Of a stretch of 40,923 nucleotides of DNA, positions 1-40,923 are shown in pieces. Below the pieces are notes generated by a model. That model made no database searches and was not told the DNA's origin. It worked only from the letters and a program-made list of their open reading frames with translations. The stretch is taken from the IMG/VR virus record IMGVR_UViG_3300049919_000113, positions 1-40,923 of that record. The stretch is one strand, 5' to 3'. The position numbers were made by a program, and so were the translations under genes. How positions within the stretch are numbered: position 1 is the first letter of the stretch; every line of letters starts with the position of its first letter. This DNA comes from a virus.

Positions 1-40
1 CTACTGTCTTGAATAGACCTTTCCAATCGTCTGAATTCAT
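1..40. repeat. 40-bp direct repeat, left copy
   Basis: These 40 bases recur without a mismatch at 39866-39905. In both places the repeat contains the stop codon of a lysis gene (TGA at 37-39 on the minus strand here) and the bases just downstream of it. Beyond position 40 the two loci diverge completely, because different lysis genes lie upstream. It marks one edge of a swapped gene cassette. No hairpin is evident in it. Confidence 0.9.
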
Positions 41-486
41 AACAAGCCCTTCAAATAAACCACTTCGCCGTCACGATAAACTGCTGTTTTTCTTTCGCGC
101 TTCGGGGTCACTGCAAGCGGGTCAAACGATACATGAGTCCATGAATTGAACTCGTTAATCAACTGCTTGAACGGAAGGTTAAGCATTACGATAAGCCGGC
201 AAACTGCCAGCGTTGTCATTCCAGGCACGGTTAAGTCGGCAGCAAGTCCGTCCATATGGTCAGATGTTTTTGACCCACCGGCAAGCGCATTGACTTTTGG
301 CGAACGAAATCCTGAAGAAATGACCACCGGCGATCCTGCGGCAACGCGCAAGGGCTCCAAAATGTAAGCGCATAGCTCAGTGAGGTTTTTAACCTGCGAA
401 TGGTTTGGTGTATTGGAAATACCATTGCGCGCCGCGTGCTGGCTAATGGTAAATTCATCTAGCGTGAAATGGTCGCTTATCCTCAT
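37..486 (-). CDS. Endolysin, peptidase M15A-type zinc peptidase
   Basis: A 149-residue protein of the peptidase M15A / D-Ala-D-Ala carboxypeptidase-like family, which cleaves peptide bonds in cell-wall peptidoglycan. The family motif S-x-H-x-x-G-x-A-x-D is complete at residues 75-84. This gives His77 and Asp84 as zinc ligands, with His118 in the W-T-H-V segment as the third ligand. There is no signal peptide or membrane segment, so export would depend on a holin. The ATG overlaps the stop of the upstream membrane-protein gene by four bases (ATGA), so the two are translationally coupled. At the other end of the window the same position is occupied by an unrelated DUF5675-type gene (39902-40315). 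Confidence 0.9.
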   Translation of the reverse strand: MRISDHFTLDEFTISQHAARNGISNTPNHSQVKNLTELCAYILEPLRVAAGSPVVISSGFRSPKVNALAGGSKTSDHMDGLAADLTVPGMTTLAVCRLIVMLNLPFKQLINEFNSWTHVSFDPLAVTPKRERKTAVYRDGEVVYLKGLL

Positions 487-866
487 TTCTTCACCTCCCT
501 ATCCCACCAGTACATAACCAGCGCGGACAGAACAATCACGATACCCCATGCGCCCTTTTTAACAAGCTCTGATCGAAGCTCTCGCCACATCGTCTTGCGC
601 GCTCTCGCCTCTTCGATGATCTCTTGGTGATAGTCCCTATGGCCGTCAATATCGGCGTGCCCGTCTGGTCGCTTTGGCAGAGATTGAAGCCACATTTCAA
701 TCGAAGCCTCTTCGCGCTTCATATGGCCTTCAAGCTTCGTGTCTGTGTCCGACTGCCTCTCAATAATCGTGTCTTGGCGATCAAGTATCATCATCAGAAG
801 GTCAGTGACGCTGGACTCAGCGAGAACAGATGCCCTTAACCGTTGAATGTTTTCAGCTTCGGTCAT
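483..866 (-). CDS. Lysis-cassette membrane protein with one C-terminal TM segment (left copy)
   Basis: A 127-residue protein with a charged, helical, probably coiled-coil N-terminal region and one hydrophobic segment at about residues 105-121, followed by a short basic tail. Its place directly before an endolysin gene suggests a holin, spanin-like or other lysis-accessory role, but no family motif settles this. I chose the ATG at 866 rather than the one at 890. The stop codon of the short upstream gene overlaps the 866 ATG, and the right-hand copy (40312-40695) starts at the same codon. The two copies differ at about three residues over many synonymous changes, which suggests purifying selection. 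Confidence 0.75.
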   Translation of the reverse strand: MTEAENIQRLRASVLAESSVTDLLMMILDRQDTIIERQSDTDTKLEGHMKREEASIEMWLQSLPKRPDGHADIDGHRDYHQEIIEEARARKTMWRELRSELVKKGAWGIVIVLSALVMYWWDREVKK

Positions 867-934
867 TTTTCCGGCTTTCTGTTCGGGCAATCGCGCCCTT
901 GATTACAGTCGTCTTTGCAAGGCGTCCCGCACAT
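863..934 (-). CDS. Short Cys-rich peptide (23 aa), left copy
   Basis: A 23-codon reading frame with four cysteines and a C-N-Q-G-R-D-C-P core. Similar very short Cys-rich peptides are common in phage genomes, but I know of no established function. It starts two bases after the stop of the gene at 936-1103. It ends by overlapping the ATG of the membrane-protein gene (ATGA), and a GGTGG stretch precedes its start. The right-hand copy at 40695-40763 keeps the frame and all cysteines and changes only the last residues, which supports real coding despite the length. Confidence 0.5.
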   Translation of the reverse strand: MCGTPCKDDCNQGRDCPNRKPEK

Positions 935-935
935 T

Positions 936-1103
936 TCACCACCCCATCGCTAAGGCGTAAGATTCTGCGCCATCGACTTCGGCCAAGAAGTCGGCTTTCT
1001 GGTCTTGCGTATAAATCTTGTAGTGCGCCGCGCCAGAAACATCATCCACAGACTTAATCTGGATAGCGTTTTCAAGCGGAAGTACGGTGTATTCAGTAAT
1101 CAT
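936..1103 (-). CDS. Small conserved protein between tail fibre and lysis genes (55 aa), left copy
   Basis: A 55-residue protein of unknown function. I placed the start at the ATG at 1103 because AAAGGA lies about eight bases upstream; a longer frame would begin inside the fibre gene. It follows the tail fibre stop by 11 bases and precedes the Cys-rich peptide by one base. Its start therefore belongs to the late tail transcript, and its end to the lysis cassette. A diverged copy of its 3' part lies at 40765-40923, with conserved ends. It could be a fibre chaperone or a lysis accessory; nothing in the sequence decides this. Confidence 0.65.
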   Translation of the reverse strand: MITEYTVLPLENAIQIKSVDDVSGAAHYKIYTQDQKADFLAEVDGAESYALAMGW

Positions 1104-1114
1104 GGCTAATCCTT

Positions 1115-3829
1115 TTAGATGACGTAAGAGATTTGGCAAGCAGCAGTTGCTTTTGTACCGGCAGCAGTGAAAGCCCCGCCTGCTGCATCCTTGAACAGAG
1201 TAATTACGCCGGTTGTCTCAATCTGAGTCAATCCAAATGCAATGGCGCCGGTGTTGTCCTGCACTCGACAAATACATACACGGGCAGCAGATGGGCGCAT
1301 AGTTGTCGGGCCACCTGTTAGCGTGAAAGTAACGGCATTAGATGTTCCCGATATGGTAGGAATCTCTAGCGTTACCTTGTTGCCAACCCGAACAAACGTA
1401 GCAGTGCCAGTTGGTGCAGTGGTCATGCCGGTTGCTGTTGCCGTGAATGTCGCTTCGCGGTAATCATCCAGCGTATTTGCATCGCTAGAAGCTACTTGCG
1501 TGGCAGGAAAGCCGATGCCATCTACTATTTGGAGGCGGGCGTTATTCCTTGTTGTTGGTGTGAGGCCGATGCCGACTTGACCGCTACTATCAATCCGCAC
1601 CCTCTCTGTAAAGGTCGTGGAACCCACTGCCGTAGTATTAAACGTGAGAGCACCCGGAACGCTAGTCGCGGCTGGCGCACCATTAACCAGAGATACGATA
1701 GCCGCGCTATTAACAAAGTTAGTCCCGTCAGACCCTCGGAATATCACAATACCCAGAGTATCGCCGTTATTCACGACAGTCATGTCATCTACCGTTGCGC
1801 CTCTTGATCTAGCCAAGAGTAAGCCGCCTATGTTTGTAGCTGATCGGCCTGCGCCAGTGTAGTCGTGGTTGAAGAAGAACTTTGGATTGGAACCAGACTG
1901 GCTAATACCAACCTGATGCGTTACTGCCGGAACGTTTGTTGAGGAAGAGCTATTGCCGAACAACGTAGTGGCCGCTACATAATTGGCCGTGGTTCCTGTA
2001 GCGCTGATTCTTCCTTGAATTGTTATTACGTCTGCTGCCGCATCACCTAATGTTACATTGCCCGTAGCGCCAAGCGTTGTAAAGTTCCCCGCAGCCGCAG
2101 CAACCCCGCCAATCACAGTACCGTCTATCGTGCCACCGTTGATGTCAGCCGATGTAATCGTAAGCGATGCAGCGGTATCGCCAGTCTTGGCAAGTTTCTC
2201 AGTATCAAGCTCATTCAGAGCAGCTTGAACATCAGTCGCCGAGATATTTCCTGCCGGAGTATTGATGATTGCCGATGCCGGATGATCAAGATCAGAAAGG
2301 CCCGTGAGCGAGCCGTGATCAGTTGGAGCTGATGCGGTCAATGATGCTGCCGTGCCGATGATCCGCTGAAAGCGATTAATCGCGCATCTTGCCGTATTGG
2401 TGAAAGCAGATGGCGCGCTCGCGTTGTAACGCATCGTGACCTGATAGAGCGGCGCAAGTTCTTGAAATGGGATCGTTCCCCAATCAATGTTTGCAAAGCT
2501 TTCAGAATGCGCCAATGCTTCGGATGAATGCTGAGTTTGCGCCGCTATGACGACAATCTGCTGAGTCGTTGTTGGTGAAGGTGTGTAATCCGTGCGCGGA
2601 ATCGACGTGAAACCGAAAACCCAATAATTGACAAAGAAGTCCTCGGTTACGTTCGCGTCTGACCAAGTGCCGGCCGTGTTGAGGTTGTATCGCAGGATGT
2701 TGCCAGAGAAAAGGAAAGGCAGAACGCTAGTCCGTGATACCTGCCATGCCCCGCCTGCCCCGGCACGCTTGAGAATCGTATAAGGGCCAGCATCCGGCAG
2801 CGCCTCGGTATCAATCCGAATATCCTCATCCTCAAGGCGAAACGTTCCAATGCCATACGTCACCGCAGCATCCGTGCTGCCGTCGTTTATCGTATAGCCG
2901 GATGCCGTAACGGCAGTCGTTACCTTTGTACCCTCTGCAACGTGCTGATTGCGATGCCACCAAACGTCACGGCCTGCGTGATGGCGCTCTTCAAAGCAAA
3001 TGCGCCGGTTGTTTGTCACGTCTTGGAAAACGTAGGCCACTGGCGCGTGAGTCAGCAGGTTCCAAGGCGATGACGAAACGACAAACGTACCAGTCTCATC
3101 GAAATAGAAGAACCACCCAGTGCCGGTCGCAAGGTGCGTGAGCGATTGCGCTGTCTTGGTGTATTTCACGCCCTGCACGAAAACGCAAAAGTCTGCACCA
3201 GTCGGCGCAATCGTTACCGTGCGTGTGGTCTCGTTGTAGGTCAGCGTGGTGAGATACGCCCCGGAGTCGTCGCAGTCGATGCCCGTGCTATTGATTTTCC
3301 CGTCTGCCAGCCCTTCCAGCATATCAATATCGGACTGCAACTCTTCGCCCATCGCTTGCACGTCGGTTGCGGCAATGTTGCCAGCAGGCGTGAAAACGAT
3401 GGCAGAAGCCGGATGGTCTTGGCCAGCAAGCCCGGTCAACGAGCTATGATCCATAATCACTGACTGCTTGATTGATCCATTGACGGCGAAAGCTCGCCAC
3501 CCTGAGCCGTGCGTATATTCCGCATACTCTCCAATGCCTAGATCAAACTTGGCGATGACGTAATCTGTCCCTGAAACGTCCATGAGCACCGTTACCGTGA
3601 CGCCTGCCGTGTCAAGGTTGAAAACTGATATATGGTCAATGTCCCGCTGTCCGATACCGGCAGGGCAAATATCAACTGGCGTCGTTCCGTTTAGGTTTGA
3701 TGCAATTGGCGCGCCGGCATACGCGCTAGCGGTCAGGTCAGAGTAATTGACAATGACCTGAGGGTTTGTCGTTGCAGGCGCGCCGTCTAGGTACGCTTGC
3801 AATTTGCTTGTGGCGTTAAGTCTGATCAT
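1115..3829 (-). CDS. Tail fibre / receptor-binding protein
   Basis: A 904-residue, Ser/Thr/Gly/Ala-rich protein with the look of a trimeric tail fibre. A motif of the type D-H-x-S-L-T-G-L, followed by an N-I-x-A-T-D-V-Q-A segment, occurs twice, near residues 127-160 and 503-540. This points to internal module duplication. The C-terminal part (about 800-904) is low-charge beta-rich sequence typical of fibre tips. It is the last large tail gene before the lysis genes. It probably determines host binding; enzymatic activity cannot be seen. The start follows directly on the small fibre-related gene at 3836-4063. Confidence 0.8.
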   Translation of the reverse strand: MIRLNATSKLQAYLDGAPATTNPQVIVNYSDLTASAYAGAPIASNLNGTTPVDICPAGIGQRDIDHISVFNLDTAGVTVTVLMDVSGTDYVIAKFDLGIGEYAEYTHGSGWRAFAVNGSIKQSVIMDHSSLTGLAGQDHPASAIVFTPAGNIAATDVQAMGEELQSDIDMLEGLADGKINSTGIDCDDSGAYLTTLTYNETTRTVTIAPTGADFCVFVQGVKYTKTAQSLTHLATGTGWFFYFDETGTFVVSSSPWNLLTHAPVAYVFQDVTNNRRICFEERHHAGRDVWWHRNQHVAEGTKVTTAVTASGYTINDGSTDAAVTYGIGTFRLEDEDIRIDTEALPDAGPYTILKRAGAGGAWQVSRTSVLPFLFSGNILRYNLNTAGTWSDANVTEDFFVNYWVFGFTSIPRTDYTPSPTTTQQIVVIAAQTQHSSEALAHSESFANIDWGTIPFQELAPLYQVTMRYNASAPSAFTNTARCAINRFQRIIGTAASLTASAPTDHGSLTGLSDLDHPASAIINTPAGNISATDVQAALNELDTEKLAKTGDTAASLTITSADINGGTIDGTVIGGVAAAAGNFTTLGATGNVTLGDAAADVITIQGRISATGTTANYVAATTLFGNSSSSTNVPAVTHQVGISQSGSNPKFFFNHDYTGAGRSATNIGGLLLARSRGATVDDMTVVNNGDTLGIVIFRGSDGTNFVNSAAIVSLVNGAPAATSVPGALTFNTTAVGSTTFTERVRIDSSGQVGIGLTPTTRNNARLQIVDGIGFPATQVASSDANTLDDYREATFTATATGMTTAPTGTATFVRVGNKVTLEIPTISGTSNAVTFTLTGGPTTMRPSAARVCICRVQDNTGAIAFGLTQIETTGVITLFKDAAGGAFTAAGTKATAACQISYVI

Positions 3830-3835
3830 TGTCGA

Positions 3836-4063
3836 TTATCCGTGAGCCGCTGCGAAAGCGCGAAGGTGAGATTCTGGCGTGCTGAGGTGTCCGCCCTCGG
3901 CCAATCCGAGTAGGTTTGAGTGCTGAATCTGAGCGCCATCTGATCCTCCCGTGTGGCCGTGATTCTGCCCCATGATGGCCCCGACAACGCCGTGCGCGTT
4001 CTTTTCAGCGGCGTGCTTTGCGACTGAGTATTCTGCGATTTGCTGGATGTTTGGCGATGACAC
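3836..4063 (-). CDS. Small fibre-associated protein (75 aa, GTG start)
   Basis: A 75-residue protein starting with GTG, one base after the stop of the gene at 4065-5210. A good GAGGTGG ribosome binding site lies upstream. It contains repeated His/Gly pairs (G-H-T-G-G and H-S-N-L-L-G-L-A-E-G-G-H) that echo the H-x-S-L-T-G-L repeats of the adjacent tail fibre. It may be a fibre adaptor or linker protein. An overlapping frame (3826-4071) was rejected because it is less phage-like and lacks a good start. Confidence 0.65.
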   Translation of the reverse strand: MSSPNIQQIAEYSVAKHAAEKNAHGVVGAIMGQNHGHTGGSDGAQIQHSNLLGLAEGGHLSTPESHLRAFAAAHG

Positions 4064-4064
4064 G

Positions 4065-5210
4065 TTACCACCTCACAATCACCAAACCCTGCGTCCCGAT
4101 GCCGTTTGCGCCAACCACAGCAGGATCAATTGTGCCTGAACCACCGCCGCCACCAGAACCATAACCTGTTCCGCTCGTTCCTGCTGAGACACTTCCATAA
4201 GCACCCGGAACACCTCCCATGCCTAATGGACTTGATCCCCCATGTCCGCCAACAAAATACGTTACTCCGGCAGAAAAACCAGTGGTTCCGGGCTGTGCTG
4301 CAATATTTATTGATCCTCCCGAACCTCCGGTCATTGTCGAAAAAACAGATGGCGTTCCGTTTCCCGTCACCACTGTTCCAACAGTCACCGTAATGTCAGA
4401 TGATGTTGTCAATGTACCTCTTGAATAAGCACCGCCGCTGCCCCCGTCACCAGGTGCATCATCGCCGGCATTAACCAATTCGACCTCAACATCGCCCCAA
4501 ATGGCAGAGAACGTACCGCTGGCCGTGATTATTTCCTCTCCGCCGAGCATGGCAGCTTGCTCAATACTCACCCCGTCGAAATAGACTGTCCCCGCGCCAG
4601 TGCTGCCGAGTTGCGTGGCAAGCTTGATCTTCACAAAGCGAGCATTGGCCGGAGCCGCGATCCGTCGCACGCATAGGCGCGGCGTCGTCGGTGTGTTTGT
4701 GGTCGTATAGATCGTGCTTTCACTGATCTGGGCAAGGTCAGCATCGAACCATAGCGCAGTGGCACTCGATGACACGTTGATTGCCGAAGCCTGAAACATG
4801 AGCCGGAATTGCTTAAGCTGTCCGCCCGTGCAATCCACTGCGCCGGATGACGTTAGCGTCCCGCCGCCGTTCGCTGCAACGGTTGATGTAATGGCCGCAC
4901 AATACTTCCCATCCATCGCGCCGGCTGTGCCAGTGGCGATCGTTCCGCCCGTGGCCAATACTTCGTCCCATCCATCGGTTGAATTGACTTCAAATGAGCC
5001 GTTGCGTAGCGTGTCAGATTCAACATCCAGCGAGGCAGAATTTACCCCGTCGTGATTGTGATTAACCGCCGCCGTGTAGCTTCCGCCAAGCCATTCTTCA
5101 AGATGAACCAATGAATCGCGGATTTGCGTGAATAGCGTTTCGGTCAGTGGAGAATCAACATCGATCTCCGCATCGGTTGGAACGCTGAATGTTTTGCTTG
5201 GCGCAGTCAT
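4065..5210 (-). CDS. Tail tip/fibre protein with glycine-rich C-terminal domain
   Basis: A 381-residue protein. The N-terminal about 65 residues look like a structural attachment region. Residues about 66-215 look like a carbohydrate-binding-type beta sandwich (an N-G-S-F-E start with a closing Y-F-D-G-V-S pattern). The C-terminal about 150 residues are a glycine-rich domain ending in G-L-V-I-V-R-W, as in tail fibre and adhesin tips. It overlaps the tail hub gene by four bases. It is probably a host-surface binding component that works with the long fibre downstream. The domain assignment rests on sequence pattern only. Confidence 0.7.
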   Translation of the reverse strand: MTAPSKTFSVPTDAEIDVDSPLTETLFTQIRDSLVHLEEWLGGSYTAAVNHNHDGVNSASLDVESDTLRNGSFEVNSTDGWDEVLATGGTIATGTAGAMDGKYCAAITSTVAANGGGTLTSSGAVDCTGGQLKQFRLMFQASAINVSSSATALWFDADLAQISESTIYTTTNTPTTPRLCVRRIAAPANARFVKIKLATQLGSTGAGTVYFDGVSIEQAAMLGGEEIITASGTFSAIWGDVEVELVNAGDDAPGDGGSGGAYSRGTLTTSSDITVTVGTVVTGNGTPSVFSTMTGGSGGSINIAAQPGTTGFSAGVTYFVGGHGGSSPLGMGGVPGAYGSVSAGTSGTGYGSGGGGGSGTIDPAVVGANGIGTQGLVIVRW

Positions 5211-7156
5211 GAGATTATGTACCCGTCGTCATTGTTGCTCATTTCATTGGTCACTGCGTCGCCCGCAAAGGCGTATCGGTCGCGTTGCTCCTGAGTTACC
5301 GCAGTATAGTTGCCTAGGCCAGCCGGAGCAATAAAACCGTATCGCACATCCTCTCGGAAGCCGGTCGAAAGCGCCTCAACTGATTGGTGCGTCCCCATAT
5401 CATCGATCTTTGTGATTCTCGCCAGCACTTGCTTAGGTTGCCCGTCGAAACCAACAAGATAGCGCGTGGTGATATAGACCAGTTGCCCCATCAGCACTTC
5501 GTCGGAATAGTCGAGATTGAACGCGAATTTATACGGCACATTGCGCCGCCTGATCAGCTTGCGCTTAACCACCGCCCGGACAAGCGATTGATTCTCGTCA
5601 TTCATCCATCTGGTTTGACGTAACTCTTGCCGCACGTCGCCGAACTCGTTAGCCGACTCTGCGTCCCCATCAACGGCAGAATCGCCGAAAATGTACGAAC
5701 TGGCCTCCTTTTGTGAAACCACAGGCGAACGCAAGTTGTAATCGGTCGCGGCCTCGGTGATCCGCATTTCATCCTGGCGCGTTACTTTGGTCTTGTCTTG
5801 CAGGAACTCATTGTCGGTCAATGTGACAAGGCTATAGACCTGCTCAGGCGCATTGACCTTGCCTTTTACCAGCGCCGCAACTGAATCCCACCACAGCGAT
5901 AAATTGAAGTCTTGGCAAAGGTCAGATAGTAGCGCAGATGCCTTTTCAGGCGCGGCAATGCAGACTGTAACGCTGCCACCGGCTGCCCAATCGGTGAGCG
6001 TGGTTCCAATCCCTGCCAAGTCGATATTAGCGTCTAGAATCCCCGCATCATTCAGCAAAGCCTGAATCACCGTTAGCGGCGTGGCGCTCTCGAAAACCCT
6101 GCATTGCTGCACCTTGGCGCGAACAGAATGATCAATCCGCTCTGTGCCGAACTGCTGGCGATATGTGCCGTCTGGCCAATACAAAGTGTTGCCAATGACG
6201 CTTGTGTATTTGATAACCTCATCGCCAATCCGCACCCATCCTGCCGCCGCATAATTGGCAGCGTCGTTGATCGTTAGCGATAGTGGCGAAACTTCGATTG
6301 AGCTATTGTTTGTAGGATTCGCCGCCCATGCAACTGAAATCACGGCAAGCCGAGTGGCCCCCGTGTAAGAGGTAATGACGCGCCGCTGCCCAGTGCCATC
6401 GCCTTGGATAACGTGGATCTCTTGGCCGACATATGCCCCATCAACCGGGCTCGCATCTTCGCTCAGTTGCGCGTTGTAATCCCCTGCCGAAACAAGCGGA
6501 ACGATGGCAGAGAAAGCCGGCAATGCCGCTGTCAGTTTCCCGGTCGTAACCGTTGGCACCATCGTGGTGTCTAGCAGCTTAGTCCGGTCAGATAATGTGA
6601 TCTGCACACGGTTTGCGGCGTCCGGCCCTTGGATATTGTCGATGATGTATTCCTCATCGCGCACCGCATCAAGGCTGAATGGTTCCGTGGCAAAGCCCCT
6701 GCGAAGCCGCGCCACCCGCCCGTAATAGTTTGGCGTGCGAGCTAACAGCCGATGCCAGTACGTCGAGCCGGCAGGCGTTGCGCGTGTTGCCCGGTACGGG
6801 TCGAGAACGTCTGCCACTTCCTCATCGGACAAGGTGATAGCGGCCCGACCTCGTACTGCCAGCCCCTTATCGCGCACGATCTCCGTGGCCGCACTATTGA
6901 TGGCGGTCATGTAAGGACGAACATCTTCGCCGGGCTCAAACGTCCCGCCGCGATGGCAGAACGATAACGTGGCCGTTCCGCGTGCATAGTTGGACTGATC
7001 TTGGCAAGATGTGAAAGTGTTATAACACTCCGAGCCAACAGCCCCCGCAGCCGTGCAAGGCACAACGCCATAGACGTTTTGGCACTTGTCTAAATCAAGC
7101 TCCAATCGCTCGATCTGGCGGCGATAGAACTTGATCTTTTCGGTTTCGCGGGTCAT
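5207..7156 (-). CDS. Tail hub / tip attachment protein
   Basis: A 649-residue protein in the usual place of the central tail hub, after the distal tail proteins and before the fibres. The N-terminus has several cysteines (about residues 24-66, including C-Y-N-T-F-x-x-C), as in DUF2163-type or minor tail protein L-like regions. The long middle and C-terminal parts look like hub beta domains. It should form the end of the tail tube and carry the fibres. It overlaps the next gene by four bases. I cannot name the family with certainty. Confidence 0.7.
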   Translation of the reverse strand: MTRETEKIKFYRRQIERLELDLDKCQNVYGVVPCTAAGAVGSECYNTFTSCQDQSNYARGTATLSFCHRGGTFEPGEDVRPYMTAINSAATEIVRDKGLAVRGRAAITLSDEEVADVLDPYRATRATPAGSTYWHRLLARTPNYYGRVARLRRGFATEPFSLDAVRDEEYIIDNIQGPDAANRVQITLSDRTKLLDTTMVPTVTTGKLTAALPAFSAIVPLVSAGDYNAQLSEDASPVDGAYVGQEIHVIQGDGTGQRRVITSYTGATRLAVISVAWAANPTNNSSIEVSPLSLTINDAANYAAAGWVRIGDEVIKYTSVIGNTLYWPDGTYRQQFGTERIDHSVRAKVQQCRVFESATPLTVIQALLNDAGILDANIDLAGIGTTLTDWAAGGSVTVCIAAPEKASALLSDLCQDFNLSLWWDSVAALVKGKVNAPEQVYSLVTLTDNEFLQDKTKVTRQDEMRITEAATDYNLRSPVVSQKEASSYIFGDSAVDGDAESANEFGDVRQELRQTRWMNDENQSLVRAVVKRKLIRRRNVPYKFAFNLDYSDEVLMGQLVYITTRYLVGFDGQPKQVLARITKIDDMGTHQSVEALSTGFREDVRYGFIAPAGLGNYTAVTQEQRDRYAFAGDAVTNEMSNNDDGYIIS

Positions 7157-7159
7157 TGT

Positions 7160-8263
7160 TTAGGCGTCCGGGAATTCATACTTTGTCGGGATAAAATCTG
7201 CGGTATAACGCGCCACCCCTTTAGTGATTCGGAGGTCGTCAAGATGCCCCGTCATGTAGCTTGTCGTGCCGCTATATTCCCATCGCCCAATGGACAATGG
7301 CGCTGATGTATTGGCAAGCGCGTTAGTCGTAGTGGTGCTCGCCACTGCCACGCCTCCAATATATAGCTTTATTGTTGTACCACTACGTACCCATGCAACA
7401 TGACTAAACGTCCCAAAATTAATAGAGCCTGGCGGTGCGTTAATGGTGCTCGCTGAGAACCCCTCATGGGTTACAAATAAAGTCCCATTCGCGTTGTAAT
7501 ATATCCGCCACCCTTGCCCACCAAGATCATACTTTGAGAGAATTCCTCCGCTGGTCGCAGCAGTTGGGTTAAGCCAGAATTCCACAGTGAAATCGCCAGC
7601 GCCGAACTCAAAGTCAGCAGAATCCGGCACGGTAAGGTAATCGCCATTCCCGTCGAAATACGCTGATGCAGTTCCGTATTTCTTTGTCGCTGTTTTCGTT
7701 ACCGTGTTACCGAATAGAGTTACAGACTTTCCCTTAACATCCGTAAAAACAGTCCCGTTATCAGCGCCATTCATGTGCATCAATAGCACAACGTTGGCAA
7801 AGTAAGGATTAGGGCCGGGTGGAATAACATCGGCAAATAGCTCATCAATGTCGAGTCTTGCAGTAGATTGAACGATCCCGTCTGAACCGCCGATGTTTGC
7901 CGTATAGCTCGAAACAACAGCCGCAAGATAATGCGTATCGTCGCGTGTCTGCACCATGAAACCATATGGGCGGTCAGAGTTTATCGCTGTGCGTAATAGC
8001 GACTGCCCAGCGTCCGTCGTTACCCTCGCCATGGTCAATGGCACTTCGCCATCATTAAATGAACCCTTGCGCTTTAGCGTGCGGCGATTACCAACAGCGT
8101 TATGCGATACGCTGGCATAAACCCGGCCAAACTCTGGGATGTTGGTAATCTCGCCAATCTCAACATAAGTTAGCCCGGTCAATGTTTCCTCTGTGTAGCC
8201 AGAAGATAGCGCGGTCGTCGAGATATAAACCCGAGTGCCTGCCGAAGTGATAACGCCAGCCAT
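7160..8263 (-). CDS. Tail tube paralogue fused to a LamG/concanavalin-like domain
   Basis: A 367-residue two-domain protein. Residues about 1-145 are clearly homologous to the tail tube protein at 12033-12482. They share the blocks F-G-R-V-Y-A-S-V, K-R-K-G-S, A-R-V-T-x-D-A-G-Q and S-Y-T-A-N-I-G-G in the same order and spacing. Residues about 160-367 match a LamG/concanavalin A-like lectin fold, with D-F-T-V-E-F-W-L, a following V-A-W-V-R segment and a terminal D-D-L-R-I-T-K-G-V-A-R-Y-T. It therefore looks like a tube-type ring protein at the tail tip carrying a glycan-binding decoration. Its ATG overlaps the upstream stop (TAATG). Confidence 0.8.
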   Translation of the reverse strand: MAGVITSAGTRVYISTTALSSGYTEETLTGLTYVEIGEITNIPEFGRVYASVSHNAVGNRRTLKRKGSFNDGEVPLTMARVTTDAGQSLLRTAINSDRPYGFMVQTRDDTHYLAAVVSSYTANIGGSDGIVQSTARLDIDELFADVIPPGPNPYFANVVLLMHMNGADNGTVFTDVKGKSVTLFGNTVTKTATKKYGTASAYFDGNGDYLTVPDSADFEFGAGDFTVEFWLNPTAATSGGILSKYDLGGQGWRIYYNANGTLFVTHEGFSASTINAPPGSINFGTFSHVAWVRSGTTIKLYIGGVAVASTTTTNALANTSAPLSIGRWEYSGTTSYMTGHLDDLRITKGVARYTADFIPTKYEFPDA

Positions 8264-9015
8264 TAGATGACACTCCCATTAAATGTTGTCGGTAATCCTG
8301 AAACTGAAAGCCCCAACGTCGCAAGCTCACCAGGTTGATGCGGCGCTGAAAACTTCCCATCGCACATGACCAGATCGATCTCATCTGGATGATTTTCCAC
8401 GTCCCAACCGAACGCGAATGGCCGCGCCTTGATCGTCTCCCAAGCCGGTAGCCAATAGCTGCGAAGGAACACCCAAGGCGTAAGCGGGAATGATAGCTGG
8501 CGCTTGAATTGTTCGTGAGTCGAAACGATCCCGACCGGATAGCCATTCTCGTTTGTGTTCCGTGCGCCTTCTTCCTCGCGCCCGATGGCGTCGTAACCGT
8601 CCGGCAGGCCATATGGCATTTCGAGAGACAAGCCAATGGCAGCTATTGAAATAGCCGGCGCGGTCGCGCCTTCGATGCGGATTCGCCAATAACGATAGCT
8701 GGCTGGCGTGGTCAGATGTACAAAGATGTTTTCGTCAGCCGCGCCGGAAATCGTAGCGAGCGTCACCGTCGAAGCGGCGAAGTTATCAGTGGAAGCCTGC
8801 CACTTCACCGTACAGCCGGCGAACGATCCGCCCACAAGCAATAGGTAATCGCAAGACTTCGCGCTGCCGTGGTCTTTCGTAATCGTCGCAGGCAAGGCGT
8901 TAGCCTTCCAGAAGGTGTATTGCCGCCAGTCTTCAAGGTTTATGGCGTCAAACGTCGCTGCCGTGCTGCTGACGGTCGCTCCCTCTAGCACGTTGTCGAA
9001 AAAGAAATGCGCCAT
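8263..9015 (-). CDS. Distal tail (Dit-like) protein
   Basis: A 250-residue protein directly after the tape measure gene, the usual place of a distal tail protein that joins tube and tip. Residues about 15-130 resemble a discoidin-like beta sandwich (W-R-Q-Y-T-F-W at the start, Y-R-Y-W-R-I-R-I at the end). The C-terminal half, containing F-K-R-Q-L-S-F-P-L-T-P, resembles tail-adaptor beta domains. No catalytic motif is visible. The assignment is by position and fold pattern. Confidence 0.6.
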   Translation of the reverse strand: MAHFFFDNVLEGATVSSTAATFDAINLEDWRQYTFWKANALPATITKDHGSAKSCDYLLLVGGSFAGCTVKWQASTDNFAASTVTLATISGAADENIFVHLTTPASYRYWRIRIEGATAPAISIAAIGLSLEMPYGLPDGYDAIGREEEGARNTNENGYPVGIVSTHEQFKRQLSFPLTPWVFLRSYWLPAWETIKARPFAFGWDVENHPDEIDLVMCDGKFSAPHQPGELATLGLSVSGLPTTFNGSVI

Positions 9016-9019
9016 AAAA

Positions 9020-11209
9020 TTACCCTCTCGATACTGCCAGATTGACGCCGTTACCGACGGCCTCGTTGATTGCCGGTATCAGCTTGTTTGCCACGCTATT
9101 GTAGTCGAAGGCGTCACCGTAAATAGTGATGCTCACGTCGCGCATTGCCTCAGCCTCGATAACATTAGACTGGCCTGTTAGCGCAGCCGCTGGCCTTGCA
9201 GATTCGATAGGCATTGCGCCGCCTGCGGAGGATGGTGCGCCGCCACCGCCACCGATTGATATGCTACCGCCGCTGCCGCCACCGCCTGACATTTGACCAA
9301 TCGATACCGCTGCGATTGATGCTGCTTTTGCATATCCAGAAGCCATTACAGCCGCTGCCGCCAGTGCCGCCTCTCCTGCCATAACGCCCATATAAACCGG
9401 GCCAGCGTATGGCCCCATTGTTGATGCTGTGGTTGCGGCGTTGGCGATCAATCCGGCCTCTGTCATTGCCGCTGCCGTTGATGTAGCAGTGATAACCTCT
9501 GCCACCTGAACGGCCTTCATTGCCGCAAAAAGAACCTTCGCCAGTGCTGCATTTTTCTTTCCGCCTGACTCAAGCAGTCGATAGATATTCTCGCCTGCCG
9601 TCATGTAATTTTGCTGAATCAGATTGTCAGCAGTTTGCTTTGCCCTGCGCTCATCTTCCCATATCTTTATTTTTGCATTGACATGTCGCACCTCTTCCTC
9701 TTCGGTGCTCAAATTGGCAGCCATCAGCTTTTGCATGTTTTCCTCATGCAATGTCGCTTCAATCTCGCCTTTATTCATGTTGTGCTCAGTCAGATAATCA
9801 AGCAACTTCTGACCTGCCGTCATGCGATTGTTTAGCGCGGCTTCCTCGCCAGCAATGCGGCCTTGTTCGATTGTGTCTGATAATGCTGCCTCATCTTCGG
9901 CAGACTTGATAAGGAACGCTTCCCATTCCGCCGCAGCAAGTGCAGCCGCGCCTAGGTCTTTGAAAACGGATAGGTCGCGTGTTTCCTCTGCCGCTTCCTT
10001 TGGCGCTTTTGTTTCCTTCGGTGCTTTCCCGGTTGCCACTTCGCCGAATCGGTCGCGTGCGTCTCGAATGTCGCCAAGCTTTGCCGCGCCTGCTAAAGCG
10101 CCTCGCGCCTGTTCAAGCTTTCCGACCTGATCAAGCTTGGCAATTTCCTCATTCAGAAAAGCGATCCGCTCGCGCTGCCACTCGGTGCGGATAACGCCTT
10201 CTTCGGTCAGGTTGGCAAGCTCGATCTTGAACGCCTTGGCGCGTTCCTCGCTGGTCGTAATCAGTAGGTCGCTAACAGCGTTCAGTGCAGGCAAGAGGAA
10301 GCCGGCGATTGAGTTAGCCGCCGCCTTCGCCATCAAGCCCATCTGGTCGAGATTGTCATTAAACTTTGCCGCGTCCTTGGCGAAGTCGTCAGATATTGCC
10401 GTGCCGAGCATTTCCGCCTCGATGCGGAACTTTTCAAGGCCAACTGAGCCTTCTTTTAGGACTGGCAGTAGCTCATCGCCTGCCCTGCTGAATGCTGCCT
10501 CAGATATGGCAGCAGCCTCAAGAGCCGTCGAAGCGCCTGCCACTCTATCCGCTACGTTTTTGAAGATCGTATCGGCGTCTAGCATCTTGCCGTTTGCATC
10601 GCGGATTTTTACCCCGAAGCTTTCAAGCTCTTCGCCTCCTCCTGCCAGCGTCTTTGCAAGCATCTTGAAGCCGCTTGCCATCGCCTCGTTGCTGACATTG
10701 GAAAGCGCAGCGGCGTGCTGATAGCCGGTGATTGCCGTCGCGCTTAGGCCGGTCTTGATTGACAGCGTATTGACGGCATCCGCAGCATCAATGGCGCTTT
10801 TAACCATATATGCCGTCGCCGTTGCCGCTGCTGTAGCTGCCGCCGCTATTGCCAATCCGTAGCGCCGATATTGTTCCTCGCGTTCCTGCAACAGTCTGGC
10901 ACTTTCACGCGCATTGGCGTCTGACTTAGACTGCGCCTCCATTGAATTGACAATAGCATAGGCGTGAGCCCGTTCCGCATCGGTCAGGTTCTGTAGCGAT
11001 ATTTCAATGCGCCGCTGTTCGGATGCGGTTTTCCCATACATCAAAACTTGACGCTGCAAGCTCTCGATGTATTTGTCTGAAGACAGCGTAACTTTTTCAG
11101 TGGTTGCCGCTGTGGTTCGTCCGGCCTCTGCCAGCTTCTCAAGATCGGTCGCGGCCTGCTTTACCTGCCGTGTGTCGACCTCAATTCCGAGTTTTGCCAA
11201 GTCAGTCAT
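9020..11209 (-). CDS. Tail tape measure protein
   Basis: A 729-residue protein, Ala-rich and largely helical. It has an N-terminal region typical of lambda-type tape measure proteins (L-A-K-L-G-I-E-V-D-T-R-Q-V) and long coiled-coil stretches. Two hydrophobic segments (about 120-145 and 295-315) and an Ala/Gly/Met-rich region at about 565-660 are probably membrane-active. A Gly/Ser linker precedes a short C-terminal tail. It overlaps the chaperone frame by four bases. With the usual rule of about 0.15 nm per residue it would predict a tail near 110 nm; that number is inference. Confidence 0.92.
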   Translation of the reverse strand: MTDLAKLGIEVDTRQVKQAATDLEKLAEAGRTTAATTEKVTLSSDKYIESLQRQVLMYGKTASEQRRIEISLQNLTDAERAHAYAIVNSMEAQSKSDANARESARLLQEREEQYRRYGLAIAAAATAAATATAYMVKSAIDAADAVNTLSIKTGLSATAITGYQHAAALSNVSNEAMASGFKMLAKTLAGGGEELESFGVKIRDANGKMLDADTIFKNVADRVAGASTALEAAAISEAAFSRAGDELLPVLKEGSVGLEKFRIEAEMLGTAISDDFAKDAAKFNDNLDQMGLMAKAAANSIAGFLLPALNAVSDLLITTSEERAKAFKIELANLTEEGVIRTEWQRERIAFLNEEIAKLDQVGKLEQARGALAGAAKLGDIRDARDRFGEVATGKAPKETKAPKEAAEETRDLSVFKDLGAAALAAAEWEAFLIKSAEDEAALSDTIEQGRIAGEEAALNNRMTAGQKLLDYLTEHNMNKGEIEATLHEENMQKLMAANLSTEEEEVRHVNAKIKIWEDERRAKQTADNLIQQNYMTAGENIYRLLESGGKKNAALAKVLFAAMKAVQVAEVITATSTAAAMTEAGLIANAATTASTMGPYAGPVYMGVMAGEAALAAAAVMASGYAKAASIAAVSIGQMSGGGGSGGSISIGGGGGAPSSAGGAMPIESARPAAALTGQSNVIEAEAMRDVSITIYGDAFDYNSVANKLIPAINEAVGNGVNLAVSRG

Positions 11210-11646
11210 TTTCTACCTTTCCGCATTGCCCGGAGCGCCATCTTTAGGTTCGTATTTACTTCTTCCCGCATGGGGATTACAGCATTGTACGGTGCGCCGC
11301 GCAAAGGGTCACGGCCTGCCATTAGCTCATTCATGTAAGCCAATGAAAGCGAGCGCAACGCTATAGCCTCGTTCGGGCTTATCAGCGTTCCGGTACATGC
11401 TCGCCATGCTGCTATCTCCGGCCATGTAATCGCCTTCCCATCGCATCCCGGCCCGACTTCAAACAGCCAATTGACGATCTGATGTTGCCATCCGTCAAGG
11501 TCAGGCAATTGCAAGTCCTGCGGATCACCGCCTGCATCGCGCAAGCGATGAAACGTCGCCATCCTTGATTCTTTTTGCTTATCTGGAGTGGCGTGTAACC
11601 ACCCCAGATGGCGGACATAGACGGCGACTTGCGCTATGCCTTCGGC
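11206..11646 (-). CDS. Tail assembly chaperone frameshift extension (gpT-like)
   Basis: This frame is open from 11646 down to its stop at 11206. Its 3' part contains an in-frame ATG at 11562 that would give 118 residues. It lies in the -1 frame relative to the upstream gene at 11634-12029, and a slippery run sits at the junction. The 28 codons between slip site and ATG are open and protein-like (including R-H-L-G-W-L-H-A-T-P). The natural product is therefore most likely a G-T fusion of about 274 residues that binds the tape measure during tail assembly. Independent initiation at 11562 is possible but less likely. Confidence 0.75.
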   Translation of the reverse strand, partial: AEGIAQVAVYVRHLGWLHATPDKQKESRMATFHRLRDAGGDPQDLQLPDLDGWQHQIVNWLFEVGPGCDGKAITWPEIAAWRACTGTLISPNEAIALRSLSLAYMNELMAGRDPLRGAPYNAVIPMREEVNTNLKMALRAMRKGRK

Positions 11647-12029
11647 AAAAAATTTGCACGCGAACCGACGAAGCGGTCAATCTGTTCTCTGATCCAGACA
11701 TGGGAATTGATCAGCTCGAATGCCTTGTCTTTCGAATACTCAGGCACTTGGCCGCCGAGATTGAAATTACCCGACCAGCCCATGACGCACTCGGAAAGCA
11801 AGCCGATGTTATCCGCATCCACTGATTCAACAGAAAGCAATTCGCCTTTCTTGCGCGTCATTCGCTTATTGGCGATATTGCGCGAAGCATTACGGAATGC
11901 CACAGAGTCAGCACCGGCAAGCTTGAAAATTACCGGAGCGCCATCAGCCCCGGTAATCGCCTCGCCTGTCACTGGATGACAAAGTGACATATCCGCCGTT
12001 TCGCACGGCGTGATTGTCAGCAAGTCCAT
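11634..12029 (-). CDS. Tail assembly chaperone (gpG-like)
   Basis: A 131-residue protein between tail tube and tape measure genes, the place of gpG-type chaperones. It has a small N-terminal beta domain (P-V-T-G-E-A-I-T-G-A-D-G-A-P) and an acidic helical C-terminal half. Close to its 3' end it carries a slippery A3T6G run that would divert some ribosomes into the frame at 11206-11646, adding the tape-measure-binding part. The spacing to the tail tube gene is three bases. Confidence 0.8.
   Translation of the reverse strand: MDLLTITPCETADMSLCHPVTGEAITGADGAPVIFKLAGADSVAFRNASRNIANKRMTRKKGELLSVESVDADNIGLLSECVMGWSGNFNLGGQVPEYSKDKAFELINSHVWIREQIDRFVGSRANFLPKA
11646..11655 (-). other. Programmed -1 frameshift site
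   Basis: On the minus strand the zero frame reads GCA AAT TTT TTG before the gpG-like gene ends at TAG ten codons-worth of bases or fewer later. Both A-AAT-TTT and T-TTT-TTG fit the X-XXY-YYZ slippery rule. A one-base backward slip continues without a stop into the gpT-like frame and reaches 11206. This arrangement is the standard G/GT chaperone frameshift of long-tailed phages. Confidence 0.75.
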
Positions 12030-12032
12030 TGA

Positions 12033-12482
12033 TTAGACCTCGATAATGTCGTTGTCGATTTCAAGCGAAACCGATGCGCCAACAATCTGATCAGCGCCGC
12101 CGATGTTCGCGGTGTAGCTCATCATCTGCGCCGAGAAATAGAAGAAAACGCCATCCTGCATTTCGACTTTGTACGAGTAGCTAGAATCAGTCGCCAATGC
12201 AGCGCGGAGGATCGTCTGGCCAGCGTCCGCAGTGACACGGGCAAGTGTGAGCGCCAGCGTGCCATCGTTGTAGCTGCCCTTGCGTTTTACAGTCTTGCGC
12301 GTAGCAACTGGATTGTGCGTCACGCTAGCATAGACGCGGCCAAACTCGCCAAAGTTGGTAACTTCGCCAACTTCGGTAAAGGTGAGCGCGGCAAAGCCTG
12401 CCTGGTTGTAGGTTGCGGGAGCAGTGGCCGAAACGTAAAGCTTACTGCCGGCTGAGGTAAAAGGATCGGTCGAAGCGGCCAT
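12033..12482 (-). CDS. Major tail (tube) protein
   Basis: A 149-residue protein in the canonical place between tail terminator and tail chaperones. It is beta-rich, with the family-like G-x-V-x-N-F-G-E-F-G-R-V-Y and K-R-K-G-S-Y-N-D-G segments. It should form the hexameric rings of the tail tube. A GGAG sequence lies about eight bases before the ATG. A second gene at 7160-8263 repeats this domain almost in full and adds a LamG domain, so this phage has two tube-type proteins. Confidence 0.88.
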   Translation of the reverse strand: MAASTDPFTSAGSKLYVSATAPATYNQAGFAALTFTEVGEVTNFGEFGRVYASVTHNPVATRKTVKRKGSYNDGTLALTLARVTADAGQTILRAALATDSSYSYKVEMQDGVFFYFSAQMMSYTANIGGADQIVGASVSLEIDNDIIEV

Positions 12483-12485
12483 TTT

Positions 12486-12884
12486 TTAGACTCCAATGTC
12501 AGAATAGAAACGAATGCGAACAGGTACAGCCCAACGATCCCCATCAGCGAAGCCCGGTAGAATTTCGGGAGTCCGTTCGATGGTCGTCGTTGTAAATTTC
12601 GCGCCCCGGTAAAACGTGGCACGGATTAATTCGGCACGGGCCAATGCAGCCGCCGCGCCGGTTTGTTGTGGGTACATCAGCGTCACCTGAAAAATGCCGC
12701 GCTCACGGTGGAATGTGTTGCCGTAAGTCGGGTTTTCCGGTTCCGCGAAAAGAATTGCCGCTTTCTGATACGGCACGGTTGCAGCCGGCGGCGTAAATGG
12801 TGCATTAGGCCATCCCGTAGCGAGTGCAGGCGACATGCCGTTAAGCGCAGTCTCCAATGCTTGCGTGATCAATGCTGCGCTCAT
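12486..12884 (-). CDS. Tail terminator (DUF4128-like)
   Basis: A 132-residue protein with the DUF4128-type pattern. An N-terminal helix (A-L-E-T-A-L-N-G-M) is followed by strands and by a G-I-F-Q-V-T-L-M-Y-P core. It ends with a W-A-V-P-V-R-I-R-F segment. Such proteins cap the tail tube and join it to the head. It overlaps the upstream gp10-like gene by four bases and is three bases before the tail tube gene, in conserved order. Confidence 0.8.
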   Translation of the reverse strand: MSAALITQALETALNGMSPALATGWPNAPFTPPAATVPYQKAAILFAEPENPTYGNTFHRERGIFQVTLMYPQQTGAAAALARAELIRATFYRGAKFTTTTIERTPEILPGFADGDRWAVPVRIRFYSDIGV

Positions 12885-13309
12885 CGTGCGGCCTCTTTGA
12901 CGACATTCTCAAAGTCCGCAACGGCAAGTCCCACCATACCCTGCGGGGCTTGCGTCGAGTGGCCGCGCTCAAGCTTCCATGCGTATGGAAGGTTATTCAC
13001 CAAATAATGAATGCCGAATGCCGGCCCTTTGTTTATGCTGGCCTCAACTTTTGAGCGTGTGGCATTGCCTGCCGGGTCAATATCGGCAAGTGACTCACTC
13101 GGAGCCGAGCCGAAGCCATGCTGCCAGTTGGCCCTTGCGCGGCCTCCAACGTAGCCCGGAGGAGGTGCAGACTTCCATAATGTCGCATCGCCTACCGGCG
13201 TTCGATAGACAAGCTTATTACCCAGCTCAAAGACAGTTTTTCTGACAACAAGATCGGCTTTGTCCTGCGCTTTTTTGACGATAGCAGTGAGGTCGAGTGC
13301 GAAGCTCAT
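12881..13309 (-). CDS. HK97 gp10-like neck/tail completion protein
   Basis: A 142-residue protein with the HK97 gp10-like pattern. It has an N-terminal helix, then a T-P-V-G-D segment, an R-A-N-W region and a conserved Y-A-W-K-L-E-R-G-H segment near residue 120. It acts in joining head and tail. It overlaps both neighbours by four bases, as is usual in this tightly packed connector block. Confidence 0.8.
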   Translation of the reverse strand: MSFALDLTAIVKKAQDKADLVVRKTVFELGNKLVYRTPVGDATLWKSAPPPGYVGGRARANWQHGFGSAPSESLADIDPAGNATRSKVEASINKGPAFGIHYLVNNLPYAWKLERGHSTQAPQGMVGLAVADFENVVKEAAR

Positions 13310-13506
13310 TTGATGATATCCACTTTACCGAAAAGCACAATCGCTTTAAATTTTTCATCCTCAACAATCAGGTTCCCGTTGTCGTCTTTTGCATAGCAGA
13401 CAACAAGACCTGATTTATCATCGGCAATAAGACATGCCTCAACATATTTACCGTCGAGCGTTACCCGTGCGCCGATGTCCTCATAATTTGAAGCACTAGC
13501 GATCAT
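13306..13506 (-). CDS. Small protein in connector block (66 aa)
   Basis: A 66-residue acidic, beta-rich protein between the head-closure and gp10-like genes, overlapping both by four bases. I do not recognise a family. Its position suggests a structural or assembly role in the neck; small proteins at this site in other phages are often non-structural. Base composition looks like its neighbours. It is slightly more AT-rich at its 5' end. Confidence 0.65.
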   Translation of the reverse strand: MIASASNYEDIGARVTLDGKYVEACLIADDKSGLVVCYAKDDNGNLIVEDEKFKAIVLFGKVDIIK

Positions 13507-13868
13507 GCCCCGGCCCTCAGATGGATGTCGTAAAGCACGGCAACGCCAGAAGGCGCGATCTCGCCAACGGAAACCACTGAATACTCAACGCTGCCCACAA
13601 CGAAGCGGTCAGTCACCAAAGCCGGCCCCTCTGCATCAAGCATCAGTTGCCGGTCGTTCGTCTGGACAAGCTCGCCACGGATCTCGGTAGCACCCGCGCC
13701 AAAGGTCAGAATCACGCCCTTGCGCGTGGTGTCTGCCGTCGTTACCGCAGCCGCACCCGTGGCAGGGTTATAAGCCCCAACCGTAACAGCGCGCCGCGTT
13801 ACCTCTTGGCCGAACTTGGTCAGCAGGCGTAGCGAGGTTGCAGCGGTGCGGATGTAGTTGAAGCTCAC
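13503..13868 (-). CDS. Head closure / head-tail joining protein
   Basis: A 121-residue protein with a small beta-barrel pattern: G-V-I-L-T-F near residue 52, a D-R-F-V-V-G-S-V-E-Y segment and a final L-Y-D-I-H-L. This is typical of head-closure proteins placed between the connector adaptor and the gp10-like protein. It overlaps both neighbours by four bases. The role is by position and fold pattern. Confidence 0.7.
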   Translation of the reverse strand: MSFNYIRTAATSLRLLTKFGQEVTRRAVTVGAYNPATGAAAVTTADTTRKGVILTFGAGATEIRGELVQTNDRQLMLDAEGPALVTDRFVVGSVEYSVVSVGEIAPSGVAVLYDIHLRAGA

Positions 13869-14371
13869 GACCGCACCACCGTCACACTGTTAGCGCCCTT
13901 GGCCAGATACGGCGCAAGCAACGCATCAACGGCGCTATACCGCTTGGCCTGCGGCGTGGTGATGTCGTATTCAACGGTAATCGGCCCTACTGTCTCGCGT
14001 GTCACTCCCTGCTCCTGATCGGCATAAAGGTCGCCAGCGGATGCACGTAAGCCCATTTCGGCACATGCGCGGACAACTTCAGCCGGCACGAGATTAAGCG
14101 CAATCCAGCCGCCACGGTCGCGGTCAGGCACCGAAGTACGCGGCCAATCTAGCGCCTGATCGTCATGTTGCCGGTCGCCGGCCCATCGCTGCCGATAGAC
14201 TTGCACCATGTAGTCAGTCGCACGGCGCAATGCCTGCTCTCTGATCGTATCGGAGGCAAGCGCGGCCCATGCGGCGTTCCCACGTGCGGCGTGATATGCG
14301 GTCGCGTCTGCAACAGACACATATGATTCTGCGCCTGCTACGTTGCTGCCATCCTCAACGATCAGTGCCAC
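13865..14371 (-). CDS. Head-tail connector adaptor (DnaT-like family)
   Basis: A 168-residue protein of the phage family often annotated as DnaT-like. It has an N-terminal E-S-Y-V-S-V-A-D-A-T-A-Y segment, a helix with A-L-R-R-A-T-D-Y and then L-D-W-P-R-T-S-V-P. In the order coat protein, adaptor, head closure, gp10-like, terminator it corresponds to the gp6-like connector adaptor ring. The DnaT label should not be read as a replication role here. Confidence 0.8.
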   Translation of the reverse strand: MALIVEDGSNVAGAESYVSVADATAYHAARGNAAWAALASDTIREQALRRATDYMVQVYRQRWAGDRQHDDQALDWPRTSVPDRDRGGWIALNLVPAEVVRACAEMGLRASAGDLYADQEQGVTRETVGPITVEYDITTPQAKRYSAVDALLAPYLAKGANSVTVVRS

Positions 14372-14374
14372 GAA

Positions 14375-14536
14375 TTAGCCCTCGGCCTTTTCCGGCGCGT
14401 CTTCCTTCGCCTTCTTGCCCTCGGCCTTTTCCGGCGCGTACTCAACGTGCTTTTTAGGATCGAAGTCGGCGGCGTCAATGACAACAAACGGGCCTTGCGA
14501 CTTCGGATGCGAAGACTTCACTTTCATGGTGCTCAT
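14375..14536 (-). CDS. Small protein after capsid gene (53 aa) with repeated tail
   Basis: A 53-residue protein downstream of the major capsid gene. Its AAGGAG ribosome binding site is eight bases before the ATG. The C-terminus contains the heptapeptide A-P-E-K-A-E-G twice, from a 23-bp direct repeat, giving a charged Lys/Glu/Ala-rich tail. Short proteins at this site are common in related head modules. It could be a decoration or assembly factor; the function is unknown. Confidence 0.7.
   Translation of the reverse strand: MSTMKVKSSHPKSQGPFVVIDAADFDPKKHVEYAPEKAEGKKAKEDAPEKAEG
14378..14439. repeat. 23-bp direct repeat pair in small head gene
   Basis: Positions 14378-14400 and 14417-14439 are identical 23-mers separated by 16 bases. 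They encode the repeated A-P-E-K-A-E-G tail of the 53-aa protein. A recent slippage or duplication event is likely. Confidence 0.9.
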
Positions 14537-14561
14537 TTGGCTTTCTCCTTGGGTAATCGTT

Positions 14562-14588
14562 GAAACACCCCGCGATGATCTGCGGGGC
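14562..14588 (-). terminator. Possible terminator or processing hairpin after capsid gene
   Basis: On the minus strand a stem CCCCGC / GCGGGG with an eight-base loop lies ten bases after the capsid stop. It is followed by TGTTTC, a weak T-run. This is a usual place for a partial terminator that keeps coat protein mRNA high. The T-tract is poor, so it may only attenuate transcription or stabilise the mRNA. Confidence 0.4.
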
Positions 14589-14598
14589 GCTTGGGCGA

Positions 14599-15759
14599 TT
14601 AACCTAAGAGAATCGCGGTATGTTCCGGCTTGACGTTCTTCACACCCCAGACTGCGGACAGCTCATACTGCATCTGGCGATATTGGGCATACATCGCAAG
14701 CTCGAACGTGATACCGCTGATCGGGTCAGTGATCAACTGGCGATCAACTGCCATATCGCCTTCGTCGGGCAGAGCCGGCGCACGGGTAGCCAGAATCAGC
14801 GCCGAGCGTGCAAAGGCCATGCTGCGAGCCGCAGCGGCGATAACGGTAATCGCCGTGGCACCAGCCGGGATAGCTTGACGCAAGCCAGGAGCCGCCAACA
14901 CGAACGTACCGCCACCGGCAACAGCAGCATCGCCAGAAACCAGCACATACTTGTTGGTGTCACCCGCGAAGGTAATCACGTCACCTGCCACCAGCGTACC
15001 GGCACCAGCAGCGGCAAGCGTGATCGTGGTCGCGCCAACGGCGTAGCCAGCGGCATCGGTCGTTGCACCGGCTGCCGTGCCTGCGGTCGAAGTATTGACC
15101 TGCGCCGATTCACGCAACGCGAAGCCATGCACGTCGAGCAGAACGCCTTGGCGCAAAAGGATGTCGCTGCCTTCCGCATCAACGCCGCGCCCACCCTGCT
15201 TGCCGCGAAGGTTTGCCCCCGCTGCGGTATTCAGAACGAGGTGCATATCGCTGATCGGTGCGCCGTTATCCACGAGAATCTTGCGGACAAAAGACGCATC
15301 GGTGTAATCGCCAGCCGTGCCGAAAGGAGTGGTTCCTGCCGTGCCGTGAGCACGCGAGGCGGTGATATGCAGCGCGGCGAGGTCAGCTTCCATTTCGTTG
15401 GTCAGCGTGCGGATAGCCTGGGCAATCTGCGCTTGCTTGATTGCACGCGAGCCTGGGCCACCGTTATTGACGCCGCGTGACTCTTCGCCGTTCCATCGAA
15501 TCGGAACGCGCCGAGCCTTGGTGATCGTCAGTGAGACGTTGCCGATAGTCTGGTCGCCATCGTCCGGCGGCGTAACGCCCGGCGTGATGTTGCCAGCGGT
15601 AGCGGCAGGCGCAACGAAGGAACGAACCGTCTGATTAACCGCAGCGCGTTCGGTAGTCGGGTCGCGGGTTACTGCCGGGATGAAACCGACCAGCTCACGA
15701 GAAACTACGTCAAGTGCCGAATAGACTTCGGGAATCAGGTTAGTTAGAGTGTTTGCCAT
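14599..15759 (-). CDS. Major capsid protein, P22-coat-like
   Basis: A 386-residue coat protein with the P22 gp5-like pattern. It starts N-T-L-T-N-L-I-P-E-V-Y-S-A-L-D-V-V-S-R-E-L-V-G and is followed by the G-Q-T-V-type strand region. A long Ala/Gly-rich insertion (about residues 225-300) corresponds in position to the extra domain of P22-type coats. It would form the icosahedral shell, with the scaffold gene directly upstream. AGGAG lies ten bases before the ATG. The family call rests on recognisable N-terminal sequence and gene order. Confidence 0.88.
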   Translation of the reverse strand: MANTLTNLIPEVYSALDVVSRELVGFIPAVTRDPTTERAAVNQTVRSFVAPAATAGNITPGVTPPDDGDQTIGNVSLTITKARRVPIRWNGEESRGVNNGGPGSRAIKQAQIAQAIRTLTNEMEADLAALHITASRAHGTAGTTPFGTAGDYTDASFVRKILVDNGAPISDMHLVLNTAAGANLRGKQGGRGVDAEGSDILLRQGVLLDVHGFALRESAQVNTSTAGTAAGATTDAAGYAVGATTITLAAAGAGTLVAGDVITFAGDTNKYVLVSGDAAVAGGGTFVLAAPGLRQAIPAGATAITVIAAAARSMAFARSALILATRAPALPDEGDMAVDRQLITDPISGITFELAMYAQYRQMQYELSAVWGVKNVKPEHTAILLG

Positions 15760-15775
15760 TTGGTGATGCTCCTAT

Positions 15776-16396
15776 TTAATCAGTCAGAGTGCCTCCGGCC
15801 TTTACATGCGCTGCCTGCTGTGCAGGTTGCAACGCGCTGAAAGCCGAACGCGATAAAGTTGCTGCCCCCGGCTTGCCACCACCACCAGGAGCGCCGCCCC
15901 CGCCGTTGTTTGCTGCCGTCACAAAATGCTTACCTTCGTCCCCAGCCGCCCATTCTTTGACAAAATCCGCGAGTGCCTTTTCGCCTACCTTGGCAACGCG
16001 AGTTTCACCGTCCTGGGCGATTTGCACCCCTGCGCGAAGCATTGCCTGCGCGGCCTTCAGATGCACCGGATTTGTTACGCCATGCTTGGTCAATTCAGCC
16101 GTCAATCCGTTGTCAATCAGCAGCTTTTGAGTAAAACCAGACTCGTCCTGTAGCTTCTTGGTCGCCGCCTCTGCTAGTTTCCCAGCATCCTTCGCGGCCT
16201 TCGTCGCTGCATCGCGTTCGCCTGATAGTTTCTCGATCTGCTGTTCCAACTTTTCAACGTCTGCCGGGTCAATCGTGCGGCCCTTCTTGGCCTCTTTCAA
16301 TTCCGCGAGTAGCTCCTTGTTTTTTGCCACAAGTGCCGCCTGCGCTTCGTCGATTGCTGCCTTTAGTGCTGCCTTTTCTTCCGGTGTATCAAACAT
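15776..16396 (-). CDS. Capsid scaffold protein
   Basis: A 206-residue, highly charged protein directly before the capsid gene. The N-terminal half is a strong Lys/Glu/Ala coiled coil (about residues 5-95). It is followed by a small globular part and a Gly-rich linker (about 167-180) before a helical C-terminus. This is the profile of scaffold proteins that guide shell assembly. I start it at the ATG at 16396, which has GAGGAC upstream. A longer in-frame extension to 16483 starts inside the control region and is not phage-like. Confidence 0.82.
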   Translation of the reverse strand: MFDTPEEKAALKAAIDEAQAALVAKNKELLAELKEAKKGRTIDPADVEKLEQQIEKLSGERDAATKAAKDAGKLAEAATKKLQDESGFTQKLLIDNGLTAELTKHGVTNPVHLKAAQAMLRAGVQIAQDGETRVAKVGEKALADFVKEWAAGDEGKHFVTAANNGGGGAPGGGGKPGAATLSRSAFSALQPAQQAAHVKAGGTLTD

Positions 16397-16443
16397 GGTT
16401 TTTTGTCCTCTGGACTGGTTAAGTGGCGCTGCCACAAGAAAGT

Positions 16444-16477
16444 CAAGCGCACGGCGCTTGTATAAATAGGATTTATA
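16444..16477. promoter_or_regulatory. Two adjacent inverted repeats between divergent genes
   Basis: CAAGCGC-ACG-GCGCTTG (16444-16460) is followed at once by TATAAAT-AGG-ATTTATA (16461-16477). Both have perfect arms and three-base centres. They lie between the scaffold gene (minus strand) and the plus-strand islet, so they may be operators or transcript-end hairpins. No T-run follows on either strand. Confidence 0.5.
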
Positions 16478-16503
16478 TATCAATCGCCTTTACTTATCAA
16501 CGC

Positions 16504-16532
16504 TTGCGCTTTTGCGCTTGCTTGCGTATATT
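16504..16532 (+). promoter_or_regulatory. Promoter-like sequence for the plus-strand islet
   Basis: TTGCGC (16504-16509) and TATATT (16527-16532) are separated by 17 bases and lie about 40 bases before the first islet start at 16572. The -35 box shares only TTG with the consensus and the -10 box is a five-of-six match. It is the best sigma-70-type candidate in the region, but the match is not proof. Confidence 0.5.
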
Positions 16533-16571
16533 TAGCTCATGGCGTTTTGCCTGATGTTTGAGGGGATGAAC

Positions 16572-16790
16572 ATGGAACACGAATCAGCTTTTCCTTTTTC
16601 TGATGTTGCTGAAAAAAGCACCGGAGGAACCATCGTATATACAAGCGGATGCGGAATGTCTCTCCGCGATTACTTCGCGGCGAAGGCTTTGCAGGGTTTT
16701 GCATCTGACCCAGATTGCGATTGCTCAGTGTCACTTATAGCGAAGATCGCGTACGAATGGGCCGACGCCATGCTGGAGGCACGGAAATGA
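16572..16790 (+). CDS. Islet protein 1: small phage protein (72 aa)
   Basis: A 72-residue protein with a core of the form G-M-S-L-R-D-Y-F-A-A-K-A-L-Q-G, then an A-Y-E-W-A-D-A-M-L end. This pattern recurs in small phage proteins of unknown function. The ATG at 16572 has GAGGGG six bases upstream; the ATG at 16566 is too close to it. It is the first gene of a plus-strand group embedded in the minus-strand late unit, and its stop overlaps the next start (ATGA). Confidence 0.7.
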   Translation: MEHESAFPFSDVAEKSTGGTIVYTSGCGMSLRDYFAAKALQGFASDPDCDCSVSLIAKIAYEWADAMLEARK

Positions 16791-16855
16791 ACTATTTTTT
16801 TCTGTCCCTAATCGCGCTCGCTTGCGCGCTTTACTTGATGATCGAGCCGCTATGA
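16787..16855 (+). CDS. Islet protein 2: 22-aa membrane peptide
   Basis: A 22-residue hydrophobic peptide, one membrane segment with almost no soluble part. Both its start and its stop overlap neighbouring genes in the ATGA form, so it fits exactly into the translational chain of the islet. Tiny membrane peptides of this sort can act in superinfection exclusion or lysis control; that is only a possibility. The exact coupling is the main evidence that it is coding. Confidence 0.5.
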   Translation: MNYFFLSLIALACALYLMIEPL

Positions 16856-17022
16856 AACAAAAACAGGCCACCCGCGATGCTATGCGCTACGTCGCCAACG
16901 GCATGACTGTTTATGCCGCTGCAAAGGCGTTTGGCGTTGCTCAATCAACCGTTCATCGTGCGCTTGCCCGTGATCGTAACGCTTGCCCCGCTTGTGGGCA
17001 GGCAGTGAAGGAGTCGAAATAA
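16852..17022 (+). CDS. Islet protein 3: small HTH protein with C-terminal Cys pair
   Basis: A 56-residue protein with a helix-turn-helix of the resolvase/Psq type (M-T-V-Y-A-A-A-K-A-F-G-V-A-Q-S-T-V-H-R-A-L). It is followed by a C-P-A-C-G pair that could form half of a zinc knuckle. I chose the ATG at 16852, which overlaps the preceding stop. A small DNA-binding role, for example control of the islet promoter, is likely from the motif. The next ATG overlaps its stop (TAATG). Confidence 0.7.
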   Translation: MKQKQATRDAMRYVANGMTVYAAAKAFGVAQSTVHRALARDRNACPACGQAVKESK

Positions 17023-17297
17023 TGGAATTGCTCATCTGCTCAATCATCGCGTCATTCGTCCTTTACGCGATCCTCTCACCCCGCTGGCGATTCGGTCGCG
17101 CATTTGACCTATGGCAGCAAGGCTATACGCGTAAAGCGGCGTGGCGATTGTCGTCTGATCGTGGGCTTGTGCGGTCAGGATGCGGGCCGAGTGCTGAGTG
17201 TTACGATCTGATGCGCGAGATTGATATTGCTAAACTCAAAATATCATTCATGGAAGCTGAGTTAGCCGCGTTGCGTGGCAAGGTCTTTCAGGATTGA
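17022..17297 (+). CDS. Islet protein 4: N-terminal membrane-anchored protein (91 aa)
   Basis: A 91-residue protein with one N-terminal hydrophobic segment (about residues 3-19), a basic middle part and a C-terminal amphipathic helix with a heptad pattern. It probably sits in the inner membrane with a cytoplasmic coiled tail. It starts on the overlap TAATG, with AAGGAG about ten bases upstream. Family unknown. A membrane protein in a moron-like islet fits superinfection exclusion or host modification, which is inference. Confidence 0.65.
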   Translation: MELLICSIIASFVLYAILSPRWRFGRAFDLWQQGYTRKAAWRLSSDRGLVRSGCGPSAECYDLMREIDIAKLKISFMEAELAALRGKVFQD

Positions 17298-17300
17298 GTC

Positions 17301-17516
17301 ATGGAAGAAGAAAACGAAGACGTTTATCAAGTCGGATCGTTGATGTTCTTCAAACCAGATGATCCAAAATTCAATACTCTTGGCGAGTGCGTGAAGTACG
17401 TCAATTCATCGCCTAAAAACGAAGTAATTACCTACGGAATATGGGGCGTTGGGTTTGATCAAGGCTTTGAGCTGGTCGCTATAATCCATGAAGGCCAGTA
17501 TTTCAGGCCATTCTAA
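17301..17516 (+). CDS. Islet protein 5: unknown acidic protein (71 aa)
   Basis: A 71-residue acidic protein with no recognisable motif. AGGA lies about seven bases before its ATG. It is the last gene of the islet, and its stop abuts the stop of the converging MuF gene with no base between them. There is no room for a terminator between the two, so transcripts from both sides must overlap here. Confidence 0.65.
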   Translation: MEEENEDVYQVGSLMFFKPDDPKFNTLGECVKYVNSSPKNEVITYGIWGVGFDQGFELVAIIHEGQYFRPF

Positions 17517-18512
17517 TCATCCATGCCGCTCCTCAAGCTGCTTTAGAGTAAGCGGCCTGCCGTCCCCACGCGTCAAGTCCTGTAACGTTATCTTGCCATC
17601 ACGAAACAGCTTGGCGCGGCCTTTCCCGAATTGCTCTTCTTGCTGCTCTGCCGTGCGTCCTGCAAGCCAATCGGCGAAGGTCGTAGTAATCGGAACCGGG
17701 CCATCACGCGAGGCGCGCATTCCGGGCGCGGGCTCTGGTAGATCAACGCCTAATTCTTTGTATGTCTTTGTCTCAACTGATATGAGGCAACGATCTGAAA
17801 AATGGATGGGGGGTACTGCCCATTGCATCGAATGTCCGATCGGCTCGTGGTTAATGTCCCACTTTAGATCAGCACGCGCCGCGCAAGCCTCGCAGACATG
17901 GCTGTCGAGGGCAGTTACCCACACGTAAGCCTTGATTACATCCTCATTGCGCTTAAAAACCGCCTGCCGTGCCTCGTTCGCCACCGTTTGAACGCTGGTA
18001 TGCACCAATGCAGCGGCATTCTTGCGACTGATGTCTAGCGCGCCCGTCACCCGGCGAATGATCTGCTGATTAGTTTCACCTGCGACAAGCCCCTGCCGAA
18101 CCTGCGCCGCGAAGCGCCATGCCGTGTCGTCAGCTTGCCGCGCCCACCAATCGGCTTGTGTGGCCCCTTGAATGATAGCGTCACCGGCAATCGACTTGAT
18201 CATATCCAGCGTAGGCAGCGTCGGCTCAATTCCCACCGGCAACGAGTTTGCAAGGCTCTTGGCCGTGGCGTTGGCCGTTACGCGTGCAAGGCCCGTGGTC
18301 GTTTCGATTAGCTCGCCTTGCGCCTCTTTGTAGTACAGGGCAATCAGCGCCTTCGCCTCTTTGATCAGCTTCTCTGCGCGTGCCTTTCCCCATTCGGTAT
18401 TGGCGACATTGGCGACAAGCTCACGCTGCATCTTGACCAGCAATGGTAAGACCTTGGCGCGCGTTGCGGCGTCAAGTCTTAAAAGGTCGACCTGCCATGT
18501 TATAGCATCCAT
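17517..18512 (-). CDS. Minor head protein, MuF family
   Basis: A 331-residue protein of the phage Mu gpF-like family, a minor head protein linked to the portal and often carrying C-terminal extensions. The MuF domain spans about residues 150-245. It begins near L-V-H-T-S-V-Q-T-V-A-N-E-A-R and contains D-S-H-V-C-E-A-C-A-A-R with a later D-R-C-L-I-S. The two-Cys plus Cys pattern suggests metal binding. The C-terminal about 85 residues are not recognised and show no toxin motif. Confidence 0.85.
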   Translation of the reverse strand: MDAITWQVDLLRLDAATRAKVLPLLVKMQRELVANVANTEWGKARAEKLIKEAKALIALYYKEAQGELIETTTGLARVTANATAKSLANSLPVGIEPTLPTLDMIKSIAGDAIIQGATQADWWARQADDTAWRFAAQVRQGLVAGETNQQIIRRVTGALDISRKNAAALVHTSVQTVANEARQAVFKRNEDVIKAYVWVTALDSHVCEACAARADLKWDINHEPIGHSMQWAVPPIHFSDRCLISVETKTYKELGVDLPEPAPGMRASRDGPVPITTTFADWLAGRTAEQQEEQFGKGRAKLFRDGKITLQDLTRGDGRPLTLKQLEERHG

Positions 18513-18752
18513 TTAGCCAAGCCCATGCTCATCACGCGCCCGATCTATCGCCCTTAAAACATGTCCGCTCATTGCGTCTGCGGCAAATTGCTTGCCTTGT
18601 TTAAAAGCAGCGTCTAGCAGGTCGTCAATAATGGCGCAGTCTGAAAACTCTGGAAGCTTTGGCGAATACTTCAAGCCATCAACAACAAAGTGAGCCGTTC
18701 CGCTTTTATCAGCCGGGTCAGTGCTGCCTTCCCATCGTTGCCAATAGCTCAT
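18513..18752 (-). CDS. Small protein between portal and MuF genes (79 aa)
   Basis: A 79-residue protein of unknown function. I start it at 18752, where the ATG overlaps the portal stop (ATGA). A longer frame to 18902 would run back into the portal gene. It has an aromatic N-terminus (Y-W-Q-R-W-E-G-S) and a helical C-terminal half. Its position suggests a head-related or accessory role. Confidence 0.65.
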   Translation of the reverse strand: MSYWQRWEGSTDPADKSGTAHFVVDGLKYSPKLPEFSDCAIIDDLLDAAFKQGKQFAADAMSGHVLRAIDRARDEHGLG

Positions 18753-20167
18753 TCCCCACCCTCCACCAGAGGCGCAACCATAACCGGCGCAGATTCTCCG
18801 ATTCTTGCTTGCTCCTCTTCGTACTCGATGCCCGGCTTGATGATCTCTCCGCGTTGCAGGTTGTCGAAAAGAGTCTGGCCAGACACTGCGCCGGTTTGCC
18901 AAGCCGTCACGAGCGCCGTAAGCTCTTGCGGCCCCATGCGTACCGGCACAAAGTCGCGGTTCAATTCATATTCAACCTCGCCCGATGCTCCGGCCCAAGC
19001 AGCTAACCACGTAAGGGCAAGGCTAATGCCCTGCGATACGGTCTGCGCCATCGCTGCAAGCTGGCTTTCCTCGCCTTTTCTGTGCGTGGCAGACACTTCC
19101 GCAGATTCAACGCCGGCCCTCTGTACCTCAAGCATCCGAGCGCCAAGCACTGCCATCTGGCTTTTCTTGTCCTCAAGGTTAAGCCGTAACGCTTCAAAGT
19201 TGCTGGCGATCTCAACAAAGTAAGCACGCGCCGAAGGGTCGGGCAGGCAATTAGCCGTCGGGCCACCGATGTAAATCTTGTTTTCCTGATCTGGCCGATG
19301 TCCGCTGATAAACAGCGAAGGCAATCCGCTGAAGTGGCATCCGTGCTCATAGTCCGAGCCGACGGCGTAATGGTGCAGGTTCATATCCACCAGGTCGTTA
19401 AGCGGCGGCTCTTCAATCTCCGTCCCGATGCTATCAACCCCGACAATCGAAAGCGGAATGAACCGCATCGGCTGGCCTTGCATCAACGGGAACACATCCT
19501 CCCCGACCTGCTCATCGTCGCCTTTGTCGTTGATGCGATAGACGCGCTGCCGATAGACGCCATTGAATAGGTCTAGCACGCGGTAGCGCGCTTCGCTGTC
19601 GTGTGAGTACTCATCGGTCGTCACTCTGGCCTGTTCGGTCAGCACGGCAAGCGCCAAGACGGAAGCGTTGCCGATGCGATCAACTCGCCAGTTAATAAGC
19701 GTTTCGGCTTGGTAGATTTGCAGTGACGGGCGAAGGCCCATTGACTGAGCCATTGCCACCGTTACGCCTTCCCCTGCCTGCTGCGGGTAATCCGCGAGGA
19801 TAGCGACACGTCCAACGGTCAGCGACTCCTCTACAACCTTTTGCGCGAACGTCTGCAAAGGTGAGCCAGCCATATCCACGTCGTCGAGATACGCATCAAG
19901 GCCGGCAGGCGCATCGATCTGTGCCGGCTTGCGGAAAAGCATCCCGCGAAGGCCGGATATTGTGCGCCAAAAGGCATTAAACACCGGCGAACGTGCGAGG
20001 CGTTTTTTGTAATCGGCGTCAGTCTCTTCGGCAAGCTTTGCGAGGTATAGCGTCCCGCCTGCGTGGATAGCTGCCTCACCAGTCGATAAGTCCCTGCATC
20101 GCCGCCATTTTGCAGCGGCTGCTTCATAAGTTGGGTGTAAAGTCTGAACGCCTTTTTGTGCCATCAT
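18749..20167 (-). CDS. Portal protein, DUF4055 type
   Basis: A 472-residue portal protein of the DUF4055 type. It forms the twelve-subunit ring at the head vertex through which the terminase drives DNA. It has the N-terminal region with Y-K-K-R-L-A-R-S and the G-L-R-G-M-L-F-R-K segment. A helical region follows around residues 325-385, and the C-terminal part is acidic. The start overlaps the TerL stop (ATGA). Length fits the family. Confidence 0.88.
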   Translation of the reverse strand: MMAQKGVQTLHPTYEAAAAKWRRCRDLSTGEAAIHAGGTLYLAKLAEETDADYKKRLARSPVFNAFWRTISGLRGMLFRKPAQIDAPAGLDAYLDDVDMAGSPLQTFAQKVVEESLTVGRVAILADYPQQAGEGVTVAMAQSMGLRPSLQIYQAETLINWRVDRIGNASVLALAVLTEQARVTTDEYSHDSEARYRVLDLFNGVYRQRVYRINDKGDDEQVGEDVFPLMQGQPMRFIPLSIVGVDSIGTEIEEPPLNDLVDMNLHHYAVGSDYEHGCHFSGLPSLFISGHRPDQENKIYIGGPTANCLPDPSARAYFVEIASNFEALRLNLEDKKSQMAVLGARMLEVQRAGVESAEVSATHRKGEESQLAAMAQTVSQGISLALTWLAAWAGASGEVEYELNRDFVPVRMGPQELTALVTAWQTGAVSGQTLFDNLQRGEIIKPGIEYEEEQARIGESAPVMVAPLVEGGE

Positions 20168-22329
20168 GTACCGCCTATTCTGATTCGTTCAATCTGCCTG
20201 ATAATCGGGAATTCATAGGCTATCGGGTAGCCAAATGCGTCACAGTTTGAAGAAATAACGCCTGATACGCTGAACATACCAAAATTAGGCACTGTTAAGC
20301 AATAAACCGGCTCTCTCTTTGCGATTTCTTGCGTTAAGACGCGCACTGCATTTTTTTCCGCATGTTTTCGTTGCTGAGTATTTGTTTTTGAAAAACTTTG
20401 CGCCACAAAAAACGCAAGTTCTTTCCTCGTTATCAATCCCAGATTTCTTTCGTGCTTTTGTTGAGCAATTTTTTGAACAAAATTTATTAACTCCGCGATC
20501 AACCGACGTGTAATGAATACCGCAGTGCGAGCATATTGCATCAATTTCCTTGTGCAATAGATGCTTTGTTGATTGATATTGCTGCTTGTGCCACTCGATC
20601 CCATCTTTGCTTTTGTGCCATTCTTTTGCGGCATCGATTGCCTCAATCGGCATAGTTGTTTTATCTTTCCCATGATGCGAGCTATGAAGCCATTTAGGCA
20701 TGAGTCCGAGATTTTCGATTGAATTGTTTGTTTTATCGTGGTCAATGTGATGAACGACAAAGCCAGTCGGGATTTCTCCATTAGCGTCTGACCAAACTTT
20801 TCTATGAAGTCTAACGCCGTCTCTTTGAAAATACGTGCCTCCGCAAAGATAATATGACTGTCCGCTGTATTCCTGCTTAGTTGCACTAACAATGACTGGC
20901 TGCATAGCAATTCTCCAATAAGATTATCGGCCCGCTTCCATCCTGATGTAGTCAAAAACAGATGGTCTTCGGTGCATCTTATTGTATCGCCATTTGACAG
21001 GGTAGTAAATAGCGTCCTTGCTAAATCCTTCTTCTTTCCACCGTTTGTATAAGCCCTATGAACCCCGTCATGGCACAGAACAACGCCTTCGGATGGGATG
21101 TCTTTAAATGCCATCAACTGCCCATTTACAACGATCTGCTGCTCACCTGAAAAGCACATATGATCATCGCCCGTCTTTTCAGGCTCACCGTTATCATCAT
21201 ATGCCTGTTTTTCCAGACATTTTGCCACAGTTGGCGCAAGTTTCGCATTTACCCATAGCTTACCTGTCTCAAATTGCTTATTGACGGAGAGAATGCGATC
21301 TCTGACCGCTGGATTGACGCTGTTACGCCTTACTTCAAAGCCGGCTTGTTCAAGCATCGCAATGTCCGACATTGACGCATTTACCGACTTGCGAGCGCCA
21401 CCACTGGCATCAGGATAGACCACAATGCGATGGCCTGCATATTTCCATCGTTCGGTGATAACCCGTATCACATCAGGCGTGTCTAGAAGGTCTTTAAGCT
21501 CTGCAACGGCGTGCCATCCATTCTCACGCTTGACGTATATCGTGCTGGCCATGCGCCCGACGTTGAAGTCTTGGCCGATGAATAACGTTTCACGCGGCTG
21601 TATTGTCTCGTTGCTCGCGTTCCTGATGCGATTGTACGAACGATAGACAGTCCCGCTTTTCAGGTTGCAGAATCGCCCATCGATGTACGCATCGATCAGC
21701 TCTGCCGGGTAGGTATCAATCAGGCTTTGAATGTACCCTGGCGGAAGGTTTCGCTCATTGTCCCTCGTGCTGGCCTGAATTAGCCCGTAAGTCTCGCGTA
21801 AGTGTGGACGTGCTTCCAATTCCTCAACAAATAGCCGATGCGTTTCCCGAAAGCCCTCGGGCGTGGTCGTAACGTCAATGCCGTTTGTGGCGTCTGGCCA
21901 TCGCATCCGGGCAAGTATCTTGCGCCATGCGTCCTTCGCCTTGTCCTGCGGCATGGTGTCGAGTTCATCCACCATCGAATGGCCGACCTTATAGCCGATG
22001 ATCGATTGTGGCCTTTCCATGCTGCGGCAAATGGTTGTCCCTCGATACTTGGCCCCGGAATAGAAATGCACCTCCTTGTTGCTCTCCATGATCTCAACTC
22101 GAAGGTCGAGACTATGAGCGACTTCCTCAATCGTCGGAAAGAAGATGTCGCGGATATGCGGGTACGTTGGCGCGTAGTAAGCCTGATTTACCCCAGGCTG
22201 AGACCAGAAGCGAGCGCACATAGCAGTAGAACCAACCCAACTCTTACCGGAACCGTAGCCAGCGCAGAAAGCTCGAAACTTCTGCGGCATCTGCATGAAT
22301 GCCGCTTGTGGCACATTAAGCGCGGGCAT
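20164..22329 (-). CDS. terL: Terminase large subunit with in-frame intein
   Basis: A 721-residue reading frame: terminase ATPase-nuclease of 417 residues interrupted by a 304-residue intein (392-695). The ATPase has a Walker A of the form G-Y-G-S-G-K-S at 24-30 and a Walker B ending D-E at 121-122. The nuclease has Asp254 (G-Q-D-F-N-V-G), Asp307 (Y-P-D-A-S-G) and the third acidic motif D-D-H at 388-390. The intein splits that third motif. After splicing, D-D-H-M would join C-D-A-F-G-Y, the normal D-x-x-x-D-A-x-x-Y terminase pattern. The protein packages DNA into the head through the portal. The gene overlaps TerS by 14 bases. Confidence 0.93.
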   Translation of the reverse strand: MPALNVPQAAFMQMPQKFRAFCAGYGSGKSWVGSTAMCARFWSQPGVNQAYYAPTYPHIRDIFFPTIEEVAHSLDLRVEIMESNKEVHFYSGAKYRGTTICRSMERPQSIIGYKVGHSMVDELDTMPQDKAKDAWRKILARMRWPDATNGIDVTTTPEGFRETHRLFVEELEARPHLRETYGLIQASTRDNERNLPPGYIQSLIDTYPAELIDAYIDGRFCNLKSGTVYRSYNRIRNASNETIQPRETLFIGQDFNVGRMASTIYVKRENGWHAVAELKDLLDTPDVIRVITERWKYAGHRIVVYPDASGGARKSVNASMSDIAMLEQAGFEVRRNSVNPAVRDRILSVNKQFETGKLWVNAKLAPTVAKCLEKQAYDDNGEPEKTGDDHMCFSGEQQIVVNGQLMAFKDIPSEGVVLCHDGVHRAYTNGGKKKDLARTLFTTLSNGDTIRCTEDHLFLTTSGWKRADNLIGELLCSQSLLVQLSRNTADSHIIFAEARIFKETALDFIEKFGQTLMEKSRLALSFITLTTIKQTIQSKISDSCLNGFIARIMGKIKQLCRLRQSMPQKNGTKAKMGSSGTSSNINQQSIYCTRKLMQYARTAVFITRRLIAELINFVQKIAQQKHERNLGLITRKELAFFVAQSFSKTNTQQRKHAEKNAVRVLTQEIAKREPVYCLTVPNFGMFSVSGVISSNCDAFGYPIAYEFPIIRQIERIRIGGT
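20245..21156 (-). mobile_element. Intein in TerL (304 codons) with nested out-of-frame HNH gene
   Basis: Splice block A begins at Cys392 (C-F-S-G-E-Q-Q-I-V). Block B is present at about residues 447-463, with the T-x-x-H pair (T-E-D-H) and then T-T-S-G-W. Block F is V-Y-C-L-T-V-P, and block G ends V-I-S-S-N, with Asn695 last and Cys696 as the +1 residue. The penultimate His of most inteins is Ser here, which also occurs in phage inteins and need not prevent splicing. The terminase frame stays open between B and F but shows no endonuclease motif. The endonuclease is instead encoded in another frame at 20285-20905. Confidence 0.92.
20285..20905 (-). CDS. HNH homing endonuclease nested in the intein in a different frame
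   Basis: A 206-residue HNH endonuclease. Its HNH core has V-V-H-H-I-D-H-D at about residue 50, N-N-S-I-E-N-L, and H-S-S-H-H. After it come two zinc-ribbon-like Cys pairs (C-S-H-C/C-S-K-N-C and C-V-F-C/C-G-K-K-C) and a basic C-terminus for DNA binding. It starts inside codon 475 of the terminase frame, two bases out of phase. GGAG lies eight bases upstream, so it can be translated alone. It ends just inside intein block F. It should cut intein-less terL alleles and spread the intein. Separate expression distinguishes it from the usual fused intein endonuclease. Confidence 0.9.
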   Translation of the reverse strand: MQPVIVSATKQEYSGQSYYLCGGTYFQRDGVRLHRKVWSDANGEIPTGFVVHHIDHDKTNNSIENLGLMPKWLHSSHHGKDKTTMPIEAIDAAKEWHKSKDGIEWHKQQYQSTKHLLHKEIDAICSHCGIHYTSVDRGVNKFCSKNCSTKARKKSGIDNEERTCVFCGAKFFKNKYSATKTCGKKCSARLNARNRKERAGLLLNSA

Positions 22330-22855
22330 CCTGTACCGTAAAAACGATCTGCTTAGGCTCTGGCGGCTCGCTTGCTGTCTTATTCATCCCGTCAATTGCC
22401 TCCTTATTCGCCCTCAACAAGTTAAGCCCGATCTCCGCCGATGAATTGGCGATCTTGGTCAGCACGGCGATGGCCTTCAGCGCCTCGTCGCTCTTCATCG
22501 GGTCAGCATCGTCGATCTTATCCACTTGGCCGTTAGCGATCCCGGAAAGCCGGTGCGAAGTCATTGCCCCGTAGTTTGAAGCCGCTGCAAGGTGTCCGCT
22601 GATTGATGCGAGCGTGGCGGCGAGGTTTAGTGCCTTACCTTGTTGCGCAACAGGAAGCTCGGACAAAACGATACCTGCCTCAAAAACCTTGCCTGCTGCG
22701 TTTTGCACGTTTTGCAGCGGTTGCGCAACTCCGCGCGAAATGGCACTGCGATGAACTTTGAACTCTTTGGCAAGGTCAGCGGCTTTTTCGCCGGCAAGTA
22801 ATCGTTTTTCGATTTGCGCTCGCTGGCTTTCTGATAATTTTGAAGGTCGTCCCAT
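22316..22855 (-). CDS. terS: Terminase small subunit
   Basis: A 179-residue protein with an N-terminal helix-turn-helix (A-A-D-L-A-K-E-F-K-V-H-R-S-A-I-S-R) that would recognise the packaging site. A helical oligomerisation region and an acidic, Pro-rich tail for contact with TerL follow. It overlaps TerL by 14 bases. Length and order fit a small terminase subunit. No cos or pac site can be defined from this window. Confidence 0.85.
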   Translation of the reverse strand: MGRPSKLSESQRAQIEKRLLAGEKAADLAKEFKVHRSAISRGVAQPLQNVQNAAGKVFEAGIVLSELPVAQQGKALNLAATLASISGHLAAASNYGAMTSHRLSGIANGQVDKIDDADPMKSDEALKAIAVLTKIANSSAEIGLNLLRANKEAIDGMNKTASEPPEPKQIVFTVQDARA

Positions 22856-22867
22856 GATTTACTTATA

Positions 22868-23125
22868 TCAGGATTTTGGATGGAAGGGAAGGTTAGACGG
22901 ATTGTCTAAAACGACAAATACCTCCTTCGCCCATGATTTGCCGGCAAGATACATTCCAACATTGAAATACTTGTTTAATTCAATGTTGATTATCACCTCT
23001 GTGCCATCATGGTCAGATACCTTAACAATCTTTGCAGTTGTCGGGATGATTTGGCATGAATCTTTGATTAGCAGGATGTCACCAGTCTTGATCTGATCTA
23101 TTGCCAACAATGGTTCAAGCTTCAT
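22868..23125 (-). CDS. Small protein upstream of terminase (85 aa)
   Basis: An 85-residue protein, not recognised. I start it at 23125, where GGGGAAA precedes the ATG. The longer frame to 23194 begins inside the upstream gene and reads as unlikely Arg-rich sequence. The protein has an N-terminal segment K-T-G-D-I-L-L-I-K-D that resembles small SH3-like beta barrels. Its role before the terminase genes is unknown. Confidence 0.65.
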   Translation of the reverse strand: MKLEPLLAIDQIKTGDILLIKDSCQIIPTTAKIVKVSDHDGTEVIINIELNKYFNVGMYLAGKSWAKEVFVVLDNPSNLPFHPKS

Positions 23126-23399
23126 TTTCCCCTGCCTCCGCGAACCCACTCTCCCCCGCAAGCGCGAAGTAAGCCGCGCCGTCGATGTAATCATCCAGCA
23201 CGAATGCCCCGCCCTGCGCGCGTGCGGCCTTTAGCACGGCCATGAATAGCCATCCTTGGGTTTCGGTCATTGCGTGGCCAGTAAGCGCGTTAAAAGCCTT
23301 TACCGACTTTGCCATGCTGCGCTCTGAATCGGTGTCTCGTTCGGCGGCGCGGTTGCCGATTGTTTCGGCGGCTTTGCTCAAAATCTGGTTTGCGTTCAT
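23115..23399 (-). CDS. DUF6378-type phage protein (94 aa)
   Basis: A 94-residue protein with the pattern known from DUF6378-type phage proteins. It has E-T-I-G-N-R-A-A-E-R-D near the start, then E-R-S-M, F-N-A-L-T-G, E-T-Q-G-W and D-D-Y-I-D-G-A-A-Y. The function of the family is not established. It is the first gene of the minus-strand late unit, 40 bases from a near-consensus promoter, so its start may lie in the leader region controlled by the HTH protein. Confidence 0.8.
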   Translation of the reverse strand: MNANQILSKAAETIGNRAAERDTDSERSMAKSVKAFNALTGHAMTETQGWLFMAVLKAARAQGGAFVLDDYIDGAAYFALAGESGFAEAGENEA

Positions 23400-23425
23400 T
23401 TTTTCTCACTATGCTATAAATTTTC

Positions 23426-23466
23426 AACTTGCTATGAAATTATAGCAAGTTTTCTTAAAAAATCAA
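23426..23466 (-). promoter_or_regulatory. Late promoter with overlapping operator palindrome
   Basis: On the minus strand TTGATT (23461-23466) and a perfect TATAAT (23439-23444) are separated by 16 bases, about 40 bases before the first late gene. A perfect 10-bp inverted repeat with TTGCTAT/ATAGCAA ends (23426-23435 and 23442-23451) covers the -10 box. A further TGCTAT lies at 23412-23417. A protein bound to the palindrome would block RNA polymerase. The same half-site occurs in the early control region at 26.05 kb. Confidence 0.7.
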
Positions 23467-23470
23467 TCTT

Positions 23471-23740
23471 GGCCCTACCGGCCCTAACCTTGGCCCTACC
23501 TAAAAAAATTAGGTAGGGCCACGGAAACCCTTTAATACCAATCGTTTCGGCGTGTGGCCCTACCGGCCCTAACCTTTTTCTTATAAATACTATAAATGCA
23601 ATAATACCTATGTATACAGGGTACACCTGTTTAGGTTAGGGCCGGTAGGGCCACCGGGCGGAAAACCTTGCTGCTTTTGGGTTTTGCCGGCCCCAACCTG
23701 CAAAATTTAGGTAGGGCCAAGGTAGGGCCAAGGTAGGGCC
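23471..23740. repeat. Iteron-like array, probable replication origin
   Basis: This is the main gene-free stretch (23400-23770). The 9-mer GGCCCTACC occurs at 23471, 23492 and 23556. Its complement GGTAGGGCC occurs at 23512, 23644, 23710, 23721 and 23732. Three variants GGCCCTAAC or complement lie at 23480, 23565 and 23635. Most forward copies are left and most reverse copies right of an AT-rich core at about 23577-23620. The last three copies are 11-bp tandem repeats. Inverted iteron clusters around an easily melted core next to a primase-helicase gene are what a theta-type phage origin looks like. An operator array is the alternative. Confidence 0.7.
23492..23520. other. 12-bp stem hairpin made of two inverted iterons
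   Basis: GGCCCTACCTAA and its exact complement flank a five-base A loop. The hairpin contains one forward and one reverse iteron. It could extrude as a cruciform in the origin, or act as a transcript hairpin. The A-rich loop and lack of a T-run make a simple terminator less likely. Confidence 0.7.
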
Positions 23741-23742
23741 AC

Positions 23743-23765
23743 AAAAAACCCGCCATTGGCGGGTT
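23743..23765 (-). terminator. Rho-independent terminator after primase-helicase gene
   Basis: On the minus strand AACCCGCC-AAT-GGCGGGTT is followed by a run of T residues (stem arms 23747-23754 and 23758-23765). It lies five bases after the primase stop. It would end the HTH/primase transcript before it enters the iteron region and the late genes, keeping the two minus-strand units separately controlled. Confidence 0.8.
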
Positions 23766-23770
23766 AGTGG

Positions 23771-25837
23771 TTAAAACGGGCATTTGTTATAAAAATAAGT
23801 TCTGTTTGATCCGTCTCTTTTTCGGTATCGGTCATAACCAAGAGCCCTTAAACATGATGCAACGCGCATTTCTTCACGCCGTGTCACCATCTTTTCAGGA
23901 ATCTCTAGCGCACCTTTCACAACGTCGATTATGCGGAATTCTCGATCCGCTGGCCTACCACCAATAACGCAATCGTTTTCTAGCCATGCGGCGATGGTGT
24001 CCTCCCATATATCCCTGATCATGTGCGAGCTATGCACCTCAGCAGATAGCTTTTCAACAGCCCAATGAATCCCGTGTTCTCGGTAATAGGTTGCCGCCTC
24101 TGCCCACAATTGATCGCGGTCAATGATCAATGTATCAACGTCAATACGCCCAACCTCTACTGGCAACCATCTTCTGTTTCCGGTCGTATCTGTTAAAAAT
24201 TCGCTGTCGTTTGACGTACCGACAAACAGCAAGCGGCGCGGGATGATTGTTTCGTATTCGATATATTTTGGAACCCAAGCCTCATGGGTTTTGCTGATAA
24301 ATGACTTGATGTGATTTGCGTCCTTGCTATTCAGGCCGCGAAGCTCGCCTAACTCAACCACCAGCTTACCGCGAACCTTGCGTGATATATCCGCGTCCTT
24401 GTCCTGCAAGTCCAGCTCACAAAACAAATGATCTTCTGGCACCAGCGCGCGCACAGCACGGGATTTACCGGCCCCCTGCTCACCAATTAGCACCGGCACC
24501 ATGTCAGCTTTCACCCCTGGCGTAATAACGCGCCCAGCGAGCGCAGACCACATGTATAGCGCAACCCCCCGCATGTAGTCAGTATCTGGGCAACCCAGAT
24601 AAGTCTGCATAAAGTTGGCAATACGTGGCACCTTGTCCCATTGCAACCCACTGAGCCAATTTTGTGCGCTGTCGAAAGATCGTTGCTTGGCGACCGCATG
24701 CACCGCCGCGCGGATGATCTCAACTGTCGGGGCTTTCAAAAACTCTCGCTGGTAAAGCCTGCGCCTTAGCCAAGTGTAATCATCATCTGCAAACGGTCGG
24801 ATAATCCCCGTTCCGTGTTCAATCATCACCGAACCGCTTAACTCGTCAAAGCTAACCTGACAGCCTGTATATGTTGGATGTTCAAGTGCTAGCATGGTGT
24901 TGTGCAGGTTTTCAGGCACACGACCATCGCTTTTTCGGCATTCAACAAACGCTGGCCGGCTTTCGTCCTCAACTGGCGCAACATTGCTCGGAAAATCCAC
25001 CGCATCAAAGTCAGACCATCCGCCCGATGACGCTAATCCTTTTATGGTTCCAATTGTCACCACTTGCCCGGATGGGTTTCCTGTAATGGATTTCCACTTT
25101 TTGACCAGCGCATCTCGGCCCGGATAGGTTGCACCGTCTTTTGACCAACTATCAAAAAGCGGAAAACCCTCCGCGCCAAACTCATGATGCAGCCCTTGCG
25201 CGATACGCCACCATTGATCGTAATCACAATCAGGACTGATAAACGTCAGCATCCGCGCCGCGTCACGCGGATCGATGTCAGATGGTTTGCGCTCACTTTG
25301 AGCCCCGCCTGCGCCGAATCGCTCAGTGTATAGGGTTAGAATGTCCTCGCTAAGTGGCGCGATGCCGTCGGCGAATGTCTCAATTGGTTGCCCCGTGTAA
25401 GTCGTGAAACCCTTAGTCGCAAAAAACTCAACACAGAACCCACCTTCGGGCGGCGCTAGGTCTTTACGGTTGCCGGGAACCTCGCCGATAAAAAAGGCAT
25501 GAATCCCGCGCCCTGATGGGCTTGTCTCGGTGTAAGTGCCAAGGCATAGTCTTTCAACGTCTGGCCTTAGCTCACCGTCAATGACCACGTTATCAAAATC
25601 AACAACCGTGATACCCGCACCGGACATTGACGCATAGCCAACCCCGGCAAAACCAACCGCCGATAATGCCTCGTCAAACGTCACCAATTTGGAGCGGTCA
25701 GACTGTGAGCCCTGCACCCCGCGCCGTCGCGTACCATCCGAGTAATACGGAACTTTGGCAGGCTTAGGGCCGTCGCCCTCAAGTCGCCAGCATAACCATT
25801 GCCGCTGGCTGGCGATAATCTCAGGTGGCCGAATCAT
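23771..25837 (-). CDS. Primase-polymerase/helicase with VirE-like ATPase domain
   Basis: A 688-residue replication protein. The N-terminal prim-pol domain (about 1-175) has V-V-D-F-D-N with Asp80 and Asp82 and a S-P-S-G-R-G-I-H segment at 106-113. A PriCT-2-like helical region follows (about 190-270; D-Y-D-Q-W-W-R-I-A-Q-G). The C-terminal part (about 380-640) is a VirE-type superfamily 3-like ATPase with Walker A G-E-Q-G-A-G-K-S at 452-459 and a later G-N-R-R-W. It would prime and unwind DNA at the neighbouring iterons. The 5' end overlaps the HTH gene by 17 bases. Confidence 0.88.
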   Translation of the reverse strand: MIRPPEIIASQRQWLCWRLEGDGPKPAKVPYYSDGTRRRGVQGSQSDRSKLVTFDEALSAVGFAGVGYASMSGAGITVVDFDNVVIDGELRPDVERLCLGTYTETSPSGRGIHAFFIGEVPGNRKDLAPPEGGFCVEFFATKGFTTYTGQPIETFADGIAPLSEDILTLYTERFGAGGAQSERKPSDIDPRDAARMLTFISPDCDYDQWWRIAQGLHHEFGAEGFPLFDSWSKDGATYPGRDALVKKWKSITGNPSGQVVTIGTIKGLASSGGWSDFDAVDFPSNVAPVEDESRPAFVECRKSDGRVPENLHNTMLALEHPTYTGCQVSFDELSGSVMIEHGTGIIRPFADDDYTWLRRRLYQREFLKAPTVEIIRAAVHAVAKQRSFDSAQNWLSGLQWDKVPRIANFMQTYLGCPDTDYMRGVALYMWSALAGRVITPGVKADMVPVLIGEQGAGKSRAVRALVPEDHLFCELDLQDKDADISRKVRGKLVVELGELRGLNSKDANHIKSFISKTHEAWVPKYIEYETIIPRRLLFVGTSNDSEFLTDTTGNRRWLPVEVGRIDVDTLIIDRDQLWAEAATYYREHGIHWAVEKLSAEVHSSHMIRDIWEDTIAAWLENDCVIGGRPADREFRIIDVVKGALEIPEKMVTRREEMRVASCLRALGYDRYRKRDGSNRTYFYNKCPF

Positions 25838-26024
25838 CGCAACGCGACCGGAATGTCAATGACTCAACCTCAAGGGCAACCGCTGCCCATGCTGCGAACT
25901 GCTTTGACGGCTTGCGATGCCCATGCGCCAACTGGCTACAGTATTGAGTTGATGTCATCAGCTTTTTCGCTATGTCCTCTTTTTCGGCAGGCGTAGCGAT
26001 TCGCCAAACATTATAAAAATCCAT
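25821..26024 (-). CDS. Small HTH regulator, Cro/YdaS-like
   Basis: A 67-residue protein with a helix-turn-helix (I-A-K-K-L-M-T-S-T-Q-Y-C-S-Q-L-A-H-G-H-R-K-P, residues about 18-39) of the Cro/YdaS type. Its gene lies between the primase gene and the early plus-strand genes, divergent from the latter. A GGAG ribosome site precedes the ATG. The TGCTAT inverted motifs next to its own start and at the late promoter are the likely targets. No C-terminal cleavage domain is present, so it is not a full CI repressor. Confidence 0.75.
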   Translation of the reverse strand: MDFYNVWRIATPAEKEDIAKKLMTSTQYCSQLAHGHRKPSKQFAAWAAVALEVESLTFRSRCDDSAT

Positions 26025-26035
26025 TTGAATCTCCT

Positions 26036-26079
26036 TTGTGAAAATAAACTATAGCATTTTTATATTATTGATGCTATGC
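26036..26079. promoter_or_regulatory. Divergent early control region with ATAGCAT/ATGCTAT inverted motif
   Basis: The gap between the HTH gene (minus) and the first early gene (plus) is AT-rich. It contains ATAGCAT (26051-26057) and ATGCTAT (26071-26077) as inverted arms 13 bases apart. TATATT at 26061-26066 and TATGCT at 26075-26080 are possible -10 boxes, but no convincing -35 box is paired with either. The half-site is shared with the late operator at 23426-23451. Confidence 0.5.
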
Positions 26080-26108
26080 TTTAATCTCACTAACTGAAAG
26101 GAAATGAA

Positions 26109-26471
26109 ATGTCATTCGAAGCCATCCCTGATTTGGTCGCTGAACTCTTGCAAGAGCAACGCAAGACCAATGACCTGCTAGTTGCGCTGGTCAATAGTTT
26201 TTCACGAGTGACCGCTGAAAAGCCGGTTGCTGAAAAGCCGGTTGCTGAAAAGCCGGTTGCTGAAAAGCCGGTTGCTGAAAAGCCGGTTGCTGAAAAGCCG
26301 GTTGCTGATGGAATTGACTACGCCAAGCACGTTGCCCCGATGATCATTGCATGGGCTAAGGCGTTTGGTAAGCCGGCGGCACTGGCAAAGCTGGAAGCGT
26401 TCGGCGTTAAAAGCGGATCAGCTTTGACGCCTGATCAATACCCCGCAGTTATTGATGATTTTCGGCAATGA
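26109..26471 (+). CDS. First early gene: protein with AEKPV tandem repeats
   Basis: A 120-residue protein. Residues 1-35 are an acidic helical head. Residues about 36-65 are six perfect A-E-K-P-V pentapeptides, and residues about 67-120 form a globular C-terminal part (H-V-A-P-M-I-I-A-W-A-K-A-F-G-K). The repeat region is probably an extended linker joining two small domains. A GAAAGGAAATG ribosome site precedes the start. It overlaps the DUF2800 gene by four bases, which suggests a replication partner. Family unknown. Confidence 0.75.
   Translation: MSFEAIPDLVAELLQEQRKTNDLLVALVNSFSRVTAEKPVAEKPVAEKPVAEKPVAEKPVAEKPVADGIDYAKHVAPMIIAWAKAFGKPAALAKLEAFGVKSGSALTPDQYPAVIDDFRQ
26214..26303 (+). repeat. 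Six perfect 15-bp tandem repeats within coding sequence
   Basis: The unit GCTGAAAAGCCGGTT is repeated six times without a mismatch, encoding A-E-K-P-V. As 15 is divisible by three, copy-number change alters linker length without frameshift. Perfect identity, including third codon positions, indicates recent expansion by slippage. Confidence 0.95.
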
Positions 26472-27604
26472 AAACCCATGCCCTTTTAAGCCCTAGCGGC
26501 GCTGATCGCTGGGTAGCCTGCCCGGCTTCGGTGTGGATGGAAAAAGACCTTCCACGCACATCAAGCCGGGCCGCTGACGAAGGCAGCGCTGCTCATGAAT
26601 TGGCCGACATTTGCTTGACTGATGGAAAACAGCCAAGTGAGTTTATAGGTTGTCAGTTTCATGACTTCCCCGACTGGCCTGTTACCGATGAAATGGCGGA
26701 GCATGTGGCGACCTATTGCGACATGGTGCGGTCAATTGGCGGAGTATTGCTGCCGGAGGATCGCGTAAGCATCGCCCACATTACCGGAGAGACTGACGCC
26801 GGAGGCACTAGCGATGCCGTGATTTTGATTGATGATGAAATTGTAATTGTTGATCTTAAATACGGCATGGGCGTGCGCGTTGATGCGGAAAACAATCGGC
26901 AGATGCTCATGTATGCCGACGCCGTGCGCGAATCGCTTGATGGGCTCGCCACAACAGCGCAGCGCGTAAGAATGGTGATTTGCCAACCGAGGTTAAATCA
27001 CGTTTCCGAATGGGTTTTGACGCTGCCTGAATTGGCCGATCATATTGTGGAAATTGCCAAAGTTGCAAAGGTTGCTCTCGCGTTGTCAAAGCGCGCAACA
27101 CTTCCGCCGATTTCCGCATTTTCCCCAGGTGAAAAGCAATGCCGATTCTGTAAGGCACAGTCTCAATGCCCCGCGCTAACCTCGCTGGTTTTGGATGCCT
27201 TTGAATCCGGCGAACCGGACAGCGCAACACCTGCCCCTGATTTGTCCGTTCTGATGGATAAAATTGACTTAATAGAGCCTTGGTGCAAAGCGGTACGTGC
27301 CGAAGTTGAGCGGAGATTGCTGGCAGGTAAAGATGTTGATGGTTACAAACTGGTCAAAGGTAAGAAGGGGAACCGTCAATGGATTGATGAAAAGTCCGCT
27401 GCCGGCTTTTTGCTTACTGCCGGTCTAACCAGCGGACAGTTGTTCGGCGAATCACTGCAAAGCCCCGCGAAGATTGAAAAGTTTTACAACAAGTCATTAG
27501 AAATTCTGATCACTCAAAAGGAGGGAAAACCCAGCGTTGCGCGCTATGATGACAAACGGCCAGCGATTGATTTGGCCGCTGAAGCAATTAACTGTTTTGA
27601 ATAA
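26468..27604 (+). CDS. DUF2800 protein, PD-(D/E)XK nuclease-like
   Basis: A 378-residue protein of the DUF2800 type found in phage replication modules. It starts with S-P-S-G-A-D-R-W-V-A-C-P and has a G-T-S-D segment followed by V-D-L-K-Y-G, which resembles the D-x-K core of PD-(D/E)XK nucleases. A Cys cluster (C-R-F-C-x5-C-P) near residue 225 may bind an iron-sulfur cluster or zinc, as in Cas4/AddB-type enzymes. It lies directly before the DUF2815 gene, as is usual. Probably a recombination or end-processing nuclease. Confidence 0.82.
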   Translation: MKTHALLSPSGADRWVACPASVWMEKDLPRTSSRAADEGSAAHELADICLTDGKQPSEFIGCQFHDFPDWPVTDEMAEHVATYCDMVRSIGGVLLPEDRVSIAHITGETDAGGTSDAVILIDDEIVIVDLKYGMGVRVDAENNRQMLMYADAVRESLDGLATTAQRVRMVICQPRLNHVSEWVLTLPELADHIVEIAKVAKVALALSKRATLPPISAFSPGEKQCRFCKAQSQCPALTSLVLDAFESGEPDSATPAPDLSVLMDKIDLIEPWCKAVRAEVERRLLAGKDVDGYKLVKGKKGNRQWIDEKSAAGFLLTAGLTSGQLFGESLQSPAKIEKFYNKSLEILITQKEGKPSVARYDDKRPAIDLAAEAINCFE

Positions 27605-27620
27605 ACCTAAAGGAAATAAA

Positions 27621-28163
27621 ATGAAAGTTATTCTCAAGAATGTCCGATTGTCCTTCCCCGAGCTTTTCACCGCTGGTCAGTTTCAAGGGCAAGGCCCGAA
27701 AAGCTATTCGGCAACATTTATCGTCCAGCCTGGAAGCGAAGCCGACCAAGCCATAACCGCCGCCATTGAATCTGTTGCGAAAGAAAAGTGGTTAGCCAAG
27801 GCACCTGCCATCCTCAAGAATTTTGAGAGCAAGTCAAAGTGCTACGTTTCCGGCGACCTCAAAGCTTATGACGGATATGAGGGCAATATGATCTTGACCG
27901 CCAAGAAGTCGGAAGAGAAAGGTCGTCCGGTTGTCATTGGCCGCGATAAGCAACCACTCACCGAAGCCGACGGCAAGCCGTATGCAGGGTGCTACGTCAA
28001 TGCTCAGGTTGATGTATGGGCGCAGGATAACCAATTTGGAAAAGGTGTCCGCGCGACGTTGGTCGCTGTGCAGTTTTGGGCAAACGGCGACGCGTTTGGC
28101 AGCGGATCGGCTTCGGCGGATTTTGATGCGTTCGAAGCTGGCGACGAAGACGATCTGACCTAA
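27621..28163 (+). CDS. DUF2815 protein, ssDNA-binding-like
   Basis: A 180-residue protein of the DUF2815 type, thought to be a phage single-stranded DNA-binding protein. It has V-R-L-S-F-P-E-L-F near the start and an OB-fold-like strand pattern. The acidic C-terminal tail ends D-E-D-D-L-T, as in SSB proteins that recruit partners. I start it at 27621, where AAGGAA lies seven bases upstream; a longer frame begins inside the previous gene. It would cover ssDNA for the polymerase and helicases. Confidence 0.85.
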   Translation: MKVILKNVRLSFPELFTAGQFQGQGPKSYSATFIVQPGSEADQAITAAIESVAKEKWLAKAPAILKNFESKSKCYVSGDLKAYDGYEGNMILTAKKSEEKGRPVVIGRDKQPLTEADGKPYAGCYVNAQVDVWAQDNQFGKGVRATLVAVQFWANGDAFGSGSASADFDAFEAGDEDDLT

Positions 28164-28165
28164 AC

Positions 28166-29920
28166 ATGCTCATCTTAGACCTTGAGGTCTATGAGAATTA
28201 TTTCCTCGCGGCGTTTCTGAACATCGAAACCCGCGAGGTTTTTAATTTTACAGACCGGAAACACGTCCCGAGCCTGATCAAAGATCATACGCTTGTCACT
28301 TTCAACGGCAATTCATTCGACATTCCGCTTTTGTCCTATTTCTTGGCAGGCGCAACACATAAGCAATTGAAAGTTGCATGTGACGCCATCATTGGAGGGC
28401 AGCGAGGGTATCAACTCGCCAATGAGTCAGGCTTTGCGATGCTGGAAACCGATCACATTGACCTTATAGAGTTGCCGCGCGGCATTGCCTCGCTTAAAAC
28501 CTATGGTGGCAGGATGCACTGCAAAACCATCCGCGACCTACCCTACCCACCCGACGCCATCCTGACACTAGATCAAATGGAACAGGTGCGCGAATACTGT
28601 ACAAACGATCTTTTTACAACTCTTGCGCTTTATGAGCGAATGCGACCGGCCATCGCCTTGCGCGAATCAATGAGTGCTGAATACGGGCAAGACCTACGCA
28701 GCAAAAGCGATGCACAAATAGCCGAGGCCGTTATCCGCTCGCGTGTCGAAAGCTTTACCGGCAAGATGCTGCCGAAACCGAAAAAGCCGAAATCTGTGCG
28801 TTATGAGTTGCCGCATTGGATCGCATTTGACCGTGATGACCTCAAAGCCCTGGCGAAGATCGCCACAGATAGCGTTTATCGCATCCATGAAACCACCGGC
28901 GCAGTGTGCATGCCCGAACCTATGGCTGATCTCCGCGTGAAGATCGGGCAATCCACCTACCGCCTTGGCATTGGTGGCCTGCACTCCAGCGAAACCTGCC
29001 AAGCGGTCGTATGCGATGAATATCACGTTTTGATTGATCGTGACGTTGCCAGCTATTACCCTAACGCCATATTGATTCAAGGTTGCGCCCCCGAAACAAT
29101 GGGCGCATCATTTTCCGCTATTTATCGCAAGATTTTGGATGAACGCTTGCACGCTAAACGCACCGGCGACAAGGTGAAAAACGAGGCGCTAAAGATCACC
29201 TTAAACGGATCGTTCGGAAAATTCGGAAGCGTTTATTCATGCCTTTACGCGCCGAACTTGCTAATACAAACCACCATCACAGGACAGCTTGCGCTGCTCA
29301 TGTTGATTGAACAGTGCGAAGCGGTAGGCGCATCGGTAATTAGTGCCAACACTGACGGGATCGTGATTCACTGCCCAAAGACCAAACGCGATGCACTGCA
29401 ACACGTTATCGACGGATGGGAATTAACGACCGGATTTGAGACTGAGGAAACACAATACCGGGCAATATACAGCCGGGACGTGAATAACTACATCGCCATA
29501 AAGACAGACGGGACGGCCAAGGGCAAGGGAGCTTATGCCGCCGAAGACTTGAGCAAAAACCCGGCAAGCGTTATTTGTGTAGAGGCGGTCACTCAATACC
29601 TGATCGATGGAAAGCCGGTAGAGGAAACAATCGACCGATGCGATGACATCCGAAAATTTATCAGCATTCGTTCGGTAAAAGGCGGCGCGGAAAAGGGCGG
29701 AGAATATCTAGGGAAGGTCGCCCGCTGGTATTACAGCACCACATCCCCCGGCGCAATACTTTACAAAACCAACGGAAACAAAGTGCCAAAAACAGAAGGC
29801 GCGCGACCATGTATGACGCTGCCGGACAGCCTGCCGGATGATATGGATTTTGAATACTACGTCCGCGAAGCCCATTCGCTTTTATCTGACATTGGCGCAA
29901 TCAAGCGGGGGCTATTTTGA
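28166..29920 (+). CDS. DNA polymerase, small family-B-like, with proofreading domain
   Basis: A 584-residue DNA polymerase. The N-terminal 3'-5' exonuclease (DEDDy) has D-L-E at residues 5-7, F-N-G-N-S-F-D at 46-52 and Y-C-T-N-D at 144-148. The polymerase part has motif A D-V-A-S-Y-Y-P (293-299), motif B K-I-T-L-N-G-S-F-G (343-351) and motif C N-T-D-G (396-399). The motifs fit family B, although it is short for that family. In comparable DUF2800/DUF2815 modules known to me this place is usually held by a family A polymerase. It starts three bases after the SSB-like gene. Confidence 0.87.
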   Translation: MLILDLEVYENYFLAAFLNIETREVFNFTDRKHVPSLIKDHTLVTFNGNSFDIPLLSYFLAGATHKQLKVACDAIIGGQRGYQLANESGFAMLETDHIDLIELPRGIASLKTYGGRMHCKTIRDLPYPPDAILTLDQMEQVREYCTNDLFTTLALYERMRPAIALRESMSAEYGQDLRSKSDAQIAEAVIRSRVESFTGKMLPKPKKPKSVRYELPHWIAFDRDDLKALAKIATDSVYRIHETTGAVCMPEPMADLRVKIGQSTYRLGIGGLHSSETCQAVVCDEYHVLIDRDVASYYPNAILIQGCAPETMGASFSAIYRKILDERLHAKRTGDKVKNEALKITLNGSFGKFGSVYSCLYAPNLLIQTTITGQLALLMLIEQCEAVGASVISANTDGIVIHCPKTKRDALQHVIDGWELTTGFETEETQYRAIYSRDVNNYIAIKTDGTAKGKGAYAAEDLSKNPASVICVEAVTQYLIDGKPVEETIDRCDDIRKFISIRSVKGGAEKGGEYLGKVARWYYSTTSPGAILYKTNGNKVPKTEGARPCMTLPDSLPDDMDFEYYVREAHSLLSDIGAIKRGLF

Positions 29921-30177
29921 AAGAGTCCAAAATTGAAGCGGCATTGTTGGCCCGTGTTGCAGAGCTGGGAGGCGTAACGCGTAAAGCCCAATGGATAGGC
30001 CGACGCGGTGCGCCTGATCGCTTTGTAATGCTGCCGTCTGGATGCTTCTGGGTAGAGTGCAAAGCCCCTGGCGAAAAACCAAGACCTGAGCAACTACGGG
30101 AACATGAGGTATTGCGGAAATACGGGCAGCGCGTGCTTGTAATCGACTCGCTGGAAGCTGTAGAGGTTTTGCGGTGA
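29917..30177 (+). CDS. VRR-NUC endonuclease domain protein
   Basis: An 86-residue VRR-NUC domain protein, a minimal PD-(D/E)XK nuclease. Asp34 lies in G-A-P-D-R, Glu47 and Lys49 in W-V-E-C-K, and Gln59 follows. Length is as expected for stand-alone phage VRR-NUC proteins, which act on branched DNA. The start is TTG, overlapping the polymerase stop, and the stop overlaps the GTG start of the next gene, so all three are coupled. It probably cooperates with the SNF2 helicase downstream. Confidence 0.9.
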   Translation: MKESKIEAALLARVAELGGVTRKAQWIGRRGAPDRFVMLPSGCFWVECKAPGEKPRPEQLREHEVLRKYGQRVLVIDSLEAVEVLR

Positions 30178-31565
30178 AAGCACTGCGCCCTTATCAAGAG
30201 TTGATGATAGACCACATCATCAAGACCCCGCGCTGTGCTGTGTGGGCTTTTATGGGCGCGGGTAAGAGTGTATCAACCCTCACGGCGCTGGATCGCTTGG
30301 CGCTCGTTGAAAACGTGTTCCCGGCGCTAATCATCGCACCTTTGCGTGTTGCTGAATCGACGTGGGCGACTGAGGCCAGCGAATGGCCGCACCTGCAACA
30401 CTTGCGCGTGTCAAAAATACTCGGAATCGCATCCGAGCGCGAAGCCGCCACAAAGGTCAGTGCCGACATTTACACGATAAATTTTGAAAATATACCGTGG
30501 TTGATCAATCGCGGCCCGTTGCCCTATAAGACCATAATTGTCGATGAATCGACGAAATTAAAAGGGTTTAGGGGAAGTTTTCAAACCCACCCAAAAAGCG
30601 GAAAGGTTTTTTTACGAAAGGGCGGCGGAGAACGTACCAGCAAACTTGCGTTGCCTGCCCACAAAGCGAGCCGCTTTATTGAGCTAACTGGAACGCCGGC
30701 CCCTAATGGATTGGTCGACACATGGGCGCAGCTATGGTTTCTTGATCGCGGTCAGCGATTGGGGCGCAGTTTTTCCGCTTTTGAAGGGCGATGGTTCCGG
30801 GCAAAGCGCGATGGGTTCGGAATTGAGCCATTGCCCAATGCCCAAGAGGAAATCCAGAACGCTTGCCGTGATTTGTGCATAACGCTGAAATCCGAAGATT
30901 GGTTCGATTTGCGCGAAGTTATCCACACCACCATTAACGTCGAATTGCCACCAAAAGTGCGGGCGCAGTATAAGAAAATGGAAAAGGAATTTTTCATTGA
31001 ACTCGCCGAAGGCGGATCGATTGAAGCGGTAAGCGCAGCGGCGAAGAGTGGAAAGCTGCGCCAGATAGCCAGCGGCGCGGCCTATACCGAAACAGGTTAC
31101 AGCGTATTACACGACGCTAAACTAGACGCGCTGGAAAGCCTCGTCGAAGAGGCAGGCGGCGCGCCCGTGATGGTGTCGTATTACTTCAAGTCTGACCTTG
31201 AACGATTGCAAAAGCGTTTTCCGCAAGGCCAGCACCTTGACGGAAACACAAAAACCATCACCGCGTGGAATACTGGAAAAATCCCGATCTTGTTTGCCCA
31301 CCCGAAAAGCGCAGGACATGGCCTAAACCTGCAACACGGTGGGAACATTCTTGTCTTTTTCTCGCATGACTGGAACCTAGAAGAGCGCGACCAGATAGCG
31401 GAACGCATCGGCCCTGTGCGTCAGTTGCAGGCGGGGTATAACAGAAATGTGTTCGTTTATGACATCGTTGCGCGAAACACCATAGACGAACTCGTGATCG
31501 AGCGGCACCGCACAAAGCGAACCGTTCAAAACATCCTGATGGACGCGATGAAGGCGTCTGCCTAA
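30174..31565 (+). CDS. SNF2-type DEAD-like helicase
   Basis: A 463-residue superfamily 2 helicase of the SNF2 type. It has L-R-P-Y-Q at the N-terminus (Q-like motif), Walker A M-G-A-G-K-S at 27-32, D-E-S-T as Walker B and L-T-G-T-P-A-P as motif III. The C-terminal motifs include G-H-G-L-N-L-Q and an R-I-G-P-V-R-Q motif VI. It starts with GTG, overlapping the VRR-NUC stop. Such SNF2/VRR-NUC pairs are standard in phage replication modules and likely remodel DNA forks or branches. Confidence 0.88.
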   Translation: MKALRPYQELMIDHIIKTPRCAVWAFMGAGKSVSTLTALDRLALVENVFPALIIAPLRVAESTWATEASEWPHLQHLRVSKILGIASEREAATKVSADIYTINFENIPWLINRGPLPYKTIIVDESTKLKGFRGSFQTHPKSGKVFLRKGGGERTSKLALPAHKASRFIELTGTPAPNGLVDTWAQLWFLDRGQRLGRSFSAFEGRWFRAKRDGFGIEPLPNAQEEIQNACRDLCITLKSEDWFDLREVIHTTINVELPPKVRAQYKKMEKEFFIELAEGGSIEAVSAAAKSGKLRQIASGAAYTETGYSVLHDAKLDALESLVEEAGGAPVMVSYYFKSDLERLQKRFPQGQHLDGNTKTITAWNTGKIPILFAHPKSAGHGLNLQHGGNILVFFSHDWNLEERDQIAERIGPVRQLQAGYNRNVFVYDIVARNTIDELVIERHRTKRTVQNILMDAMKASA

Positions 31566-31665
31566 AAATCCACTTATACCCCAGTCAAAATTACTGATAC
31601 CTGCACGCCTGCAAATATCGTATATTGGCTGTTCTTGAATGTTAAATGAATGGATGGAAAGATTA

Positions 31666-33855
31666 ATGGACTATTCTGAATTTCTGAGCGGAAAGGAAAT
31701 CAAGCCGGTTATTTCTGGCTTTGATTGTTGCGAGCTTAACGAGAATCTATTCGACTTTCAGCGCGCAATTGTTAAGTGGGCATTGAAGCGTGGCCGCGCC
31801 GCCATCTTTGCTGATACCGGACTCGGTAAAACGCTGATGCAAACGTCTTGGGCCGATGAAGTCTGCCGCCAGACTGCCGGAAACGTGCTGATACTTGCTC
31901 CGCTTTGCGTGTCTCAGCAGACAGTCGAAGAAGGCGACAAATTCGGCATTGACATCAACTATTGCCGCGACATTTCAGACGCCAAGCCAGGAATCAATAT
32001 CACCAATTACGAAATGATGGATAACTTTGACATGAGCGCGTTTCATGGCGTCGTGTTGGATGAATCGAGCATCATAAAAAATAGGGATGGCAAGACGCGT
32101 AATCGACTGATTGAGTCATGCCTTTCTGTGCCGTACAAGCTTTCCTGCACAGCAACGCCAAGCCCGAACGACTTTATGGAATTGGGCAATCAGGCTGAAT
32201 TTCTCGGACTGATGACGATGCAAGAAATGCTCGCCACTTACTTTATCAACGATGCCGGCGATACAGGAACGTGGATTCTCAAAGGCCACGGCAGAAAGAA
32301 GTTTTGGAAGTGGCTTTCGTCTTGGTCTTGCGTTATCCGAAGTCCTGCCGATTTGGGATTTGACGGCAGCCGATACATTCTGCCGAAACTCAACATGATC
32401 CCTCACGTTGTCGAGTCTGATCGCACCACTGGACTGTTTGCGGATATTGCGACTGGCCTTATGGAACGCAATCAGGCGCGGCGTGATTCGATTGAACATC
32501 GAGTGGCGAAGTGTGCCGAAGTGGTCAGTGCCACCGATGAACAGTTTTTCATTTGGTGTCACCTGAATGACGAAGCTGCAATGCTGACTAAGGCAATACC
32601 AGGAGCAGTTGATGTTGCTGGCGCATCTAGCATGGAAGAAAAAGAAAAAGCAATACATGGATTTTTGGATGGTTCAACCCGAGTCATGGTTTCAAAACCA
32701 AAAGTCCTTGGAGCGGGTATGAACTTTCAGTGCTGCCACAATACCGCCTTCGTCGGGCTTTCAGACTCATGGGAGCAGTATTACCAAGCAATTCGGCGAT
32801 TCTACCGTTTTGGCCAGACTCACGAGGTCAATGTGCATGTGATCTCGGCTGAGTCAGAAGGCGCAGTGGTCGAAAACATCAAACGCAAAGAACTGCAAAA
32901 CGAAATCATGGGAAAGGAAATGGTAGAGCATATGAGCGAAAGCATGAAAGCCGAGATCCTCGGCGCAGAAAATGAGAAGGTCGAATATATCCGCCAAAAG
33001 CACGATGGCGATGGATTCACTATCCATAACGCAGACTGCATCGATCTGGCGCGTGAGATTGAATCGGACTCAATCGACTTCACAATTTACAGTCCGCCTT
33101 TTGCGTCGCTTTTCACCTATTCAAACAGTGACCGCGACATGGGTAATAGCCGCAGCGAAGGCGAGTTTTTCCAGCACTTTAGCTATCTCGTTGATGAAAT
33201 GTACCGCATCACTAAGCCCGGAATACTGATGGCAGTGCATTGCATGAATCTCACAACGTCAAAGGTCAATGACGGATTTATCGGACTGCGCGACTTTCGC
33301 GGCGATTTGATCCGTCTGTTTCAGTCAAAAGGCTGGATTTACCATTCCGAGGTTTGTATTTGGAAAGATCCAGTTACGGCAATGCAGCGCACGAAAGCAC
33401 TCGGACTGCTTCACAAGACGATCAAGAAAGACTCAAGCATGAGCCGCCAAGGATTGCCGGATTACCTCGTCGTGATGCGTAAGCCGGGCGACAATCCGAA
33501 ACCAATCAGCCATACGCCAGAAGAGTTCCCCGTCGATATGTGGCAGCGTTACGCCTCTCCGGTCTGGTTTGACATCAATCAGTCTCGGACGCTTAACTAT
33601 CGCGCCGTGCGTGATGAGGATGACGTAAAGCATATGTGTCCTTTGCAGCTTGACGTGATCGAGCGCGCAATGGATTTGTGGAGCGCGAAGGATGATCTTG
33701 TTTTCTCGCCTTTCACCGGCATTGGAAGTGAAGGCTATGTTGCGGTGCAGACTGGCCGGCGTTTCATCGGCAGCGAGTTGAAGCCGGTTTATTACGACAT
33801 GGCAATCAAGAATCTGAATGATGCGAAGGTTAAATCAGGAGACTTGTTCGCATGA
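31666..33855 (+). CDS. SNF2 helicase fused to beta-type DNA methyltransferase
   Basis: A 729-residue two-part enzyme. Residues about 1-420 are a second SNF2-type helicase, with Walker A A-D-T-G-L-G-K-T at 49-56, V-L-D-E-S-S, C-T-A-T-P-S-P and Y-R-F-G-Q-T. Residues about 450-729 are a DNA methyltransferase with S-P-P-F (near 476) before F-T-G-I-G-S (near 683), the beta-class order of N4-cytosine or N6-adenine enzymes. I prefer the ATG at 31666 with GGAAAG upstream; the frame extends to an ATG at 31639 with no ribosome site. It may methylate phage DNA against restriction while moving along it. The 73 bases before 31639 hold no gene. Confidence 0.87.
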   Translation: MDYSEFLSGKEIKPVISGFDCCELNENLFDFQRAIVKWALKRGRAAIFADTGLGKTLMQTSWADEVCRQTAGNVLILAPLCVSQQTVEEGDKFGIDINYCRDISDAKPGINITNYEMMDNFDMSAFHGVVLDESSIIKNRDGKTRNRLIESCLSVPYKLSCTATPSPNDFMELGNQAEFLGLMTMQEMLATYFINDAGDTGTWILKGHGRKKFWKWLSSWSCVIRSPADLGFDGSRYILPKLNMIPHVVESDRTTGLFADIATGLMERNQARRDSIEHRVAKCAEVVSATDEQFFIWCHLNDEAAMLTKAIPGAVDVAGASSMEEKEKAIHGFLDGSTRVMVSKPKVLGAGMNFQCCHNTAFVGLSDSWEQYYQAIRRFYRFGQTHEVNVHVISAESEGAVVENIKRKELQNEIMGKEMVEHMSESMKAEILGAENEKVEYIRQKHDGDGFTIHNADCIDLAREIESDSIDFTIYSPPFASLFTYSNSDRDMGNSRSEGEFFQHFSYLVDEMYRITKPGILMAVHCMNLTTSKVNDGFIGLRDFRGDLIRLFQSKGWIYHSEVCIWKDPVTAMQRTKALGLLHKTIKKDSSMSRQGLPDYLVVMRKPGDNPKPISHTPEEFPVDMWQRYASPVWFDINQSRTLNYRAVRDEDDVKHMCPLQLDVIERAMDLWSAKDDLVFSPFTGIGSEGYVAVQTGRRFIGSELKPVYYDMAIKNLNDAKVKSGDLFA

Positions 33856-33995
33856 CCCACGACAACCCCTATGACCAGTCCGACCACGATAACCGCGAAG
33901 AGGATCGCCGGCAGGCGTTAGCCGAAGGCGCGGAAGAGGCGGAAAACGAACGGAGGCAGTTGAGGAAAGGATTATTTGATGATGATCAATCTTGA
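33852..33995 (+). CDS. Small acidic charged protein (47 aa)
   Basis: A 47-residue, very charged (Asp/Glu/Arg) and probably helical protein. Its ATG overlaps the helicase-methyltransferase stop (ATGA), and its 3' end overlaps the next gene by 17 bases. No family is recognised. DNA-mimic-like acidic peptides occur in phages as anti-restriction factors, but this one has many Arg residues, so that is not a strong case. Confidence 0.55.
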   Translation: MTHDNPYDQSDHDNREEDRRQALAEGAEEAENERRQLRKGLFDDDQS

Positions 33996-34338
33996 ACAGA
34001 AAAGAAAGACACACCCGAGTCAAATTAACTGGATCAAGTCTCGGCCATTTGTCGAGAACTCACGAGGTACGCTAGTTCATCGGCCTAGATTCGGAAGCAC
34101 ATATCACATCCATAAGAACATTCACGTTGGAATTTCTTTTTGGTGCGGAATGGGCGTTTCGTCACAAGGCGACAACCTGACATTTACAGATAGCCCGTCG
34201 GATGGTCTTGTGCTTTGCGAGCGTTGCGAAGCGATAGCGGTTGATAACGGGCAGATGTCAGCCGATGATATTTGCTGTCGTCACGTGCATATCGGCAGGA
34301 CTAAAGCGGTCGTCACGTGCTGTAAAAAAGGAGAATGA
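33979..34338 (+). CDS. Cys/His-rich small protein (119 aa)
   Basis: A 119-residue protein with Cys and His residues suitable for metal binding: C-E-R-C in the middle, then D-I-C-C-R-H-V-H and a terminal C-C-K-K. I place the start at 33979, seven bases after AAAGGA; one more ATG follows directly. It overlaps the next frame slightly. The function is unknown; a zinc-binding role is likely from the residues. Confidence 0.6.
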   Translation: MMINLEQKRKTHPSQINWIKSRPFVENSRGTLVHRPRFGSTYHIHKNIHVGISFWCGMGVSSQGDNLTFTDSPSDGLVLCERCEAIAVDNGQMSADDICCRHVHIGRTKAVVTCCKKGE

Positions 34339-34343
34339 TTTTT

Positions 34344-34754
34344 ATGGAACATACTAAAGAGCCGTGGCACGTATTAAACATTTTCGCGCACCCGGAAATA
34401 AGGAACAAGGAAGATGAATTTATTCTCGCGCTTTACCGTGGCGAGCGTATTGCTAACGCCCGGCGCATCGTGGCATGCGTAAATGCTTGCGAGGGGATTC
34501 AAACTGAATTTCTTGAGCTTGGTGAAGCTGAGTGGGTTAAGGCATTGAGCGAGCGAAACGCACTAATCAATCAGCGCGATGAATTAGTTGCTGCACTTGC
34601 AGATGCTTTGCCAGACATGCTGCATGATGCACAAAGAACACTAATGGATTTTAGTATTAGCGATTCCACAAAGAGAGAGTCAGCGGAAAAAGCAAAACGT
34701 TGCAGAAAATATATGGCAATGCTCGCCATTATTAATCCGAGTGTCTTGCCATGA
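34344..34754 (+). CDS. Small phage protein with HTxxPW start (136 aa)
   Basis: A 136-residue protein that begins M-E-H-T-K-E-P-W and later has A-N-A-R-R-I-V-A-C-V-N-A-C. This pattern is widespread in phage early regions but has no known function. The C-terminal half is helical. I prefer the ATG at 34344, ten bases after AGGAG, to the ATG at 34335, which is only one base after it. Its last bases overlap the next start (ATGA). Confidence 0.7.
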   Translation: MEHTKEPWHVLNIFAHPEIRNKEDEFILALYRGERIANARRIVACVNACEGIQTEFLELGEAEWVKALSERNALINQRDELVAALADALPDMLHDAQRTLMDFSISDSTKRESAEKAKRCRKYMAMLAIINPSVLP

Positions 34755-34984
34755 TCGACTGGCCATACATCGTCATAAGCCTTCGCAAGATATTCGGCAG
34801 CTATCGGAACATTGCGCGGAACATGAAATACAACAATCCCGATTATGTTGCGCGCCTTGGCCGGGATGAAATCAAAGACCCGCCGCACTCAGTTGGCGAG
34901 TCGCTGATTGATCTTTACTTGAAGCACGCCGGGGATCGTGTCCCGCGTGTTGGGGAAAAACAGCAGATGAGGTTGATAGCATGA
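34751..34984 (+). CDS. Small HTH-like DNA-binding protein (77 aa)
   Basis: A 77-residue protein with the pattern Y-R-N-I-A-R-x-M-x(3)-N-P-D-Y-V-A-R-L, a likely helix-turn-helix. The segment P-P-H-S-V-G-E-S-L-I-D-L-Y follows it. This order is typical of small phage Cro-like regulators. It overlaps both neighbours in ATGA form. It may control middle or late expression; the target is unknown. Confidence 0.6.
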   Translation: MIDWPYIVISLRKIFGSYRNIARNMKYNNPDYVARLGRDEIKDPPHSVGESLIDLYLKHAGDRVPRVGEKQQMRLIA

Positions 34985-35400
34985 AGCGCGTTCGCTCAGT
35001 CCCGCCGCTAGTCCGCAAGCTTACCGACCAGACAGCCGAAACAGCCGACCGCATGGCCGTCGAGTTGATCTGCAACGGCACTGGCACAGTCGCCCACCTT
35101 GATCGCGTGCTGACGATCTCGCACCTGCTACGATTTGCCGCCGACCACAAGAAAGACGGCCAGGCTATCAACGCATCTGACATGGCAGACTTCGTATTAA
35201 CTGGCCTTGTCGAGCGATACAAGCGCACCGGGCGCGTTGGCGCAACAGGAGAAGAGGCGAAGGCTTTGCGCGCTCTGGTCGATTATTCAGAGGACTTCTG
35301 GCGGCGTCAGTCTGGCGCTTTGCGCGATGCGTGCGTTGATGCGATCAATCGCTGGTACGGCGATATTGATAGAGATAGAAAAAACTTATGCGATGCGTAG
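34981..35400 (+). CDS. Unknown helical early protein (139 aa)
   Basis: A 139-residue helical protein, not recognised. It is coupled to the preceding HTH gene by an ATGA overlap. Its segment A-H-L-D-R-V-L-T-I-S-H-L-L and the acidic residues at regular spacing suggest an all-alpha fold. The unit up to here appears continuous from 33852. A 70-base gap then separates it from the next gene. Confidence 0.65.
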   Translation: MKRVRSVPPLVRKLTDQTAETADRMAVELICNGTGTVAHLDRVLTISHLLRFAADHKKDGQAINASDMADFVLTGLVERYKRTGRVGATGEEAKALRALVDYSEDFWRRQSGALRDACVDAINRWYGDIDRDRKNLCDA

Positions 35401-35409
35401 AATGTTTAA

Positions 35410-35438
35410 TTGCGTAACTTGTGCAAGTAGCCTATTAC
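35410..35438 (+). promoter_or_regulatory. Weak promoter-like sequence in early region
   Basis: TTGCGT (35410-35415) and TATTAC (35433-35438) are 17 bases apart in the only sizeable gap of this gene block. Both boxes are poor consensus matches, so this is a candidate only. Confidence 0.3.
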
Positions 35439-35470
35439 CTACACATCGACAACGCACTAGGGGAAATGAA

Positions 35471-35809
35471 ATGAACTCAAACATCAAATCAGCTTTAGAG
35501 AATGGCCGCCTTGTTGGCGGAGAAGTTGTTTTTACTGACGGCCTTGGCCGTCGTATGAAGGCCAACCGCTTTGGCCGCTATATGGCGGCGGAAATAATGG
35601 CAATTGCTGAAAAATTCGGCGATGCAGTTGTCGCCGGATGGTTGGCGATTGACGCCGCCGAAGTTGATTCGGAACGCGCCGCCGATGTTGCGGCTAACCG
35701 CGCCGCATTTGACCAACGGCTTGCCGCAACGGAAAAAGCACCGCGCCGCGAGCGCGATTACGACGGCGATGGATTCGCCGCTGGCCTCGCAAATTGCGGT
35801 GGGCTGTGA
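35471..35809 (+). CDS. Unknown early protein (112 aa)
   Basis: A 112-residue protein with an N-terminal part rich in Gly/Arg and an Ala/Asp/Glu-rich, probably helical middle. The C-terminus contains D-Y-D-G-D-G-F-A-A-G. AGGGGAAATGAA precedes the ATG at 35471. A slightly earlier ATG (35466) runs into a stop after two codons. Family unknown. The gene starts a new cluster after a gap with a weak promoter-like sequence. Confidence 0.65.
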   Translation: MNSNIKSALENGRLVGGEVVFTDGLGRRMKANRFGRYMAAEIMAIAEKFGDAVVAGWLAIDAAEVDSERAADVAANRAAFDQRLAATEKAPRRERDYDGDGFAAGLANCGGL

Positions 35810-35810
35810 G

Positions 35811-36131
35811 ATGTTAAATCTCACACCGCACCTTATCCGTGTGCAGCGCCCGGATGGCACGACGGCGGAGTTCCCCCCGTCCGGCACTGTGGCACGCGTT
35901 GCCACAGTTGAAAACGTAATCGGCACATGTCCGATTACAGGATGCCCGGTGATCAGCCGTAGTTTTGGCGAGGTTATCGGCCTTCCGACCGACGGAACTC
36001 AATGCCTAGTTTCGGCAATGGTGTTATCAGCCATACCTGGCGCGGTAGGCGTATTCGCCCCTGACTCCGGCCCGACTTCTATCCGTGTGGATGGACAAGT
36101 ATGGGCTGTAACTCGTTTGGTTGCTGCTTAA
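35811..36131 (+). CDS. Conserved phage protein with NLTPH start (106 aa)
   Basis: A 106-residue beta-rich protein that begins M-L-N-L-T-P-H and continues with F-P-P-S-G-T-V-A-R-V. Later it has a V-I-G-L-P and an A-M-V-L-S-A segment. This pattern recurs in phage early regions; the function is not known. I start it at 35811, one base after the preceding stop, with GGTGGG upstream. A long frame back to 35604 is an overlap artefact. Confidence 0.7.
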   Translation: MLNLTPHLIRVQRPDGTTAEFPPSGTVARVATVENVIGTCPITGCPVISRSFGEVIGLPTDGTQCLVSAMVLSAIPGAVGVFAPDSGPTSIRVDGQVWAVTRLVAA

Positions 36132-36139
36132 TAATCACC

Positions 36140-36158
36140 GCCCCGAAATGGGCTTTTT
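36140..36158 (+). terminator. Short terminator-like hairpin
   Basis: GCCC-CGAAAT-GGGC followed by five T residues lies eight bases after the stop of the 106-aa gene. The stem is only four GC pairs, so termination may be partial. Confidence 0.4.
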
Positions 36159-36173
36159 CAAAGGATTGAACAA

Positions 36174-36353
36174 ATGACCGACCTCCCAATCTGCCGCTGC
36201 CTAGGCCACAACTGCGACAAGCTAGACCATTGCAAGCGGCATGTGGTTATCCGTGAGAGAGAACGCCCGGATGATGTCTGGGTTAAGGAAAACGTCTGCC
36301 TTGAGTCCGGGCCTCATATCGGCTTTATGCCTACTGCGGAGAGTTTCAAATGA
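36174..36353 (+). CDS. Cys/His-rich small protein (59 aa)
   Basis: A 59-residue protein with C-R-C-x3-H-N-C and H-C-K-R-H in its first 25 residues, a probable zinc-binding knuckle. AAAGGA lies nine bases before the ATG. The stop overlaps the next start (ATGA). Function unknown. Confidence 0.6.
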   Translation: MTDLPICRCLGHNCDKLDHCKRHVVIRERERPDDVWVKENVCLESGPHIGFMPTAESFK

Positions 36354-36496
36354 CCAAAGAACTATCGCTCAGGATAATCATGCTCCTGTCTGCTCTTGAG
36401 TCATGGAGCTTCGCAAACAAGAGCAGACTACCGGATCACACACTGGAAGAGCTAAACAACGTGGTTGATGAATTAAAATTGGAGGTTTTGAAATGA
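36350..36496 (+). CDS. Small helical protein (48 aa)
   Basis: A 48-residue, probably all-helical protein, coupled to both neighbours by ATGA overlaps. Residues about 5-20 are hydrophobic, but the protein reads more like a small amphipathic helix pair than a membrane segment. No family is recognised. Confidence 0.55.
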   Translation: MTKELSLRIIMLLSALESWSFANKSRLPDHTLEELNNVVDELKLEVLK

Positions 36497-36834
36497 ATAA
36501 AGAATGGATTAACCCTAAGACAGAAGATTGGGTTCCGTTGCTTACCCTGCAAGACGTAGCAGCAGCGCAGGCGAGAGGGGATGAGATTGAGGTTGAGCAT
36601 CCACGAGAGCCGTTGACTATTTGGGTGGGTAAATCTTGGTCTGCTAACGCTAGTTACCGCTCCCGTCCTCGCAAGAAGACCAAGACAATCGTGCTGCGTG
36701 AGGCTCTAATTGATTTCAAAGATTCTGGTTGGTTCTTAGTGAAAGGTGAAAAAGAAGCTATCACTCGTATTTATGGTGGTCAAGTTATCAAATGGCTCGA
36801 CACACCCGCCAGAGAGTTTGAGATTGAAGAATGA
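36493..36834 (+). CDS. Unknown early protein (113 aa)
   Basis: A 113-residue protein with a strong TTGGAGG ribosome site and ATGA overlaps to both neighbours. The sequence suggests a small alpha/beta fold, with a basic stretch (R-S-R-P-R-K-K-T-K) at about residues 56-64. Codon use is more AT-rich than in the late genes. Not recognised. Confidence 0.65.
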   Translation: MNKEWINPKTEDWVPLLTLQDVAAAQARGDEIEVEHPREPLTIWVGKSWSANASYRSRPRKKTKTIVLREALIDFKDSGWFLVKGEKEAITRIYGGQVIKWLDTPAREFEIEE

Positions 36835-36986
36835 AAGTCAAAGTGATGATCAAGGTCAAAGCCAAGGCCGGCAAGGAAGCGAAGGAAATCGTTATACGGG
36901 TAATGAATCGGGCAATATGTGACGCTGAATTGCAACCTGATAACAAGTTCCAATCATGGGGATGGCCAAAGGAGTTTAAGAAATGA
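36831..36986 (+). CDS. Small basic protein (51 aa)
   Basis: A 51-residue protein with a Lys/Val-rich start (K-V-K-V-M-I-K-V-K-A-K-A-G-K) and a W-G-W-P-K-E-F-K-K end. It is coupled to both neighbours (ATGA). The repetitive Lys pattern gives a positive charge that might bind nucleic acid. Function unknown. Confidence 0.55.
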   Translation: MKVKVMIKVKAKAGKEAKEIVIRVMNRAICDAELQPDNKFQSWGWPKEFKK

Positions 36987-37639
36987 CCGCCGCGCAATAC
37001 CAAAACCGCCAAACTAAAGGCGCTCGCCAGAACATCGGAATGCTTGCTTATCAGGAACCGTCGCCTGCTATCCGAACAGGCTATCAACCGCCCGCTGATC
37101 GTGTCAGGACACGAGATAAGGGTAAGACCAAGCCGCAAGCCTTGCCAAAGGAAAAAGTCACGCAAGAGGAACGCGCACGTCGTATCGCGGCGCAAAAGAA
37201 GGATTACAGAGAACGCATGAAAGCAGCGCGCGATTCGCTTGCGCTGTCACCTCGCAAGCTGGCCGGCGAGCGGTTAAAGAAGGAACGCGAAGCCGCCGAA
37301 CTACGCAAGCGCGAACGCGAGGCAAAGAAACTCGCAGCCGAAGCAGCGAAGGCCGAGAAGATGGCAGAACGCAAGGCAAATAAGAAGTCACAGAATATGC
37401 ACGGCAACCGGGCAGAATACGCAAAGGTCAGGGCAAAGCGCGATGAAGCTGCACGCATGGCGCGCATTGGCAGAATCTTTGCCAATGGGCCTGTTACGAT
37501 CAGTAAGGCTCTTGAAATTGATAACACGTCGCATCGATCCAGTATGAGCGGTTTAATGGTTTATTGGCGCAGCCTGGGGCTGGTCGATATTATTTCGATG
37601 GAAGGCAAGTGTAAGGTGTGGGCTCGCACATGTCCGTAA
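36983..37639 (+). CDS. Basic coiled-coil protein with C-terminal winged-helix-like part (218 aa)
   Basis: A 218-residue protein. Residues about 40-160 are very rich in Lys, Arg, Glu and Ala and should form a long helix or coiled coil. Residues about 160-215 (I-G-R-I-F-A-N-G-P-V-T-I-S-K-A-L, then Y-W-R-S-L-G-L-V) read like a small winged helix. It therefore probably binds DNA. AAAGGAG lies before the ATG. It overlaps the next gene by about ten bases. No family name can be given. Confidence 0.65.
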   Translation: MTAAQYQNRQTKGARQNIGMLAYQEPSPAIRTGYQPPADRVRTRDKGKTKPQALPKEKVTQEERARRIAAQKKDYRERMKAARDSLALSPRKLAGERLKKEREAAELRKREREAKKLAAEAAKAEKMAERKANKKSQNMHGNRAEYAKVRAKRDEAARMARIGRIFANGPVTISKALEIDNTSHRSSMSGLMVYWRSLGLVDIISMEGKCKVWARTCP

Positions 37640-37821
37640 GCATATCTGACGTTGGCAATGCGCTAGTCGTCATTGACCTTGAGATTGACCGGCTGCACTG
37701 CGAGAACGTTGCGCTGCGTGCAACGCTGGCGATGAATGAATCTCGGATCTCGGTAATGTCGCTGGCGATGAAAAAGCTAATTGAAACTGCAAAATATGAG
37801 GTGGAATATGTCGCTGATTGA
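37630..37821 (+). CDS. Small helical protein (63 aa)
   Basis: A 63-residue, mostly helical protein (I-D-L-E-I-D-R-L-H-C-E-N pattern). The start is uncertain between the GTG at 37618 and the ATG at 37630. AAGGTG is too close to the GTG and rather far from the ATG. Its 3' end overlaps the next gene by 14 bases. Unknown function. Confidence 0.55.
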   Translation: MSVSISDVGNALVVIDLEIDRLHCENVALRATLAMNESRISVMSLAMKKLIETAKYEVEYVAD

Positions 37822-38425
37822 ACGGTTGCGTCATGATCGCCATGACCCATTGAGAAAAGAAGCCGCCGACGAGATTGAACGGCTGACTGCTGAGTTGAAA
37901 GAATGCCAGAACCAATACCTCGGCTTGGCTTCGATGTATGAAGCCATGCAAAAAGAACGGGATGAACTCAAGGCTGAGTTGGCAGAGGCGAACGCACGCA
38001 TCAATGTTTGGATTGATGCGGCGGATGAAAAGAACCGGAAGATTGTTGCGCTTAATGAAGAACTAAAAGAGGCAGAGCGTGAGCAAGGATTCTGCTTCGC
38101 TTGCAATACTGAGTTGAATAAGGCGCAGTCGGAGCCGGTTGCATGGATGCGACCGAGCGAGGAGGGTTATGATTCGGCATTCAGGGATCACTCAACTGTC
38201 ATGCTGTGTACTGGTAACGATTGGGGAGGTTGGATTCCACTCTATGCCCACCCCGCCCCGGCAGACAAAGACGCGGAGCGGTATCGCAGCCTCCGAAATT
38301 ATCAACACGACATTCCTGGCTATGTGCTGTCCGCTGTCGAGGAAGGTGGAGAAGCGATGGATGAGGTGATTGATGAGTGGATGGAATCTCTTGCCCTAAA
38401 AGCAGCCATGAAGGAAGGGAAGTGA
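37808..38425 (+). CDS. Coiled-coil early protein with PVAW domain (205 aa)
   Basis: A 205-residue protein. Residues about 15-90 form a coiled coil (E-I-E-R-L-T-A-E-L-K and A-E-L-A-E-A-N-A-R). The middle contains E-P-V-A-W-M and a later W-I-P-L-Y-A-H-P, a pattern shared by many phage early proteins of unknown role. The C-terminus is acidic. I start at 37808 because GAGGTGG lies five bases upstream. Confidence 0.7.
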   Translation: MSLIERLRHDRHDPLRKEAADEIERLTAELKECQNQYLGLASMYEAMQKERDELKAELAEANARINVWIDAADEKNRKIVALNEELKEAEREQGFCFACNTELNKAQSEPVAWMRPSEEGYDSAFRDHSTVMLCTGNDWGGWIPLYAHPAPADKDAERYRSLRNYQHDIPGYVLSAVEEGGEAMDEVIDEWMESLALKAAMKEGK

Positions 38426-38426
38426 G

Positions 38427-38636
38427 ATGAGCAGATGCCCCATGTGTGGTTCAAAAGAGTGCTGTGGTGCTGAAATTGACGATGAAATCGAAAGACTCAC
38501 CAAGCAGCGTGATGAACTTGCCGAAGCTTTTACTGTGCTATTGGTAAGCCATGGCCGTGAATTCTGGGATCAAAAAGCAATCCAGAAATTTGACGCGATA
38601 TTGGCAGAAATTGAGGCGCAAAAATGCACGGAATGA
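38427..38636 (+). CDS. Small Cys-knuckle coiled-coil protein (69 aa)
   Basis: A 69-residue protein with C-P-M-C-G-x3-C-C at the N-terminus, suggesting a zinc knuckle, followed by a helical part (D-E-I-E-R-L-T-K-Q-R-D-E-L-A-E) like that of the preceding protein. It starts one base after the previous stop. It is the last clear plus-strand early gene and faces the holin gene. Confidence 0.65.
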   Translation: MSRCPMCGSKECCGAEIDDEIERLTKQRDELAEAFTVLLVSHGREFWDQKAIQKFDAILAEIEAQKCTE

Positions 38637-38654
38637 TCCGCACAAGCCCATCCT

Positions 38655-38682
38655 GGCGGCGTCACTTTTACATGTTGCCGCC
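38655..38682. terminator. Weak hairpin between converging units
   Basis: GGCGGC (38655-38660) and GCCGCC (38677-38682) can pair around a 16-base loop in the short gap between the last plus-strand gene and the holin stop. No T-run follows on the plus strand. It could only be an inefficient terminator. Confidence 0.25.
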
Positions 38683-38687
38683 GCTAG

Positions 38688-39203
38688 TCATGCCCTCGGC
38701 GCAGCATCCGCCAGAAGCTGATTCTTCTGCATTGAGCCGTGAGTCGTCCCAAACCAAAACGCACAACACCCCGTCCATGCCGTTCCTAGTGACCCAAGCA
38801 TGATCAGCAAAGGCGGACTATCTACCACCGCCTCGTCGTAAAGCATCCATCCGAGAACGCCGAAGAATCCAATGGTGATCAGCAGTGTTAGCACGGCTGG
38901 CATTAGTGACCGCGTGGCGACTTGCATCGCGCGCGCGTCCTTTGTATCGTCTGCCGAAATCTTGGCAAGATCGATCTTGTTCCGTTCAAGGAACATATTA
39001 AACTCGGCCTCTGACTGCTTGATCAGCACAATCTGATCCGGTGATAACTTCCCGTTACTGAGCGCGTCCGTAACTGCTTGAACGGTCTTATCCTCAAATC
39101 CCAACTTATCCGCGATGAACGCCGCCGCCGCGCCTGCCAGCGGGCCGCCGAGTGCGGATGCCAATGATGGAACAATATTTTTAAGGAGTTGGGACACATC
39201 CAT
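38688..39203 (-). CDS. Holin, GTA/3TM type
   Basis: A 171-residue membrane protein of the GTA-type three-TM holin family. The N-terminus has an Ala/Gly-rich segment (about 12-35). Two clear TM segments follow at about 95-117 and 128-150, and the family's C-terminal pattern F-W-F-G-x3-G-S follows them. It should make the inner-membrane lesion that releases or triggers the endolysin. Its start overlaps the 3' end of the upstream HNH gene by 23 bases, and no strong ribosome site is visible before it. Confidence 0.82.
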   Translation of the reverse strand: MDVSQLLKNIVPSLASALGGPLAGAAAAFIADKLGFEDKTVQAVTDALSNGKLSPDQIVLIKQSEAEFNMFLERNKIDLAKISADDTKDARAMQVATRSLMPAVLTLLITIGFFGVLGWMLYDEAVVDSPPLLIMLGSLGTAWTGCCAFWFGTTHGSMQKNQLLADAAPRA

Positions 39204-39810
39204 ATATTTTCACCATTTTTCTAGCTACTGAGACAAAATATTTCATAGCCGATGGTTTTACACCAATCTCTTCAGCTATGTCCATCGCAACTCGTTTTTC
39301 ACCATCAACATACAGGTAATTGGTGTTTGTTTTATTTCGTTGTTGCTCTTTTGCTGTTGCCCATCTGCAATTACCTGGCTCGTAGTTGCCATTTACGTCA
39401 ATGCGGTCAAGCGTTGTACCATTAGGTCGCTCGCCCATATCAGCAAGAAACGACTCAAACGCATCCCATCTGACACATACCGATATACCACGGTCAGCGT
39501 AATGTTTCCTACCTTTATAGCCCTCACTGCATCGATAACGCATCGAATTCCAGCTTATGTATGTTGTCGTTCCTTTGCCATGACCTAGACCATGTGTTTT
39601 GTTCATTCTACCGTTTTCAGCAGATGTCTTAGCAACTAAACAGCCACATGATTTAGTGTGGCCGGACGTTAGTTTGTTAGTTTCAACGGTAGTTTCTGTG
39701 CCACACTCGCACATACATCGCCATTTTCGTTTTTCATTGCGACTCCCTGAAACATGGGAAATTGCGGTTAGCTTTCCGAAAACTAACCCGCTTATATCAA
39801 GTCCATTCAT
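39181..39810 (-). CDS. Free-standing HNH homing endonuclease
   Basis: A 209-residue HNH endonuclease of the free-standing phage type. A Cys-rich zinc-binding head (C32, C34, C36, C55, C57) precedes an HNH-like core containing G-T-T-L-D-R-I-D-V-N-G-N-Y and N-C-R-W-A-T. The C-terminus is an HTH-like DNA-binding part (I-A-E-E-I-G-V-K-P-S-A). GGAGC lies seven bases before the ATG. It is inserted between endolysin and holin genes and runs 23 bases into the holin gene. Unlike the TerL-intein HNH, it has no surrounding intein or intron signature. Confidence 0.88.
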   Translation of the reverse strand: MNGLDISGLVFGKLTAISHVSGSRNEKRKWRCMCECGTETTVETNKLTSGHTKSCGCLVAKTSAENGRMNKTHGLGHGKGTTTYISWNSMRYRCSEGYKGRKHYADRGISVCVRWDAFESFLADMGERPNGTTLDRIDVNGNYEPGNCRWATAKEQQRNKTNTNYLYVDGEKRVAMDIAEEIGVKPSAMKYFVSVARKMVKIYGCVPTP

Positions 39811-39865
39811 ATGTAGCTCCTATATTTGGAATCCACATACTAACATATTTTTCCGATAATTGGTG

Positions 39866-39905
39866 CTACTGTCTTGAATAGACCTTTCCAATCGTCTGAA
39901 TTCAT
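39866..39905. repeat. 40-bp direct repeat, right copy
   Basis: Identical to positions 1-40. It contains the stop codon of the DUF5675-type gene (39902-39904 on the minus strand) and marks the downstream edge of the swapped cassette. Confidence 0.9.
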
Positions 39906-40315
39906 TTCACCTCCAGCGTGATCAATTCCTTCTTCAAGTGCGACCCCATTAGCTTATCCATCAATCGGGCCATAGCTATCGCACTTTGCGCGATGCCGCT
40001 TGCGGTGCGAACGTCCCCAACGAGGATGCACCCGTGCGTGTCGGCAGATGTATTTCCTGAGTGTATGCGGATGCCTTCGAAGCCAGTGACGCCGAGAACG
40101 TGCGGCAATGTTCGCTTGAAGCGCGCTGAGAAGTCCAAAACCACAGGGTACATGCCGCGCGGAATTGCTGTCTCACCATAGATTTTCCCCGTAGGATTAA
40201 CCTCAAGCTTGCGGTCTTCATCTTCAAGCGTATGCCCGAAGAATTCGCCGTCAATATCCAGCAGCCCGTAAGTCTTTCCGGGTTTCATGTCAGTGCGGAT
40301 CAGCGTGATTCTCAC
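39902..40315 (-). CDS. DUF5675-type protein, probable alternative lysis enzyme
   Basis: A 137-residue DUF5675-type protein. It has the family pattern G-E-T-A-I-P-R-G-M-Y near residue 50, F-K-R-T-L-P-H-V, G-F-E-G-I-R-I-H-S-G-N-T and D-T-H-G-C-I-L-V-G. The His and Cys in the H-S-G-N/H-G-C pair recall L,D-transpeptidase-like catalytic sites, so a peptidoglycan-related role is likely but unproven. It starts with GTG overlapping the membrane-protein stop. It sits exactly where the M15 peptidase sits at the left end, bordered by the same flanking sequences. Confidence 0.85.
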   Translation of the reverse strand: MRITLIRTDMKPGKTYGLLDIDGEFFGHTLEDEDRKLEVNPTGKIYGETAIPRGMYPVVLDFSARFKRTLPHVLGVTGFEGIRIHSGNTSADTHGCILVGDVRTASGIAQSAIAMARLMDKLMGSHLKKELITLEVK

Positions 40316-40695
40316 TTCTTCACCTCCCTATCCCACCAGTACATAACCAGCGCAGACAGAACAATAACGATACCCCATGCGCCCTTTTTAACAAGCTCTG
40401 ATCGAAGCTCTCGCCACATCGTCTTTCTCGCTCGCGCCTCTTCGATGATCTCTTGGTGATAGTCCCTATGGCCGTCAATATCGGCGTGCCCGTCTGGTCG
40501 CTTTGGCAGGGATTGAAGCCACATTTCAATCGACGCATCTTCGCGCTTCATATGGCCGTCAAGCTTCATATCTGTGTCCGACTGCCTCTCGATAATCGTG
40601 TCCTGGCGGTCAAGTATCATCATCAGAAGGTCGGTAACGCTGGACTCAGCGAGAACAGATGCCCTTAACCGCTGAATGTTTTCTGCTTCGGTCAT
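40312..40695 (-). CDS. Lysis-cassette membrane protein with one C-terminal TM segment (right copy)
   Basis: A 127-residue protein, almost identical to the protein of 483-866: same length, same single TM segment at about residues 105-121, with roughly three conservative replacements. It precedes the DUF5675-type gene here and the M15 gene in the left copy. It is therefore the constant partner of two exchangeable enzymes. Confidence 0.75.
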   Translation of the reverse strand: MTEAENIQRLRASVLAESSVTDLLMMILDRQDTIIERQSDTDMKLDGHMKREDASIEMWLQSLPKRPDGHADIDGHRDYHQEIIEEARARKTMWRELRSELVKKGAWGIVIVLSALVMYWWDREVKK

Positions 40696-40763
40696 TATCC
40701 CGGCTTTCGGTTCGGGCAGTCGCGCCCTTGATTACAGTCGTCTTTGCAAGGCGTCCCGCACAT
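40695..40763 (-). CDS. Short Cys-rich peptide (22 aa), right copy
   Basis: The counterpart of 863-934: same four cysteines and C-N-Q-G-R-D-C-P core, but a slightly different end (P-G instead of P-E-K) because of changes near the stop. Its TAA is followed at once by the membrane-protein start. Conservation through otherwise mutated DNA supports coding. Confidence 0.5.
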   Translation of the reverse strand: MCGTPCKDDCNQGRDCPNRKPG

Positions 40764-40764
40764 T

Positions 40765-40923
40765 TCACCACCCCATCGCCAAGACGTAAGCTTCTGCGCC
40801 ATCGACTTCGGCCAATAATTCATCTTTCTGCTCTTGGGTATAAATCTTGTAGTGCGCCGCGCCAGAAACATCATCCACAGACTTAATCTGGATAGCGTTT
40901 TCAAGCGGAAGTACGGTGTATTC
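40765..40923 (-). CDS. Small conserved protein, right copy, 5' end cut by window
   Basis: The counterpart of the 55-aa protein at 936-1103. The reading frame is open from the window edge to the stop at 40765, giving all but the first few residues. It differs from the left copy at several positions in its second half but keeps the G-A-E-x-Y-x-L-A-M-G-W end. The start lies outside the window. Confidence 0.6.
   Translation of the reverse strand, partial: EYTVLPLENAIQIKSVDDVSGAAHYKIYTQEQKDELLAEVDGAEAYVLAMGW

Follow-up and report, generated by a model that had tools for sequence, protein, structure and literature searches.

A two-armed iteron array directly behind a VapE-family primase-helicase gene as the probable replication origin of a tailed phage

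The segment at positions 23471 to 23740 is, with a probability of about 0.87, the replication origin of the phage that carries it, where the protein encoded by the adjoining upstream gene binds. The window, meaning the whole stretch of DNA that was analysed, is the entire virus record of 40,923 bases. A replication origin is well supported here because a two-fold array of short repeats (iterons) and an AT-rich core lie directly behind a primase-helicase gene of the VapE family, and further support comes from the recurrence of the same layout in phages and prophages and from the published SaPI and PICI origins of the same plan. The original prediction was of a likely replication origin of a new type. 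The origin is borne out and the novelty is not, as the two-sided plan is already known, and with the window one more phage joins an established class of origins.

An exact-match count over the 40,923-base record gives eleven copies of GGCCCTAMC, all inside 23471-23740, in agreement with the eight exact GGCCCTACC repeats and three GGCCCTAAC variants first reported there. The count elsewhere that had been proposed as a check finds zero further exact copies of GGCCCTACC or GGCCCTAAC in the record, and the reversed, uncomplemented control pattern likewise has 0 copies in it. When one mismatch is allowed the whole window holds 13 matches, 11 of them in the cluster, against a shuffle mean of 4.68. 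A degenerate twelfth copy, GGCCCCAAC, had been overlooked, and with its inclusion there are 3+1+2 copies on each side of the core, six per arm. From left to right the array is made up of the following elements.

23471-23500, plus strand: three outer iterons, GGCCCTACC, GGCCCTAAC, GGCCCTACC
23512-23520, minus strand: single reversed iteron of this arm, forming a 13-bp hairpin with the copy at 23492
23556-23573, plus strand: inner iteron pair, GGCCCTACC, GGCCCTAAC, 9-bp spacing
23574-23634, no strand: AT-rich core, proposed melting site
23635-23652, minus strand: inner iteron pair, GGCCCTAAC, GGCCCTACC, 9-bp spacing
23689-23697, plus strand: degenerate twelfth iteron, GGCCCCAAC, mirror partner of 23512-23520
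23710-23740, minus strand: three tandem GGCCCTACC iterons at 11-bp spacing, outer part of the other arm

The AT-rich stretch between the arms is present as described, but it extends over 23574-23634 and not about 23577-23620; its AT content is 0.72 against 0.48 for the genome, and 0.33% of 61-base windows are equally AT-rich. The perfect hairpin said to be formed by two copies also exists (23491-23503 with 23509-23521, loop AAAAA), although its stem is 13 bp long instead of 12, and the three tandem copies, at 23710, 23721 and 23732, do have the 11-bp spacing. The contrast that had been drawn between this symmetrical, two-sided plan and simple one-direction iteron arrays is correct. All 12 copies have a mirror partner on the opposite strand about a centre at 23604.5, within a tolerance of 2 units of summed position, which is matched by 1 of 20,000 random arrangements. 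With the positions fixed and only the orientations shuffled it is matched by 1384 of 20,000, and the symmetry of the array therefore lies mainly in its spacing.

The array is intergenic, as had been noted, and borders the 3' end of the primase-helicase gene, starting 30 bases beyond its stop codon (23771-23773, minus strand). The encoded protein consists of an N-terminal primase-like part, PriCT_2, a VapE-like AAA+ helicase and a C-terminal winged helix, and matches the PHROG 256 DNA helicase (1.9e-87). The surrounding features are these.

23115-23399: DUF6378 gene, on the other side of the array, behind the promoter-like site
23439-23466, minus strand: promoter-like site TTGATT-16-TATAAT with TG before the second hexamer, a consensus match only
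23747-23765, minus strand: terminator-like hairpin directly after the primase-helicase gene, 8-bp stem and TTTT, a consensus match only
23771-25837, minus strand: primase-helicase, 688 aa, proposed origin-binding initiator (PF05272 8e-60, PF08707 6.7e-14)
23783-23836, minus strand: codons of the C-terminal beta-hairpin, residues 668-685, proposed iteron reader (predicted strands, covariation)

The promoter-like site flanks the array on its outer side and is directed away from it, and the terminator-like hairpin separates the array from the upstream gene. These two features would suit an operator, at which a repressor or activator bound the repeats and controlled the promoter at 23466-23439 together with the downstream operon. 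Such a function is very unlikely as the main one, since in relatives the layout and the repeats follow the VapE gene into varied surroundings (ahead of antiterminator Q genes in prophages of E. coli, and next to different genes in APSE-1, YeP5 and U5) and since the iterons covary with a hairpin of the VapE protein. The array may nevertheless have a side role in regulation. Terminase genes are found nearby (20164-22855), and portal and head-morphogenesis genes are also present, so the window is that of a tailed phage and not of a satellite. The proximity of the terminase genes would be expected if the repeats were packaging (pac/cos), integrase arm or partition sites instead of an origin, and in four other loci (L121-L124) similar GGCCCTACCCA repeats adjoin the gene of a tyrosine integrase that has an arm-binding domain; this explanation is nonetheless the least probable of those considered, as the constant neighbour of the layout in relatives, themselves fetched by their VapE gene, is the VapE gene. 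Two further observations concern other parts of the window. The terminase large subunit (721 aa, 20164-22329, minus strand) contains an intein-like stretch at residues 440-694, behind the terminase domains, which matches PF14890 with an E-value of 2.8e-6, under the curated cut-off. A 286-aa open frame at 14620-15480 (plus strand) runs antisense to a 386-aa frame at 14599-15759 (minus strand), which may be due to chance.

How does the proposed origin compare with those already described? Allele-specific pairing between Rep and ori is known in SaPIs, and P4-type repeats are recognised by alpha. In lambda-type origins the iterons are located inside the O-type initiator gene and the helicase loader is separate; this type was considered for the window and rejected, as the array is intergenic and the neighbouring gene encodes a VapE helicase. 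In SaPIs, as described in PMC7581432, the origin lies directly downstream of the initiator-helicase gene and contains short iterons that are recognised by the C-terminal domain of Rep. The window has the same origin placement and short iterons, and the model of its protein matches the PriRep1-dsDNA structure 7pds; it differs from SaPIs in uniting primase and helicase in one protein, in belonging to a phage that has terminase and portal genes, and in its own iteron sequence. In E. coli PICIs the order is pri-rep and then ori, and a plasmid with the rep-ori of EcCICFT073 was able to replicate in DH5alpha, according to PMC6092414. The gene-then-ori order is that of the window, although PICIs are satellites and the window is a phage. 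The anatomy of the SaPI/PICI-type plan is found in the window, with the proposed origin directly downstream of the rep gene and arms of 6 + 6 iterons around an AT core, but a whole PICI element, a satellite without the full structural gene set, is not, given its terminase, portal and head-morphogenesis genes. For SCCmec, again in PMC7581432, the C-terminal domain of the Cch2 helicase is described as binding direct repeats just behind its own gene; the repeat placement is the same, and the differences lie in its three 5-nt repeats and in the primase arrangement. In geminiviruses, according to PMC12548392, the repeat pattern is conserved and its sequence varies between close relatives, with the iteron sequence not essential for replication. 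The VapE loci resemble these in their varying iterons, but the geminivirus protein is a rolling-circle Rep of plant viruses and acts by another mechanism.

The relationship with the SaPI system extends to the predicted structure of the protein. An AlphaFold model of the primase-helicase, made from 43 sequences (pLDDT 85.5, pTM 0.58), ends with a helix at residues 653-665 followed by a beta-hairpin with strands at 668-675 and 678-685, a block with a pLDDT of 84-92. Its best PDB match is PriRep1 with dsDNA (7pds, Foldseek 5.4e-24), which we take to be a SaPI protein and whose annotation reads 'Similar to D. nodosus vapE'. Superposition on 7pds_A gives a Z of 30.9 over 386 aligned residues, with an rmsd of 3.8 and 22% identity, and the N-terminal part of the model matches NrS-1 PrimPol with a Z of 17.6. 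By homology and predicted fold, the putative initiator belongs among the self-loading helicases of the Rep/D5/VapE kind.

The same layout is seen behind VapE genes elsewhere. On reading, all seven of the named VapE phages that were fetched have clusters of short repeats on both strands around a spacer behind the gene, each with its own repeat, such as GTAACAACC in APSE-1, AGACAACCT in YeP5 and TGTCCCACC in U5. The census covered 178 distinct loci, for the most part taken from viral contigs in four scans, with the relatives fetched by their VapE gene, and an array was scored where at least 6 copies of one 9-mer, with one mismatch and at least 2 per strand, fell within [-100,+350] of the gene end. 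By this threshold an array is present in 89 of the 178 loci, compared with 20 of the 2957 control windows that were drawn from them. Most of the misses belong to the Pseudomonas phage U5 clade, where the array is found some 375-650 bases downstream, behind a small ORF. A looser score, taken at any of four fixed offsets, is passed by 139 of the 178 loci, and the other 39 have no array at those offsets; several loci of the A3 set have best scores that are weak or displaced. Chromosomal loci were fetched afterwards, and of the 58 that were loaded (L451-L508) 42 had a usable gene end, 3 were without a stop or start and 13 were without a tblastn hit; the array is present in 26 of the 42, compared with 3 of 205 control windows.

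Within these arrays the core has a higher AT content than the gene in 126 of the 131 cases with a core, and many lineages carry an iteron sequence of their own. Outside the U5 clade the commonest order of copies is ++-+++ before the core and -- or --- after it, most arrays having 5-6 copies to the left and 2-3 to the right; they start at about the stop codon, with a median core of 63 bases and a tandem spacing of mostly 9 or 10 bases. The idea of a full dyad in every array was dropped, the general dyad test across 139 arrays being mostly negative: 14 of the 139 beat a random null at 5 of 100, and full two-armed symmetry is not general. Near-full symmetry is rare, and is found in L064, PS3, APSE-1 and L145. 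The array of L064 sits inside the 3' end of the VapE open frame, which runs on across the array behind the hairpin codons such that, at about 4317-4611, twelve iterons are translated. In each of the 14 E. coli loci that were inspected the array is followed by an antiterminator Q gene.

What, then, reads the repeats? Covariation was sought by ranking protein columns by mutual information, against shuffles, for each variable iteron position. From the 178 loci, 139 arrays were retained by score, 131 of them with a core, 130 with conserved copies and a protein of more than 300 residues, and 120 that were distinct by C-terminus and iteron. Among these 120, the 43 of the U5 clade were analysed alone and 28 outside the register (C at 6, ACC at 8-10) were excluded, leaving 49 arrays, which were written toward the core in the common register TGNNNCNACC, loose at positions 1-2. 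In the 49 arrays the top seven of 360 columns for iteron position 3 are 679, 674, 672, 681, 671, 686 and 680, the top three for position 4 are 672, 674 and 679, and the top column for position 7 is 683, all of them at the far C-terminus within 671-686; for position 5 the top column is 634, outside the hairpin, followed by 679 and 682. Tryptophan, phenylalanine or tyrosine at residue 683 goes with C, A or T, respectively, at iteron position 7 in 40 of the 49 loci and fails to do so in 9. When the 18 proteins joined by body identities of 90% are taken by themselves, the nine highest of 87 columns all fall in 671-686. Taking a single protein from each remaining cluster (n=28) gives a weaker signal, in which 679 and 681 come first and 672 fifth, with other columns mixed in. 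In the U5 clade the best of 191 columns for the central base corresponds to window column 670 (K with T in 18/18, R with C in 24/25), and the other three varying iteron positions have top columns outside the hairpin. The covariation agrees with the C-terminal domain of the initiator acting as the iteron recogniser, and suggests that a small C-terminal hairpin of the VapE protein reads the repeats letter by letter. In the model, residues 670, 672 and 674 together with 679, 681 and 683 alternate along the two strands and, from the usual geometry of a hairpin, would lie on one face of it.

Comparison of close relatives points in the same direction. For 13 disjoint sister pairs with a body identity of at least 0.83 the whole hairpin, 668-685, was compared, because the eight 'wing' columns had been chosen on the same data. 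The iteron is equal in 5/5 pairs with hairpins at least 0.8 identical and different in 8/8 with hairpins below this value (13 pairs together, Fisher p 0.0008). When all pairs with bodies of at least 0.85 are taken, which are not independent, the same iteron is shared by 0/98 with a hairpin identity below 0.6, 5/37 at 0.6-0.8 and 20/23 at 0.8 or above. For instance, L165 and L171, whose bodies agree at 0.99, differ in the hairpin and in the sequence, though not the placement, of their iterons, and keep the core ACCCCATATATATATATAAGTCG. Pairs with different iterons retain a similar core, with an identity of 0.83 at +60 to +120 as against 0.60-0.64 at -60 to +60. Among the close relatives L165, L171, L163, L158, L166 and L219 all copies within an array change together from one relative to another and the AT core stays.

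A held-out set was fetched after the rule had been formed, consisting of 14 E. coli prophage loci, from the 101 records with a match, together with the chromosomal locus L454 and with L451, L509 and L510, of which L509 had no core and L510 was unscored. In 15 of the 16 scored loci, the 14 from E. coli and L454, all 4/4 variable positions were predicted from the nearest training hairpin. The exception, L451, scored 0/4 because the script placed the core in a different gap; judged by eye, its raw repeat, AGGTGGTCT / AGACCACCT, would agree. The 15 loci represent three specificities only, with hairpins that are identical or 0.94 alike to the training ones, and the result is therefore a confirmation and not a hard test.

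Could this covariation reflect shared ancestry only, with a block at the gene end inherited or exchanged as a unit and the iterons read by another protein or domain? The hairpin codons adjoin the array, so that an exchange would move both, and several non-hairpin columns also score. Yet a simple block swap would not be expected to leave a similar core beside different iterons, two clades point to the hairpin independently, and the window shares its iteron with L064 at a body identity of 0.32, their identity being 0.62 at eight hairpin positions that were picked on the same set. Ancestry as the sole cause is accordingly improbable, if less so than the operator. It is somewhat more likely than not that the hairpin-face residues 670, 672, 674, 679, 681 and 683 set the variable bases of TGNNNCNACC by a nearly readable code, and that the hairpin and all iterons of an array switch together with the layout and core kept. 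If this is true, one VapE gene family would comprise many mutually blind replicons.

What the analysis itself demonstrates is the anatomy of the array, its recurrence and the covariation; with the published work on SaPI, SCCmec and PICI elements a course of replication can be outlined for the window. The winged-helix hairpin of each primase-helicase subunit would read one iteron, and subunits would gather on the two facing arms to form two hexamers, which could then melt the AT-rich core and unwind outward as opposed helicases. Primers would be made by the N-terminal primase part, thereby starting synthesis. The presence of six iterons per arm, one for each subunit of a hexamer, is suggestive only. 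With the hairpin codons in the last ~60 bases of the gene, beside their target sites, lock and key would stay together in DNA exchange.

The wider comparison carries more weight than the window itself, in that it provides a natural series of initiator-origin pairs. Arrays behind VapE genes with lineage-specific repeats, and the covariation of hairpin and iterons, were not found by full-text searches of open-licence papers. Some of the pairs have bodies at least 95% identical with different hairpins and iterons, making the choice of origin testable with natural alleles, and these alleles also allow one to test how large a number of repeats is altered along with a single protein. Of the 5426 complete E. 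coli genomes (ecoli_genomes), 101 have a VapE module that is 80-90% like L165, and a standard host is therefore at hand.

The single primase protein found no relative in viral_contigs, but alignments used as the query did, and the nearest protein relative found is L140, at ~43% identity. When the array was used as a DNA query, the matches in phages were short, covering at most 10% of it, plasmids had none, and no record closely similar to the array in DNA was found. The 16-mer GGCCCTACCGGCCCTA matched at least 119 stretches. Of the four clustered matches that were read, those in L034, L039 and L054 resemble, as judged by eye, coding repeats for a collagen-like Gly-Pro-Thr sequence, and the fourth, L064, carries a VapE gene, as does L010; the 9-mer is therefore not diagnostic by itself. 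Of the stretches with the 11-bp tandem pattern, 6 viral and 7 chromosomal, none had a VapE relative when searched by tblastn with two queries.

The GGCCCTACCCA repeats of L121 (3644-3915), L122, L123 (106-427) and L124 (356-627) have an 11-bp spacing and stand beside a tyrosine integrase gene, the arm-binding domain of which is confirmed in L121 and L124, and they are perhaps integrase arm sites. In L125 two GGCCCTACC copies at 11 bp (10410-10429) lie inside a 391-aa frame without a Pfam match, which may encode a replication protein. Finally, a 1613-aa frame in L128 from Polyangium fumosum (1378-6219) joins a DUF3854 part, a DUF927 part and DNA polymerase A, and seven GGCCCTAMC copies on both strands (4269-4540) lie inside this frame between DUF927 and the polymerase.
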